From Arenicella chitinivorans (GTDB lineage: Bacteria; Pseudomonadota; Gammaproteobacteria; Arenicellales; Arenicellaceae), in contig NZ_BMXA01000008.1 of the NCBI RefSeq assembly GCF_014651515.1, forward strand, positions 62,001 to 126,000: a stretch of 64,000 nt of DNA, in the 5' to 3' direction. Below are positions 1 to 64,000 of the stretch, in pieces. Both the position numbers and the translations under genes were made by a program. The notes below the pieces were generated by a model that worked only from the letters and a program-made list of their open reading frames with translations, searched no databases and had not been told where the DNA came from. Position 1 is the first letter of the stretch, and each line of letters begins with the position of its first letter.

Positions 1-242
1 TCAATTCGCGCACGCCCTTGTTCGGTGTTCATGCCGCTGGTTTTAACAAAAAACACCGTCGGCGGAGCCCCAGCCTGACGCAGGCTTTGGATCAACTGAG
101 CCGTGCGTTCAGAACCACTAAACAGCGGCCCAGCGTCACGCGGTGCGTCATCAAATGACAAGGCGATTTGCTTGGCCTGCACGCCGCCATCGGCGACACA
201 CAAGCACAAGACCAATAAACAACATTTTTGAATAAAACGCAT
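1..242 (-). CDS. Polysaccharide deacetylase family protein, N-terminal fragment
   Basis: Only the first 80 codons are in the window; the gene continues past base 1. The reading frame starts at ATG 242 with a hydrophobic export signal (about residues 4-17), then enters a NodB-like fold: the strand 'IALSFDDAP' (F30-D31-D32) matches NodB motif 1, where the Asp pair supplies the base and a metal ligand, and 'PPTVFFVKT' matches the next core strand. Family members remove N- or O-acetyl groups from cell-wall or capsule polysaccharides. It begins 17 bases after the M56/M23 gene on the same strand, so it is probably the third gene of that operon. Substrate cannot be inferred; the remaining motifs lie outside the window. 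Confidence 0.72.
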   Translation of the reverse strand, partial: MRFIQKCCLLVLCLCVADGGVQAKQIALSFDDAPRDAGPLFSGSERTAQLIQSLRQAGAPPTVFFVKTSGMNTEQGRARI

Positions 243-259
243 ACGACGTCGACTCGACT

Positions 260-1684
260 CTATTTAGGCTGCGGCAGATTCCAGATCGTGTGAGGATCAA
301 CTCGCTCACCGTTGAGTCTGGTTTCGATATGCACATGAGGTCCGGTGGTTTGGCCTGTATTGCCAATAGTCGCGATAGGTTGTCCAGCCATTACGCGCTG
401 TCCGACCTCAACCATATAGTCATCAAGATGTGCCAAAAGGGTTTGTGTATTGCTGTCGGATTCCAACACCACCACTTTGCCGTACTTTGGCATTCCCTTG
501 TATAAATCTGTCGCGGTTAGAATAATGCCATCCGCTGGTGCGTGGATAAGTGTGCCTTTCGGCGCAGCGATATCGACGCCAGTATGGTTTCGTTGCTTGC
601 CCGGTTTAAACGGGTGTTTGGCCAAACCAAAACCTGAGGTATGACGACCTTCGTGCAACATGGCGATCTGCTGCGTTATGGCGTTATCGACGGATGCTGG
701 CAGACCTTCTTTCGGCATGCCACTGGATAACGCCATACCACCGACCGCACTACCTGCAAACGTACTGATTAGAATGAGGACTTTGGCCACCCGACCTAAG
801 GCGCGGTATGGGCGATCGCCCAAGGCTAAACAAATTCGCATTTTTTCTCTCCGTATAGATGTGGTGACAAACGTAGCCACCGGTAAATGATCATTATGCT
901 GCTGCGTAAAGCGCATTGTCTTGACGAGTGTATGTACGTATTCACACCGCTGCGAACGCGATTTTGTTGCAACCACCGCTTGATCACACTGTATTTCTAT
1001 CGCCTCGGCCCAGGCCGCAAACAAACGATGCATAAACGGTGAGAACCAGCTTAGTGACACAACAAGACGCAATAGCAAACCAACCTGATCGTCACACCGC
1101 CGAATGTGCGCTTGCTCATGCGCAATCACCATACGGAGTTGCGCCTCAGTGAGCCCTGATGCCAGCGTGCGCGGCAACACGATTCGATAGTCGCCCAGCC
1201 AGCCGCAGCGCAACACACAAGGGGACACCAATTGCTCGGTAAGCCAAATGTCCTGCACCGAATTTAAGGTATCCGGTATCGCACTGTTTGCGATGTGTGC
1301 CGCTCGTCGGCGTCCAAACCAAAGTCGCAATAAGCAAAGCGCGACGCCCGCGAGGTACACGACGGTCCAGATTGTCATGAGCATCTGCCCGCGACCAACC
1401 GCTGGTGCGACACTCGTGTTAGTTGCTTGCCAGTTGAAACGACCAACGGCGGCTAGAAGTGGGGAATCCGTCAACACCACTAGATCTCGACTCGGACTCA
1501 GTGATGGGACAAAGTACCACCAGCTAGACAAACCGGCGATCAACACCACCGCGACCAAGGCGGAGGCCCAAACCAGTGAGGATTGACGTACTCGCGTACT
1601 GAACTTAGACAACAACCCGAGCAATAGAAACATCGTTGTGCTGGTGATAAAAACTGCCCAGCTAAAGACAAGGGCCGTGATCAT
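260..1684 (-). CDS. M56/M23 fusion metallopeptidase (BlaR1-like membrane protease with LytM domain)
   Basis: 474 residues. The N-terminal half is a BlaR1/MecR1-type M56 membrane peptidase: hydrophobic segments near 1-25, 38-58, 101-121 and 203-225, the zinc motif HEQAH at 189-193, and a downstream E230-xxx-D234 that fits the third ligand. A further membrane segment near 300-318 leads to an extracytoplasmic M23 (LytM) domain with complete zinc ligands: H367/D371 ('HTGVD') and H450/H452 ('HVHIE'). In classical BlaR1 the outer domain is a penicillin-binding sensor; here it is a peptidoglycan endopeptidase-type domain. The start overlaps the upstream blaI-like stop by four bases (ATGA). Inference: a membrane sensor/effector that cleaves its BlaI partner in response to a wall signal, or directly trims wall. 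Confidence 0.88.
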   Translation of the reverse strand: MITALVFSWAVFITSTTMFLLLGLLSKFSTRVRQSSLVWASALVAVVLIAGLSSWWYFVPSLSPSRDLVVLTDSPLLAAVGRFNWQATNTSVAPAVGRGQMLMTIWTVVYLAGVALCLLRLWFGRRRAAHIANSAIPDTLNSVQDIWLTEQLVSPCVLRCGWLGDYRIVLPRTLASGLTEAQLRMVIAHEQAHIRRCDDQVGLLLRLVVSLSWFSPFMHRLFAAWAEAIEIQCDQAVVATKSRSQRCEYVHTLVKTMRFTQQHNDHLPVATFVTTSIRREKMRICLALGDRPYRALGRVAKVLILISTFAGSAVGGMALSSGMPKEGLPASVDNAITQQIAMLHEGRHTSGFGLAKHPFKPGKQRNHTGVDIAAPKGTLIHAPADGIILTATDLYKGMPKYGKVVVLESDSNTQTLLAHLDDYMVEVGQRVMAGQPIATIGNTGQTTGPHVHIETRLNGERVDPHTIWNLPQPK

Positions 1685-2079
1685 ACGTCGTCCTCGGGTG
1701 CGTTTTCGGCGTTCTCAAGATACGCCTCCAATTCCAGGAGTTCTTCCTGACTCAAGACCTGACTTTTGACCAGATTCGACACTGGCAAAGGTCCCTCAAG
1801 GCCCAGCACGTCGGCCGCAAAGTCTCGAATCATGCCCGCAAGTGTCGGAATTTTTCGTGCTTTGGCGTGATACACATTTAGACCATGCACATTGCGAAGA
1901 CCCAGCAAATCTTTGTCGACCATACGCTCAACCGTTTTACGCGTCGATGAGCGTGTCCAGCCAAGTTCGGGTTCAATAGCCACATGAATTTCACGCAAAC
2001 TCTGTGCTTTGTGGCGCCACAGATGCTTCAAGATTGTAAGCTCAGTCGATGATGGTTTCATGTCACCATTAGGCGACAT
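1681..2079 (-). CDS. BlaI/MecI/CopY family transcriptional repressor
   Basis: 132 residues with the winged-helix pattern of BlaI/MecI: 'SSTELTILKHLW' at the N-terminus, then 'GWTRSSTRKTVERMVDK' as recognition helix and wing. Family members are dimeric repressors inactivated by proteolysis by an M56 protease, encoded here by the next gene with a four-base overlap. The ATG at 2079 lies inside a palindrome (2075-2084); the second ATG at 2061 (giving MKPSSTELT) resembles other family N-termini better and would place the palindrome upstream as an autoregulatory operator. Neither ATG has a strong ribosome binding site. Confidence 0.85.
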   Translation of the reverse strand: MSPNGDMKPSSTELTILKHLWRHKAQSLREIHVAIEPELGWTRSSTRKTVERMVDKDLLGLRNVHGLNVYHAKARKIPTLAGMIRDFAADVLGLEGPLPVSNLVKSQVLSQEELLELEAYLENAENAPEDDV

Positions 2080-2084
2080 ATGTC
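2075..2084. promoter_or_regulatory. Candidate BlaI-type operator
   Basis: GACATATGTC is a perfect 10-base palindrome at the start of the blaI-like gene. The flanking word TGTCACCA occurs at 2061-2068 and 2081-2088, a 20-base (two helical turn) repeat, and TGTCA recurs at 2091. BlaI, MecI and CopY bind dyads with ACA/TGT half-sites, so this is a plausible autoregulatory site. Function is inference. Confidence 0.35.
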
Positions 2085-2227
2085 ACCAGTTGTCAACGCC
2101 ATTTTCATTAACACTTAGTTAAGGCTAACAAATCACAGCTCACCATCTATTCGGCGCCTGGACTCAGTGTTGGAGCAAATTCAGTGTTAAACTACCCGCC
2201 GTTTATTGTCGAGACGCGTGCACAAAA

Positions 2228-3259
2228 ATGACTCCGTTGGTTAGTCCCAGATACAACTACGCACTTTTTTATAACCCCAAGAGTGCCTGCAGTGTCGCTC
2301 GACGCTTATTCGTTGCATTGCATGGCGATGAATTGCCCCAAGCGACGCAGATTCGCCTTCAGGCCCTACGTGATGCAATGCAGGACGATTGGCATGACGC
2401 TGGCCAACTCTTCGCTCCCCCCGCGGAATTCGACTTCAGCGCCTCGTATTGCGCCACCATCGTGCGTCACCCGTATACCCGGTTCGTCAGCGCCTACCTC
2501 AATCGAATGGTCTTGAACCGCACCCAATTCGATGATTTCGCCAGTGTGCTCGGCATCAAGGACGCGGATGCCACCTATTCATTTGCCCAGGTTTTACGCT
2601 ACTGTGCGGTTCGCGGCGTTGAATCTCTGGAGGATACGCACTTTCTGCCACAGAGCGTGATTTCAGGTGAACTCCGCGACACCACGGTAACCGTGAAGCC
2701 GCTTTCGTGGTGGCACAATTTGAGCGGTCGACTGCCCAAGACGCCCGCGGCCAGCTTAAACCTGCATTACATTTGCCACATGGAATCGTTGCAAGCGGAT
2801 TTACGCGGTTTGATGCAGCACGTATTCAGAAATCACGGCGACAAACGCCAGCAGGCACTGGCGCTGGTTGAGGAACTTGGTATGCATAACGTCACGGTGG
2901 TGAATACCGAGCAAGTCTTACCAGACGCCGCCAACATGAGCGCCGAAAGCTTACGTGAACTCGGACAAATGCCAGAGTACGCGCATTTTTTGACTGCGGA
3001 AACGCAACAAATCTTGCATACGCTCTACGCTGACGATATCCGTTTATTTGGCTACGCAGCGGAACTGGACGCGAAAACGTCATCGTTTGAGCAACAGAAA
3101 GCGGCCCACGTTCGCACTCAGGTGCCTAACGATTTCAATTGGGAGTTCTATTTATACCATCACCCGGACCTACGTGCCAACGGCGTCGATAACAAGGCCG
3201 CTGCCATTTCACACTGGATTCATCACGGACAGCAAGAAGGCCGTTCTTATAAGCGTTAA
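2228..3259 (+). CDS. Sulfotransferase family 2 protein with C-terminal tail module
   Basis: 343 residues, no signal peptide. 'FYNPKSACS' (14-22) matches the 5'-phosphosulfate-binding loop of PAPS-dependent sulfotransferases and 'IVRHPYTRFVSAY' (78-90) matches the 3'-phosphate-binding motif, including the Arg and Ser positions. These enzymes transfer sulfate from PAPS to a glycan or other acceptor. The last about 45 residues ('NWEFYLYHHPDLRANGVD' and 'AAISHWIHHGQQEGRSY') form a separate short module that I know as a tail on many bacterial glycosyltransferase and surface-glycan proteins. Stand-alone on the plus strand, flanked by divergent and convergent genes. Acceptor unknown; a surface polysaccharide is the likely guess. 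Confidence 0.78.
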   Translation: MTPLVSPRYNYALFYNPKSACSVARRLFVALHGDELPQATQIRLQALRDAMQDDWHDAGQLFAPPAEFDFSASYCATIVRHPYTRFVSAYLNRMVLNRTQFDDFASVLGIKDADATYSFAQVLRYCAVRGVESLEDTHFLPQSVISGELRDTTVTVKPLSWWHNLSGRLPKTPAASLNLHYICHMESLQADLRGLMQHVFRNHGDKRQQALALVEELGMHNVTVVNTEQVLPDAANMSAESLRELGQMPEYAHFLTAETQQILHTLYADDIRLFGYAAELDAKTSSFEQQKAAHVRTQVPNDFNWEFYLYHHPDLRANGVDNKAAAISHWIHHGQQEGRSYKR

Positions 3260-4062
3260 AGCGCGTTGCAAGCCAGTTGAATCCCAAGAATTAAATCTGG
3301 CCGCGGTGTAATAACCGTTGGTGAGCGTGGACCAAGCACCACCGAGCCTGGAGGAAGTTCATCCTCGCAACCATCTGCACCACCAAAGTCAGTGAACTCA
3401 GGGACAGCCTGCCACACCCCCCAGAATTCGCCGTTAAGTGCCGTAGTCGTGGCACCGATGCCCAAGGGGAGCATTGAGACACTGTCTGCAGGATCTCGAC
3501 GCACTCCAACAATCACCGGCACCGTGCTTAAATTTTGCACGGAGGTCACCCGCATCGACGAAGATGCTTTTTGACCCCGTTCGTAGTCGACGCGTGTCCA
3601 ACCGGCGGAACCGCCGCCGGGTGCATTAAAACAACCCCATTTGAAGGTCTCTTGATGCGGATACGTGGCTTCACTGCCCACCACGAACACCGGCGTTGTG
3701 ACCGACTGAGTAAAATCGTCACCATCGTGTTTGCGCAATATCGCTAATTTATTAATCGCCGTACTCCGAATGTCAGCTTCGGTCGCCGGCGGTCGCGGTA
3801 CGAACGAGACACTGCCAGTATTCCGTCCTGGTGGCTCAACATCCACAACACCACCGGGAGATTGAGTAATCAAAACCGTGGTGCGATCCAAACGGTCTGC
3901 ATCAATATCCCAACTCACATTGGTGGCTTCGCCCTCGCATAAAATTTGTGGGCGAACATCAAATTCTGCGTCAAAGGGTGCTAACCCCGCGCGATTCAAA
4001 AAACAGCCGGTCAGCGATAGCGCCAACAAACCTAGACCAATCCATGCTAAACATCGTGCCAT
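3256..4062 (-). CDS. Putative lipoprotein of unknown function
   Basis: 268 residues. The N-terminus is a lipoprotein signal with lipobox LSLTGC (Cys 20), so the mature protein is probably anchored to the outer membrane. The rest is beta-rich with Gly/Pro/Thr-rich turns ('VSWDIDADRLDRTTVLI' resembles an Ig-like strand pair). Cysteines occur near the middle ('KWGCFNAPGGG') and C-terminus ('GGADGCEDELPPG', 'LACNAL'). I do not recognise a family. It converges on the sulfotransferase with a four-base overlap of the coding ends. Confidence 0.7.
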   Translation of the reverse strand: MARCLAWIGLGLLALSLTGCFLNRAGLAPFDAEFDVRPQILCEGEATNVSWDIDADRLDRTTVLITQSPGGVVDVEPPGRNTGSVSFVPRPPATEADIRSTAINKLAILRKHDGDDFTQSVTTPVFVVGSEATYPHQETFKWGCFNAPGGGSAGWTRVDYERGQKASSSMRVTSVQNLSTVPVIVGVRRDPADSVSMLPLGIGATTTALNGEFWGVWQAVPEFTDFGGADGCEDELPPGSVVLGPRSPTVITPRPDLILGIQLACNAL

Positions 4063-4218
4063 ACCCGATTCTCCTTTAATGAGTTACTAACCGCTCAGGT
4101 ACCGAAGACCTTTGACGGAAGTGCTTTCCAAAGTATGACTATAGACAGGATTTCAGGGCCTGAGAATCATCCGTTTGGGTGAATTTGATCGGTCTAGTGT
4201 TTAGCACAGGCCACGTAA

Positions 4219-4824
4219 TCAGTTTTTTAGGAACTCGGCATCGGCGTCGATCGACACTTCATCGCCGACCAAAGGAATATAGGCATCCATGCCAAAATCA
4301 GACCGTTTAAAAGTACCAGATGCGGAAAAGCCTAGGGTGTATTTACGCGTCAAAATGTTATCCGCGCCACCATGAAACGTCACCAACATAGTTACCGGCT
4401 TCTGGACACCTCGCCATGCCAGATTGCCAGTAAACGAAAACTGGTTGTCTGAGACTGGTGTCACGGAGATAGTACTAAAGCGTGCTTGTGGATACCTTGG
4501 CTGGTCGAACCACGTGCCATCCATGAGGTCTTTTTTCAAGGATGGGTTGTTGATATCCAACGAGTCGATTTCGATTACCGCAGTCAACTTAGCCGCCGAT
4601 ACGTTAGCCGGATCAAATGACAAACTCGCGTCGAATTCATTAAAGCGACCAACATAATTCGATAAACCCGAATGTTTGACTTTAAATATCAGGCTGGCAT
4701 GTGTTTTATCGAGCGCGTAATCACCGGCTTCCAGTGATGCCAATGTGGTCTCTACCTTCGGTGTGATGAGCGCCACACAACCGCATAGCAGTAAACATAC
4801 AACGCTACTGACGAGTTGTTTCAT
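4219..4824 (-). CDS. YceI family lipocalin-like lipoprotein
   Basis: 201 residues. The N-terminal signal ends in a lipobox (LLLCGC). The mature part shows the YceI pattern: 'YALDKTHASLIFKVKHSG' at the start, 'GRFNEFDASLSFDP' in the second strand pair, and the C-terminal 'RSDFGMDAYIPLVGDEVSI'. YceI proteins are beta-barrel proteins that bind polyisoprenoid lipids in the periplasm. Length is normal for the family plus the signal. Followed upstream by an amino-acid permease only five bases away, so the two may share a transcript. Confidence 0.9.
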   Translation of the reverse strand: MKQLVSSVVCLLLCGCVALITPKVETTLASLEAGDYALDKTHASLIFKVKHSGLSNYVGRFNEFDASLSFDPANVSAAKLTAVIEIDSLDINNPSLKKDLMDGTWFDQPRYPQARFSTISVTPVSDNQFSFTGNLAWRGVQKPVTMLVTFHGGADNILTRKYTLGFSASGTFKRSDFGMDAYIPLVGDEVSIDADAEFLKN

Positions 4825-4829
4825 AACCT

Positions 4830-6155
4830 CTAAATCTCCGTTTTTGATTGTGGTGATCGGCGCCTAGTGTGCCGGACCGACCCGTAGTAAGCCAGCGCAC
4901 CAAGCCCACAGACTGGCACGAGCGCCAACGCTTGCATTGGCTGATGAATAGATGAAAGCATCGCAAATGAGACGGTACAAACCACGAATACTAGCGGCGC
5001 CAGTGGGTACCAAGCGGATGCCGGTCGCAGTCCTCGCCGCCAGTGTATGACAAACAAACTGCTGACCGCCAGCGCCAAGCACAGCGACAATGTGAAGCCT
5101 AGATATGACATCAGTCCGCGAAGATCAGATAACGAGATCAACAGCACCGAAATCACGACCTGCAAGGCAATGGAAGTTCGCGGAGGATGGCCAAGCCGCT
5201 GTTTAAACACGGCGGGCAAGGCGCCGTCTTCTGCCATTTTTGCATACACTCGAGGTCCCGCCAGCGCCATGGCCGTAATTGAGGTCAGTAGTGAAATAGC
5301 CACCACCAACTGCACTAACTGACGCGCAGTCCGGCCGCCCAGTGAATCGGCAACAACCGCCGCGATTTCGGCACGCCCTTGAATCAGGCTTGCATCCGCG
5401 CCGTATAACAACACCCAATTAACCGCCAGACACAACACCATAGTCACCACGGTACCCAGCACCATACCACGCGGCACTGCGTCACGTGCGTGATCCACCT
5501 CGCCGGCGACGTACGCAGCGGCATTGAATCCGGAATAACTCAACGAAATCCAAACCAACGTTCCTGCAAATGCGTATAGATTAAACTGCACCGGGGCGAC
5601 CGGCAATACTGAGATGGGTGGCGTTCTAAGGGTGATCACAAACGTAGCAGCGACCACCAAAAGCACCAGAATGATCAGCATCAGCAATACGAGATTTTGG
5701 TGGCTTTGCACCCCGGTGCGCACGCGAAAACCGTGCAACAATCCCGCACACACCGTCACAGCGATGGCCGTCGCCGTCGCAGGCACCTGCTGTAGCCACG
5801 GCCAAGCTGAACTCAAATACGCCTCAAAGGCCAAGGCGGCAAACGCGATCGCACCCGGAAAACCCGCTAGCAGCGAGACCCAGCCGGCAATGAACCCGGC
5901 CAAGGGATGAATCGCCCGCGATAAAAACACGTATTCACCACCAGACTCGGTAATATGTCGCACCAACATGCCATAACTCATCGCCCCGGCGATGGCCACC
6001 AAACCGGCAACGAACCAGCCAAACAACACCCATTCTCGTGAGCCCAAATCCGCTAAGGCAAAACCGGAGGTCGTGTAGATCCCCGCGCCAACCGCATTGC
6101 CAACCACCAACGCGACCAGTGACCAGGTTGAGAAAAGCCTACTGTGCTTGGTCAT
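4830..6155 (-). CDS. APC family amino-acid permease
   Basis: 441 residues, about 12 hydrophobic segments. 'VVGNAVGAGIYTTSGFALADLG' near residues 17-38 carries the APC TM1 Gly-rich substrate-binding kink, and 'WISLSYSGFNAAAYVAGEV' matches TM6 of the superfamily. Expected to import an amino acid or related cation/proton symport substrate across the inner membrane; substrate cannot be assigned. Its start overlaps the end of the DUF1415 gene by 17 bases, so translation is probably coupled. Confidence 0.88.
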   Translation of the reverse strand: MTKHSRLFSTWSLVALVVGNAVGAGIYTTSGFALADLGSREWVLFGWFVAGLVAIAGAMSYGMLVRHITESGGEYVFLSRAIHPLAGFIAGWVSLLAGFPGAIAFAALAFEAYLSSAWPWLQQVPATATAIAVTVCAGLLHGFRVRTGVQSHQNLVLLMLIILVLLVVAATFVITLRTPPISVLPVAPVQFNLYAFAGTLVWISLSYSGFNAAAYVAGEVDHARDAVPRGMVLGTVVTMVLCLAVNWVLLYGADASLIQGRAEIAAVVADSLGGRTARQLVQLVVAISLLTSITAMALAGPRVYAKMAEDGALPAVFKQRLGHPPRTSIALQVVISVLLISLSDLRGLMSYLGFTLSLCLALAVSSLFVIHWRRGLRPASAWYPLAPLVFVVCTVSFAMLSSIHQPMQALALVPVCGLGALAYYGSVRHTRRRSPQSKTEI

Positions 6156-6690
6156 CCGTGACTATGGATTTTAAAAGCAGCTGCATATGTCGCTTTCCCA
6201 AGGTATTCATCAATTGAATATTATTCGCTGGAATCGACTCCGGGTCGGGATGACGTTCGATTACCTTACTCAGACTTGACTCGCGTAAAATGTGGAGAAT
6301 GGGGTAGGGTGCTCGATTTGTGTAATTTTCTGCGTCCTCTGATTCGGTACCGTCAAACTGATATTGCGGATGAAAACTGGCTATCTGGTACACACCATCT
6401 AGCTGCATTTCTTCCAATAGCTGGTCTGCAAAACCAAGGAACTCATTAAAATATAAGAAGTCAGACAGCGTGTAAGGCAAGATCAGTAGCGTGGTTTCGA
6501 TGTCGGGACGACGCGTTAGCAGCGACATTTCAACGACCAGATCCCGTAAAACCGCTTCTTCATTACGCGCATCGCTGGCTTTAAAACGCACTCGGTTGGA
6601 ACGATACTCACGTTGCGCGAATGGGCAGAGATTCAGCTCGATGACCACTGCCGTCAACCAACGCTCGACCGCTTTGACAACCTCGTTCAT
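6139..6690 (-). CDS. DUF1415 domain protein
   Basis: 183 residues from the ATG at 6690. This start is chosen because it overlaps the stop of the upstream TPR gene as TGATG and gives 'MNEVVKAVERWLTAVVIEL', close to family N-termini; an open frame extends to 6732 but would overlap the TPR gene by 43 bases. Family hallmarks visible: 'LNLCPFAQ', 'LILPYTLSDFLYFNEF', 'YQIASFHPQYQF' and 'YTNRAPYPILHILRE'. DUF1415 is conserved in proteobacteria but its function is not known; the conserved Cys, His and Arg suggest an enzyme or cofactor binder. Cytosolic. Confidence 0.88.
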   Translation of the reverse strand: MNEVVKAVERWLTAVVIELNLCPFAQREYRSNRVRFKASDARNEEAVLRDLVVEMSLLTRRPDIETTLLILPYTLSDFLYFNEFLGFADQLLEEMQLDGVYQIASFHPQYQFDGTESEDAENYTNRAPYPILHILRESSLSKVIERHPDPESIPANNIQLMNTLGKRHMQLLLKSIVTDDQAQ

Positions 6691-7286
6691 CACTCGTGTA
6701 AACGTTCGACTCGCAGCATTGCTGGTGGCCACTGAGGTATGATTTCCAAAGCCTGTTGGTAACTGGCTCGCGCCGCCTCTCTCTGCCCAAGTTGTTCCAG
6801 TGCCATGCCACGATTCAAATACGCCACGTGCTCGTTCACCACGCCGTACCGTAACGCGGAATCATAGTCCGATATGGCAGCGTCAAAGCGCTGAGCCAAA
6901 AACCACAAATTACCCCGATTAATGTAGGCCTCACCGAGCGTTTCGTCGAGCTCCAACGCGCGATTATAGTCTTTGGCCGCAGCCACATAGTCCTGTAATG
7001 CGGCGTGAATGATCCCGCGATTTACCAAGCTGGCAATCATGTCAGCTTTCGGTAATGCCGCATCGTTGATGGCTCGATTGCAGGGCTCTAGGCTCTGACG
7101 CGCAACACCGAGCGTTTGAGTCGCGCGCTGCGAATTCTGGTAACACGCATTCGCGAACCCAGACCCGCCGATCAACGAACTGGTTTGCGCCACGGCGGCC
7201 GAACTCATGAGGGAAATTAAAGCAGCTAGGATGATCGAGACAATGGATCTCGCAGCACCAGCAGCTAAGACGATGCGTACCACCAT
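6690..7286 (-). CDS. Exported tetratricopeptide repeat protein
   Basis: 198 residues. A signal peptide (to about 'SSAAVAQ', residue 34) is followed by a linker with two Cys and three TPR units ('ALVNRGIIHAALQDYVAAAK'-like: repeats near 87-120, 121-153, 156-187). The start at 7286 has a strong ribosome binding site (GGAGG, six bases upstream). TPR proteins are periplasmic or membrane-associated scaffolds; no partner is evident. First gene of the overlapping set TPR-DUF1415-permease. Confidence 0.82.
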   Translation of the reverse strand: MVVRIVLAAGAARSIVSIILAALISLMSSAAVAQTSSLIGGSGFANACYQNSQRATQTLGVARQSLEPCNRAINDAALPKADMIASLVNRGIIHAALQDYVAAAKDYNRALELDETLGEAYINRGNLWFLAQRFDAAISDYDSALRYGVVNEHVAYLNRGMALEQLGQREAARASYQQALEIIPQWPPAMLRVERLHE

Positions 7287-7361
7287 ATTAACCTCCTCTC
7301 AAGTGTGTTCAGTCAGACACAGTGTAGAGCAAATCAGTGCAGTTAACCAAATACATCACCA

Positions 7362-9902
7362 TCACGCGAGCTGTCTTAATGATTCTAAAGGCGGTGTGGA
7401 GATAATCGGTCGGCTACGCAAAAGACCGAGCGCGGTGATTAAACCGACCCCGGATACCAAACCTAACAGCCATAAATCCCAGTGCCATTGCGGACTCAAA
7501 TCGAATAAGTTGGTCTGCACAAAGTACAGCACAATCTCAGCACCGCAAGCCGCGATCAGGCCTGCAATTAGCCCCAGCGTGGCAAATTCAACTGTCAACG
7601 CACCAACAATAATCCTTCGTGAACTGCCAAGCGTACGCAAAATCGCGTTCTCTCGCATGCGCTCATCAAACGACACGCCAATCGCCGCGAACAACACCAG
7701 ACCACCACAGGCCAGCACCGCGAACAGAATCAACTCCAGACCTTGCGTGACACGATTAATCACATCGCGGATGCGCTCGATCACATCACGTAGCTCGAGC
7801 ACCACGGCGGTGGGAAACTGTTTGACCATCGCCTGTACGAACGGCGCTTGCTGCACCAATGCACCACGGTTCTGCTTCGTGTCATCACCACCTCGCACGG
7901 CCGTAATCCAGTTCGGTGAATACTTATCCAACAACCCTGGATAAAACACCACATAAAAGTTCGGGGTCATGCTTTGCCAATTGACACTGCGGATGCTGGT
8001 TACCTCGGCGCTGAAACGCAGGCCACCGATACTGAATTCAACCTCATCGCCCAACACCAGGCCTATTTCTGTGGCCACCTCTTCTTCGATCGAAAATTCA
8101 GCTCGTGGTGCGCTGGCTATCTCTGTACCGGCCCACCATTCACCGGCGACTAACTCGTTCCCTTCGGGCAGGTTCTCTGTTTGAGTGAAGTTTACCTCGC
8201 GACTCAAACCATCGGAGCGCGCCATGCGTTCACGCGAAATCGCCTCACCATTAATCGCGACTAATCGCCCACGTACCATGGGATACCAGTCCGTAGTGGT
8301 TACACCATGGCCATCCAGCAACGCTTTGACTGGCTCGACTTGCGGAGTCGACACGTTGAACACAAAATGACTCGGTGTGGTATCCGGCAATTGCGCCTCC
8401 CATTCAGCAATTAAATTGGTGCGCATACCCGTGACGACAAGAAGTAACATAAGCGTGGTGGAGAAACCCACCAGCTGAACCAAGGTCTGCCCGCGTCGAC
8501 GCCATAGATTGGCCAGACCGAGGCGAGTATAGCTACCGCGCCAGCTACCGAACCCGCGCACCAGACGCAAAATCTGCATCGCAACCAATGCACACACAGC
8601 GAACAGGGCAAACAAAGCCACAAGAAATAAAGTCGCAACCACTAGACTACCACTGTACCAATACGCGAGCAGCAATAACGCGCCGATGCCGATGAGCAAT
8701 CGACGCCCTTGGCCGATTAGGGTGTCCGGCAAATCTCGACGCAGGACACGCAGTGGCTCAATACGCGGCAAGTGCCACAAGGCGGGCAAGGCAAAACCCA
8801 ACACGCAAACGAAACCAGTGATGGTCGCCACCAACCAAGGGCGCCAGCCAGGCAGCGGTAGTACCACATCAAGCACGCCACGCACCACCTCAAGTAGTAG
8901 GTAGTGAGCGAACCAACCGAGTGCAACACCGACCACAGTTGCCACGGCGGCAATCATAAATAAACGAAAAAATTGACTACGTCGAATCGACGCGGAAGAC
9001 TGACCCCAAGCTTTCATCAGCGCAACTTGGTCGGTCAATCGCGACGCATATCGCTGGCTTGCGAGCGCCATCGCTAAGCCGGCCAGTAGAACCCCAATTG
9101 TGCCGCTCAGCAATAGGAACGCTCGTCCACGCTGAAGCGCTTCTGACAATTGTTCTTCTGCATTTTCAGGCGTGAGTAAACGGTAATGCGGCACGGCCTC
9201 AGCTTCAAGCGCCTCTTGCTGCTGTTCAAACCAATCAGAATAGGCCTTGAGCGCCGGCGCGTCACCACGCATGAGCAAGCGATAGCTATAGCGTCCACCA
9301 GGGCGAATCAGTTGCGATGCGGCGAGATCCTGAGTACTCATCATCAATCGAGCCCCAGTACCCGAAAAACCGGTACCGCGATCGGGTTCATTGACGATCA
9401 AATGTGTTATTTTGAGTTGTACGTAGCCGACCTCCACCGTATCTCCGAGTTGAATATCGAGCAGATTCAATAAACGCGCTTCAACCCAGGCTTCACCGGA
9501 CTCGGGGCCGCGTGCGCGCGTGATCACTTGTTCTGCATCGAGCGTGGCGCTTAATTCCATCTCACCGCGTAATGGATACGCGTGATCGACAGCTTTAACC
9601 GCCGCTAGGTGGTTCCGGTTACCAGCAAACACCATGGACCGAAACCGAACCGTCTCGGCTACTTGAAGGCCAAGGGTGTCGGCTTGTTGTCGGTATTCGT
9701 CACTGATTTCAATCCCGCCAGACAAAGCTAGGTCTGCTGCCAGGAAGCTACTGATTTGCTGATTTAGCCCGCGTTCAACGCGGTCGGCGAACAAGCTCAC
9801 CGCAGTGACTACCATCACCGCCAACACCAGCGCGGAAACCACCAGATTGAGCTGACCACCACGCCAGTCACGCCATAAAAGTTTTAAGTCGATCATTCTC
9901 AT
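7362..9902 (-). CDS. ybbP: ABC transporter permease, YbbP/FtsX-like
   Basis: 846 residues with the duplicated MacB/FtsX topology: TM1 near 22-43, a large periplasmic domain (about 45-255), a block of three helices (about 258-375), a second permease half starting with a TM near 410-455, a second periplasmic domain (about 500-690), and three C-terminal helices (about 705-835). It overlaps the ATPase gene by four bases (ATGA). The ybbA-ybbP pair next to a divergent tesA is a conserved proteobacterial arrangement. These systems act as mechanotransmission or lipid/lipoprotein-handling complexes rather than classical importers; the substrate is not established. Confidence 0.9.
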   Translation of the reverse strand: MRMIDLKLLWRDWRGGQLNLVVSALVLAVMVVTAVSLFADRVERGLNQQISSFLAADLALSGGIEISDEYRQQADTLGLQVAETVRFRSMVFAGNRNHLAAVKAVDHAYPLRGEMELSATLDAEQVITRARGPESGEAWVEARLLNLLDIQLGDTVEVGYVQLKITHLIVNEPDRGTGFSGTGARLMMSTQDLAASQLIRPGGRYSYRLLMRGDAPALKAYSDWFEQQQEALEAEAVPHYRLLTPENAEEQLSEALQRGRAFLLLSGTIGVLLAGLAMALASQRYASRLTDQVALMKAWGQSSASIRRSQFFRLFMIAAVATVVGVALGWFAHYLLLEVVRGVLDVVLPLPGWRPWLVATITGFVCVLGFALPALWHLPRIEPLRVLRRDLPDTLIGQGRRLLIGIGALLLLAYWYSGSLVVATLFLVALFALFAVCALVAMQILRLVRGFGSWRGSYTRLGLANLWRRRGQTLVQLVGFSTTLMLLLVVTGMRTNLIAEWEAQLPDTTPSHFVFNVSTPQVEPVKALLDGHGVTTTDWYPMVRGRLVAINGEAISRERMARSDGLSREVNFTQTENLPEGNELVAGEWWAGTEIASAPRAEFSIEEEVATEIGLVLGDEVEFSIGGLRFSAEVTSIRSVNWQSMTPNFYVVFYPGLLDKYSPNWITAVRGGDDTKQNRGALVQQAPFVQAMVKQFPTAVVLELRDVIERIRDVINRVTQGLELILFAVLACGGLVLFAAIGVSFDERMRENAILRTLGSSRRIIVGALTVEFATLGLIAGLIAACGAEIVLYFVQTNLFDLSPQWHWDLWLLGLVSGVGLITALGLLRSRPIISTPPLESLRQLA

Positions 9903-10576
9903 TGGTCTGCAACAACTCGACCGTCGTCAATGGTAATCACACGCTGACAACGTTCCGCCAAGCGCTGCTCATGCGTCACCAGCACCAGCGTGGCATCACT
10001 TTGTTCGTTGAGCTCGAATAATAAATCACTGACTTTTAGGCCGGTCGCTTGATCCAAATTACCGGTTGGTTCATCGGCGAATAAAATTTTCGGCTGGCAC
10101 GCGAATGCCCGAGCTAGGGCAACTCGTTGCTGCTCTCCGCCTGACAGTTGTTTCGGGTAATGTTGCAGTCGTGCTGCCAATCCGACTTTCTCGAGATAAG
10201 TCATCGCTCGCCCACGCGCGTCTGATTCACCAGCCAGCTCCATCGGCAACGACACGTTTTCCAACGCGGTTAAACTGCCAAGCAACTGAAATGTCTGAAA
10301 CACAAAACCAACCAACTCGGCCCTGACCGCGGCACGCCGTTCTTCATCCATAGCGGTAATTTCATGCTGTGCTAACCAGATTTTGCCGTCCGACGGCGAG
10401 TCCAAACCCGCCAACAACCCGAGCAATGTCGACTTGCCGGCGCCGGAAGGTCCAATAATTGCCACGCTTTGGCCAGTGGGGACCGCGAGTGATACATCGT
10501 CTAAAATGGTTAACTGCTGTTCCGCAGTCTGCACGCGCTTCGACACATTCTCTGCGCGTAAAATGCTATCGTTCAT
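9899..10576 (-). CDS. ybbA: ABC transporter ATP-binding protein, YbbA/LolD-like
   Basis: 225 residues. Walker A 'GPSGAGKST' near residues 42-50, Q-loop 'VFQTFQL', signature '[14 protein letters not shown]', Walker B '[12 protein letters not shown]', and the switch His in 'LVLVTHEQ'. Belongs to the LolD/MacB/FtsE subgroup by its compact length and the 'EPTGNLD' sequence. It energises the overlapping YbbP-like permease at the inner membrane. Confidence 0.93.
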
Positions 10577-10792
10577 GAAATACCTAATGTGTTAATTTTG
10601 GGCAAGAAGATGCTCAAGACTGCATCGAGACCCTATGCTTGGTCGCGCTTCTGATGTATATCGAACGCATTAACTGACGGGCCGGTTTGAAGCCAACCGA
10701 GCGAGAACAACCGAACCACCTTACAAACCATCATCCGTCGATTGATCAGCACTGACCCAACGACATTCTCAGCCACAATGACTCTAAGCTAT

Positions 10793-11437
10793 ATGATAAC
10801 TAATCCCGCGAAAATCAAGTTCACACTTTACCTGATGCTCATGTTCTGTGTATCAAGTTTCAGTGCCGCTGCGCAGGCAAAACGCATTCTTATTTATGGC
10901 GACAGTCTCAGTGCCGCGTATGGCATGCACCTTGAAGAGGGTTGGGCCCACCTTCTAGGGCAGAAACTCGGCGACAACCATACGCTCTTAAACGCCTCGA
11001 TTTCAGGTGACACCTCAGCAGCGGGACTCGCCAGACTGCCACTTACCCTAGAAGAATTTAAGCCGGACTTGATTATTTTGGAGCTCGGAGCCAATGATGG
11101 TCTGCTGGGATTGCCGGTGGCCACCATGCGACAAAATCTCGAACAAATGATCGAACTCAGTCAAGCTGCTGGCGCCGAGGTGGCACTGGTTGGTATCTCT
11201 GTGCCTCCTTCGTATGGGCCACGCTATATTGACGAGTTTCGCGCTACCTACCCAGCCTTAGCAGAAAAATACGCTCTGCCATTCATCGATTTTTACCGTG
11301 AGGACTTTATTACCACCGAAGGCTATATTCAGGAAGATGGTTTACACCCAACTGCCATCACACAGCCCTTGGTGCGCGACATTGTGCTCACATTTCTAGT
11401 CGAAAACGAACTGATTGAAGCGGTTGCAGAGGACTAG
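10793..11437 (+). CDS. tesA: TesA-like arylesterase / lysophospholipase (SGNH hydrolase)
   Basis: 214 residues from the ATG at 10793, which gives a clean signal peptide ending near 'SFSAAAQA'; upstream in-frame starts at 10742 (TTG) and 10778 (ATG) are possible, none with a clear ribosome binding site. The four SGNH blocks are visible: block I 'ILIYGDSLSAAYGM' (nucleophile Ser), block II Gly in 'ASISGDTSAAGL', block III 'LELGANDGLLG' (Asn), and block V 'EDGLHPTAI' (Asp and His). TesA is a periplasmic multifunctional thioesterase/arylesterase/lysophospholipase. Divergent from ybbAP, as in other gammaproteobacteria. Confidence 0.92.
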   Translation: MITNPAKIKFTLYLMLMFCVSSFSAAAQAKRILIYGDSLSAAYGMHLEEGWAHLLGQKLGDNHTLLNASISGDTSAAGLARLPLTLEEFKPDLIILELGANDGLLGLPVATMRQNLEQMIELSQAAGAEVALVGISVPPSYGPRYIDEFRATYPALAEKYALPFIDFYREDFITTEGYIQEDGLHPTAITQPLVRDIVLTFLVENELIEAVAED

Positions 11438-11684
11438 AACCACCACACCGACTCCGCTTGGCATCGCGCCCTTGGGCTCAAACTAAAACCACCTTTTGGA
11501 CTAAGGGCAACCACAGCGTCTCGATTCCAGAAGCGTCTTGTCGGAGCAATATATTCGCCACGAATGAATGGGGGTTTGACAAGGCGGGGCAGCCCTCGCG
11601 CTACTCACCGGTCACACGCCTTCTGTGCTCGCAGACGCCTTTGAGTTAATCGGAATAGTCGTGGCGTACCTTACGACGAGATTC

Positions 11685-12155
11685 TCACCCATCGCCCAAT
11701 TCACGCACGCCTTGCTGAACCGCACGAATATATGGATTGGCTTGCGGTCGGTTGCGGCGAATGTAATCCAAACCCTGTTCGATGCTCATGCCGCGATAAT
11801 GCACCAGATACCCAAGGACCGTGGCTGGGGCACGACAAACCCCAGCGTTGCAATGCACATACACCCGATGGCCAACGCTCATGAACGTGTTCAACGCACG
11901 TACTGGCTCCGCCAGTCGGTTGCCCAAGTCAGTCTCGTCAAAGTCAATAATCGGAAAGCGCTGGACCGTAATATCGTTGTATTGATAAGCACTTTGCAAC
12001 TTACGCCAATCGATGCGGTGGACCTTGAAATCCGCATCGCTTTGCAGTGATAACACGGCGGTAATTTTCATGTTCTTCAGCCGCGCAATATCCACGCTAT
12101 TTTGCGGCGCACTGCCTACAAAAATATCTGCTTCAATACGGCCAAAATTGATCAT
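11685..12155 (-). CDS. Dual-specificity protein phosphatase family protein
   Basis: 156 residues, cytosolic. The P-loop signature is '[10 protein letters not shown]' with nucleophile Cys102 and Arg108 (HCx5R), and 'DFDETD' near 71-76 can supply the general acid Asp. The fold resembles eukaryotic-type dual-specificity phosphatases (DUSP/VHR-like), which act on phospho-Ser/Thr/Tyr or non-protein phosphates. It overlaps the end of hemE by four bases (ATGA), so it is co-expressed with heme synthesis, though no functional link is known to me. Confidence 0.85.
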
Positions 12156-13231
12156 TCGCGATGAAACTCTGCACTGTGTTGTTGCACTGTTTGGACCAAG
12201 GTTTGCATATTCTCAGGTTTAGCGAACGGTTGGATGCCGTGACCTAAATTGAAAATATGACCTTTACTATCCGCATCGTGTTTACCATAACCACTCAGCA
12301 CTTGCATGGCCTCTTGTTCAACCTGCGCCTGGCCGGTATTCATCACCACTGGATCCATATTGCCTTGCAAAACGACGCGGTCGCCAACGCGCGCACGCGC
12401 CTGAGCGATATCCACAGTCCAATCCAGACCCAGACCGTCGCAGCCGGTGTCCGCCATCATCTCAAGCCATTGCCCGCCACCCTTGGTGAACAAAACAATC
12501 GGCGTGTTTGCGGTAATCGGATCTTGTTTGATCGCCGTCACAATTTGCTGCATGTACGCGAGGGAAAAGCGTTGATAGTTGGCAGTCGACAACATGCCGC
12601 CCCAAGTATCAAACACCATCAACGATTGCGCACCGGCCACAACTTGGGCCTTGAGGTACACGATGACTGCGTCAGTCACCACTTGCAGTAACCGATGTGC
12701 CGCATCGGGAGACTCGAACATCAAGCCTTTAATACGACGGAAGTCTTTGCTGCCCTGGCCTTCGACCATGTAGCTGGCCAAGGTCCAAGGACTACCTGTA
12801 AAGCCAATCAACGGCACACGACCATCCAGTTCGCGTCGAATAACGCGCACCGCATCCATCACATAACCTAGTTCGTCTTCAGGGTCTGGCACTGCAAGTT
12901 GATCGATATCCGCCGTAGCTCGTATTGGCTTGTTAAAGACCGGTCCTACGCCTTCTTCGAGTACGAGTTCAAGGCCCATGGCGTCAGGAATGGTCAAAAT
13001 ATCAGAGAATAAAATGGCTGCATCCAGACCGAAGCGATCGATTGGTTGCAGAGTGACTTCGCACGCTAAATCGGGTGTTTTGCAGAGCGTTAGAAAGTCG
13101 CCTGCTGCCGCGCGCGTGGCGCGATACTCTGGCAGATAACGACCCGCTTGGCGCATCACCCAGATCGGTGTGCGTTCAACTTTTTCGCCCCGTAGTACCC
13201 GCAAGTACAAATCATTTTCTAGTGCTTTCAT
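12152..13231 (-). CDS. hemE: Uroporphyrinogen decarboxylase
   Basis: 359 residues, normal length. The N-terminal signature '[19 protein letters not shown]' contains the substrate-binding Arg residues, '[14 protein letters not shown]' the catalytic Asp, and '[16 protein letters not shown]' the second PROSITE-type signature. It decarboxylates the four acetate side chains of uroporphyrinogen III to coproporphyrinogen III in heme synthesis. Located just after gltD on the same strand, an order also found in Pseudomonas (gltB-gltD-hemE). Confidence 0.97.
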
Positions 13232-13336
13232 GGGCGCAGATTATACAGGCACACATGTGCCCGCGGGGTAGTTCTGCGACGAGATTTTAATACTTTTGAG
13301 CGGGCCAAGGTAAATTGACCCGCAATCATCAGGTCT

Positions 13337-19223
<5,887 letters not shown>

Positions 19224-19630
19224 GTCATATTCCTGTTCAAAGCATGCATATCGAGTCGACCTGGGAAGCACCGAAAGTGACTCATGCAGTGGAAGAAGCG
19301 AGAACAGAGTCTCAACCTCCGATTTCTACGCTAACAGCAAGTTCGTACCAAGTGTGGCTTTTCAGAAAAATGACTCTTCCAATCAAGTCTGACGCGACGC
19401 ATCCACACCAATGCCTGGTGTCGTCGGCGGCCATTTCCAAAAAACGTTACCCAACCACATCCCCGACGTATCTCCGGCACTCGCTGACCTCCCCAATAAT
19501 TTATTCGGGAAATCAACTAGATCCGAGTGACACAGTTATACGCCGATGTTGCTCCAGCAATAGAGCAACGAGAGGCATATTATCAGGTAGTTATGCTGTT
19601 ACGGCTGCCCAAAAGACGGCCAAAGCGAAA

Positions 19631-19720
19631 AAGGATGCTCAGTATAAGCGCTCGAGCGTTAAAAGTCACTCATCGCATGTTGAGCCATAACGACAATTTA
19701 TGAGTTAAATGAGCATCCTT
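19631..19720 (-). repeat. 11-base inverted repeat with U-tract on the minus strand
   Basis: AAGGATGCTCA (19631-19641) and TGAGCATCCTT (19710-19720) are perfect inverted repeats 68 bases apart. Read on the minus strand the second arm runs into CCTTTTT, so the pair could close a small structured RNA or act as a long-loop terminator of aroK transcripts. Function is inference. Confidence 0.4.
19641..19669 (-). promoter_or_regulatory. Candidate sigma-70 promoter for gltBD
   Basis: On the minus strand GTGACT (19669-19664) is followed after exactly 17 bases by TATACT (19646-19641), four and five matches to the -35 and -10 consensus. Transcription would start near 19634, giving gltB a leader of about 410 bases. 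The spacer contains the palindrome CGCTCGAGCG. Predicted by eye only. Confidence 0.35.
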
Positions 19721-19734
19721 GCCGAATAAATTGT
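19693..19734. repeat. 9-base inverted repeat overlapping the larger dyad
   Basis: ACAATTTAT (19693-19701) pairs with ATAAATTGT (19726-19734). Its 24-base loop contains the right arm of the 11-base inverted repeat (19710-19720), so the two stems interlock. Either they form a pseudoknot or mutually exclusive structures, or they are two protein-binding dyads. Confidence 0.35.
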
Positions 19735-19764
19735 AAATTTAGGCCATTAAAACCAAACAAATCA

Positions 19765-20271
19765 CTATAATTGCTCAAGAGCCTCTGTGATTTCATCCAC
19801 CACTTTGGATACGATTCGATCGCCCGACATCACAATTAAATCCGCTTCTTGCTCGTACAGCCTACCTCGCTCTTCCATCAACTCCTCGAGCTTAGTCTCT
19901 GCATCGACATTTTCCAACAAGGGTCGATTCTGGTTTTTCTGAGTACGCGCCAATTGAGTCTCAATCGACGTCTTCAAATAGATCACATAGCCTTTGCGCA
20001 ACAAGATTCGGTTTTCTTCACTGATGACCGCTCCACCGCCAGTTGCCAACACAATTCCATTGCGCTCACACAGCTCAGTCAACATTTTCGTTTCGCGTTT
20101 TCGAAAGCCATCCTCGCCTTCGATGTCAAAAATTGTCGAAATTGACACACCACACCGCTCCTCGATCATGTGATCAGAATCGACAAAATCCATTCTCATA
20201 CGCTTGGCTAGTTGTTTGCCAACTGTGGTTTTGCCAGAGCCCATTGGGCCAATCAATATCAAATTCTGCAT
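19765..20271 (-). CDS. aroK: Shikimate kinase
   Basis: 168 residues, normal length. Walker A 'GPMGSGKTTVGKQLAK' near residues 8-23, the Mg/shikimate Asp pair in 'DSDHMIEERCG', 'GFRKRET' with the shikimate-binding Arg, and 'TGGGAV' of the shikimate loop. It phosphorylates shikimate at the 3-OH in chorismate synthesis. Lies downstream of pilQ, as in Pseudomonas and relatives, but separated by a terminator; the usual aroB neighbour is missing. Confidence 0.97.
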   Translation of the reverse strand: MQNLILIGPMGSGKTTVGKQLAKRMRMDFVDSDHMIEERCGVSISTIFDIEGEDGFRKRETKMLTELCERNGIVLATGGGAVISEENRILLRKGYVIYLKTSIETQLARTQKNQNRPLLENVDAETKLEELMEERGRLYEQEADLIVMSGDRIVSKVVDEITEALEQL

Positions 20272-20381
20272 ACAATGTTCTTGGTATTAGTATCTATGAC
20301 AATTCAGCTGATCGGAATGATGGACAAATGCCCGCACCTCACATTCATCTCAGCTATGCATTGAACGAGGTTAGAAATCAC

Positions 20382-20408
20382 AAAAGCAGGGGCATTGCCC
20401 CTGCTTTC
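20382..20408 (-). terminator. Rho-independent terminator of the pil operon
   Basis: The stem GCAGGGGC/GCCCCTGC (20386-20393 and 20397-20404) has a three-base loop and is extended by A/T pairs. On the minus strand the right arm is followed by CTTTTG, so it terminates transcription coming from pilQ before aroK. The flanking A-run also makes it partly bidirectional. Confidence 0.75.
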
Positions 20409-20436
20409 GCAGTATTACAACCTAAGATGGGGACGA

Positions 20437-22716
20437 CTATCCCAAATTCAATTTCGGGCTGATAATTTTTGGCGTCAAGAAGATAAGCAGCTCAGTGCGA
20501 TTCGAACGCTTAGTTTTCTTCTTAAACAGGTTACCTAATACTGGGATATCACCCAATAACGGCACCTTGGTCTCGGAATTACCAGTGTCTTCTTGGTAAA
20601 TACCACCGATCACCACCGTCTCACCATTGTCGGCCAAGACCTGAGTCTGAATCTGCTTGGTACCCACAATAGTTGGAGTAATCAAGTTATCTTGATTAAT
20701 CTGCACATCCAAAATAACGCGGTCATCCGGCGTAATCTGAGGCGTCACAATCAAGGTAAGCTCCGCTTCGATTTTCTCTAACCCGCCTTGACCGCCGCCG
20801 CCAGCAGGCCCACCACCAGCACCACCACCATTGCCTGGGATTGGAATATACACTTCTTGGCCTTGTGAAATGCGAGCTTCTTTCTGGTTCGCAGTCAATA
20901 AGCGAGGACTCGCAACAATTCGACCTCGGCCATCAGCCTCTAATGCGGATAGCTCTAACGTAATCAGATGCGCGAAACCAGTGCCTGCACGGAAGATATC
21001 AAAGGCATACGACGCCGGATTGGTACCTTCAATCGATTCAGCACCCAGGTCAACCGCTAAACCACCAGGTGTGCCGCGCGAGGTATCGAAAATCAGCCCA
21101 TCTTCATCATCATTAATCGAATCGGTGATGGTTTTCAAACCTTCAGTAGTACCACTGCCGATGAAATCTCCCACATTGGAACCGTTACCGCCAGGGAATC
21201 GCGCGTTTTCAGTAATACGTTGAAAACCCAGACGCGCACCCAATTCGCGACTAAAAGTATCGTTGGCTTCCACAATTCGTGTTTCGATCAGAACCTGACG
21301 TACAGGCTTGTCGAGTTTGGCAATCACATTACGCAGCGATTTAATCTGACTGGCAACATCTTGTACCAACAGACTATTTGTACGCTTGTCGACTGTCACG
21401 CTACCGCGTGCACTCAGCAGCGAGTTTTTATCGGTCTCAGTGACATTGAACGCGGTTGAACGAGGGCCGTCAAAGTCAGATGACGACGCTGTATTACCTT
21501 GCTTGATCACCTTAACTGATTTAATCACATCAGCCACTTCTTCCGCTTTGGCATAATTGATTCGAATCACTTCAGTTACTAACGGGGCATACTCCGCAAC
21601 CACAGCATTTTGCTTCAACTCTTGTTCTTCTACCGAACGAATCTCATCCGCGGGCGCAACCCAAATCACATTACCGGTTTGTCGCTTAGCCAGGCCTCGA
21701 GTACGCAGTATCACGTCCAACGCTTGATCCCATGGCACGTCTTTTAAATTAATGGTTATTTTTCCACTAACTGTATCGCTGGTAACAAAGTTTATGCCCG
21801 TAAAGTCCGCGATAATCGCGAGTGCCGCGCGGACTTCGATATTTTGAAAATTGATCGATAGGCGCTCACCTTCAAAGCCAAGCTCACTGTCCTCTCGATC
21901 ACGCTTATCCAATTCGGACTCGATTATCGGATCAACCGTCAAGGTGTAGCGACTGCCTGATTGCAGCGATAGGTGCTGATATTTGCCTTGCGGTATAACC
22001 ACTAGACGAACGTTATCCGCATTTTGGAAAGCGTCAACGGTTTGCACTGGAGTCGCAAAATCGGTGACGTCAAGGCGTTGCTCAAGTTCAGGCGGCAGAT
22101 TTACGCCAACCAAATCCACGACAATCTCACCATCACGCTCACGAGTGTCGACTGAAATGTTATCGTCAGTCAAATCCACGATCAGCGTGCCGCCACCAGC
22201 TTCAGATCGGCGAAAATCAATCTTGGAAATGTTGGTGTCTGACACGACATCTGGACGAGCTGCAAACGGCTTCGGTGAACGTACTTGGCTGTCGTCAAAA
22301 TCCGAATTGTGGATCGTGACTGAATAGCCATTGTCGGTTGGGAGCAAAGTGTATCTTGCTGAGTTAAACAAATTGATGATGATTCGCGTTCGATCTACGG
22401 TCTCAACTGCAACCACACTATCAACCTTACCAGCCGACACATCAATCTGGCTTTCCTCGAGGCCATTTTTGAGCCCAAAGAAGTCCAGCGCAATGCGTGG
22501 TGGAGTATCCGTGCTAAAACTACCCGGCTCTTCCAATTTTGCATCGGTGATGAAGTTAATCTGGATCGTATCTCCACTTAACTCACTATAGAGGACATCG
22601 GTCAGCGTAGCGCTGCTCTGAGCAGAACTTACGTTTACAAACGTCAGTAACGCCACTCCTATAAGAGCCAGCTTGATACGTTTGCACACACTTTCGGGTC
22701 GGTGGCTTGCATTCAT
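20437..22716 (-). CDS. pilQ: Type IV pilus secretin PilQ
   Basis: 759 residues from the ATG at 22716, which has AGGA nine bases upstream and gives a good signal peptide ending near 'NVSSAQ'; the ATG at 22746 lacks a ribosome binding site. Two AMIN-like peptidoglycan-binding regions (about 35-270) precede the N0/N1 domains ('ISINFQNIEVRAALAIIADF') and the secretin core with 'LIETRIVEAND', 'GRGRIVASPRLLTANQKEA' and the C-terminal 'KVPLLGDIPVLGNLFKKK'. A Gly-rich stretch near 605-625 interrupts the core. PilQ is the outer-membrane pore for the pilus fibre. Confidence 0.96.
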   Translation of the reverse strand: MNASHRPESVCKRIKLALIGVALLTFVNVSSAQSSATLTDVLYSELSGDTIQINFITDAKLEEPGSFSTDTPPRIALDFFGLKNGLEESQIDVSAGKVDSVVAVETVDRTRIIINLFNSARYTLLPTDNGYSVTIHNSDFDDSQVRSPKPFAARPDVVSDTNISKIDFRRSEAGGGTLIVDLTDDNISVDTRERDGEIVVDLVGVNLPPELEQRLDVTDFATPVQTVDAFQNADNVRLVVIPQGKYQHLSLQSGSRYTLTVDPIIESELDKRDREDSELGFEGERLSINFQNIEVRAALAIIADFTGINFVTSDTVSGKITINLKDVPWDQALDVILRTRGLAKRQTGNVIWVAPADEIRSVEEQELKQNAVVAEYAPLVTEVIRINYAKAEEVADVIKSVKVIKQGNTASSSDFDGPRSTAFNVTETDKNSLLSARGSVTVDKRTNSLLVQDVASQIKSLRNVIAKLDKPVRQVLIETRIVEANDTFSRELGARLGFQRITENARFPGGNGSNVGDFIGSGTTEGLKTITDSINDDEDGLIFDTSRGTPGGLAVDLGAESIEGTNPASYAFDIFRAGTGFAHLITLELSALEADGRGRIVASPRLLTANQKEARISQGQEVYIPIPGNGGGAGGGPAGGGGQGGLEKIEAELTLIVTPQITPDDRVILDVQINQDNLITPTIVGTKQIQTQVLADNGETVVIGGIYQEDTGNSETKVPLLGDIPVLGNLFKKKTKRSNRTELLIFLTPKIISPKLNLG

Positions 22717-22770
22717 GATTATGCTTCCTGAATTGTTATTATTCATTTACGTCTAACTTTTTAAGAGACC

Positions 22771-23340
22771 TTACTCAACTTCATCAATCGTCATCTCGAC
22801 TTCTCTGGCGATAAGTCTGCCCGCCGGATCAAGTACAGTCTCTTCAATAACGATACGCTGTTCGTCTGGGAATATGTCCTTGATCTTGCCTTCATTTTGA
22901 CCAAGGTAATTACCAACGGTAGCCAAGTGCGCAGTACCGACAGCAGTCTGTACGATCACCCATGGCGAACCATCGCTTTGCGTCATCGTTCCCACCATGG
23001 CTAACGCATCCAGCGGAAACTCTTCGAGCGCTTCACGTCTTCGGTTAACATCACGTTGAGCAGTCACTCGACTCTCGACATCCCGGGCATTGATAATATT
23101 GCCACGCGAATAAGGGTCATTTAATGTGCTCGCGGAATACTCAAAGCCTTTATAAGGCTCAATCACCGGAAGAGGTTCAATCTCGGGTTTCTTGTCTTGA
23201 TAAGCGGTGTCCACAAACTCTCTTAAATCACGTGTTGCGACGTTACCGCAAGCCTGTAACGCGAACGCTATGCCAACAACAAGAATCAATTTAAGATGAC
23301 TCGACGGCACCTGATTCACACTATTCTGATACATATGCAT
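22771..23340 (-). CDS. pilP: Type IV pilus inner-membrane lipoprotein PilP
   Basis: 189 residues. Lipobox 'LQAC' near residue 31 after a hydrophobic segment, then a disordered linker with 'PLPVIEPYKGFEYSA' and a C-terminal beta domain ('PWVIVQTAVGTAHLATVGNY', 'EQRIVIEETVLDPAGR'). PilP links the PilN/PilO inner-membrane complex to the PilQ secretin. Its start overlaps the end of pilO by 20 bases. Confidence 0.94.
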   Translation of the reverse strand: MHMYQNSVNQVPSSHLKLILVVGIAFALQACGNVATRDLREFVDTAYQDKKPEIEPLPVIEPYKGFEYSASTLNDPYSRGNIINARDVESRVTAQRDVNRRREALEEFPLDALAMVGTMTQSDGSPWVIVQTAVGTAHLATVGNYLGQNEGKIKDIFPDEQRIVIEETVLDPAGRLIAREVEMTIDEVE

Positions 23341-23920
23341 CCTCCAGATAGTGGTAAGTCTTGGTCACGGCTTTGAGCACCAACACTTCCTGGTTTCCGG
23401 ATTGGCGCTCCAAGGTGAAATTAGCCACGTTGATGATTCGCGGTAAAGCCGCGACGTCACTAATAAACTCGGCGATCTGGTGATATCGGCCGTTAGCAGT
23501 GATATTCACTAACTTCTCAGCATAGAAATCTTTCTCAATTGTCGCTCCTGGCTTAATTTGCTCGAACTGCAAACCGCGAGACAAACCCACTTGCGTCATA
23601 TCAATAAGCAAGTCCGGTATTTCACTTTCGTTCGGTAGCTGCTTACGTAATACACTGAAATTTTCATCAGCCTCTACCATTTGCTTTTTATAAGCATCCA
23701 GGTTTATCGCTAACGCTTTTTTCTCAAGGTAAGTGTTTTTGAGCTGCGGCTCTTTCTTTTGGATATCTTTTAAGTCAGCGATCTGCTGCTTAATGATGTA
23801 GTTGTAGCCAAGAAAGATGATCACTAAACACAATAAACCCGCCATTAATACTTTTACTCGGCGCGTCCACGACCCTATATCATTGATATCGAGACTACTT
23901 AATTCTTCAATTAACCCCAT
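23321..23920 (-). CDS. pilO: Type IV pilus alignment protein PilO
   Basis: 199 residues: short cytoplasmic N-terminus, one TM near 25-45 ('VLMAGLLCLVIIFLGYNYII'), a coiled coil (about 48-95), then a ferredoxin-like periplasmic domain. 'LPNESEIPDLLIDMTQVGL' is the typical PilO linker motif. It pairs with PilN to align the pilus motor with the secretin. Confidence 0.95.
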   Translation of the reverse strand: MGLIEELSSLDINDIGSWTRRVKVLMAGLLCLVIIFLGYNYIIKQQIADLKDIQKKEPQLKNTYLEKKALAINLDAYKKQMVEADENFSVLRKQLPNESEIPDLLIDMTQVGLSRGLQFEQIKPGATIEKDFYAEKLVNITANGRYHQIAEFISDVAALPRIINVANFTLERQSGNQEVLVLKAVTKTYHYLEDAYVSE

Positions 23921-23958
23921 AATTTTTCTCTACGCTAAAATTGGGCTGTCAAGCCGAA

Positions 23959-24534
23959 CTAGCGGATATCCTCCGCACCGTCGTTACTTCGATTAGGACT
24001 TTGTTCCTTCACGTCAATTTTGAATTGACTCACTAACAATCCGTTCTGATCCACCACATCAACCTGTTTTAATGAGGACTGATCAAACCAGTCAGATGAG
24101 TCGAGGTTTCGCATCAAAGCTGAAACTCGTTCATTTGATTGCGCGTACCCATCGATATCAAGCCGGTTATTCGACTTCGCTATTCGATTGTAATAAACGC
24201 CCTTAGGTAATTTGGTAACCAAGTCATCAAACATATGCACGATCTGTGAGCGATTTTGCTGCAGGTTTTGAATCACCTGCATACGCGCCAGTAAAGCATC
24301 ACGCTTGGTTTTCAAGTCTTCGATTTCCTTAATCACTTTAGACAAAGCATTAATCTCGGACTGAAGGTACGCGTTTCTCGTTTCTTGATTGGAGATACGT
24401 GCATCCATAATCAGCTTGCCTGCGAGCACCACCAAACCTGCTGCGACCCACATTGCGATACAAATCGCCAAGGTAGCTCGGTTACGTTCTCGACGTTGTG
24501 CTTCTCGCCAGGGTAATAAGTTGATATTCGCCAT
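23959..24534 (-). CDS. pilN: Type IV pilus assembly protein PilN
   Basis: 191 residues. The N-terminal 'MANINLLPWREAQRRER' carries the INLLPWR motif that inserts into the cytoplasmic PilM cleft. One TM (about 22-43), a coiled coil, and a ferredoxin-like periplasmic domain that dimerises with PilO. Start overlaps the pilM stop by one base (TAATG). Confidence 0.96.
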   Translation of the reverse strand: MANINLLPWREAQRRERNRATLAICIAMWVAAGLVVLAGKLIMDARISNQETRNAYLQSEINALSKVIKEIEDLKTKRDALLARMQVIQNLQQNRSQIVHMFDDLVTKLPKGVYYNRIAKSNNRLDIDGYAQSNERVSALMRNLDSSDWFDQSSLKQVDVVDQNGLLVSQFKIDVKEQSPNRSNDGAEDIR

Positions 24535-25583
24535 TAGTTCAACCCCCTCAAAGACAAGCCATACGCAATGGATAAACTCGGTGCGGCACTGACAATCGCA
24601 TCTCGCCGCGACTGGACATTTGCGTTGACCACAGGATTCAGAACTGTCACTTTACTACGCAATTTCACTTCCAAATCTCCAGCCAAACCGGCCAATGCAC
24701 AACAAGCGCCTGACAAAACGACGCTGTCGATATTCGAGTAAGAGCTTGATGAATAGAAAAATTGCAGAGCGCGACTGATTTCTTGTCGTAACATTTCGAC
24801 GAACGGCTCTTGGACAGCGGTCAAGAAATCACCAGGTGGTTGTGTCGACTTCAGAATCTCTTCAGCTTCTTCGGCATTAACCCCGTACTCTTTACGGATC
24901 AACTTTACCAACTGCCCGGCACCAAAGTTTTGGTGTCTCGAATACAGCACACGATCGGCATCCAACACCATTAAGTGGCTGCTTGATGATCCGATATCAA
25001 ACAAAGCAACTGGCTCATCTGAATTTGATCCCAGCGAATGCTGAGAACGATAGACACGTTCCAACGCATACGTATCGATATCCACATACTCGAGCCCCAG
25101 ACCCGCATTTTCGACCATATCTATATAGTCATTAACAATGCTGCGGCGACAAGCCACCAGGAGGACATCGTTTTCTTGTTCATTACTTTCCGACGCTCCC
25201 AAGACCTCGAAGTCCAAATTAACTTCGTCAATCGGGTAGGGGATAAAGTGGAGTGCCTCAATACTAACTTGCTCTTCCAATTCCAGTTCGCTGATATCAG
25301 CCGGCATCCCCAGAACTTTGGTAATCGCATGCGAGGAAGAGACTGCGACAGCAACTGCGTCCCCCTTAGCACCAGATTGAGTTATTAACGATTGTAACGC
25401 GTCTGTCACATGGTCAGCGTTGGCGATGGCATTTTCAGAAAAGGCACCTGCGGGTAATGGAGCCACACCCCAAGCCACCACTTTCGGGTTGGCTTTGGTG
25501 CCAGCTAATTCGACCAGTTTGATCGAATGGGTTCCGATATCGATACCGATTACTGCCTTAGATTTTGAGCTAAACAGTTTCAA
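24534..25583 (-). CDS. pilM: Type IV pilus assembly ATPase-fold protein PilM
   Basis: 349 residues, actin/FtsA-like fold. 'VIGIDIGTHSIKLVEL' is the phosphate-1 loop, 'VALFDIGSSSSHLMVL' phosphate-2, and 'VVLSGACCALAGLAGDLE' the adenosine motif. PilM binds ATP and the PilN N-terminus on the cytoplasmic side. The start codon is TTG at 25583, supported by GGAGG five bases upstream; no ATG is available nearby. First gene of pilMNOPQ, divergent from mrcA across 151 AT-rich bases. Confidence 0.95.
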   Translation of the reverse strand: MKLFSSKSKAVIGIDIGTHSIKLVELAGTKANPKVVAWGVAPLPAGAFSENAIANADHVTDALQSLITQSGAKGDAVAVAVSSSHAITKVLGMPADISELELEEQVSIEALHFIPYPIDEVNLDFEVLGASESNEQENDVLLVACRRSIVNDYIDMVENAGLGLEYVDIDTYALERVYRSQHSLGSNSDEPVALFDIGSSSSHLMVLDADRVLYSRHQNFGAGQLVKLIRKEYGVNAEEAEEILKSTQPPGDFLTAVQEPFVEMLRQEISRALQFFYSSSSYSNIDSVVLSGACCALAGLAGDLEVKLRSKVTVLNPVVNANVQSRRDAIVSAAPSLSIAYGLSLRGLN

Positions 25584-25734
25584 GAAACCTCCATAAAAAC
25601 CGCTATTTATGTCATTTTTATAATCACTTACTTCAAATTCTAACCAACCCGCGCCAATAATGCCACAATTCTATTTAGGAAATCTATTATTTAATATATG
25701 ATCGTTTTTGGGTTATTAGATCGAATCGAGTATT

Positions 25735-28440
25735 TTGAAAAAGTCACAGCTCTGGCTGCCGTTGACCACAATCTTCAGCGGCCTGTTTATGGCGGGGTTC
25801 ATTACCGTCGGATTTTTGGTTGTTCAATTTAGTCGAGAGCTGCCAGATGCCAGCCAAATCATCGGCCTAGAATTGAAGGTTCCGCTGCGTGTTTTTTCCG
25901 CAGAAGGCCAATTGATTTCTGAGTTTGGCGATGAACGGCGCAAACCGCTCGACTATGCTGAAATCCCGCAAAGCCTTATAAACTCTGTGCTTGCGAGTGA
26001 GGATGACGCTTTTTTTGAGCACCATGGAATTGATATCTCTGGCTTAATTCGCGCTGCATTGTCAAACTTTAAAAGTGGCTCGTCAGGACAAGGCGCAAGC
26101 ACCATTACCATGCAGGTGGCACGCAATTTTTTTCTGACTCGTGACAAGACCTACGCTCGCAAAATCAAAGAAATTCTGCTCGCTTTGCGCCTCGAACAGC
26201 TCCTAAGCAAGGAAGAAATATTAGGCCTGTATATCAATAAAATTTTTCTCGGGCATCGCGCCTATGGCTTCGGGGCAGCTGCGGAAGTTTACTATGGCCG
26301 ACCATTAAATGAGCTCACTCTGGCTGAAACAGCCATGTTGGCAGGTCTACCCAAAGCTCCATCTACCTACAATCCACTGCGCAATCCAGAGCGCGCGACG
26401 ATTCGTCGAAATTACGTATTAGGACGTCTACACGACCTAGAACTCATCGACAATGAAGCTTATGAAACCGCCAGCAATGCACCGGTAACAGCGAAAAAGC
26501 ATGCCAGAAAACAAGACTTAAACGCGCCCCATATTGCTGAAATGGTCCGCGCCCAGCTCACCGAGCAGTTTGGCGAACAAGCATACTGGCAAGGGCTAAA
26601 TGTTTACACCACCATTCGTGGACCGCAGCAAAACGCCGCCAATCAAGCCCTACGAGCAGGCTTGCAAGCGTATGATCAACGCCACGGATTTCGTGGCGTC
26701 GTTGGCAAGATCGACCTGCAAAATTTACACCCTGTTGACGGCAACGCCGATCACGCGATGGAATTAGCTCTGGAAACATTTCCAAATAGCCAGGAACAAG
26801 TACCTGCATTGGTGCTAAACAGCGAGCAAAAACAAGCCACGGTCTGGACCCGCGATTTCGGGCAAACACAAATTTTCTTAGAACATGCCAAATGGGCTCG
26901 ACGTCATCGCACCGCGAATATTGTCGGTGATGCTCCAAAGTCCATGCAAGACCTGGTCTCTGCGGGCGACGTAGTCTACATACAGCCAATCATCGATAAC
27001 ACCAACAAAACACCCACCGCAACAGCGACAGAGTCACGCTGGCGCTTGTCACAAATTCCGCAGGTAAGTGGCTCCCTTATTTCCGTCGAACCCCGCACCG
27101 GTCGCATTTTATCGTTGGTCGGCGGCTACGACTTTTTTCTAAATAAGTACAACCGCGCGGTGCAGTCAATTCGCCAACCCGGCTCGAATATCAAACCTTT
27201 TATCTACTCTGCCTCCTTAGATAAAGGCTTCACGCCAGCCAGCTTGATCAGCGGCGCGCCGATCGTGATGCGCGACCAGGCACACGGCACAATTTGGCGG
27301 CCCGAAAATTACAGCGGTAAGTTCTATGGGCCGACACGCATGCGCACCGCGCTAGCAAAGTCGATGAACCTAGTCTCAATACGCTTACTAAGGGCTATCG
27401 GGATCGACTATGCGCGCGAATACACCGCTCGGTTTGGTTTAGATATGAACCGCTTTTCACCGACACTGACCATGGCGCTTGGCTCAGGCGGCGTCACGCC
27501 ACTCGAACTGCTGCGTGCCTACAGCACGCTCGCCAATGGTGGCTATCTAGTCGAACCATACTTTATAGAGCGCGTCACCGACCGCGATGGTGAGGTTATT
27601 TACGAAGCACCCAAACCTCAATTCTGTGACGATTGTTACGCGGACTTCTTGACTTTTCCTACCCCAGATTCGGAACTCGACGCCAAGACCGATGTGTCCG
27701 CCAGCGAGAATCAAGACGAGTCACTTCTCGAAGGCGTTGGCTTTTACGGCAATGAAACCGAGACAGATGAAGACCAACCTAGCACCTATACTGCACCGCG
27801 CGTCATGTCGCATGCTAACAATTTTCTCACGGTCGACATGATGAAGGAAGTTATCCGATCAGGTACAGCTCGCCGCGCACAAGCGCTGAACCGTCAAGAC
27901 CTCGCTGGCAAGACTGGCACCACCAATGACTATGTCGATGCCTGGTTTAGCGGCTTCAATAAGGAAGTCGCTACCACGGTGTGGATCGGATTTGATGACC
28001 CAGCAACCATGGGCCGTGGAGAGTCAGGCAGCCGAGCCGCGCTGCCGATTTGGGTAGACTACATGCAGTTCGCACTGAAAGGCGTCAACCAACAACCCCA
28101 CGTGGTACCGGAGTACATTGAGCAAGGCTTCGTTAATCGAGCGACCGGCAAACGGACCGACGAGTCTGACCCTGATGCGGTGCCTGAATACTTTGCTATC
28201 GACACCCTGACGCCTGAAAACAAGTTATACAATGACCTATTGCTGGCACGCTACGAGCGAGGCGAGCTGTCAGAAGAAGCTTATTTGGCGGCAGCAAGAC
28301 AAGACACCACGCTGGATACGGAACTGGACGAAGGTGAACAAACGCCTTCCGATATAAGCCCTATCCTCGACGAGCCCGAACTCGCCAGCCCAGAAGAACG
28401 CATTATTGAAACAGAAGAAGAGACCGAAGGCTTGTTTTAG
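25735..28440 (+). CDS. mrcA: Penicillin-binding protein 1A
   Basis: 901 residues. One N-terminal TM (about 8-30), then the GT51 glycosyltransferase with catalytic Glu89 ('SEDDAFFEHHGID') and 'GQGASTITMQVARNFFL', an OB-like inserted domain (about 315-430), and the transpeptidase with S484-xx-K487 ('PGSNIKPF') and K726-T-G-T. An acidic tail follows residue 840. It polymerises and cross-links peptidoglycan. The start is TTG (encoding MKKSQLW) with only a weak ribosome binding site. Divergence from pilM is conserved in gammaproteobacteria. Confidence 0.95.
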   Translation: MKKSQLWLPLTTIFSGLFMAGFITVGFLVVQFSRELPDASQIIGLELKVPLRVFSAEGQLISEFGDERRKPLDYAEIPQSLINSVLASEDDAFFEHHGIDISGLIRAALSNFKSGSSGQGASTITMQVARNFFLTRDKTYARKIKEILLALRLEQLLSKEEILGLYINKIFLGHRAYGFGAAAEVYYGRPLNELTLAETAMLAGLPKAPSTYNPLRNPERATIRRNYVLGRLHDLELIDNEAYETASNAPVTAKKHARKQDLNAPHIAEMVRAQLTEQFGEQAYWQGLNVYTTIRGPQQNAANQALRAGLQAYDQRHGFRGVVGKIDLQNLHPVDGNADHAMELALETFPNSQEQVPALVLNSEQKQATVWTRDFGQTQIFLEHAKWARRHRTANIVGDAPKSMQDLVSAGDVVYIQPIIDNTNKTPTATATESRWRLSQIPQVSGSLISVEPRTGRILSLVGGYDFFLNKYNRAVQSIRQPGSNIKPFIYSASLDKGFTPASLISGAPIVMRDQAHGTIWRPENYSGKFYGPTRMRTALAKSMNLVSIRLLRAIGIDYAREYTARFGLDMNRFSPTLTMALGSGGVTPLELLRAYSTLANGGYLVEPYFIERVTDRDGEVIYEAPKPQFCDDCYADFLTFPTPDSELDAKTDVSASENQDESLLEGVGFYGNETETDEDQPSTYTAPRVMSHANNFLTVDMMKEVIRSGTARRAQALNRQDLAGKTGTTNDYVDAWFSGFNKEVATTVWIGFDDPATMGRGESGSRAALPIWVDYMQFALKGVNQQPHVVPEYIEQGFVNRATGKRTDESDPDAVPEYFAIDTLTPENKLYNDLLLARYERGELSEEAYLAAARQDTTLDTELDEGEQTPSDISPILDEPELASPEERIIETEEETEGLF

Positions 28441-28482
28441 GCATTCGGTCGCTGCCCGTTAGTTGGGTGGATTGACCAAACC

Positions 28483-28519
28483 GCTGGGTAGACACTGGAA
28501 CACCCAGCATGCTACCCAG
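28483..28519. terminator. Possible bidirectional hairpin between mrcA and topA
   Basis: CTGGGTAG (28484-28491) pairs with CTACCCAG (28512-28519); a competing pair GCTGGGT/ACCCAGC (28483-28489, 28502-28508) is nested. It sits between convergent genes, where a terminator is expected, but no T-run follows on either strand. Confidence 0.3.
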
Positions 28520-28526
28520 ATCGGTA

Positions 28527-31265
28527 CTATTTCTTCTTGCTCACCTTCTTTCTGCTCACCTTCTTTCTGCTCGCCTTCTTTTTAGTGGCTTTTTTCTTAC
28601 TGGCTTTTTTCTTAACCTTCTTTCGAGCAGTTGTTTTAGCGTCAGATTCGACCCATTTGCCGCCCTCGTAAAAGGCTTTCCAACCAGTCGCTTTGCCGTC
28701 TTCCTCTGACTGTACGTAGATTTCCTTGGTTTTGCGACTGTATCGAATCACGGTCGGCACACCATCTTTGTCGGCGACTGGCGCACTAAACAAATAGTTG
28801 TATTTTTTGTCGATCTCAGCCTTATGCGGCAAAATTTCCGCCACCAACGGTGCCCGTGTCTCGCGATTCTTGGGAAATCCACTGGCGGCCAAGAACATGC
28901 CAGACGCCCCATCACGCAATACATAATGGTCGTCCACCTTTTGACACTTAAGTTCCGGCATTGGGACGGGATCCATCTTTGGTGGTGCTGCTTCCCCGTT
29001 GCGCAGAAGCTTGCGCGTGTTCTTGCACGACTCATTGGTGCATCCAAAGTATTTACCGAAGCGTCCATTTTTGAGCTGCATCTCACTGCCACACTTATCG
29101 CACTCAAGCGTCGGGCCTTCGTAACCTTTGATCTTGAATACGCCATGCTCAACCTCAAAGCCAGAACAATCCGGGTTATTACCACAAATATGCAACTTGC
29201 GATTTTCATCCAAAAAGTAACTGTCCATGGCAGCATTACAAATCTTGCAGTGATGCTTTTTAATCAAGAGCTTGGCTTCCGCCTCTTCATCTTCGTCGAC
29301 GTTCACCGCCTCATCACCAGGAACTAGGTTCATGGTCGATTTACAACGCTCTTTGGGTGGCAATACGTAGCCGGAACAACCCAAAAACACACCAGTGCTA
29401 CCGGTGCGAATCTGCATGTTTCGCCCGCAGGAGTTACATTTGATGTCGGTTTCAGTCGGCGTATTAGGCCGCATACCGCCGTCGTCGTCGTTCTGTGCTT
29501 TCAAGAGCGTTTCAGAAAACTCTTGATAAAAACTATCTAATAATTCTCGCCACGCCAGTCGCCCCTTGGCAACATCATCCAGGCGATCTTCCATATTTGC
29601 GGTGAAATCGTAGTCCATCAAGTCGGTAAAGCTTTCTACCAATCGCTCAGTGACGATATCACCCATCTTTTGCGCGTAAAAACGCCGCTTTTCGACCTGC
29701 ACATAGCCACGGTCCTGTATCGTAGAAATAATCGCAGCATAGGTCGACGGCCTGCCGATTCCACGCTTTTCAAGCTCTTTAACGAGGCTGGCTTCGGTGT
29801 ATCGTGCAGGCGGCTTAGTGAAATGCTGTGTCGGCAATAGTTCTTGCAATGACAAGATTTCACCGACTTTCATAATTGGCAATACGGCATCGTCGTCACC
29901 TTTGCTCATCGGCGGTTGTACTTTCTGATAACCATCGAAGACCACAACGCGACCACGAGTTCGAAGTTCATACTCACCGGCATCGACGATGACCGAAGTG
30001 CTCAAAAATTTGGCAGGCACCATCTGGCACGCCACGAACTGACGCCAGATAAGGGTATACAAGCGTTCAGCGTCCCGGTCGACGTTGCTCAGCTGATTTG
30101 GCATAACCGACACGTCGGACGGACGTATCGCTTCGTGCGCATCCTGAGCCCCTTCTTTACTGGAATAAGACCGCGGAGTTTCCGGCAAGTATTTCTTTCC
30201 GTACTTGTCCTGGATATAGTCTCGGCACTGGGCAACGGCGTCCGCACTCAAGTTTGTGGAGTCGGTTCGCATGTAGGTAATGTACCCAGCTTCATATAAG
30301 CGCTGCGCCAACATCATGGTCTTCTTAACACCAAATCCCAATCGCGTGCTGGCGGCCTGCTGCAAGGTTGAGGTGATGTAAGGGGCTGTCGGTTTCGTCG
30401 AGGTCGGGCGCTCTTTGACCTCGCCAACCTGGTACTCTAAACCCTGTAATTCGCTAAGCGCAGCGTCGGTTTGTTCCTGATTTAACGGTTTGAACGCCTC
30501 ACCACGGTGTTTTCGCACCTCAAAGTTGACGCGATCGCCAGCGGCACACTTCAAATCTGCGAATACATCCCAATACTCCTCAGGTATAAACGCGCGAATT
30601 TCACGTTCACGTTCGACCACCAAGCGCAATGCAACCGACTGAACGCGACCAGCAGACAAGCCGCGAGCGATCTTAGCCCATAACAATGGTGACACCATAT
30701 AACCAACGACACGGTCCAAAAACCGTCGCGCCTGTTGTGCATTTACCCGCGCCATATCCACCGGCCCCGGGTTCTCAAATGCGGATTTGATCGCAGACTT
30801 GGTGATTTCATTGAACACCACACGCCGATACCGCGAAGGGTCACCACCGATGGCTTCCTGCAAATGCCATGCGATCGCCTCTCCTTCACGGTCCATATCC
30901 GTTGCGAGATAGATGATATCCGCATCCTTGGCGAGTTTTACTAACTCGTCGACGACCTTTTCTTTGCCTGGCAAAATCTCATAACGAGCCTCCCAGCCTT
31001 GATCAGGGTTCACACCCATACGATTGATCAGCTGCTCACGGCTCTTCTTTTGCCGATGCTTGATTTTCTCTTCCGGAGACAGCTTGCGTGTAATCGCTGC
31101 TTGTCGCGCTCGTTCTTTTGCGTCCACGGGCTTTTTATCGCCACCACTGGTTGGCAAGTCACGAATATGACCAACACTGGATTTTACGATGTAGTCACTA
31201 CCGAGATATTTGTTGATCGTTTTCGCCTTCGCTGGCGATTCCACGATAACTAAGGATTTACCCAT
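28527..31265 (-). CDS. topA: DNA topoisomerase I
   Basis: 912 residues. '[20 protein letters not shown]' opens the Toprim domain, '[17 protein letters not shown]' gives the acidic DxD/E triad, and '[13 protein letters not shown]' near residue 325 holds the catalytic Tyr. The C-terminal part has several Cys4 zinc ribbons (for example '[11 protein letters not shown]', '[10 protein letters not shown]', '[11 protein letters not shown]'), then a Lys-rich tail of about 35 residues. It relaxes negative supercoils. The Lys-rich tail is probably a DNA-binding extension. Confidence 0.97.
28539..28583. repeat. 15-base tandem repeat encoding the TopA tail
   Basis: GCTCACCTTCTTTCT occurs at 28539-28553 and 28554-28568, with a degenerate third copy at 28569-28583. 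On the coding strand each unit encodes RKKVS (third RKKAS/T-like). The repeat explains the low-complexity basic C-terminus and may vary in copy number between strains. Confidence 0.75.
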
Positions 31266-31460
31266 TCTATTTATTTACTTGTAATTAGAAAGATATCACC
31301 TGTTTGGATGGCTCCGTGACAAGCTTACACTTATCCGTCACCGGCACAACCCAGGCTTATTATTCGGTTTTTCGTGGAAAGGAGTATCCACCTTATCGCC
31401 TCAATGAGCAAGTTTCGCTCAGTGGGGCCTTCACACACACTGTTTCGCGCTGACAAGCGG

Positions 31461-31943
31461 CTAATGAATTACTGGCGCCAGGTCTTCAGTGACAACCACT
31501 TCAGCCCATTCAGCAATTTCTGAAAATCCCGGCTGGTTACTGAGCACCATCAGGATCACCCACTTGATATGATCAATGTTGACATCGCTCGAGTCGAGAG
31601 CCATGACACGATCAACCACCATTTCGCGCAGAAAATGATCCAGAACACCTGCACCAACGAGTTTGGTAAGTAATGACATTCCTTCAATTTGCAAGCGCTC
31701 AAACTCGTCGGCAGTGTAAAATCGCAGGGATTCTGGCGCTTGCGGTTGATTTAATTGAGGATCCGGCTCGCTGATATCCAATAGGCCTTCAAGCCAAACA
31801 AAGGCTTTTTCGATCTCTTCGCCTTCGAAGCCAGCCCCAGCCAACTCGTCAGCTAACTCATCCTGGCTAGGATCAAAAGCCAGTCCATCCGCAATGTAGT
31901 TCTCAAAGAGATAAATTAAAACTTCCAACATATCTTCTTTCAT
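31461..31943 (-). CDS. smg: DUF494 family protein Smg
   Basis: 160 residues from ATG 31943, chosen for the GAGGTGA ribosome binding site directly upstream; an in-frame TTG at 31967 would add eight residues and remove that site. 'MLEVLIYLFENYIADG' and 'GFEGEEIEKAFVWLEGL' are typical of the Smg family. Function is unproven; the gene is conserved between topA and dprA in gammaproteobacteria. Acidic, cytosolic. Confidence 0.93.
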   Translation of the reverse strand: MKEDMLEVLIYLFENYIADGLAFDPSQDELADELAGAGFEGEEIEKAFVWLEGLLDISEPDPQLNQPQAPESLRFYTADEFERLQIEGMSLLTKLVGAGVLDHFLREMVVDRVMALDSSDVNIDHIKWVILMVLSNQPGFSEIAEWAEVVVTEDLAPVIH

Positions 31944-32004
31944 CGTCACCTCACCACGTTGAACCAAAAGTTAATGCGCTTCAATTGTCAACCAGAACTA
32001 ACAG

Positions 32005-33126
32005 TTAGTGCGTGATGTTGATGTATCCGCCACTACTACCGTGCGCAACTGCGCCTGCCAGTTCTAACGTCATTAGCATGGATGAAACTTCGCCCGGCGT
32101 CAATCCAGTGGCCAAAATTAGCGTGTCCACAGCGGTTTCTTCAGCCGAAATATACTGCAATAGCGCAACACACTCCGGCGGTATATTTTGCAAGACTTGC
32201 AAGCCAGAAGAGTCTGAGGTAATCGCACCTGACTCCCATCCCAACACCTGCAAAATGTCATTCGCAGATTGGACCAAAGCAGCACCTTGCTGAATCAAAC
32301 AATGCGACCCGGAATACTGGGGACTCAAAATCGATCCCGGCACCACCAGCACCTCCCGGTCCTGCTCTACAGCCAGCCGTGCTGTAATCAGCGTACCACT
32401 GCGTTCAGCGGCCTCAATCACGATAACGCCCGCACTTAGCCCACTAATGATCCGATTGCGCTCGGGAAAACTATAGCGCGTGGCGTGTTGATCCACTGGA
32501 TACTCACTTAACACGAGACCGGTAGACGCAATGCGAGCGAACATGCCTTCATGCCGCGCAGGCGATGGTTTACCTAATCCGCTACCCAACACCGCAACCG
32601 TCGCCCCCTCAGTGGTCAGCACCGACTCATGTGCCAAGCCATCCACTCCGTAAGCCATTCCGCTGACAATCACCAAGCCAAGCTCCGCCAACTCGGCGGC
32701 CAGTCTACGCGTTATTTGCTGACCAAGTGGCGTTGGTCGGCGCGAGCCCACCATGGCAATGCACGGCTGCGTGAGCAAATCAATATCACCCTTGGCATAT
32801 AACGCCAATGGCGGATCCGCAATATGCTTTAGATTGTCCGGATAACGTTCATCTTGCAGGGAAATCAAATCGTGTTCTGGCTGCGCCAACCACTGTAAAT
32901 CCCGGGCTACGTCTCGATCAATTGAGCGCCGAGGACGCACCTTCAATCCTTTGAGCACTGCGTTTTGCTGACTTGGGTTTAACTGTAAAACGGTAGCAGG
33001 GCACTTAAAGTGATCCAGTAGCGCGTACTTCTGTTGTCGCGTCCATCGCGTATCGTGAATCAACGCGATCCAGGACCTTAGGTCACCAGCACCCTGATCG
33101 ATCTGCGTCCCTTGATTTTCGACCAT
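32005..33126 (-). CDS. dprA: DNA processing protein DprA
   Basis: 373 residues: an N-terminal SAM-like region, the Rossmann-like DprA core with 'CIAMVGSRRPTPLGQQITRR' and 'GLVIVSGMAYGVDGLAHE', 'VLVVPGSI' and 'GSHCLIQQGA', and a C-terminal winged helix (about 305-373). It binds incoming single-stranded DNA and loads RecA during natural transformation. The start has AGGAGG at the right distance. With a complete pilMNOPQ set nearby, natural competence is conceivable but not shown. Confidence 0.95.
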   Translation of the reverse strand: MVENQGTQIDQGAGDLRSWIALIHDTRWTRQQKYALLDHFKCPATVLQLNPSQQNAVLKGLKVRPRRSIDRDVARDLQWLAQPEHDLISLQDERYPDNLKHIADPPLALYAKGDIDLLTQPCIAMVGSRRPTPLGQQITRRLAAELAELGLVIVSGMAYGVDGLAHESVLTTEGATVAVLGSGLGKPSPARHEGMFARIASTGLVLSEYPVDQHATRYSFPERNRIISGLSAGVIVIEAAERSGTLITARLAVEQDREVLVVPGSILSPQYSGSHCLIQQGAALVQSANDILQVLGWESGAITSDSSGLQVLQNIPPECVALLQYISAEETAVDTLILATGLTPGEVSSMLMTLELAGAVAHGSSGGYINITH

Positions 33127-33264
33127 CCGTGGCCTCCTGTAAAAACGAGTGTGATTTTTGTGCTTCGGACACCGTTCCGATCATGGTGCCCCAAAATGCT
33201 CCATCCTGAAGCAAGTCAGGCTCACTGACACAGCGAGCCTGACGAGCAGTATACCACGTAAGAT

Positions 33265-34371
33265 TTATTTCGCGTTAGGGTGTACCAGTACGTCACCGGG
33301 CCGGACTTGTCGGCTAGTATCGGTAATCAACATATAACTGACTTTATTGAAGGTACGAAACACCATACCGATGCCAACATTCTCTTCCGGAATTTTGTAA
33401 CGCTCACCCGTGACTGGGTCTTCTTTTGACACTGACTGACTGCGAATACGGAATACGTCGCCCACTTCCACGCCTTCGCGCTCGCCCATATTCACCGCCA
33501 CGACCGACAACGCACCTAACTCGGTTTCTGAGTTGGGCGTTTCCAAAATGACGCCGCGCAACGCTTCGTTTTCTGGTGCTTTAGGAAAGTAAAAAGGCAG
33601 TGCTTTTTTGGTATAAATCGGGCGCAAGCGATCGCGCAGCGTGACATCTTTATACGCTTTGGTCAGCGACAACCGCGATGGATCACCGGCTTTCAGCATA
33701 TTCGCGTCGCCCAAGTGCACAGCTTCATACCCCAGACTTTCGCCAGACACTGGGTCAATAAAATGACGTCCGGCACGAAAAACCCGGTATTCATCGGCTT
33801 CGCTATCAAGAATGTTACGAGCATAAAACTGATCGTATTTACCCATCAACAAGCGATTATCAAAGCCATCGACGATGTAGCCTGCATTTTTCAGTTCGTT
33901 ATCATCGGTCACCAGTGGTGAGTTAAGATACGCTTCGATCGCAGCCGGATCGATCACTTGAATCGCATCGTAACGAGTTCCGCGCGGCGTAGGAGACAAC
34001 TTAACTGTCTCGCGACGTAATGATTTCAATACCGGACGCCCATCAACAAAGGTCATCACAAGTACGTCACCAGGGTAAATCAGATCTGGGTTTTCAACTT
34101 GCGGATTGCCTTGCCACACTTCTGGCCACCGCCATGGATCACGCAGGAATGTGGATGAGATATCCCACAGCGTATCGCCTTTCACGACCGTATAGCGTTC
34201 AGGGTAGGAATCTGCCAGTACCGGGTTATCTTGAGCCACACTATTTACGGAGCTTAGTCCAAGTGTCAGGCCCAGCACGACGCCGGCAGCCAGTTTACGA
34301 GTGGCGAACTGGAGTTTGGCGCGCAAAGCACGAACTGCGTACAAACTTAGATTTAGTTTTTTTGTTGTCAT
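33265..34371 (-). CDS. LysM domain protein, TsaP-like
   Basis: 368 residues. Signal region to about residue 47, then one LysM domain ('YTVVKGDTLWDISSTFLRDP', 'NPDLIYPGDVLVM', about 60-110), followed by a long beta-rich domain ending in 'RQVRPGDVLVHP'. LysM binds peptidoglycan. The position between dprA and def is that of PA0020 in Pseudomonas aeruginosa, the secretin-associated protein TsaP that anchors PilQ to the wall. The assignment to TsaP rests on synteny and domain order, not on a search. Confidence 0.8.
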   Translation of the reverse strand: MTTKKLNLSLYAVRALRAKLQFATRKLAAGVVLGLTLGLSSVNSVAQDNPVLADSYPERYTVVKGDTLWDISSTFLRDPWRWPEVWQGNPQVENPDLIYPGDVLVMTFVDGRPVLKSLRRETVKLSPTPRGTRYDAIQVIDPAAIEAYLNSPLVTDDNELKNAGYIVDGFDNRLLMGKYDQFYARNILDSEADEYRVFRAGRHFIDPVSGESLGYEAVHLGDANMLKAGDPSRLSLTKAYKDVTLRDRLRPIYTKKALPFYFPKAPENEALRGVILETPNSETELGALSVVAVNMGEREGVEVGDVFRIRSQSVSKEDPVTGERYKIPEENVGIGMVFRTFNKVSYMLITDTSRQVRPGDVLVHPNAK

Positions 34372-34580
34372 TCTATTTTGACCAGCTGGTTAGGCGATTG
34401 GTTTTCATGGCATGTCGATACCGAATAACGCATAATATACATATTCAGGAAACATGCGGGAAAAGCAAATAATACTGCTTATTTAGTATGTTACGCAAAC
34501 AATGTAGAATACAGTTTACGTTATTTTAACGCCAAACTGTACGCAAAATTGAAGTAAATCGACAGAAATAGTGCCCGCAC

Positions 34581-35078
34581 ATGGCAATTTTAGAAATATT
34601 AGTCTACCCCGACGAGCGGTTACGCACCGTTGCTAAACCGGTCAAAACCGTGGACGATCGGATCCGACAACTAGTTCAAGACATGTTGGAAACAATGTAT
34701 GAAGCCAACGGGATCGGGCTTGCGGCCACGCAAGTCAATGTCCATGAACAAGTGATCGTGATGGACCTTTCTGAAGAGCGCAACGCGCCACTAGTCTTGA
34801 TCAATCCAAGTATTGTTGAACGCAATGGCGAACAAGTCTATGACGAAGGCTGTTTATCGATTCCTGAATACTACGCGCCGGTCAAACGCGCGGAGCACAT
34901 CAAAATCACCGCCATGGACGAGCAAGGCGAGATTTTTGAACTCGAAGCGGAAGGCTTGCAGGCAGTGTGCATTCAGCATGAGATGGATCACCTAGCGGGG
35001 AAAGTGTTTGTCGATTACCTCTCGCGCCTCAAACAAGACCGCGTACGCAAAAAGATGGTTAAACGTGCTCGCGTCTGA
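34581..35078 (+). CDS. def: Peptide deformylase
   Basis: 165 residues with all three motifs: '[10 protein letters not shown]', '[10 protein letters not shown]' (metal Cys) and '[12 protein letters not shown]' (HExxH). It removes the N-formyl group from nascent proteins. First gene of a plus-strand cluster with fmt and rsmB; divergent from the LysM gene across 209 bases. Confidence 0.97.
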
Positions 35079-35101
35079 CCCTGCACCTCGCCTAAAAACA
35101 C

Positions 35102-36025
35102 ATGAATATTATTTTTGCCGGCACACCTGAGTTTGCCGCCACACCACTGCTCGCGTTGCTTGAACATCACACGGTAAGTGCCGTATACACGCAGCCAGAC
35201 CGCAAAGCCGGCCGCGGTAAGCGTATGACCGCGCCGCCAGTCAAACAAGTTGCACTCGAGCACGGCATTCCGGTTCACCAACCCACCACATTGAAAACCG
35301 AGGTCGACACAATCTCAGCCTTGGCACCCGACGTGATGGTGGTCGTTGCCTACGGCATGCTACTGCCGCAATCGATTCTGGATATCCCAAAGTTTGGTTG
35401 CATCAACATTCATGCTTCGCTGCTACCAAAATGGCGCGGCGCTGCACCAATTCAACGTGCTATTGAAGCCGGTGACACGATGACTGGCGTCAGCATAATG
35501 CAAATGGAACGCGGACTTGATACCGGACCAGTCTACACCACACTCGAAACCCCCATTAGCGACCGTGACACCAGTGCCAGCCTACATGACCGACTGGCGC
35601 AACTTGGCGCTGCTGGCATCGTTGATACCCTTGCCATGCTTGCGACTGATCCAAGTTTGCAACCTACTCCCCAGGATCACAGCCAATCAAGTTACGCGCG
35701 CAAGATTGAAAAATCGGAAGCCGAGATCGACTGGCAATCGAGTGCCGCAGAGATAGACCGCAAGTTGCGCGCATTCACACCTTGGCCAGGCAGCCAAACC
35801 CAGCATGGCAGCAATCGAATTCGGATCACAGAAATGCGGGTGGCTCAAACCAACAGCACAGCCCAGCCAGGTACCGTTATTGCACTAAGCACCGATTGCG
35901 TTACTGTCGCCTGTGGCAGCGGCGCAGTCGAGCTGTTGACACTGCAACGCGACGGTTCGCGCGCCTTGCCTTACCGCGAATTCCGCAACGGTTACAGCCT
36001 TTCTATCGGTGACCGATTGAGTTAA
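35102..36025 (+). CDS. fmt: Methionyl-tRNA formyltransferase
   Basis: 307 residues. 'MNIIFAGTPEFAATPLLALL' at the N-terminus, the formyl-THF site 'NIHASLLPKWRGAAPIQRAI', and a C-terminal OB-like domain beginning near residue 205 ('SEAEIDWQSSAAEIDRKLRA'). It formylates initiator Met-tRNA. Follows def by 23 bases. Confidence 0.97.
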   Translation: MNIIFAGTPEFAATPLLALLEHHTVSAVYTQPDRKAGRGKRMTAPPVKQVALEHGIPVHQPTTLKTEVDTISALAPDVMVVVAYGMLLPQSILDIPKFGCINIHASLLPKWRGAAPIQRAIEAGDTMTGVSIMQMERGLDTGPVYTTLETPISDRDTSASLHDRLAQLGAAGIVDTLAMLATDPSLQPTPQDHSQSSYARKIEKSEAEIDWQSSAAEIDRKLRAFTPWPGSQTQHGSNRIRITEMRVAQTNSTAQPGTVIALSTDCVTVACGSGAVELLTLQRDGSRALPYREFRNGYSLSIGDRLS

Positions 36026-36027
36026 GC

Positions 36028-37335
36028 ATGGCAAGTAGGCTCAATACGCGCGCGGCGGCGGCACAGATCGCTTGGCAAATCATAGATAAGGGCCAATCGC
36101 TGGATGCGTGTCTAAGCGCTTTTTTTGAGCAAAACGACTTCAGCCCCCAAGACCGTGGTTTTGTGCAGGAGCTGGTGTATGGCGTCTGTCGCTGGCATGG
36201 CGAACTGGACTGGGTCGCCAGTCAATTACTGCAATCACCGATTCGCAAGAAAGATCGCGTGGTGCATTTCGTGTTATTGGTTGGGCTTTATCAACAACGC
36301 CACCTCGACACCGCAGCGCACGCTGCCGTCAGTGAGACCGTCTCTGCCTGCCAACAACTTGGCAAACAATGGGCCAAGAAGTTGATTAATGGGTGCTTAC
36401 GTAGCGCGCAACGTACTGAGTATACTTTACCGCAGGATGTCGATTCGCTGTGCCATCCGGCCTGGATACGTGATGCCATCATTCAGGCCTGGCCTCAACA
36501 CGCAACGGCTATTTTGAGTGCCAATAATGCACGCCCGCCGATGTGTCTGCGCGTGAATTCAATGCGGTCCACACGCACTGACTACCTGGCCCGGTTAACT
36601 GAGCAGAAAATTGCAGCCACACCCGACCCATTCGCCCGGGACGGCATTATTCTGACGCAACCGACGCCCGTAACGAACTTACCGGATTTCTCATCCGGGG
36701 CGTGCTCGGTACAAGATACCGCGGCCCAGATTGCGGCTGATTTACTGGCTCCGCAACCAGGCATGACCGTCTTAGACGCGTGCGCTGCCCCGGGTGGTAA
36801 AACCGCACACCTACTGGAACGCTGCGACAACGACCTACAACTCGACGCGCTCGATATCTCGGCGTCACGATGCCTACAGCTGCAAGCCACCTTAGACCGC
36901 TTACAACTCACCGCCAAGGTCACCACGGCGGACGCCAGTGATGCCACCCAGTGGCCGCCATCCGCATCCGGCTACGATCGGATACTGATCGATGCGCCCT
37001 GCAGCGGCCTCGGGGTGATTCGACGACACCCAGACATCAAGCATCATCGGCGACCGCAAGATATTGATCAACTTACGCAGATTCAGGCCGCGCTACTGGA
37101 CGCTTTGTGGCTGCAACTTAAGCCCGGTGGTCGATTGTTGTACATGACCTGCTCCGTATTGCCCGCTGAAAATCATCTGCAAATCGACCAGTTTGTACGA
37201 CGCCAAAAGGGTGTTATGCTGCCTGCAGTACCGCACCCAAATGCACTACAGCTCGAACATGGCGTCCAGACCTTACCCGGCGTGCACGCGATGGACGGGT
37301 TTTACTACTGCCTGCTGGAGAAGACACTCGGGTGA
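36028..37335 (+). CDS. rsmB: 16S rRNA (cytosine-967-C5)-methyltransferase
   Basis: 435 residues. An N-terminal NusB-like RNA-binding domain (about 5-145) precedes the SAM methyltransferase: 'LDACAAPGGKTAHLLE', 'DAPCSGLGVIRRHPD' and 'YMTCSVLPAEN', the last two holding the two conserved Cys. Starts two bases after fmt stops. Confidence 0.97.
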   Translation: MASRLNTRAAAAQIAWQIIDKGQSLDACLSAFFEQNDFSPQDRGFVQELVYGVCRWHGELDWVASQLLQSPIRKKDRVVHFVLLVGLYQQRHLDTAAHAAVSETVSACQQLGKQWAKKLINGCLRSAQRTEYTLPQDVDSLCHPAWIRDAIIQAWPQHATAILSANNARPPMCLRVNSMRSTRTDYLARLTEQKIAATPDPFARDGIILTQPTPVTNLPDFSSGACSVQDTAAQIAADLLAPQPGMTVLDACAAPGGKTAHLLERCDNDLQLDALDISASRCLQLQATLDRLQLTAKVTTADASDATQWPPSASGYDRILIDAPCSGLGVIRRHPDIKHHRRPQDIDQLTQIQAALLDALWLQLKPGGRLLYMTCSVLPAENHLQIDQFVRRQKGVMLPAVPHPNALQLEHGVQTLPGVHAMDGFYYCLLEKTLG

Positions 37336-37346
37336 CCCCCTAAATC

Positions 37347-37910
37347 ATGCGAGATGAATCCGAATTGCTGACCATCAACAGACTTACCTCATCCGCACAC
37401 CGAACTCTGATAAAAGCGCTCGGCATGCTCCTGTGCCTACTACCGCTGGCACTTTGGAGTCTTCCAAGTGACGGAAAATCGATTCAGTACGTGGATGGCC
37501 AGCTGGTCATTAACCTCTCCGAAGAAGTGACCAGTGCGCTGAACAACGGCGTACCACTGACCTTCGTCTGCGAATACGCAACACTGACTCAAGTGCTGTT
37601 TATACGTTGGCCGCGCAAAACATATCGCCATAGCTTTGAGATAACGCATCACGTACTGTCTAATCGCTATCTGGTTAGCGATGGCAGCGAACTCGCACCC
37701 AAGATCTTCAGCTCAACGGATGATACGATGGAATACGTAGCGTCGCAGGCACTTAGCTTTTTTGATTTTTATAATTCATCGGAGACGCGCTACCATATGC
37801 GACTTCGGCTCAGCATCATGGATTTACCTGGCCCAATGCGACTCAGCGCCTACATGACGAAGGCCTGGGACATCAATACCGGATGGGAAACATGGCAATC
37901 CGCGCAATAA
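37347..37910 (+). CDS. DUF4390 family protein
   Basis: 187 residues. A hydrophobic segment near 24-42 acts as signal or anchor, then a beta-rich domain with 'IQYVDGQLVINLSEEVTSAL' and a C-terminal 'FDFYNSSETRYHMRLRLSI' plus 'RLSAYMTKAWDINTGW', a pattern I know from the DUF4390 gene between rsmB and ntrY. Function unknown; constant linkage to the ntrYX system suggests an extracytoplasmic partner of the sensor. Its end overlaps ntrY by 28 bases. Confidence 0.85.
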   Translation: MRDESELLTINRLTSSAHRTLIKALGMLLCLLPLALWSLPSDGKSIQYVDGQLVINLSEEVTSALNNGVPLTFVCEYATLTQVLFIRWPRKTYRHSFEITHHVLSNRYLVSDGSELAPKIFSSTDDTMEYVASQALSFFDFYNSSETRYHMRLRLSIMDLPGPMRLSAYMTKAWDINTGWETWQSAQ

Positions 37911-40192
37911 TTAAACGTATCTCGGCCCCCGGGCCAGTCATCGCGGTCTGTACCGCAATACTGTTCGCGCTGTGTTTACTGATCGTTAAATCGTTGAGCG
38001 ATGAGGGTTCCGGTCGCCTACAGTTTTGGATCACATTACTGGGTGGCATCGGGATTGTGGTGCTGGTATTTTTTCTGTTTACCAATTGCTACTCCCTCTA
38101 CCGCCAGTTTCGACGCAATGAAATTGGCTCCAAGCTAACCACCAAACTGGTATTGATATTCTTATTCCTGACGGTGATCCCTTTTTCGCTGATTTACTAC
38201 TTCTCTATTCAGTTTTTGAACAAAGGTGTCGATAGTTGGTTTGATGTGCGGATCGAACAGACAGTCAAAGATTCGCTGCTGTTGAGTAAAACTGCGATGG
38301 AGGGCATCAAGGAAGAGCTCACGCGCGACGTTGAGGAATACGCACAAAGCCTGCGACAAAAAATTGCCGCCGGTGAGCTACTCAGAACCCTTGATGACAT
38401 TCGTGAACTTGAAGGCTATAGCGAGTTGTCATTGTACTCTGACGATGGGCGTATTGTGGCCTTCTCGAGCGCGGATGCCGCCAACATCCTGCCAGACACT
38501 CCAGGCGATGAGGTGTTTACCGAACTGCGACTAAACCAAACATACACCTTACTTGAACCCATCTCTGAAACCACACTGCAGTTTCGTGTGGTGGCACCAA
38601 TACGGGTCAATGAGTTGGGGCGTGACTTCTTTGCCTTACAAGCAATTAAAGTGCTGCCTTTGCGTTACGCCACCTTGACTGAAAGCGTGGAAAAAGCCAA
38701 CAGTCAATACGCACAAATGTTGTTTGCGCGTGGGCCCTTAAAATTCAGCCTGATTGTGACACTCAGCCTAATCTCGCTTGCCAGTTTGTTGTTCTCCATG
38801 CTGACGGCAATCTATCTGTCGCGTCGCCTAGTGGCGCCAATTTCGAATCTGGCGGCTGGTACGCAAAAAATTGCTGAGGGCGATTACGGATCGCATTTGC
38901 CCGTCACAACCTCCGACGAACTGGGCATTCTCACCAAATCCTTTAACAATATGAGCAGCAAGATCAGTGATGCTCAACAAGCGGCCCTTGCTAGCCAAAC
39001 TGAAACCTTACAGCAAAAAGGCTATCTAGAAGCCGTGCTGACAAATTTATCGTCGGGCGTTTTCTCACTTGATAGTGAGCAGCGCATGCAGATTTGTAAC
39101 AGCGCGGCAGCCGATATCCTTGGCTTCGAACGCAATGCGATGCTTGGCGCCGGATTGGACTCATTGTGCGACACCAGCAGTCACACCAGGCAGTTTTTCG
39201 AGGTCATTCGCAACGGCATTGCCTCGGGGCAGCGCTCTTGGCAGGACGAGATAAGCCTGCTGGGCAAACACGGTCGGCAGATATTGATCGTCCGTGGATC
39301 GTTACTGCAAGAGACTCGAGACTCAGACCACTTGAGCAGTACAAACAACCACGATGAAAACAATCACGTTATCGTATTTGATGATGTCACTAACCTCATT
39401 CAGGCCCAGCGCGACGCCGCCTGGGGTGAGGTAGCGAGACGACTGGCCCATGAAATCAAAAACCCACTAACGCCAATTCAACTTTCAGCCGAACGCATCA
39501 AATTAAAGCTCTCCAATCATGTGTCTGGGGAACTAGAGGAGACTCTCGACCGCAGCACACGAACCATTGTCCAGCAAGTCGAATCCATGAAGGAAATGGT
39601 GAACGCTTTTTCGAGCTACGCCCAACCGGTGCGCGCGCAACTAGCCCCGCTGGACGTTAACCAATTAATCCGCGATGTAATCGAACTACATACCTCGTCG
39701 CTACAAGACATCGATGTCGAGTTGGCACTGGACCACGACCTGCCTTTAATTAAGGCCAACGCATCGGCATTGCGACAAGTGCTGAACAACCTAGTTATCA
39801 ATGCCAGTCACGCGCTGCAAGAGACCGATAACGGCAAACTGCGTGTTCGCACTCTAATCGCCGCCAAGGTGACCGGACGTTATATCGATCTCGTGGTGGA
39901 AGACAATGGCTCAGGTATCCCACCTGAAATTCAAGAATCGTTGTTCGACCCGTATGTGAGCTCCAAAGCCAAGGGGTCCGGATTGGGCTTGGCAATCGTC
40001 AAACGCATCGTCGAGGAACACAGCGGTTCAGTCTGGACCCGCCGCAGCAGCCTAGGCGGCGCCGCAATGCATTTACGTCTCCCAATCAATGCGATGCAAA
40101 CCTACCGTGGTAATCGCAACCAAAATACATTACAGTCGAACGACGTCGCCAGCACGCGGCCCAACAACGATAAACCCTCAATAATTGGTTAG
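37883..40192 (+). CDS. ntrY: NtrY-type sensor histidine kinase
   Basis: 769 residues. TM helices near 17-36, 48-68 and 84-105, an extracytoplasmic sensor domain (about 106-282), TM4 near 285-308, HAMP (about 309-362), PAS (about 385-510), HisKA with His523 in 'VARRLAHEIKNPLTPIQL', and an ATPase domain with 'INASHALQET', 'VEDNGSGIPPE' and 'GSGLGLAIVK'. An ATG at 37892 behind GGGAA may be the true start, nine bases in. Partner is the ntrX gene next to it. NtrYX systems sense redox or nitrogen-related signals and respond at the envelope. Confidence 0.93.
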   Translation: MGNMAIRAIIKRISAPGPVIAVCTAILFALCLLIVKSLSDEGSGRLQFWITLLGGIGIVVLVFFLFTNCYSLYRQFRRNEIGSKLTTKLVLIFLFLTVIPFSLIYYFSIQFLNKGVDSWFDVRIEQTVKDSLLLSKTAMEGIKEELTRDVEEYAQSLRQKIAAGELLRTLDDIRELEGYSELSLYSDDGRIVAFSSADAANILPDTPGDEVFTELRLNQTYTLLEPISETTLQFRVVAPIRVNELGRDFFALQAIKVLPLRYATLTESVEKANSQYAQMLFARGPLKFSLIVTLSLISLASLLFSMLTAIYLSRRLVAPISNLAAGTQKIAEGDYGSHLPVTTSDELGILTKSFNNMSSKISDAQQAALASQTETLQQKGYLEAVLTNLSSGVFSLDSEQRMQICNSAAADILGFERNAMLGAGLDSLCDTSSHTRQFFEVIRNGIASGQRSWQDEISLLGKHGRQILIVRGSLLQETRDSDHLSSTNNHDENNHVIVFDDVTNLIQAQRDAAWGEVARRLAHEIKNPLTPIQLSAERIKLKLSNHVSGELEETLDRSTRTIVQQVESMKEMVNAFSSYAQPVRAQLAPLDVNQLIRDVIELHTSSLQDIDVELALDHDLPLIKANASALRQVLNNLVINASHALQETDNGKLRVRTLIAAKVTGRYIDLVVEDNGSGIPPEIQESLFDPYVSSKAKGSGLGLAIVKRIVEEHSGSVWTRRSSLGGAAMHLRLPINAMQTYRGNRNQNTLQSNDVASTRPNNDKPSIIG

Positions 40193-40205
40193 CACCAAAG
40201 CCGGT

Positions 40206-41582
40206 ATGTCCGACACAAAACCACACATTCTGGTCGTCGACGATGAACCTGACATTCGCCAGATTTTGCAAGACATCTTGCAGGATGAGGGTTACCTTGT
40301 CAGCGTCGCGGAGAACGCCGATCAGGCTCGCAGTCAGTTTCGCGACATTCAACCTAATCTTGTTTTGCTGGATATCTGGATGCCTAAAGAAGATGGCATT
40401 TCGGTACTGAAATACTGGGTCGAAAACAAGCTGCTCGCCAGCACGCCGGTCATCATGATTTCTGGCCATGGCACGGTTGAGAACGCGGTTGAAGCCGTCA
40501 AACTAGGCGCCTACGACTTTCTGGAAAAGCCGTTATCAACCGGCAAACTCCTACTCAGTGTCGAACGAGGTCTGGAAAACGCATCACTGCGCGAGGAAAA
40601 TAGACGGCTCAAGTCACGCCTACATTACGAGTCTCCCATTATTTCCAATAGTGATGCCAGTCGTGAATTGATGCGCCACGTTCAGCTTCTGGGCCCGACT
40701 GACAGTTGGGTGTTCATTACCGGCGAATCTGGCGTCGGAAAACGGTTAGTGGCGCGAAAAGTTCATGAAAACAGTCCGCGCGCAGACGCCGAGTTTGTTG
40801 AGCTTAATCTCGCCGCAATGCCCAGCGACCGCGTTGCACAAGCCCTGTTCGGCAGCGAAATCGACGGCAAAGTGGTGCTCGGACGTTTCGAAGAAGCCAA
40901 GGGCGGTACCTTGTTTATCAATGAGGTATTGGGGCTGACCATGGAAACGCAGAACAAACTCCTAAGCGCATTGCAGGAACGCCAGTTTATGCGCTTGGGC
41001 GGCAGCGACTATATTGAGCTTGATGTCCGCGTGATTGTTACCACCAGCGGTAACCCTCAGAATGCGGTTAATGACGGCACGTTCAGCGAAGACTTGTATT
41101 ATCGCTTGAACGTAATTCCCATTCAGGTGCCGTCATTACGCCAGCGACGCAAAGACTTGCCTGAGTTGATCGATTTATTTATCGAAGACGTCATTGTCAA
41201 GAATCAGCTTAGCAAGCCTGAAATCGACAAAGCTGCGGTGCGGGCATTAGTCGACTACGACTGGCCAGGTAATGTACGTCAATTACAAAACGTGATTCAG
41301 CGACTATTAATTCTGAATACCGAAACGAAAATCACCCTCGGCGATGTCGCCGACGCGCTCGGTGGCGATACCGGCATGCAAAAACAATCGCAAAGTTTAC
41401 CGGACTACTTCGAAGGCGATATGCGCAAGGCCAAAGAGGCGTTTGAAAAGGCGTATCTGAATTATCATCTCGGCACAGTTGACGGGAATGTCAGTGCGCT
41501 GGCAAAGAAGGTTGGTCTGGAACGAACCCATTTATATCGCAAATTAAAGAGTCTCGACATTAGCGCCCGCGACGCGAAGTAG
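40206..41582 (+). CDS. ntrX: NtrX-type response regulator lacking the GAFTGA loop
   Basis: 458 residues from ATG 40206; a TTG at 40185 would overlap ntrY. Receiver domain with D56 ('VLLDIWMP'), AAA+ domain with Walker A 'GESGVGKR' (173-180), and a C-terminal Fis-type helix-turn-helix (about 425-450). Two functional deviations: between FGSE (215-218) and GRFE (226-229) only seven residues remain and the sigma-54 contact motif GAFTGA is absent; Walker B reads LFINEV with N239 in place of the usual Asp. The protein probably no longer works as a sigma-54 activator and may act as a direct activator or repressor. Confidence 0.93.
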   Translation: MSDTKPHILVVDDEPDIRQILQDILQDEGYLVSVAENADQARSQFRDIQPNLVLLDIWMPKEDGISVLKYWVENKLLASTPVIMISGHGTVENAVEAVKLGAYDFLEKPLSTGKLLLSVERGLENASLREENRRLKSRLHYESPIISNSDASRELMRHVQLLGPTDSWVFITGESGVGKRLVARKVHENSPRADAEFVELNLAAMPSDRVAQALFGSEIDGKVVLGRFEEAKGGTLFINEVLGLTMETQNKLLSALQERQFMRLGGSDYIELDVRVIVTTSGNPQNAVNDGTFSEDLYYRLNVIPIQVPSLRQRRKDLPELIDLFIEDVIVKNQLSKPEIDKAAVRALVDYDWPGNVRQLQNVIQRLLILNTETKITLGDVADALGGDTGMQKQSQSLPDYFEGDMRKAKEAFEKAYLNYHLGTVDGNVSALAKKVGLERTHLYRKLKSLDISARDAK

Positions 41583-41588
41583 ACCGTT

Positions 41589-42968
41589 ATGAAAATTTTA
41601 ATTCTGGGAGCCAGTCAAGTCGGTGGATCAATCGCCGAAGTGTTGGTCGGTGAGGAAAACGACGTCACGATTGTCGACATTGATCCACACACGCTGCACC
41701 AATTGCAAAACCGCCTGGACATCCGAACAGTAACCGGGAATGCCGCACATCCGTCAGTGTTGAAAGCGGCGGGGGCCGAAGACGCCACGCTCTTACTCGC
41801 CGTGACGAATAACGATGAAATCAATCTGGTGGCCTGCCAAATTGCAGACGCGTTCTTTTCAACGCCCACCAAAATAGCGCGCTTGCGATCAAAGGAATAC
41901 CTTAACAACCCAAGCCTATTTAAGATGGATTCCGGGTTTAAGGTCGATGTGGTGATCTCACCCGAGGTCATCGTTTGTGACCACATCACACGGTTGATCG
42001 AGTTTCCAGGTGCACTGCAAGTATTGGATTTCGCCGATGGATTGGTTCAACTGGTCGGGGTCAAGGCAGTGAAGGGCGGTGCACTCATAAACTGTACACT
42101 GCGTGAACTGAAAAAACATATGCCAGGCATCGAAACCCGGGTAGCCGCGATTTATCGTGACCACGAGGTCATCACGCCGAAATCGGAAACCGTGATTCAA
42201 GAAAAAGATGAGGTATTCTTCGTCGCTGCACGCGGCCATATTCACAAAATTATGAAAGAGATGCGCGGTGCCAGCGATAAGACTAAGCGCATTTTTATTG
42301 CTGGCGGCGGCAATATCGGCTTGAATCTGGCCATTGAATTGGATCGCAAAGGCTACAGCGTCAAGCTCATCGAATACAATCCCGAGCGCGCAAACCAGAT
42401 CGCCGAAGAAGTCCGCGACACCATTGTGTTGAACGGAGACGCCGCCGACGCTGGACTACTGTTACAGGAAAATATCGAAAGCGCGGACGTCTTCTGTGCG
42501 GTCACAGAAAAAGACGAGGTCAATATTTTGTCGGCTAACCTAGCAAAACGTCTCGGCGCAAAGCGCGTGATGGCGCTAGTGAATCGTCCGGCGTATGTCG
42601 ACAACTTGGAACACCGCGACATCAACGTCATTATCTCACCACGCGTTGCCACGATCGGCAGCGTGCTGGCACATATCCGCCGTGGTGACGTGGTCGCGGT
42701 TCACTCGCTTCGACGTGGTAAAGCCGAAGCGATTGAGGCAATCGCACATGGTGATGCCACCTCCTCCAAAGTAATAGGCAAGGGTGTACGCGAAATTCCT
42801 TTTCCGGCGGGCACTGGTGTCGGCGCAATTGTACGGGCCGGCGAAGTCATTATCCCGAACGTCGACACGCGGATAGAACCGGAAGACCACGTAATCATAT
42901 TTATGGACAACAAGTCCTGCATCACTGATGTGGAAGCCTTGTTCCAGGTCGGCGTCACTTTTCTCTGA
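41589..42968 (+). CDS. trkA: Trk potassium transporter regulatory subunit TrkA
   Basis: 459 residues, duplicated RCK layout: two Rossmann NAD-binding domains ('ILGASQVGGSIAEVL' and 'IAGGGNIGLNLAIEL') each followed by a TrkA-C domain (about 142-225 and 370-455). Binds NAD(H) on the cytoplasmic side of TrkH and gates K+ uptake. Starts six bases after ntrX. Confidence 0.97.
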   Translation: MKILILGASQVGGSIAEVLVGEENDVTIVDIDPHTLHQLQNRLDIRTVTGNAAHPSVLKAAGAEDATLLLAVTNNDEINLVACQIADAFFSTPTKIARLRSKEYLNNPSLFKMDSGFKVDVVISPEVIVCDHITRLIEFPGALQVLDFADGLVQLVGVKAVKGGALINCTLRELKKHMPGIETRVAAIYRDHEVITPKSETVIQEKDEVFFVAARGHIHKIMKEMRGASDKTKRIFIAGGGNIGLNLAIELDRKGYSVKLIEYNPERANQIAEEVRDTIVLNGDAADAGLLLQENIESADVFCAVTEKDEVNILSANLAKRLGAKRVMALVNRPAYVDNLEHRDINVIISPRVATIGSVLAHIRRGDVVAVHSLRRGKAEAIEAIAHGDATSSKVIGKGVREIPFPAGTGVGAIVRAGEVIIPNVDTRIEPEDHVIIFMDNKSCITDVEALFQVGVTFL

Positions 42969-42972
42969 TCCC

Positions 42973-44424
42973 ATGCACTTTCAAACCGTATTTAAAATAC
43001 TGGGGGTTTTGCTGATTATCTTCAGCGTGACGCAACTCACACCCTTGGCGGTTTCGCTGATTTACAACGATGGTAATAGCTACCCGTTTATTCTGTCCTT
43101 TTTCGTGACGCTGATCACCGGGTTATTGCTTTGGGCACCATTACGAAATTTGCGCCGTGATCTGCGGTATCGCGACGGATTTCTGGTGGTGGTGTTGTTT
43201 TGGACGGTACTGGCAACCTTCGGATCACTGCCTTTTCTGACCTCAGAGCACTACTCATTGTCCATCACTGATGCTTTCTTTGAGTCGATGTCCGGTTTAA
43301 CCACCACGGGCGGCACCATTCTAATCAACCTCGATTCACTGCCGGAATCAACCCTTTATTATCGCCAACAACTGCAATGGCTCGGTGGAATGGGTATCGT
43401 TGTTCTGGCAGTAGCCATTATGCCGATGCTGGGAATCGGGGGCATGCAGCTGTATCGCGCTGAGACACCTGGCCCGATGAAGGACAGTAAATTGACGCCT
43501 CGAATCACTGAGAGTGCAAAGGCACTGTGGTACATCTATCTGGGTTTGACCTTGATGTGTACCACCGCATACTGGGTGGGCGGCATGTCTCTGTTTGATG
43601 CTATTTGCCATGCATTTTCCACGGTAGCAATCGGCGGGTTCTCTACCCACGATGCCAGCATCGGGTATTTTGACAGCGCTGTGATTGAATCAATTGCTGT
43701 CTTTTTTATGCTACTGGCGTCTGCAAACTTTTCCTTACACTTTTTGGCTTGGCGTGACCGCACATTCAAACCTTATCGTCGAGACAGTGAATACCGCTTT
43801 TTTCTGATTGTGATTCTGATTGCATCCCTGGTGATTTGTGGGGCGCTGATGATGCAAAACATCTACCCTGACAACGGCACCGCCGTGCGTCAAGGCCTGT
43901 TCCACTTAGTGTCGATACTCACCACCACCGGATTCACTTCTAGTGGCTTTGCTTGGTGGCCTGGCGCTTTACCTATCATGCTGATTTTGTTGAGTTTTAT
44001 GGGTGGCTGCGCGGGTTCTACTGCCGGCGGCATTAAAGTGATGCGGATTCAGATGATGTATAAACAAGGCCGCAAAGAGATTGTGCGACTCATCCATCCC
44101 AACGCGGTACTGTCGATTAAGTCCGGCAATCAAGTAATTAGCGACAAGATTATTAATACCGTCACCGCGTTTTTCTCAATGTACATCCTGTGCTTTACCC
44201 TAACCGGTTTCGCGCTGAGCGCCGTGGGGCTGGATTGGATCACCGCATTTTCCGCGGCGGCAGCCTGTTTGAACAACTTAGGTCCAGGGCTCGGCGGCGT
44301 TGCATTACACTATGCTGACATCAATGATGCGGCGAAGTGGATACTCTCATTTGCCATGCTGCTTGGTCGACTGGAGTTGTTTACTTTGTTGGTACTGTTT
44401 ACCACCACCTTCTGGCGTGACTAG
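42973..44424 (+). CDS. trkH: Trk potassium transporter membrane subunit TrkH
   Basis: 483 residues from ATG 42973, four bases after the trkA stop; this gives 'MHFQTVFKILGVLLIIFS', matching TrkH N-termini, whereas the ATG at 42928 would add 15 residues inside trkA. Four pore-loop segments are visible: 'MSGLTTTGGTIL', 'FSTVAIGGFSTHD', 'LTTTGFTSSGFAW' and 'CLNNLGPGLGG'. Forms the K+ channel subunit in the inner membrane. Confidence 0.96.
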   Translation: MHFQTVFKILGVLLIIFSVTQLTPLAVSLIYNDGNSYPFILSFFVTLITGLLLWAPLRNLRRDLRYRDGFLVVVLFWTVLATFGSLPFLTSEHYSLSITDAFFESMSGLTTTGGTILINLDSLPESTLYYRQQLQWLGGMGIVVLAVAIMPMLGIGGMQLYRAETPGPMKDSKLTPRITESAKALWYIYLGLTLMCTTAYWVGGMSLFDAICHAFSTVAIGGFSTHDASIGYFDSAVIESIAVFFMLLASANFSLHFLAWRDRTFKPYRRDSEYRFFLIVILIASLVICGALMMQNIYPDNGTAVRQGLFHLVSILTTTGFTSSGFAWWPGALPIMLILLSFMGGCAGSTAGGIKVMRIQMMYKQGRKEIVRLIHPNAVLSIKSGNQVISDKIINTVTAFFSMYILCFTLTGFALSAVGLDWITAFSAAAACLNNLGPGLGGVALHYADINDAAKWILSFAMLLGRLELFTLLVLFTTTFWRD

Positions 44425-44479
44425 TCCACGACTGACGTAACACCAAGAACGCCCTGACTACTCAAACCCATTAAACCAA

Positions 44480-44504
44480 CAAGGCCGCTGTGTGAGCGGC
44501 CTTG
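44480..44504 (+). terminator. Rho-independent terminator after trkH
   Basis: CAAGGCCGCT/AGCGGCCTTG form a 10-base perfect stem with a five-base loop, followed by CTTATA. It is GC-rich and lies 56 bases after trkH. The T-run is short, so its strength is uncertain. Confidence 0.7.
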
Positions 44505-44535
44505 CTTATAGCGTTGAATAAATAGGCGTCCCTAT

Positions 44536-44877
44536 CTATTTGTAAACTGATGCTTTGCGAAAGTGCTTTACCAGCAAGTAGTAAACTACAGCGCGGTACT
44601 TGTTGCGGTTCGATCTACCATAGATTTCAAGTACCGCTTGGATGCCCTCATCGAGTTTAGGAGAATCGGCAAGCCCAAGCTTTTTGATGAGAAAGTTCTT
44701 TTTAACGCGCTCCAATTCTTTAGGGTCACTCGCGGATACAGTACACGCGTCCGCGTTATAAATTGAAGGACCACAGCCAACGGTCACGGCTGTCAGCAAT
44801 TTCATATCTGGCTTCATGCCACACTTGGTTTCCAGGTCGCCTGCATATTTAGCGATTAACTCTTCACGCTTGCTCAT
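44536..44877 (-). CDS. DUF2853 family protein
   Basis: 113 residues from ATG 44877, with GGAG eight bases upstream. The family core is clear: 'CGPSIYNADACTVSASDPKE', 'VKKNFLIKKLGL' and 'SNRNKYRAVVYYLLVKHF'. Small cytosolic alpha-helical protein found in many Proteobacteria and Bacteroidetes; function not established. Single gene, converging on the trkH terminator. Confidence 0.9.
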   Translation of the reverse strand: MSKREELIAKYAGDLETKCGMKPDMKLLTAVTVGCGPSIYNADACTVSASDPKELERVKKNFLIKKLGLADSPKLDEGIQAVLEIYGRSNRNKYRAVVYYLLVKHFRKASVYK

Positions 44878-45034
44878 CAATTTTCTCCAAATAGGTTAAG
44901 TGGTGTATTGTGAAATTATCTGCCAGCTAAAGACTACCACTGGTCAAAAGGGCACGCGTTGTTCCTTGGCACATCACATCCCCCTTAGTCATGATGCTTC
45001 TGACAGTAACGCAAGCTCCTATAAAAATAAATGT

Positions 45035-45961
45035 CTATTGATAAAATTTTATACCCTTCGCCGCTTCCTCCGGTGGACGTGTCTTGAAACGCTTGTGTAC
45101 CCAGAAGTATTGTTCCGGATGTGGACGAATCAGTTCCGCCACCTCATTATTCATGCGCGCGGTATCAGACACCTCGTCCCCGCTCGGAAAATTTTCCAGT
45201 GGTTTACCCAGAGTCACTTCATAGCCCATGCCCCAGGGCTTGATACGCGTACGACAGGGGATGACCAGCGCGTTGGTCATTTCCGCGAATTTCCCCAACA
45301 TCGGGTAAGTTGAAGCTTGAGTATGGAAAAAGGGTACAAAAATACCTTTCCGGCCCGCGTCCTGATCCGGCAAATAATAGAACGGGTTGCCTTTACGAAT
45401 AGCGCGAATCAATTGGCGCAACGGCGCCTTGCGCTCTACCAGCTCACCACCAAAGCGCAATCGTCGGCGTTTTACAACTTCGTCGATTAAACCGTTTTTG
45501 GCGTATTGATACATCGTCAACATCGGGCGCTCCTGAGCCAAACGAAGCCCCGCCACATCCAAGCTAATAAAGTGCGGCGCAAGAATGATGATATTATTGC
45601 CGGACGCCAATGCGGCGTCATAGTGCGCACGTCCGTATACGGTAATCAGCTTATTAAAGCGGCGCTTGGATGCCCACCAGTGCATGGGTGTGGCAAACAC
45701 AGACTGCCCGATCAACATGAAATGGCGACGATTAATTTGACGACATTCGCACACACTCTTTTCTGGAAAACTGACACGTATATTTTTGAACGCTATCCGC
45801 CGCCGACTCGCGCCAAGGGCATAAAACAACAGACCGATTGTCTGCCCGAGCACCGCCAGTATTGGCAGCGGCAATACACTAAATCCACGCAACACCAGTA
45901 AACCCAGCCAGGTTGGCCAGTACTTAGGCGCCAAGAAATTCGTAAGGGGTGTCTTTTTCAA
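45035..45961 (-). CDS. Lipid A biosynthesis lauroyl-type acyltransferase
   Basis: 309 residues from a TTG at 45961, giving 'MKKTPLTNFLAPKYWPTWLG', which matches LpxL/HtrB N-termini; the frame is open to 46006 and no ATG is available for the first 90 codons. One N-terminal TM (about 20-42). The acyltransferase motif HFISLD (Hx4D) lies in 'IIILAPHFISLD', and 'YYLPDQDAGRKGIFVPF' matches the second conserved block. It transfers a secondary acyl chain to Kdo2-lipid A precursors. Whether LpxL or LpxM cannot be decided. Confidence 0.9.
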   Translation of the reverse strand: MKKTPLTNFLAPKYWPTWLGLLVLRGFSVLPLPILAVLGQTIGLLFYALGASRRRIAFKNIRVSFPEKSVCECRQINRRHFMLIGQSVFATPMHWWASKRRFNKLITVYGRAHYDAALASGNNIIILAPHFISLDVAGLRLAQERPMLTMYQYAKNGLIDEVVKRRRLRFGGELVERKAPLRQLIRAIRKGNPFYYLPDQDAGRKGIFVPFFHTQASTYPMLGKFAEMTNALVIPCRTRIKPWGMGYEVTLGKPLENFPSGDEVSDTARMNNEVAELIRPHPEQYFWVHKRFKTRPPEEAAKGIKFYQ

Positions 45962-46072
45962 GGTAGGATCGTTCCAGCGTGACAAAGAGGTCGCAGGATA
46001 GCACAAGCCCAGTAAGTTCTTGCAGCGTCATCAGGTCATAATTATCACACTACTTTGTTAAACTGTGATTCT

Positions 46073-46621
46073 ATGAACCGACGAACTATGCTTCTACTCT
46101 CTGCGATCGGCGCGACTGGCTCGGTCAGTTGGCTACACGCTACCGCAAAAGATGTAGACACCCAAACGCCGCCTGATACGCACAAGCCCGCTATGCCAGA
46201 CTTAGAACCGAACCCCAATCAGATCGTTCCTTTCGAATTATCCAAACACGAATGGCGCGAACGACTGTCTCCAGCCGCGTTTGATGTGCTCCGCAAAGAA
46301 GGTACGGAACGCCCATTCACTAGCCCCTTAAACGATGAAAAGCGCGACGGCGAATACGCTTGCGCAGGGTGCGGTCTGGTGCTTTTCACCGCAGCACAAA
46401 AGTTCGACAGTGGCACCGGCTGGCCAAGCTTTTTCGATACTGTGGCGGGGAGAGTTGAAACCAAACGAGACTTCAAACTAATTTTACCGAGAACCGAATA
46501 CCATTGCGCTCGCTGTGGTGGACACCAAGGCCATGTATTCAACGATGGCCCGCAACCCACCGGACTCCGTTACTGCAATAACGGCGTTGCGCTGACTTTT
46601 ATACCCGGTGACGCAGCTTAA
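46073..46621 (+). CDS. msrB: Exported peptide-methionine (R)-S-oxide reductase
   Basis: 182 residues from ATG 46073 (an upstream TTG at 46055 is less likely). The N-terminus 'MNRRTMLLLSAIGATGS' has a twin-Arg pair and hydrophobic core, so export by Tat or Sec is probable. The MsrB domain has two CxxC zinc pairs ('CAGCG' and 'CARCG'), 'SGTGWPSFF', and the catalytic Cys in 'GLRYCNNGVAL'. It repairs oxidised methionine in periplasmic proteins. Converges on the cytochrome operon with only five bases between. Confidence 0.92.
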   Translation: MNRRTMLLLSAIGATGSVSWLHATAKDVDTQTPPDTHKPAMPDLEPNPNQIVPFELSKHEWRERLSPAAFDVLRKEGTERPFTSPLNDEKRDGEYACAGCGLVLFTAAQKFDSGTGWPSFFDTVAGRVETKRDFKLILPRTEYHCARCGGHQGHVFNDGPQPTGLRYCNNGVALTFIPGDAA

Positions 46622-46626
46622 CTCGG

Positions 46627-48135
46627 TTAGTTTTCGCGACTGAGCACATACTTAGCCACCGCCAGCAGAGTCTCGTCTCCCAAATATGCTTGGGTTGGCA
46701 TCTCCGGGTAATCTGGACGTTTTTTAACCGGGTTTGCCAAGTACGCAGCTAAGCCTTCAGGGTTGTCATAATACAGCGCTTGTATGGTTTGAATTGACGG
46801 ACCGATCAAACGACCATTGTAGGAATGACAACCTGTGCACACACCTAAATAGGCAATTTTTCCGCGCTCTGATGGCTGAATTTCTCTTGGTGCGACAGGT
46901 GTGTCAAGCAGGTAGGTATCGGTAGCATCGGTGTTGCTAAAACCACACGGTTTAAACGCGTCTAAACCTACCAAGTTGTACTGATGAGGATTATTGATGC
47001 AGCTATCTTTGCCTTCACTCACATGCACGATATCTGGCTCAAACTGACTGAGCTTCAACGCCATCAGCGCTTTCACCTCTGGGATCGTGTCGTAGCCATT
47101 ATGCATCATTGTGTTGTTCAAAATAGCAACTCGATCCGGATTGGGTTCGGATTCCGGATCGATAGAGATATTGGCTGCATTGGCATGATCAACGATCAAA
47201 ATTCCGGCAGTTTTGTGATCAGAAATAAGGTTATCCTCAACGATCACATCATCCGCGGCCATGATCAGAATCCCGGTGCCGGCCGGTATACCCGCCACAG
47301 TTGACCCTGGTGCACCAAAGTTTTTGTGGTTGTTTCCGACAATAAAATTGTTCCGAATAATGACGTCGTAGGTGGTCTTAATTGGCAATCCCGGTGTAAT
47401 AAACGCCAAGATTCCGCCGGTATTGTTATGTACATAGTTATTTTCAACAATCGCATGGCGGCTGTTTTCGATCTCAATTCCAGCAACACTATCGAACACT
47501 CGATTGTGGGCCACATGCACGTTATCGCTCATGCCCACATAGATCGCCGCGTCCTCGATACCTGAAATCACATTGTGTTCCACCACACCGTTTTTACCTA
47601 ATTGCGGGAACACTCCGTAAACACCGGTATCAATAATTAGGTTGTTACGAATCTCAAAGTTATTTCCAGCCTGGCCCATGATGCCATTACCTTTGTACCC
47701 GGTGATTTGCATATTTTCCACCACCACGTTGTTACCCGAATACAGAATCGCATCATTAAGCTTACCCTTGCCATCCATAACTGCGCGTTTACCGGCTTTG
47801 ATAACACCGACTAGGTGGATATTGTCTTTATCAATATAGACTGTTTCATGATAGGTGCCCGGCATAATCTGGATGGTGGTGCCGGGCGCTGCCGCCTTAA
47901 CGGCATCTTGGATGGATTCACCGTCCTGAACGATCGCAATCACCGGATTTGCTTCACCGGCTGGGCCCGACGAGACATCATCGCCCGGTTCAGGTTGTTC
48001 AAAACCACTTTGGTAACTTCCACCGGCATTGGTACCCAAAACTACCGGCACACCACCGCTTTGCTTGCCGACTAGATAACCCAGCCCAATGGCAATCACT
48101 GCGGTTAGCAATACGAGAATAAACTTTGCTTTCAT
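46627..48135 (-). CDS. Parallel beta-helix protein with C-terminal cytochrome c domain
   Basis: 502 residues. An N-terminal TM/signal (about 4-22) is followed by a right-handed parallel beta-helix (about 65-385) with repeated 'NN.I....AGI.I' turns such as 'NVVVENMQITGYKGNGIMG' and 'GIEIENSRHAIVENNYVH'. The sequence 'NNTGGILAFITPGLP' matches the family in TIGR03805, usually paired with a c-type cytochrome partner; here a monoheme cytochrome c is fused at the C-terminus (C433-xx-CH437, axial Met479 in 'PEMPTQ'). Overlaps the peroxidase gene by four bases. Substrate unknown; an extracytoplasmic carbohydrate or polymer ligand plus electron transfer is inferred. Confidence 0.88.
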   Translation of the reverse strand: MKAKFILVLLTAVIAIGLGYLVGKQSGGVPVVLGTNAGGSYQSGFEQPEPGDDVSSGPAGEANPVIAIVQDGESIQDAVKAAAPGTTIQIMPGTYHETVYIDKDNIHLVGVIKAGKRAVMDGKGKLNDAILYSGNNVVVENMQITGYKGNGIMGQAGNNFEIRNNLIIDTGVYGVFPQLGKNGVVEHNVISGIEDAAIYVGMSDNVHVAHNRVFDSVAGIEIENSRHAIVENNYVHNNTGGILAFITPGLPIKTTYDVIIRNNFIVGNNHKNFGAPGSTVAGIPAGTGILIMAADDVIVEDNLISDHKTAGILIVDHANAANISIDPESEPNPDRVAILNNTMMHNGYDTIPEVKALMALKLSQFEPDIVHVSEGKDSCINNPHQYNLVGLDAFKPCGFSNTDATDTYLLDTPVAPREIQPSERGKIAYLGVCTGCHSYNGRLIGPSIQTIQALYYDNPEGLAAYLANPVKKRPDYPEMPTQAYLGDETLLAVAKYVLSREN

Positions 48136-49319
48136 GGTTGGCTCCTCTGATGTGTGGTCAACTCTTGACCAAGCTGCTTGTGGTTATGATCAACGGCGAG
48201 ACCAGATGGCACCTTTTGAGGGGTGTCTGGCATAAACCGTTCGTCAGTCAGTGTGTGCATAAACGCAACGATCTGATCTATTTCTAGTTCGCTCAGATCC
48301 GGACTAGTGATATGCCAATGGATCTGTAGGTCATCCGGAGCTGCGTGTCCGCGCCCGAGATTGTAGAATTCCGTTGCCTCTCGAAGATCAGCAAATACTC
48401 CGGAATGCATGTATGGCGCAGTGCGCTCGATGTTACGCAACGTCGGCACTTTAAACCCACCACGTAACTTGGGACTGGAGTACGTTCTTTGCGCACCAAC
48501 GTCAAACACCACACCCTCTGGTTCGGGCGCGCCGATCACCGCGATCTGATTGTTGGTGAACAACGGTGGTGTGTGGCACTCGGAACAGCGTGCTACAAAC
48601 GACCGAAATACATTGAGACCAGCTAATTCATCCTCACTCAAGGCTTGATGATTGCCATGCACATATTGATCGTAGCGGCTATTGAGAGAAATAAGCGATG
48701 CTTGGAACGCCGCCAGCGCTGTGTACAGGTTTGGTAGGTTTAAACCTGAATTCGGAAACGCTTGCTCGAATAAGGTTTGATACTCCGGCACCGCTTGCAA
48801 GCGAGCCAATAGGCCGTTCGGAGAGTTACCCATCTCCAGTGGGCTGTATAATGGTTCCTGCGCCTGCTGTTCCAAACTGTCGGATCGAGCGTCCCAAAAC
48901 AATTTAGAGTTAAACGCCGCATTCCATAGGCTCGGGGCTGACCGTGTACCACGACGATCGTGAATCCCTCGAGAGACCGCCAGTCCGTCCGCAAAGCCAA
49001 GCCTCGGTTGGTGACAACTCGCACACGAAATTGTCTGATTTGCCGATAAGACTGGGTCGAAGAATAGATATCGCCCAAGGTCAATCTGTTGCGGACTATA
49101 ACCATCTCGTACCGGCGGCAGACCAGTACGTGTGCCACCCACACCCCGATCTTGATTCGATGAATAAAACTGATACAAGGTCCGCAGACGGCAACCTTCA
49201 GCAGGTATCAATTCAAACCCACGAGGGCAATATTCGTTTAATATAAACTCCGAACCAGTGCTTTGATTACTGCTGATCTGTAGTACAAGCCACAACGTGA
49301 TGCCGAGAGTGCGACGCAT
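48132..49319 (-). CDS. Diheme cytochrome c peroxidase / MauG family protein
   Basis: 395 residues with a signal peptide. Two heme sites: CASCH (99-103) and CSECH (245-249). Family blocks 'LGRYLFFDPVLSANQTISC', 'GTRSAPSLWNAAFN', 'LFWDARSDSLEQQAQEPL' and 'VPTLRNIERTAPYMHSG' are present. Either reduces peroxide or, MauG-like, oxidises a protein or organic substrate. A Cys-containing extension (about 25-55: 'NEYCPRGFELIPAEGC') precedes the peroxidase domain. Middle gene of the operon. Confidence 0.93.
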   Translation of the reverse strand: MRRTLGITLWLVLQISSNQSTGSEFILNEYCPRGFELIPAEGCRLRTLYQFYSSNQDRGVGGTRTGLPPVRDGYSPQQIDLGRYLFFDPVLSANQTISCASCHQPRLGFADGLAVSRGIHDRRGTRSAPSLWNAAFNSKLFWDARSDSLEQQAQEPLYSPLEMGNSPNGLLARLQAVPEYQTLFEQAFPNSGLNLPNLYTALAAFQASLISLNSRYDQYVHGNHQALSEDELAGLNVFRSFVARCSECHTPPLFTNNQIAVIGAPEPEGVVFDVGAQRTYSSPKLRGGFKVPTLRNIERTAPYMHSGVFADLREATEFYNLGRGHAAPDDLQIHWHITSPDLSELEIDQIVAFMHTLTDERFMPDTPQKVPSGLAVDHNHKQLGQELTTHQRSQP

Positions 49320-49330
49320 CTAGAAACCCA

Positions 49331-49984
49331 CTATTTGGCGGTTAAAAACGCAATAATTGCGCTAACTTGCTCTGGGTCTCGGATAGTCGACGCCATCATC
49401 GCCATCTGCCGACCATACCGATCCTCCGGGTTCGCACCGCGCACACCGGTCTGAAAGTGCTTGAATTGACGCAACAAATAGTCCGGTGCAAGGCCCGCGA
49501 TTCTGGGGGCGTGCAGCGCCGGATTTCCTTGTCCCTCGGCACCATGACAACCACTGCAAGTTCCTTGAAAGACCTTATAACCTAGAACAGTATCCCCGTC
49601 GCTGGCCGTGCTTGAACTCGGTTCTAAGGTCGCTAGATAGGTTGAAACACTGGACCACTCAGACTCAGCAATCAGCGATGACGATGCAGCCATTTGCTTT
49701 CCATAGCTGTCAGCACCGTCTGCCCCCCGAATTCCGTTCGCGAAGTTGTGTAACTGCCGTTCCAGATAACTCGCATGCTGGCCAGCCAAAGCCGGACTCC
49801 CGAGTTGAGGGTTACCCTGCGCACCAACACCATGACAGGCACTACAGTGAGTCGCATATAAGGTAGCGCCGGGCTCCTCCGCGCAAACACCGGTGCTGTG
49901 TATCACCCACAACACCAATATACTCAGCCAACTGGGTCGACCTAGCATACACCACGTCACTTTTCTCAATCGGTCGTTTACCAC
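49331..49984 (-). CDS. Diheme cytochrome c (c4-like)
   Basis: 217 residues. Signal peptide to about 'GVCAEEPG', then two homologous cytochrome domains with CSACH (47-51) and CSGCH (143-147), each followed by 'GNPQLGSPALAGQ' / 'GNPALHAPRIAGL' and a Met-containing 'YGKQMAA' / 'YGRQMAM'. The GTG start at 49984 has AGAGGG upstream; an ATG at 49948 is possible. Likely electron donor or acceptor for the peroxidase and beta-helix cytochrome encoded downstream. Confidence 0.92.
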   Translation of the reverse strand: MVNDRLRKVTWCMLGRPSWLSILVLWVIHSTGVCAEEPGATLYATHCSACHGVGAQGNPQLGSPALAGQHASYLERQLHNFANGIRGADGADSYGKQMAASSSLIAESEWSSVSTYLATLEPSSSTASDGDTVLGYKVFQGTCSGCHGAEGQGNPALHAPRIAGLAPDYLLRQFKHFQTGVRGANPEDRYGRQMAMMASTIRDPEQVSAIIAFLTAK

Positions 49985-50053
49985 GCATCCGCCCTCTTAG
50001 GTATTGAAACTAAGAAAAATAATCGGTTAATCGAACGTATTGAATCTAACTGA

Positions 50054-50072
50054 TTTCAAAATTCACCAGCAA
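50054..50072. promoter_or_regulatory. Candidate regulator site upstream of the cytochrome operon
   Basis: TTTCAAAATTCACCAGCAA lies 70 bases upstream of the cytochrome start and matches 16 of 19 bases at 51610-51628, on the far side of the AraC-family gene. A shared binding site of that regulator is possible. Confidence 0.3.
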
Positions 50073-50114
50073 AAGCCGGAAATTTTTTACGATCCATGCT
50101 TAGATCGAGCTCGA

Positions 50115-51179
50115 TTATTCAGAACCAAGTTTATGCTGACGGTACGCAGTCGGTGTAAGTCGATAAGCGTCACGAAACGCCTTATTGAATGAGCTCAAAG
50201 ACCGAAATCCGGTATCCAAAGCAATGCTCAATACGGCTTGATTTTCGTAAGCCGGGTCGGCGAGTTTGTCTCCCGCTTCGGCGATCCGAAAGCGATTCAA
50301 GTAGTCATTGAAATTACGGTATCCGAGTCCTGCGTTGATAATCTTGCGTAAGCGATACTCTGGCATCGCCATCCTGTCAGCTAATTGACCAATGGTCAGT
50401 CCCATCTCTCTATAAAGATGCTCTTGTTTCATGAGCGAATCGAGTTGTTGAACGACTTCTACCGGAACTTCTACTTCATCGACGGGACGCAAGCGAGCTG
50501 GCATCGCGTTGCTCCCAGTTTGTGTTTCCTCAGGCGTGTCCTCTGCGATCACACCCGGCTTATATTGCAGCAACAATAGGTTTGTGATTAAACAAATCGC
50601 ACCGACCGGCAAGTACTGCCATTGATCAAGCCACGGTGAGTCCGCCATAAAGATTTCGCGCATAGAAATCAGCGTGAAGATATAGCCTCCTGCAATGGCT
50701 GAAAAAACTAGGCGTAAATCTCGCCGCGACTCAACGAGGTCGTCCCGCCAGGATCGAACCACCACATATAAGGCCCAAGCCAGCAATACGAATTCGAGCG
50801 CCTGAGGCATGGTACGGTACAAAAAGTATGGCAGACCGATGTCCAAGTAGTCCACCGCGAGAATACCAATCTGCGGAATCAATACCGTGCTCAGCACCAG
50901 CATAAGGTTCCAAGGCGCTAATCGAAACCGCTCATTAAATAAGCTGGAGCAGAGTAACCAGAACAGACCTGGGATAGCATTTTCCAATGGCAATACCCAA
51001 TCACCTACCCAATGCTCACTTACCATTGGGTGTGCGATATACGCGAGAACAGCGAGCAGAAAACAAAATAGAATGGCATGTGGAAGTCGCCAGTGTTTCA
51101 CTGCAGTGAGCAGCACCGCCAAACTCAACATTACTTGTGAGGAGGCAAAAGTCAGAGCGATTATGAGTGCAGTTGACAT
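50115..51179 (-). CDS. Membrane-anchored AraC family regulator
   Basis: 354 residues. The N-terminal 210 residues hold about seven hydrophobic segments (for example 'IIALTFASSQVMLSLAVLL', 'ILFCFLLAVLAYIAH', 'VLLAWALYVVV'). The C-terminus (about 255-354) is an AraC double helix-turn-helix: 'LTIGQLADRMAMPEYRLRKI' and 'VLSIALDTGFRSLSSFNKAF' with 'RLTPTAYR'. Such proteins sense an envelope or lipid signal and act directly on DNA. Divides the cytochrome operon from the 51818 gene; targets are probably one or both. Confidence 0.9.
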   Translation of the reverse strand: MSTALIIALTFASSQVMLSLAVLLTAVKHWRLPHAILFCFLLAVLAYIAHPMVSEHWVGDWVLPLENAIPGLFWLLCSSLFNERFRLAPWNLMLVLSTVLIPQIGILAVDYLDIGLPYFLYRTMPQALEFVLLAWALYVVVRSWRDDLVESRRDLRLVFSAIAGGYIFTLISMREIFMADSPWLDQWQYLPVGAICLITNLLLLQYKPGVIAEDTPEETQTGSNAMPARLRPVDEVEVPVEVVQQLDSLMKQEHLYREMGLTIGQLADRMAMPEYRLRKIINAGLGYRNFNDYLNRFRIAEAGDKLADPAYENQAVLSIALDTGFRSLSSFNKAFRDAYRLTPTAYRQHKLGSE

Positions 51180-51609
51180 TGATGACTCGTGTGGCGTGTG
51201 GCAACGATACGTTAGATAGACGCACGATCATAGCAATGCTCTTTGAAAGCAGCAGCGACGGTTTTCAGCGCATACACATGATTTGGACTAAATTTGTCGA
51301 GAGAGACCCAAAGATAAGAGCTAACGTGCGATTTCGCAGATTACATTATAGTGAGCAATCTATAGAGCACCAACCCTCCGACCCAAATATTCAGCACAAC
51401 ACAGTCAGATTCAGCCTAGCGCACTGAGTTTGGTGTGTACCGAGAAAAAGAGAGGAAAGTAGCCGAGCATGGCGAGCAGCGCGTGTGTGTGTAGGGGATC
51501 CTGTAAGAAAAGTGGGGTGGAGTTCTTTCTCAGGCAATGCGCAATGAGTTCTTCTGCTCGACTACTTAACCCTTAGCTTAAATTAGAACTTGGCAATAAA
51601 ACTTACGAA

Positions 51610-51628
51610 TTTCAAAATCCGTCAGCAA
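51610..51628. promoter_or_regulatory. Second copy of the candidate regulator site
   Basis: TTTCAAAATCCGTCAGCAA differs from 50054-50072 at three positions only. It lies about 220 bases upstream of the 51818 gene and 430 bases upstream of the AraC-family gene. Confidence 0.3.
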
Positions 51629-51650
51629 TAACTGTCTCCAATCAGCGACA

Positions 51651-51664
51651 GTTTTTGCAAAAAC
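51651..51664. promoter_or_regulatory. 14-base perfect palindrome
   Basis: GTTTTTGCAAAAAC is identical to its reverse complement. Together with the AACTGTC/GACAGTT pair just upstream it may form an operator or a weak terminator on the plus strand. Confidence 0.35.
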
Positions 51665-51684
51665 ATCGGAATTTTCGGTTTTTT

Positions 51685-51697
51685 AGACAGTCTGTCT
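51685..51697. promoter_or_regulatory. 13-base dyad AGACAG-T-CTGTCT
   Basis: A perfect six-base inverted repeat with a one-base centre, about 135 bases upstream of the 51818 gene. It resembles repressor half-site dyads of the TetR/BetI kind, but the cognate protein is not identifiable. Confidence 0.35.
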
Positions 51698-51817
51698 GAT
51701 TTTTCACGGTGCTAGGAAATTGATCCGAACACTGATAGAGTTGACGCACTCATAGCCTCTATGCAGTTCGTCAAGGTTATATACTCAGGAGTAACAAGGC
51801 GACCGCGCTGAGATTTT

Positions 51818-52720
51818 TTGGTGAATCAGAAGATGCAAAGTACACCAGCATCGAGAGCTCTGGCAGTTCTCGTGTTCCTGATAATGTCAGCGTATTCGGC
51901 CTGGAGCTGGTTCTTCCAACTTGGCCTTTACGGCATTCTAATTCGCGCTCAGTTTAACTTTTTTGCAGTCCACTACCCAGTGATCACCGCGATTGCCATG
52001 TGGATTGTATTGGCACTGGTGCCGCTGTCCACCTTGTTTAAAAGTCAGCGCAAACACGAGTTTCAGTTAAGTTACGACCAACTCGCGCAGCAACTGAAAC
52101 TTCGCTCTGCCGCCCTCGCTTTCTGGTTGCTCGTCAGTGGCGCGCTGGCGTACGGCTGCTACGCCATATCCAAACAGCTCCCATCAATTGAGCAGGCTGC
52201 CATCTCAATTAAACCCGACACGATTCAAGCTGACTCACTGCTCAGTGTAAGCAGAAACTGGTTCACCAAGGTTAGCATCGACGGCGATGCGGTCCCAAAC
52301 AGCCGAGTACTCGAAGAAGACGCGTTACACGAAGGCACAACAGTCTTCCGACGTTACATCCCTATCCGTGACGCGCACAATTCTCAAAGCCATGTCCACT
52401 TCGTTGAGTTGCTGCGCTCAGACTCAGTTCAGCGCATCAACCGTGCACCGGTGGAAATGACCGGTTATGTACTACCGCGAGCAGTTCCGGTGCTGGTTCG
52501 TCAGTCGTTTACCCAGGATGGGCTGGTATTGGCCAAGTATGCGTTCGTCATCGGACAAAACCCAGTCGATGGACGCACTTTGTTTCGTATTGCCACGGCT
52601 ATTCTCTTGTTGGTCTCTCTATTTTTATTGTTGGCTCTGTTGCAGTCACCGTTTCACAACCGACATAAGCTGCAAGCACAACGCGCTCACCAGGGGCGTG
52701 AGCAGCATGTAGACTGGTAG
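51818..52720 (+). CDS. Membrane protein of unknown function
   Basis: 300 residues from TTG 51818; GTG 51821 or ATG 51833 are alternatives. Hydrophobic segments near 14-35, 52-70, 98-117 and 255-278 predict four TM helices, with an extracytoplasmic domain of about 130 residues (120-250) that contains 'LLSVSRNWFTKVSIDGDAVP'. The C-terminal tail is basic and His-rich. I do not recognise a family. The next gene, a TRIC channel, starts seven bases later, so the two are probably co-transcribed. Confidence 0.75.
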   Translation: MVNQKMQSTPASRALAVLVFLIMSAYSAWSWFFQLGLYGILIRAQFNFFAVHYPVITAIAMWIVLALVPLSTLFKSQRKHEFQLSYDQLAQQLKLRSAALAFWLLVSGALAYGCYAISKQLPSIEQAAISIKPDTIQADSLLSVSRNWFTKVSIDGDAVPNSRVLEEDALHEGTTVFRRYIPIRDAHNSQSHVHFVELLRSDSVQRINRAPVEMTGYVLPRAVPVLVRQSFTQDGLVLAKYAFVIGQNPVDGRTLFRIATAILLLVSLFLLLALLQSPFHNRHKLQAQRAHQGREQHVDW

Positions 52721-52727
52721 ATCAGCC

Positions 52728-53345
52728 ATGACCGTATCCCCCGTTCTAATTCTCGATTTGCTTGGTGTATTCGTGTTTGGTCTGAGTGGCGCACTCGCCG
52801 CAGCACGCAAAGAAATGGACATCTTTGGATACGTGGTTTTGGCTCTGTTACCGGCAATCGGCGGCGGAACAGTTCGCGACTTGATTCTCAACACATCGGT
52901 CTTCTGGATTGATCAGTCTATTTATATTTTGGTGGCGGCCAGTGCCGGTGTCGTGGTCTATTTTTTTTCAGTCCGAGTTGGCCAGCGTTATAATGTGCTC
53001 AAATGGGCCGATGCGTTGGGGCTGTCATTGTTTTGTGTCATGGGTGCGGCGAAAGCATTGACGCTAACCCACGACCCGGTGATTGCGGTCACTATGGGCG
53101 TGGTCACAGCGGTGGTCGGTGGTATTCTGCGCGACGTTATTTGCAATGAAATACCTTTGATTCTCAAACGCGAAATCTACGCCGTCGCTGCGTTCGTTGG
53201 CTCGGCAGTGTATTGTATGGCAACCGCGTTTTCACTCTCCAGCCTGATATCAATGTTACTCGGCGGTACCTGCGCTTTCATCGTGCGAGCACTGGCTATC
53301 CGTCACCATTGGACCTTGCCGGTCCGCAGCGACGCCGACCAATAG
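52728..53345 (+). CDS. TRIC-type cation channel family protein (YadS-like)
   Basis: 205 residues, seven hydrophobic segments in two homologous triplets plus one. The repeated filter sequences are 'PAIGGGTVRDLIL' near 45-57 and 'AVVGGILRDVIC' near 128-139, the UPF0126/TRIC signature. Forms trimeric K+-permeable channels in the membrane. Last gene of the pair with the 51818 protein. Confidence 0.9.
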   Translation: MTVSPVLILDLLGVFVFGLSGALAAARKEMDIFGYVVLALLPAIGGGTVRDLILNTSVFWIDQSIYILVAASAGVVVYFFSVRVGQRYNVLKWADALGLSLFCVMGAAKALTLTHDPVIAVTMGVVTAVVGGILRDVICNEIPLILKREIYAVAAFVGSAVYCMATAFSLSSLISMLLGGTCAFIVRALAIRHHWTLPVRSDADQ

Positions 53346-53497
53346 CCCCAACACGCCCCACCGTCCAACTGTTTCCAACGCTGTCGTTTCCCTGCGACTC
53401 TGGTATGCTGATAAAGTACTTGGTTTTGACCAAAGTGCGCGCAGTCGTCACACACGACTGAAGTCACGATTCAACGATGAGGAGGAGGATTCTACTG

Positions 53498-53878
53498 ATG
53501 CACATAGAGCACCTGACAACCCAGGTTTCGGCTTCTGATCAACTAAGCGTAGAAGATGTTCAACAAATTGCCAACATGGGTGTGGAACTGCTGGTTTGCA
53601 ATCGACCTGATGGAGAAGACGAAGGGCAGACACCGTATGCTGACATCGCTGCGGAAGCGAAACGGCTGGGCATGGAACCGGTTCTAATGCCATTTTCGTC
53701 CTATCAAATCACCGAGTCTGATCGGGATAAATTTATCACGCTCATCGAAACGCGCAAACGCATACACACCTATTGCCGATCTGGCGCTCGCTGTAAACGT
53801 TTATGGCGTCAGGCCAACTCGGTGGTCGGCGGCGAGGAAGAGTACAATCGATGCCACACCACAGAATCTAACGCCTGA
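53498..53878 (+). CDS. DUF442 (BLH-type) protein phosphatase-like protein
   Basis: 126 residues from ATG 53498, chosen for the AGGAGGAGGA ribosome binding site eight bases upstream. 'LLVCNRPDGEDEGQTPYADI' and 'YCRSGARCKRLW' (Cys93, Arg98) match the DUF442/beta-lactamase hydrolase-like family, a phosphatase-like fold often linked to sulfide or persulfide metabolism. The typical 'CRSGTRS' reads CRSGARC here. Confidence 0.85.
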   Translation: MHIEHLTTQVSASDQLSVEDVQQIANMGVELLVCNRPDGEDEGQTPYADIAAEAKRLGMEPVLMPFSSYQITESDRDKFITLIETRKRIHTYCRSGARCKRLWRQANSVVGGEEEYNRCHTTESNA

Positions 53879-53900
53879 CGCAATCAGCAAGCTGCACGCA

Positions 53901-56051
53901 TTACTTTAAGTGCTGCCAAAGATGGGTGTAAGCTAGGGCTATACGCTTGGCCAATTGATCGCTGGTGGCGCTACCTTTGTGCCCACCTTCGGTGTTTTCG
54001 TAATAATCCACTTCGTAACCATAGGCCATCATCTTCGCTGCCATCTTTCGCGCATGACCCGGGTGTACGCGGTCGTCCAGCGTTGAAGTGAAGAAGAACA
54101 CAGGTGGATAATCCATTTTTGCGCGCAAATTTTGATATGGACTGTACGCACGTATAAATTCCCAATCCGCGGTATCTGGGTCCCCGTATTCAGCCATCCA
54201 ACTCGCGCCGGCTAACAAGGTGTGATACCGCTTCATATCAAGCAGAGGCACACCGCAAATAACCGCACCATACAGATCTGGCCGACGCAGCATGGTCGCA
54301 CCGACTAACAATCCACCATTGGAGCGGCCCTCAATTCCCAAGTGCTTGGCACGCGTGATGCCACGTTTGATCAAATCTTCCGCCACCGCTTCAAAATCTT
54401 CATACGAACGCAGCTTATTCTCTTGCAACGCAGCAGCATGCCAAGCCGGCCCGTATTCGCCGCCACCTCGAATATTTGCCAGCACAAACACGCCGCCGCG
54501 CTCGAGCCAAGCTTTACCGTACACTCCGTTCAGCGCTTCATACGAGCCGGAGTAGGAAGGTGTTAATGACACCCTGAAACCACCATAAGAGAACATCAAC
54601 GTTGGGTTTGTACCATTGAGCTTGGTGTCTTTGCGCATCACCACAAAATAGGGCACCTTGGTACCGTCAGCCGATTCAGCGAAATACTGTGTAACCTTCA
54701 TTGCCTCACTGTTGAATGTAGCGGACTGCTGTCGCACTGTGGACACCGTGAGTTTGTCGTCAATAAAGAGTAATGTTGGTGGCGTAATAAATCCTTCGTA
54801 GCGTACAAAAAACTCCCCGGAGGTTTTATCACCAGCGGCAAAGGTAATCGTACCAGAGGCTGGCAAGTCGATTTTTTGCTGGCGCCATGATGCCCCATCT
54901 CGACTAAAACGGTAAATCTGCGATTGAACATTCTGTAAGGTCGTGATCAAGATGGTTTTATCCATTACCACCACCATGTCAATCACCGTAGTCGCATCCG
55001 GTTCCATTAACACCGTGATCTTAGCTTTGGTAACCGCGCTGTCTGAACGAACACTGTGCGGCGGAACGAGCAACACTGTCCCAAGCTTATAGTGCTGGCC
55101 CGCATAGACCCAGTCCCGCTTCAGCGATACCACCAACTCACCATCAACGACTCCCTCAACGGCGGCTAAATCCGGAAGCTCGAGCGGAATTGCTTTACCG
55201 CCTTCATGCAGGTAGTAGCGACGGGACCAAAACGACAGGCTCTCTGTAATCAGCATGAGCGGGGTAGTGTCATGTTTAAAGTATTGCGCTGCCACCGAAA
55301 CCGAACTCGCCGGTGTGGTGAACAATGGCATGGCGGACGTCAGAGGCGTCCCACGTTTCCATAGTTTGACCGTGCGAGGATAGCCGGATTCAGTCATCGA
55401 ATCGGCGCCGAAATTTGTCGCCACAATGATCTCGTCGGCATTGACCCAACTCGCGCTCATTTTTGCCGTCGGCAAAGTAAAACCATCTTTCACAAAACGC
55501 ATGGATTCGAGGTCGAACTCACGTAGTTCACTGGCATCGGTTCCGCCAGGAGACAAGCTAACCAGACAACGTTTGTTATCTGGTGCATGACAAACCATTT
55601 CCTGCAACACCCAGTTCTGGTTCTCCTTTGCTGAGAGCGCATCAATATCCAACACCGTCTGCCATTGTGGTGACCCCTGTTTGAAATCCGCTAGAGGACT
55701 ACGCTGTAACACACCCCTAGGGTGTTCAGTCGACTTACTTAGATAGTAAATCCAATCACCGCGCTGTGTGATCTCCGGTAATTTGTCTGTACGCGTTAAA
55801 GCATCGAGTGCATCCGCATAGATTTGATCGTACAACGGATGCTTACCAAGCTTAACCTGAGATGTTTTGTTTTGTGCTTGAACCCAATCAAGCGCTTTAT
55901 CACCCTGAATTTCTTCGAGCCACACATACGGGTCCGCCTCGTTGGCTGAAACCGAGGAGGCGGTGTAAACGACCAGTAACGCACTGGCAACAACGGCGCG
56001 CACAAGCGCGGAAATCGGTAAGGGTATGCTCATAAACTGTGCTCTATTCAT
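53901..56051 (-). CDS. Prolyl oligopeptidase family serine peptidase (S9)
   Basis: 716 residues. Signal peptide to about 'SSVSANEADP', then 'DPYVWLEEIQGDKALDWV' that opens the S9A fold, a seven-blade propeller region (about 80-440), and an alpha/beta hydrolase domain with Ser577 in 'GIEGRSNGGLLVG', an Asp in 'TSTLDDRVHPGH', and the His in 'NTEGGHKGS'. Cleaves short peptides after Pro or similar residues; periplasmic by its signal. A second ATG at 56033 is an alternative start. Confidence 0.93.
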   Translation of the reverse strand: MNRAQFMSIPLPISALVRAVVASALLVVYTASSVSANEADPYVWLEEIQGDKALDWVQAQNKTSQVKLGKHPLYDQIYADALDALTRTDKLPEITQRGDWIYYLSKSTEHPRGVLQRSPLADFKQGSPQWQTVLDIDALSAKENQNWVLQEMVCHAPDNKRCLVSLSPGGTDASELREFDLESMRFVKDGFTLPTAKMSASWVNADEIIVATNFGADSMTESGYPRTVKLWKRGTPLTSAMPLFTTPASSVSVAAQYFKHDTTPLMLITESLSFWSRRYYLHEGGKAIPLELPDLAAVEGVVDGELVVSLKRDWVYAGQHYKLGTVLLVPPHSVRSDSAVTKAKITVLMEPDATTVIDMVVVMDKTILITTLQNVQSQIYRFSRDGASWRQQKIDLPASGTITFAAGDKTSGEFFVRYEGFITPPTLLFIDDKLTVSTVRQQSATFNSEAMKVTQYFAESADGTKVPYFVVMRKDTKLNGTNPTLMFSYGGFRVSLTPSYSGSYEALNGVYGKAWLERGGVFVLANIRGGGEYGPAWHAAALQENKLRSYEDFEAVAEDLIKRGITRAKHLGIEGRSNGGLLVGATMLRRPDLYGAVICGVPLLDMKRYHTLLAGASWMAEYGDPDTADWEFIRAYSPYQNLRAKMDYPPVFFFTSTLDDRVHPGHARKMAAKMMAYGYEVDYYENTEGGHKGSATSDQLAKRIALAYTHLWQHLK

Positions 56052-56274
56052 TCAATCTGCTAAGTGATCCCCTGATGTCTTTCGCGGTAGACTTTTCCAT
56101 TGTCATGCGGCAACAGGGCGCATTCTACTCACAACGATAACACACCTTTAAAGTGAGCATAATAGGCCACTAGTTTGCGTTCACCAAACGGAAGGCCTAT
56201 GATGTTTTCATCGATAAGTCATCGCCCCATGATCGACTGACGATACTCATTCTCGGTTCACGACTCGACAACCT

Positions 56275-57918
56275 ATGAGCAACTCAAGTTTCAGTAGCTT
56301 GATCTACCGAATCATCGGCAAACCAGAGCGTTGGCACGATGAGTATATTGTTGACATGATGCAACAGTATTTGAATGAAGCAGACGACTTCGACGACCCA
56401 GACAACATCATGGAACTCGCTGCTGGTGACCAGATACTCTCGCGCCTACAGCAAGGCAATGTTGCCCTCGCAGCGTTCAACACGCTGCTGGACAAAAGCC
56501 GTTTCAAAATGATTATTCTGGACGACGAATTACGGCCGATCTACCACAACAGTCGAGCAGACCGATTACTCAACTATCTGCAAGCCGGCAGCGAAACCCT
56601 TCGTGAAGACCTGTTGACACTGATCAACCAGCTACCGAGCCCGGGTTCTCTGGAAAACCAACTCATCGCGCTGGATTTCTTCGATCAGAACGGCGAGCAG
56701 TTGTACTTGCGGCGGATTCGAAGTCAAGTGCGTGACCACAACAGTCCAACACATTTTCATATTCTGATGGTGCTCGACAAAGAGCAGGTCAACCAACGGC
56801 TGAACCCCGAACTGGTGGCTCGTTACGGCTTGACCGAAAAAGAACAGCAGGTGTTGCTTAGATTGGTGCACGGCAGCACCATAAATCAGATCGCGGACGC
56901 CATTTTTGTGAGCGAGAATACGGTTAAATCCCACCTCAAATCCATATTTCGCAAAACCAGCAGCAATTCTCAGGCCGGCGTAGTTAGCCTAATATTAACG
57001 CACGAATCGCAAGTACTGGATTCGTACTTTGACTCTGACATCACCACCGTCAGCCCGCAAAACGATCACGCGAACGATCGAGAAGTGACACTCGCAAACG
57101 GTCAAAGAATTGCTTACTGCGAATACGGCCCAGCGGAAGGACGTCCACTGCTCGTATTCCACAGCGGCTTCGGCTCTCGGCTTGCGATTCCGCCCGACTA
57201 CGAAACCATCTGCGCGCGAACCAATCGACGTGTCATCATTCCTGATCGGCCAGGTATCGGTAAAACACGCTTTATCGCCGGACACCCAGCACAGTGGAAC
57301 ACCCAACTCACCGAATTCATCGATCTCCTCAATATCGGCGACTATGATCTGTTAGGTAGCGTGATTGCCTGTCAAATGGCAATGAGTTTCGCGGCACAAG
57401 CTGACAATCGCTTACAGCGCGTTATACTAACGTCGCCGGTGGTACTGAATACTGCTGCGGATGCCCGGTATCTGACCGAGATTCTGGCACCTGCTGCTCG
57501 TTATGTGAAGGTATCGCCACAATTCGCCAAAGAGATCTACGAATTGTGGCTAAAGAGCGTCACTCTCAATTTGGATGCACATTATCCAAGCATGCTGCGA
57601 GCCAGCGTCGGTAGTGCCGAGCGTTCTCAATTCGAGCAACAAGGCATTATTCAGCTACTGACCGATGTGTTCAAAGAAGGTGCGCGCCATACCCTTAATG
57701 GCATATTGCATGAGATGGTGTTTTGTATGACCCCACTAAATCTCGATCCAAACCAATTCAACAAGCCCATTGAGCTTTGGTACGGCACCGAAGATAAGCG
57801 CATCACCGAAGCCGGGGTTCATGCACTTAGCAAACAATTCAATAACTGCACATTGCACGTGCGTGAAGGTTACAGCGAGCACCTGTACTATGCCTTGTTT
57901 GAAGAAATCATCCAGTAA
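56275..57918 (+). CDS. LuxR-type regulator fused to an alpha/beta hydrolase-fold domain
   Basis: 547 residues. Residues about 70-170 resemble a PAS-like sensor, 185-240 form a LuxR helix-turn-helix ('YGLTEKEQQVLLRLVHG', 'ADAIFVSENTVKSHLKSIFR'), and 268-547 an alpha/beta hydrolase fold. The nucleophile elbow reads LLG-SVIAC (G361-S362-V363-I364-A365): compared with the usual G-x-S-x-G the Ser is Val363, while the acid (D507 in 'GTEDKR') and His536 positions are kept. The domain is therefore probably a ligand-sensing pseudo-enzyme. The HTH in the middle of the chain is also unusual for LuxR proteins. Confidence 0.85.
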   Translation: MSNSSFSSLIYRIIGKPERWHDEYIVDMMQQYLNEADDFDDPDNIMELAAGDQILSRLQQGNVALAAFNTLLDKSRFKMIILDDELRPIYHNSRADRLLNYLQAGSETLREDLLTLINQLPSPGSLENQLIALDFFDQNGEQLYLRRIRSQVRDHNSPTHFHILMVLDKEQVNQRLNPELVARYGLTEKEQQVLLRLVHGSTINQIADAIFVSENTVKSHLKSIFRKTSSNSQAGVVSLILTHESQVLDSYFDSDITTVSPQNDHANDREVTLANGQRIAYCEYGPAEGRPLLVFHSGFGSRLAIPPDYETICARTNRRVIIPDRPGIGKTRFIAGHPAQWNTQLTEFIDLLNIGDYDLLGSVIACQMAMSFAAQADNRLQRVILTSPVVLNTAADARYLTEILAPAARYVKVSPQFAKEIYELWLKSVTLNLDAHYPSMLRASVGSAERSQFEQQGIIQLLTDVFKEGARHTLNGILHEMVFCMTPLNLDPNQFNKPIELWYGTEDKRITEAGVHALSKQFNNCTLHVREGYSEHLYYALFEEIIQ

Positions 57919-57990
57919 CCGATAAAATTCGCGCCCAAACCTAAAGTGGCCTGTTACACTCGCCACAGCATAACCTGACGCCCTATTGGT

Positions 57991-59043
57991 ATGACCATCA
58001 CCACTAATCGACGCATTCTGGCTATTGATCCGATCTGTTCACCCAGTGAGCTGGTCGAACGTTTTCCCTCTTCTGACGCCGTTGCCGAACTCGTCCAAGC
58101 TACGCGCAATCGTATCAGCGATATTCTGCATAAGCGTGATGACCGATTACTGGTCATCACGGGTCCCTGCTCGGTGCATGACCCTAAGTCAGCACTCGAA
58201 TACGCCGAGCGACTCGCACCCCTGCGAGCCCAGTACGCGAACAGCCTTGAACTGGTGATGCGTGTGTATTTTGAGAAACCACGTACCACAATAGGTTGGA
58301 AAGGCCTGATCAATGATCCCGACCTGAATCAAAGCTACAACGTCGATAAAGGCTTGGCGGTGGCTCGAAAAGTATTGTTAGACATCAACTCACTCGGGAT
58401 TCCGGCCGCGTGTGAATTTCTGGATGCCGTGACTGGCCAGTATTACGCTGATCTGGTGAGTTGGGGCGCAATTGGAGCCCGTACAACCGAAAGTCAGGTG
58501 CACCGCGAACTGGCGTCCGGCCTATCTTGCCCAATCGGTTTCAAAAACGGCACCAAAGGTGATGTGGATATTGCCGCCGATGCAGTAATCGCTGCACGTG
58601 CTCAACATATTTTCTTAAGCCCAACCGAGCTGGGAACCACGGCACAATTCACCACGGCTGGCAACGATGACGGACATATTATTCTGCGTGGCGGCAGTCA
58701 GCCAAATTACGATGAGCAGAGTGTGGCTGATGCCGTGACAATGTTGCAAGACCGTGGCATTGATACTGGCATCATGATCGACTTCAGTCATGCCAACAGC
58801 CAGAAACAATATCAAAATCAACTGCGTGTTGGGACTGATGTAGCGAACCAGATTGCGGACGGTAACACCAACATAGTGAGCTGCATGATCGAAAGCCACC
58901 TGATCGAAGGCAAACAACCCATCGCGCCGGCAGACCAACTGGTCTACGGCCAGAGTATTACTGATGCCTGCATTGGGTTTGCACAAACCGAAACGCTGCT
59001 GCAAACCTTGTCGGAAGCCGTACTCGAGCGACGCAGAAAATAG
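57991..59043 (+). CDS. 3-deoxy-7-phosphoheptulonate synthase (class I)
   Basis: 350 residues, typical for the AroF/AroG/AroH group. 'VITGPCSVHDPKSALEYAER' and 'RVYFEKPRTTIGWKGLINDP' are the PEP and E4P-binding blocks; 'GARTTESQVHRELASGL' and 'DFSHANSQKQ' supply metal and phosphate ligands. First step of the shikimate pathway. Which feedback isozyme it is cannot be told from sequence alone. Confidence 0.95.
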   Translation: MTITTNRRILAIDPICSPSELVERFPSSDAVAELVQATRNRISDILHKRDDRLLVITGPCSVHDPKSALEYAERLAPLRAQYANSLELVMRVYFEKPRTTIGWKGLINDPDLNQSYNVDKGLAVARKVLLDINSLGIPAACEFLDAVTGQYYADLVSWGAIGARTTESQVHRELASGLSCPIGFKNGTKGDVDIAADAVIAARAQHIFLSPTELGTTAQFTTAGNDDGHIILRGGSQPNYDEQSVADAVTMLQDRGIDTGIMIDFSHANSQKQYQNQLRVGTDVANQIADGNTNIVSCMIESHLIEGKQPIAPADQLVYGQSITDACIGFAQTETLLQTLSEAVLERRRK

Positions 59044-59044
59044 C

Positions 59045-59554
59045 CTACTTATCTGCGATGGTTACCAAGCGCTTGATTGCTTCGGTTTTGACGTAATCAA
59101 CCGCCTTCGCCAGTTCGTCCAGCCCGCTTGCATTGGTGCCGTTTGCCACCTCTTCGAAAATCACGAGAGATCCCGTCTCATGCGCTTGAATCGAAATGGT
59201 CCACACAACATCGACCGCCCGTTCCTGCAAAGGCCCAAAGGGCGCATCCAAGCGCAACATAGTTCCGGCAGCGACATTGACTACGGTGCCGTGGATGACG
59301 GAGTTCCCCTCCCAGCGCTCGGCCCAAACACCGCCCGCGACGGGATCCAAACTCAAATTTCCTGCGTTTCCCGAGTAAGTATGCTCCGGGTGCCACCACA
59401 ACTGCGGTTGAATTAACCGTTGCCAAAGCTGTGGCGGCGGTAACACAGAGCTGGCCTCTTGGCGCAAGGTGAAATGGTCTGCACTGGCTTGAATCACGTC
59501 AGCCCGCACAGAAGGACACAACATCAACAAAAGAAGTAGTCCAACGCATCGCAT
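59045..59554 (-). CDS. Exported SRPBCC-like protein
   Basis: 169 residues. Signal peptide to about 'PSVRA', then a START/SRPBCC-like helix-grip pattern: 'PPPQLWQRLIQPQLWW', 'GGVWAERWEGNSVIHGTV', 'LRLDAPFGPLQE' and a C-terminal helix 'ELAKAVDYVKTEAIKRLV'. Such folds bind hydrophobic ligands. Assignment is by pattern and is moderate. Its coding end touches the DAHP synthase gene with one base between. Confidence 0.65.
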   Translation of the reverse strand: MRCVGLLLLLMLCPSVRADVIQASADHFTLRQEASSVLPPPQLWQRLIQPQLWWHPEHTYSGNAGNLSLDPVAGGVWAERWEGNSVIHGTVVNVAAGTMLRLDAPFGPLQERAVDVVWTISIQAHETGSLVIFEEVANGTNASGLDELAKAVDYVKTEAIKRLVTIADK

Positions 59555-59697
59555 TTGCCGTTCTCCAGATCAGTTTCAATTCAGTAAAACATACCATAGG
59601 CTTAACAGCGTCGATTTATATTTGACACCTATCTCTAGCCTTGACCCCATTTTTACACTATCGTTTCAGTCTTCCCCTTAGCTGTATCGAACGCGCC

Positions 59698-60984
59698 ATG
59701 CCCCAATCATCACTGCCACCGGCCACCAAAATACTCATCTTAAGCGGTTGTTTACTGCTGATGATGTCATTCGGTTTTCGCTCTTCGTTTGGACTATTTG
59801 TCAAACCGATGTCCGAGTTTCATGGCTGGGGCCGCGACACCATCGCGACCGCCCTCGCGATTCAGAATTTGAGCTGGGGCATTGTCGCTGTGTTCGCGGG
59901 CGGGTTGGCGGACCGGTTCGGTAACCTACGCATCATTTTAGCGGCAGTGGCCATGTATGCAGCTGGGATTCTATGGATGGCCTTCGCTTCTGACAGCGTC
60001 GCCCTCAATGCCTCGGCTGGTGTGTTAGTCGGCGCTGGCGTAGCTGGCACCTCGTTTGGAATCGTTATACCCGCGCTGATGCGCGCCGTGCCCAAAGAGC
60101 GGCAACCCTGGGTAGCTGGCGTGGCCACCGCCGCTGGCTCGATGGGGCAGTTTTTATTGGTTCCGTTTTCACAGACCCTAATCGATGTGTTCGGTTGGTT
60201 CTCGTCGCTGCAGATTCTCAGCGGTGTCACCTTACTCATGGTGGTGTTGGCAATTCCGCTGGCACCCTACTCAGGCTCGAATGAAGTCCACACTGGGCAA
60301 GCCGATCAACCAGTCATGGATGCCGTGCGTGAAGCATTCCAGCACAAGCATTACGTATTGCTGGTATTGGGCTTTTACGTTTGCGGGTTTCATCTGGCGT
60401 TTATCACTGTGCACTTACCGGCTTATCTGAGTGATCTTGGTTTCACAGCCAAGATTGGTGCGATGAGTCTGGCCGCCATTGGCGTGTCTAATATGATCGG
60501 CTCATATATGTCTGGAGTCTGGTCAGGTCGCTGGCCGAAGCAATCGATGCTGGCTTGGATATATCTATTGCGTGCGGTGGTGATAGCAATTTTCGTGGTC
60601 CTCCCGCCGAGCCTCGGCTCTATTCTATTTTTCAGCGTCGGCATCGGCTTGCTATGGCTGGCCACGGTTCCGCCTACCTCGGGCTTAGTGGCCGTGATGT
60701 TCGGTACGCGCTACATGGCCCTGCTGTATGGCATCGTCTTCCTGTCACATCAACTCGGCAGCTTTACCGGCGTCTATCTCGGTGGTTTCCTATATGAGCA
60801 ATCCGACGCATTTGTCGCCGTCAGTGCATTTTGTGGACAATATCTCGGATTCGCAAGCTTCGGAGACGCGTCGCGCTACGATCTGGTGTGGTTGATCAAC
60901 ATCCTGCTCGGCGTACTGGCAGCGGTCATCCATTTACCAATTCGTGAACGCGCTGTCGGGCGCTTTGCACAGGCAAGCGCCTGA
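59698..60984 (+). CDS. MFS transporter
   Basis: 428 residues from ATG 59698; the frame is open to a TTG at 59641. About 12 TM helices; the N-terminal 'SFGFRSSFGLFVKPMSEFHG' and 'GLADRFGNLRIILA' (motif A) and the later 'MSGVWSGRWPKQSMLAWIY' resemble the monocarboxylate/oxalate-formate antiporter group. Substrate unknown. Stands alone between convergent genes. Confidence 0.88.
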   Translation: MPQSSLPPATKILILSGCLLLMMSFGFRSSFGLFVKPMSEFHGWGRDTIATALAIQNLSWGIVAVFAGGLADRFGNLRIILAAVAMYAAGILWMAFASDSVALNASAGVLVGAGVAGTSFGIVIPALMRAVPKERQPWVAGVATAAGSMGQFLLVPFSQTLIDVFGWFSSLQILSGVTLLMVVLAIPLAPYSGSNEVHTGQADQPVMDAVREAFQHKHYVLLVLGFYVCGFHLAFITVHLPAYLSDLGFTAKIGAMSLAAIGVSNMIGSYMSGVWSGRWPKQSMLAWIYLLRAVVIAIFVVLPPSLGSILFFSVGIGLLWLATVPPTSGLVAVMFGTRYMALLYGIVFLSHQLGSFTGVYLGGFLYEQSDAFVAVSAFCGQYLGFASFGDASRYDLVWLINILLGVLAAVIHLPIRERAVGRFAQASA

Positions 60985-60991
60985 TGGTCTG

Positions 60992-62392
60992 CTATTCATC
61001 GAGCAGAAGGTCCAGCCAAGGCATCGCCAGCAATAGCCCAAGGGTAATCTCCACCGGTTGAAGCTCTGAGCTTAACGTAAAATACCCTCCCGTGGCAGAT
61101 TCACTCAATGTCAGACGCGCGGACTTACTAAAGTATCGCCGCCCTGGTTGCAAGAGTCCGCAGCCCGAGTCGCAGATAATTGCGATTGTCTGCGTATCTG
61201 CATTTGAAGGCGACTGATTCAGAACCGCTGTTGACTGATTCAATGGTTCCACGAGGACTCCGAGCGTCGTCGACGCCTGTCCGGGTGGAACCGCAAAGTC
61301 GGTGCTTGATATCAGTACTGGCTCGCTCTGCAATCCGTCTGGCACCAAGAACGATAGGTTATCTAGCTCACAGTTTTCCTGCGCACCAGTCCAAACACCA
61401 TAGTTCTGATCAAGACCGCAATGCACCCTATGTTGTTCTTTGTACACCAACACTTGGCCACGCACCGGAGAGGTTAGTTTCTGAGCGGGCCCTCGCAACA
61501 AATTAAGTTGAACTTCGCGGCGTTTAACCAGAGTTAGGTTTGTCGGCAACCGAAATTCATAATTGTCTTGATCCAGGGCGACCAAACCGTTTAACGCTGT
61601 TTCCAGTATGGGGTCGGGAACAGTAAATTTATAGGCCGAACTGACTGCGGTTGTCATCTCGTAAGGAGCATTGTCATGCGCCTGTTTGACCATCCAAGCT
61701 TGTGCAGTCAGGCCGTGAGCGCGACAGGTGGCCGAGGCGCACTGATAGCCTACCATCAGAGTGTAAGTATGCCCCGACCCATATGGCGTCAAGGTTATTG
61801 GCACTCGGAACGACGCACTCGCTTGCCCACGCTCGATTTGCACCGTTTGCGTAAAGCGAGAAAGGAACCAGATATCAGAGAAGCCCCAGCGCCGGTCGAC
61901 GAACACTGCGAGCTCGATCGCATCCGTAGCTTGTTGGGCCATCGGTAAAGACACTTCACCACGCAGATAAGAATACATGTGAATGAGCGTGAAGTTCGCG
62001 ATGTAGGATGACCGTCGGTCATGTTCACCGAACCGCTCCTGGTTCCCATGCGCGTCTCGAAAGTGAACTGTGCCAGTACGGGCATTTCCTTGGTCACACC
62101 CGTTCATGCACCGCAGATCCAACACAAAATAACCAAGCCCCTTATCCGCATCTGTCCAAGGAACAGACACCGAGTAACTCGTGCTTGATCTGCCAGCGGG
62201 AATTGTGATCGGTACGATCCTGCTGCTCGCAGGGTTATAAGGGTCAGCAATGATCTCGAGTTCGACTGATAAAGGGTACTCTGCTGAATCGCCGGGTGCG
62301 CGATTCACCGCACCACTGAAATTCACCATTTGCGCCCAAATCGCGGGACTGATCAAGTAAACAACAACACCTAACAAGAATCGATTTTTCAT
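60992..62392 (-). CDS. Secreted repeat protein with Cys-pair units
   Basis: 466 residues. Signal peptide ending near 'SPAIWAQ'. The rest is beta-rich and appears to contain three related units, each ending in a close Cys pair: 'LRCMNGCDQG' (95/99), 'YQCASATCRAHG' (218/223) and 'IICDSGCGLLQPG' (407/411). Each is preceded by a strand pattern like 'VQIERGQASASFRVPI' or 'FAVPPGQASTTLGVLV'. The pairs suggest disulfides in Ig-like or beta-sandwich domains. No family is recognised. It lies 48 bases after the MORN/C13 gene on the same strand and is probably its operon partner. Confidence 0.72.
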   Translation of the reverse strand: MKNRFLLGVVVYLISPAIWAQMVNFSGAVNRAPGDSAEYPLSVELEIIADPYNPASSRIVPITIPAGRSSTSYSVSVPWTDADKGLGYFVLDLRCMNGCDQGNARTGTVHFRDAHGNQERFGEHDRRSSYIANFTLIHMYSYLRGEVSLPMAQQATDAIELAVFVDRRWGFSDIWFLSRFTQTVQIERGQASASFRVPITLTPYGSGHTYTLMVGYQCASATCRAHGLTAQAWMVKQAHDNAPYEMTTAVSSAYKFTVPDPILETALNGLVALDQDNYEFRLPTNLTLVKRREVQLNLLRGPAQKLTSPVRGQVLVYKEQHRVHCGLDQNYGVWTGAQENCELDNLSFLVPDGLQSEPVLISSTDFAVPPGQASTTLGVLVEPLNQSTAVLNQSPSNADTQTIAIICDSGCGLLQPGRRYFSKSARLTLSESATGGYFTLSSELQPVEITLGLLLAMPWLDLLLDE

Positions 62393-62440
62393 TCTTCCTC
62401 GGGGCTTATTGGCCTCAAAAAAGATGTCAGTCTGACCCTG

Positions 62441-64000
62441 TTAGGGTCCTTCCATTTCACGCAGTTTGTCCACTATTTCTTTAGGGGCAGACAACTGGGG
62501 GTTAGACGGTTTAAGCTCCTCATCGTCCTCCCATTCTGCAATAAGTTTAGCCGCTTTTGGATAGGCATCCACCAAAGATAACGAGGCATTCTTAGCTAGC
62601 ACTTCTTGGAACAAAGCACGACCAAAATAGGTCATCTCTGAATCCTCCGAACACCCAAACGATTTACTCTTGCTGTCAGCGGCCGTGATCAACATCGTTG
62701 TCTCGTTCTTTAGCACTGGCACAAAACCACCCGAATAGCAGGCGGATACCATGAGCACTCGCCATTTAATACCCGCCAGATCAAGCATCGCCTTTAACTC
62801 AGATGGCGAAAGATTCGGCAGTTTAATGCTGTCGTGATTCAGGTAAAAATCATGTTCCGAAGATCCGTGACTGGTCATATACAAGAACAGCACATCCTGC
62901 TCAACATTCATCTTTTGACCTAACGCCTTCAAGGCATCAGCGATCGACTGCCGCGTCGCGAGCGGCCAGGCTTCAGCCGTCTCATGGTGATTCACCAGTA
63001 ATACGCTGTGATCTGCCGTGTCGTATCGCTGTGATAGTTGTTGTTGCACAAACTCAATCTCACGCCGGAATACGCTTTGAGAGCCATCACCAGCGATGCC
63101 AAGAAAGTAGGCCTGCGCTGTGTCAGATTCTGAATCGGGCAATCTGCTTAGCGCTTCGGATAATAATCTTTGGTGATGGGTTAGCGCCAGTTCGGCCTGT
63201 ACGTGTTGACGAAAACCGGACTCGGTATCATGCACCAACTTACCGCGTGACCACCTTCCACGTTGAATTTTTGCTTGTCCTGCTTCGGGCTCAGCCAAGG
63301 TCAATGTGCCTTGACCGTGATACTCACCGAAACTGAACTCGCCTTGATAGACATCCCCATTAGCCGCTGTGTAGGTACCATTGCCATCGAACTGGTTGTA
63401 GTCGAACTCGCCGACATAAGTACTACCATCTGACCCGAACCAACGGCCTTCACCGACCATCATGCCAGACTCAAACATGCCTTCAAGCCGGTTTCCATCT
63501 TCGCTGGTCAAACTACCTTTACCTTGGGGTTGCCACGCTTCGACTTCGCCTTTGTAAATGCTGCCATCGTACATCGAGAGCTCGGCTTGTCCGGTCAGGA
63601 CACCATCGACGAACGTGCCGCGATAGAACATATCGCCCTGTTTGAATTCACCGTCACCGTGATAATTTCCGCCCTGAAACTCACCACTGTAACTGCTGCC
63701 GTTTTCGTAGCTTACGCTGCCTTGACCATGATACAAGTTGGCTTTGAACCCGCCGGTATAGGATTCACCATCGGTTTTTGTATAAACACCTTCGCCTTCA
63801 AAGCTACCCATAACAAAGTCACCATTGTAGACATAGTCATCGGTTGTTAACTCACCTTTGCCGTGCATGTACCCATTTTGTAAACTGCCAACATACCGCG
63901 TAGACGTATCCTGGCTAATGACGGTGAATTCTCCGGTGGCCTGACCCTCGCGAAAATCTCCTTCCCAACGATCGCCATTAACAAACACCATCACTCCTGG
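62441..64000 (-). CDS. MORN-repeat protein with C13 (legumain-like) peptidase domain, 5' end missing
   Basis: At least 519 codons; the frame stays open to the window edge and the first MORN unit begins there, so the start lies outside. About eleven MORN repeats ('YTGGFKANLYHGQGSVSYEN' type) fill the first about 250 residues. After a helical linker comes a C13 peptidase domain: 'LFLYMTSHGSSEHDFYLN' with the catalytic His and 'VLMVSACYSGGFVPVL' with the catalytic Cys. MORN repeats bind membranes or proteins; C13 enzymes cleave after Asn/Asp or act as transamidases. The combination suggests a membrane-associated protease; substrate unknown. Confidence 0.85.
   Translation of the reverse strand, partial: PGVMVFVNGDRWEGDFREGQATGEFTVISQDTSTRYVGSLQNGYMHGKGELTTDDYVYNGDFVMGSFEGEGVYTKTDGESYTGGFKANLYHGQGSVSYENGSSYSGEFQGGNYHGDGEFKQGDMFYRGTFVDGVLTGQAELSMYDGSIYKGEVEAWQPQGKGSLTSEDGNRLEGMFESGMMVGEGRWFGSDGSTYVGEFDYNQFDGNGTYTAANGDVYQGEFSFGEYHGQGTLTLAEPEAGQAKIQRGRWSRGKLVHDTESGFRQHVQAELALTHHQRLLSEALSRLPDSESDTAQAYFLGIAGDGSQSVFRREIEFVQQQLSQRYDTADHSVLLVNHHETAEAWPLATRQSIADALKALGQKMNVEQDVLFLYMTSHGSSEHDFYLNHDSIKLPNLSPSELKAMLDLAGIKWRVLMVSACYSGGFVPVLKNETTMLITAADSKSKSFGCSEDSEMTYFGRALFQEVLAKNASLSLVDAYPKAAKLIAEWEDDEELKPSNPQLSAPKEIVDKLREMEGP

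Follow-up and report, generated by a model that had tools for sequence, protein, structure and literature searches.

The 64,000-nucleotide stretch of Arenicella chitinivorans DNA analysed here (the window) carries three minus-strand genes at 46627–49984 in its open reading frame analysis, coding for a beta-helix/cytochrome fusion protein (BH-c), a MauG-like diheme enzyme and a diheme cytochrome (Table 1). The enzyme frame overlaps that of BH-c by 4 bases and is separated from that of the diheme cytochrome by 11 bases, and the three genes contain five CXXCH motifs, one in BH-c and two in each of the others. An earlier note on this DNA had described a set of overlapping or closely spaced genes with five heme sites, and both points hold, the heme sites as sequence motifs. 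The extracytoplasmic placement it assumed agrees with leader or anchor sequences on the gene products, and the AraC-family gene it named as a neighbour lies on the same strand and likely regulates the three-gene unit. Promoter and terminator scans find no excess over shuffled sequences (2 sites versus 6.1, and 5 versus 5.1, respectively), and nothing in Rfam reaches gathering scores between 45000 and 52000.

Table 1. Features of the three-gene locus and the adjacent regulator, in window positions
Feature	Position	Strand	Basis or remark
BH-c, 502 aa	46627..48135	-	N-terminal hydrophobic anchor, right-handed parallel beta-helix (TIGR03805), C-terminal c551-type cytochrome domain (predicted)
BH-c N-terminal helix, residues 2–25	48061..48132	-	Structure model; likely membrane anchor or signal anchor, judged from hydrophobic sequence
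BH-c beta-helix domain, residues 75–360	47056..47913	-	TIGR03805 profile match; fold match to AlgE4 A-module
BH-c c551-like cytochrome domain, residues 421–502	46630..46875	-	PF00034; profile matches to c551/c552 chains
BH-c CXXCH, residues 433–437	46825..46839	-	Motif search; likely second ligand Met479
MauG-like diheme enzyme, 395 aa	48132..49319	-	N-terminal leader (by eye); extra N-terminal Cys pair C31, C43
Enzyme first CXXCH, residues 99–103	49011..49025	-	Predicted peroxide-reacting heme, role from alignment to MauG
Enzyme second CXXCH, residues 245–249	48573..48587	-	Predicted six-coordinate heme, from alignment to MauG
Enzyme Tyr319	48363..48365	-	Aligns with MauG Tyr294 (axial ligand); Tyr in 52/52 aligned rows
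Enzyme Glu162	48834..48836	-	Aligns with MauG Glu113; invariant, 35 rows
Enzyme Trp142	48894..48896	-	Aligns with MauG Trp93 between hemes; at least 90% of 35 rows
Diheme c4-like cytochrome, 217 aa	49331..49984	-	CXXCH at residues 47 and 143; PF00034
AraC-family regulator	50115..51179	-	HTH_18, 53.4 bits; hydrophobic N-terminal half (by eye)

BH-c scores 183.3 bits against the TIGR03805 beta-helix profile (curated cut-off 141.5; residues 75–360) and 23.0 bits against Cytochrom_C, PF00034 (cut-off 21.3; residues 423–499), confirming the fusion of a TIGR03805 beta-helix to a heme domain; the diheme cytochrome matches PF00034 at E 3.8e-23. The C-terminal domain of BH-c aligns with cytochromes c551/c552, CXXCH and MPP methionine included (profile search, PDB sequences), and by this alignment is a predicted c551-type monoheme domain, not a TIGR03806 protein. 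The earlier idea that the usual cytochrome partner of TIGR03805 has here become fused stands as to the fusion but not as to the kind of cytochrome. PDB sequence searches with BH-c return mostly cytochromes, through the heme domain only, and the beta-helix part reaches E 0.16 or worse. Comparison of the modelled fold places the AlgE-type epimerases closest to the beta-helix (Z 30.9 for the AlgE4 A-module, with 279 residues superposed at rmsd 2.2), and NosD, likewise a right-handed beta-helix, gives Z 26.3; these likenesses are of fold alone, at 16–18% identity to BH-c, which differs in its fused heme domain. In Foldseek with the whole BH-c model this fold likeness has E 3.9e-8 and a TM-score of 0.40, and the NosD profile TIGR04247 scores 61.6 bits versus a cut-off of 300. 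The earlier note saw a system acting on a bound polymer or carbohydrate; the modelled fold fits carbohydrate-active beta-helices, although fold alone shows no function.

Linkage, co-occurrence and spread

Linkage and co-occurrence show that the enzyme and BH-c form a real unit and are not neighbours by chance. First, of 57 related loci (at most 55 genomes, because L036/L086 and L069/L083 share isolate names), 52 have the enzyme gene immediately ahead of BH-c, its end falling anywhere from 7 bp within BH-c to 94 bp short of it. In two Blastocatellia loci, L087 and L088, the enzyme is fused to the beta-helix, with both domains in one 798-aa ORF. The L087 fusion ORF contains a run of unknown bases, and L088 has none in the residues inspected. 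Upstream sequence is absent from the remaining three loci; all 54 loci in which it is present have the two either linked or fused, counts that are not independent because many loci come from related Alteromonadales, and the locus scan sought BH-c peptides and therefore favours close relatives. Second, in samples of 398 genomes BH-c has strong matches in seven (723–909 bits; next 221), as has the enzyme (635–683 bits; next 256); these are the same seven genomes, that of A. chitinivorans included, with the matches adjacent by coordinates. BH-c and enzyme distances also correlate (r 0.73, reached in 0 of 500 permutations), which partly reflects species phylogeny. By record names, the unit spans Gamma-, Beta- and Alphaproteobacteria and Bacteroidota, with the fused form in Blastocatellia. 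The earlier note had made its idea depend on linkage elsewhere and on heme in the beta-helix protein; the linkage is found in every locus that can show it, and the c551/c552 alignment predicts the heme.

The other genes are less constant than this pair. Of the three-gene set and AraC neighbour for which a genome survey had been proposed, the diheme cytochrome gene is present in 41 of 57 loci, being missing despite room in L053, L061–L063, L072, L077–L081 and L088, and AraC genes belonging to a single cluster accompany 24 of 57. An aldehyde dehydrogenase lies near 10 of 57 loci only. Hydroxyproline catabolism was rejected as the purpose of the unit, as an epimerase, an amino-acid dehydrogenase and a pyrroline-carboxylate reductase occur near few loci only (clusters 9 and 19, in L045, L056, L059, L065 and in L047, L056, L065, respectively). 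Two Porticoccaceae loci have galactose genes upstream, and one has a CoA-transferase/thioesterase; these represent single lineages and were discarded as clues.

A receptor subfamily and the sister loci

In 32 of 57 loci a TonB or SusC receptor above 200 bits is found nearby. The receptor HMM was built from the linked receptors themselves, so that its scores for them are partly circular. A TonB receptor follows BH-c at 27–113 bp in seven loci, and a SusC receptor at 38–75 bp in four. Pairwise comparison, which is independent of the HMM, covers 12 loci (seven downstream, five of other placement) whose receptors score 380–760 bits against a linked receptor from a different placement group, versus 142–203 bits for the best of eight receptors from the A. 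chitinivorans genome (8 out of its 24 matches). By these scores, one TonB-receptor subfamily adjoins the unit in several arrangements. None of the 24 matches in the A. chitinivorans genome is a close member: the top-scoring one has 29% identity, and the highest identity is 36%, over 203 residues. The receptor is therefore dispensable.

The same beta-helix family is found in pairs of TIGR03805 with TIGR03806 (SO2930 family), whose heme partner is the TIGR03806 diheme cytochrome and whose match to BH-c ends before the cytochrome domain. In L153 and L154, a beta-helix gene (35–36% identity to BH-c) is followed by a TIGR03806-type cytochrome gene and then by a receptor of the same subfamily (47–56% identity), which suggests a common beta-helix and receptor core with exchangeable heme partners. 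The subfamily is linked in only 2 of the 14 sister-class loci fetched; the TIGR03806 pair of L091 (partner 351.5 bits; cut-off 313.3) has one receptor closer to receptors of the A. chitinivorans genome than to the linked ones and another that reaches only 246 bits, and the receptors of L051 and L091 are not clear members. The sister beta-helix gene lies beside a TIGR03806-type cytochrome in 9 of the 14 loci, with no MauG-type gene labelled there; in the A. chitinivorans genome TIGR03806 has no match, the controls being silent as well, and the neighbour of BH-c is MauG-like instead. Ten neighbours of the sister class share no common theme, and the literature passages retrieved name SO2930/SO2931 of Shewanella only as outer-membrane c-type cytochromes.

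MauG-type residues of the enzyme and conservation of BH-c

The enzyme contains a CCP_MauG domain (PF03150, E 3.5e-54) with two CXXCH motifs. Aligned to the MauG of L092, its W142, Q152, P156, E162 and Y319 match all of Trp93, Gln103, Pro107, Glu113 and Tyr294 of MauG (Paracoccus denitrificans, TTQ biosynthesis). The Tyr is kept in all 52 rows of an enzyme alignment (open-ended or short proteins and, by hand, L062, L087, L088 and L004 omitted). In a chosen set of 35 rows Q152, E162 and Y319 are invariant and W142 and P156 are kept in at least 90%, and Ruegeria pomeroyi retains all five. The equivalents of Trp93, Gln103, Pro107 and Glu113 are common to cytochrome c peroxidases too, and the Tyr is therefore the discriminating residue. 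Classical bacterial cytochrome c peroxidases have a Met ligand on the C-terminal heme; the enzyme has Tyr at the axial position as in MauG, not Met as in CcpA, which upholds the first half of the earlier label "MauG/CcpA-like" and not the second. Phe241 occupies the position of MauG Trp199, a residue at the partner interface, and identity to MauG is only 33%. Tyr294 and Glu113 of MauG also appear in the references of PMC6405878.

Profile scores fall below the cut-offs both of the MauG equivalog TIGR03791 (183.3 of 443.85 bits) and of MbnH TIGR04039, the best NCBIfam match (224.7 of 362.85 bits), and filing the enzyme under either was rejected on these grounds. The enzymes of Ruegeria, Paraferrimonas and Gelidibacter and the L088 fusion score 195–230 bits against MbnH. 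The enzyme match of genome G607 contains one TAG. Cytochrome c peroxidases come first in full-length phmmer against PDB sequences (165 bits versus 118.6 for MauG) and are ahead in the fold search (MacA, Z 31.3, versus MauG, 28.7; five enzyme models, pLDDT 81.8 to 67.2), where 6e1c, MauG-like and concerned by its title with copper homeostasis, ties for best match. The PDB entries listed in that search include a BthA Y463M variant. Neither methylamine dehydrogenase light chain (PF02975) nor the MbnP partner (TIGR04052) has a match in the A. chitinivorans genome, searches in which the control genomes also gave none.

The BH-c alignment (open-ended or short proteins and, by hand, L004, L010, L018, L019, L031, L087 and L088 omitted) has 101 invariant positions among 52 rows, with heme residue His437 as the sole invariant His. 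Neither BH-c nor the diheme cytochrome has a conserved Trp; the BH-c of the window contains none at all, and the best column reaches 50% Trp but has Phe in the window. Trp modification of BH-c is thus unlikely, and it was set aside for both proteins. Tyr95, Tyr173 and Tyr199 are invariant in a chosen set of 39 rows and are also kept in Ruegeria.

Proposed function and its alternatives

With a probability of about 0.4, we read the unit as a periplasmic, membrane-anchored oxidation complex in which an imported ligand, held by the beta-helix, is offered to the heme enzyme. The reading starts from features that computation establishes: the three genes with their heme motifs, the MauG-type residues, the tight pairing and the fusion, and the shared receptor subfamily. 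The beta-helix would bind and present the substrate; an oligosaccharide, a glycoconjugate or something similar is most likely, and in many hosts it would enter through the cognate TonB-dependent receptor. The MauG-like enzyme would dock on BH-c, in a complex that the Blastocatellia fusions suggest is lasting. H2O2 (or O2 plus electrons) would drive the enzyme to a high-valent diheme state, in which it may oxidise whatever the beta-helix holds; in MauG-type enzymes, two hemes allow oxidising power to be stored some way from the target. The c551 domain and the diheme cytochrome would exchange electrons with the enzyme and the respiratory chain, and in some hosts the aldehyde dehydrogenase may take the product further. 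A broader version is put forward tentatively, as somewhat unlikely: the beta-helix and TonB-receptor core might be a scaffold that presents substrate and can take different heme heads (MauG-like plus c551, or TIGR03806 diheme) for periplasmic oxidation of an imported glycoconjugate or oligomer, making the enzyme the first Tyr-ligated MauG type to target a bound non-protein molecule and not a partner tryptophan.

It is more doubtful that the enzyme matures its partner, installing a Tyr- rather than Trp-derived cofactor in the beta-helix; BH-c would then work as a dehydrogenase whose electrons reach the diheme cytochrome by way of its own c551 heme. Against this stand the lack of conserved Trp in BH-c, the Phe in place of the interface Trp of MauG, the sister genes paired with TIGR03806-type cytochromes and the lasting complex that fusion suggests. 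The invariant tyrosines fit such maturation, and electrons could naturally leave through the fused cytochrome; moreover, MauG itself modifies a partner protein, and partner modification has been proposed for a MauG homologue beside methanethiol oxidase (PMC5739008).

Peroxide defence by an ordinary diheme peroxidase, fed by the cytochromes and anchored by the beta-helix, would suit the CCP_MauG fold and the top overall sequence and fold scores, yet it is unlikely given the axial Tyr in place of Met, the tight pairing with so conserved a beta-helix and the frequent linkage to an uptake receptor. BthA has a Tyr heme ligand. It reaches a bis-Fe(IV) state and still turns over H2O2, according to PMC6405878, which favours the peroxidase. 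Handling of metal, namely copper, in the manner of MbnH/MbnP beside TonB receptors or of NosD, is quite improbable: the scores fall below the MbnH and NosD cut-offs, and with its one invariant His in the heme motif BH-c has no evident metal site. MbnH, reportedly the subject of kynurenine work, is nonetheless the best family match, and the NosD and 6e1c fold matches point the same way. MbnH/MbnP likewise joins a MauG-like enzyme to a dedicated partner, MbnT often adjoining the pair (PMC3621798), but the partner here is a beta-helix protein. Least probable is that the enzyme oxygenates a hydrophobic compound, as RoxA and the oleate dioxygenase PA2077 do. Lipid-type neighbours in single lineages favour it (class 3 aldehyde dehydrogenase, endoglycoceramidase-like GH5, fatty-acid hydroxylase family). 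Against it, the enzyme has 395 aa and a Tyr versus about 67–69 kDa and a third His ligand for PA2077/PA2078 (PMC4496055), and RoxA does not appear in the list of 29 PDB sequences, from a database copy that may not include it.

The anatomy and broad idea of the earlier note prove right. No description of this gene set was found by title or abstract start among the openly licensed PMC papers listed, nor any functional study of TIGR03805 beta-helix proteins among them. To our knowledge, few physiological targets of MauG-type enzymes have been established. The unit represents a widespread MauG-type family whose partner is both fixed and unusual and whose substrate probably has its own gate for uptake, it offers a route to the function of TIGR03805 beta-helix proteins, and it occurs in the much-used marine strain Ruegeria pomeroyi DSS-3.

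A three-gene unit

The diheme cytochrome (217 aa), the MauG-like enzyme (395 aa) and BH-c, a 502-residue TIGR03805 beta-helix protein with a C-terminal c551-type cytochrome domain, are encoded at the positions claimed in the earlier note, all on the minus strand and with the CXXCH counts listed in the table. Pfam and NCBIfam agree with the names given there: BH-c exceeds the curated TIGR03805 cut-off and carries PF00034 at its C-terminus, the middle gene matches PF03150, and Cytochrom_C is matched over two stretches of the diheme protein.

These genes form a genuine unit. When named genomes were scanned, a BH-c relative was encoded at 57 loci, which by title belong to Gammaproteobacteria, Betaproteobacteria, Bacteroidota and Blastocatellia. 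At 52 of them the enzyme gene either overlaps the start of BH-c by up to 7 bp or stops up to 94 bp short of it; both Blastocatellia loci have an in-frame fusion of enzyme and beta-helix, with no CXXCH after the beta-helix, and in the remaining three the contig begins within BH-c. The diheme gene was found in 41 of the 57 loci, and 24 have a nearby AraC gene that falls in a single cluster. When co-occurrence was tested with BH-c and enzyme profiles on samples of 398 genomes from the phylum, the same seven genomes, A. chitinivorans among them, ranked first with both (723–909 bits for BH-c, next 221; 635–683 bits for the enzyme, next 256), and coordinates place the two genes side by side in each. 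Looser limits gave some match in 43 and 35 genomes, respectively. The two best BH-c matches outside the A. chitinivorans genome in a class-level search of 274 genomes, G256 (868 bits) and G120 (456 bits), both adjoin an enzyme gene, and 11 of 21 genomes of the window's family contain a BH-c match, two of them in pieces only. A diverged unit on the Ruegeria pomeroyi DSS-3 megaplasmid has the order diheme cytochrome, enzyme, TPR protein, BH-c, and is adjoined by a divergent AraC gene.

Several single genes border these loci. In the window, an MsrB-type methionine sulfoxide reductase gene with an RR-containing leader converges on BH-c, ending 5 bases from its stop; among the 57 loci, tblastn detected it in L086, a close relative, and nowhere else. 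A 300-residue protein, membrane-like by eye and encoded divergently from the AraC gene, matches nothing in Pfam or NCBIfam at E 0.001. At a Cytophagales locus, a second MauG-like gene lies directly downstream of BH-c.

Features of the unit and its neighbours
Feature	Source	Position	Strand	Remark
MsrB-type reductase	window	46055-46621	+	
BH-c	window	46627-48135	-	one CXXCH
MauG-like enzyme	window	48132-49319	-	two CXXCH
Diheme cytochrome	window	49331-49984	-	two CXXCH
AraC-family gene	window	50115-51179		precedes unit
300-aa protein	window	51818-52720	+	
Fused enzyme and beta-helix	L087, Blastocatellia	2-2560		
Fused enzyme and beta-helix	L088, Blastocatellia	6720-9116		
TPR protein	L089, R. 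pomeroyi	10829-11905		between enzyme and BH-c
Second MauG-like gene	L075, Cytophagales	8467-9441		
4-Hydroxyproline epimerase	L045, Thalassotalea	12931-13944		
DUF3604 protein	L048, Thalassotalea	10287-12158		
DUF3604 protein	L049, Thalassotalea	9593-11461		
Fatty-acid hydroxylase family gene	L071, Undibacterium MAG	2215-3471		between BH-c and receptor

Receptors and other neighbours

The recurring additional neighbour is a TonB-dependent receptor or SusC (>200 bits, near 32 of the 57 loci), with another receptor detected by Pfam at L037. Its placement varies. Most loci have it upstream of AraC, and in Bowmanella it is divergent. Seven loci have it 27–113 bp downstream of BH-c, and in four of the six from Bacteroidota a SusC-SusD pair lies 38–75 bp downstream. 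Receptors from 12 loci (seven downstream, five of other placement) score 380–760 bits against a linked receptor of a different placement group, whereas the best of eight receptors from the A. chitinivorans genome reaches only 142–203 bits, so one receptor subfamily tends to accompany the unit. That genome itself holds no close member of the linked subfamily.

The same subfamily (47–56% identity) appears at two of 14 fetched loci of the sister class, L153 and L154, after genes for a beta-helix protein and a TIGR03806-type cytochrome that lie on one strand. These pairs share the receptor subfamily with the unit but differ in heme partner; by similarity, a TIGR03806-type gene occurs in nine of the 14.

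In the four SusC loci, the row goes on with genes for a protein with a PKD domain and for an aldehyde dehydrogenase; members of this aldehyde dehydrogenase cluster lie near ten of the 57 loci overall. The one compared with the PDB, from L168, belongs to class 3, and NCBIfam places the L077 and L059 enzymes nearest benzaldehyde dehydrogenase MdlD, under its cut-off. A GH5 protein comes next in all three Gelidibacter loci, and the one compared (L167) is nearest endoglycoceramidase II. A Thalassotalea 4-hydroxyproline epimerase gene (593.6 bits, cut-off 376) lies a few kb from the unit; related catabolic genes accompany it and are also found in L056 and L065. A DUF3604 protein, assigned directly in L048 and through clustering in L049, adjoins the unit in two other Thalassotalea loci, and a fatty-acid hydroxylase family gene occurs in an Undibacterium MAG.

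Heme chemistry and a proposed complex

The enzyme is 33% identical to Paracoccus denitrificans MauG by BLASTP, and the alignment pairs Trp142, Gln152, Pro156, Glu162 and Tyr319 with MauG Trp93, Gln103, Pro107, Glu113 and Tyr294 (numbering verified against the PDB chain). The Tyr319 position holds Tyr in all 52 aligned rows. MauG Trp199, which lies at the protein-substrate interface, is replaced by Phe241, invariant in 35 rows. Characteristic of the family itself are a GRGHA...HWHI motif and, at the N-terminus, a pair of Cys residues. MacA and the MauG-like protein 6e1c both match the best model (pLDDT 81.8) at Z 31.3, and MauG scores Z 28.7. A plain MauG label was rejected, as the enzyme misses the MauG cut-off and cytochrome c peroxidases top the overall sequence scores; the C-terminal part is the sole part for which MauG ranks first. 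The score is also under the MbnH cut-off.

BH-c is modelled as a right-handed beta-helix (pLDDT 85.6), nearest AlgE4 (Z 30.9; rmsd 2.2 over 279 residues); NosD scores Z 26.3. Its alignment of 52 rows has 101 invariant positions, and alignment of its C-terminal domain to cytochromes c551/c552 puts His437 and Met479 at the ligand positions. The R. pomeroyi version retains both ligands and all five MauG-type residues. Neither BH-c nor the diheme protein has a conserved Trp, which argues against tryptophan chemistry of the MauG and MbnH kind on either.

Judging by its MauG-type residues, the enzyme may perform high-valent chemistry powered by peroxide, or by O2 together with electrons. The strongest rival to the complex favoured below is maturation, in which a Tyr-derived cofactor would be made in BH-c; plain peroxide defence and metal handling rank after it. 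We favour a lasting complex of enzyme and BH-c because the two are tightly paired and in two loci fused, and because the sister class has another heme partner. In such a complex the beta-helix, together with the receptor, would define the ligand, and the heme proteins would oxidize it once bound; the substrate class, guided by the fold and few neighbours, is a guess. The component families are already known, and among the matches listed in literature searches no description of enzyme, BH-c and diheme protein in combination was found. The unit belongs to a known kind, that of a MauG-like enzyme with a dedicated partner.
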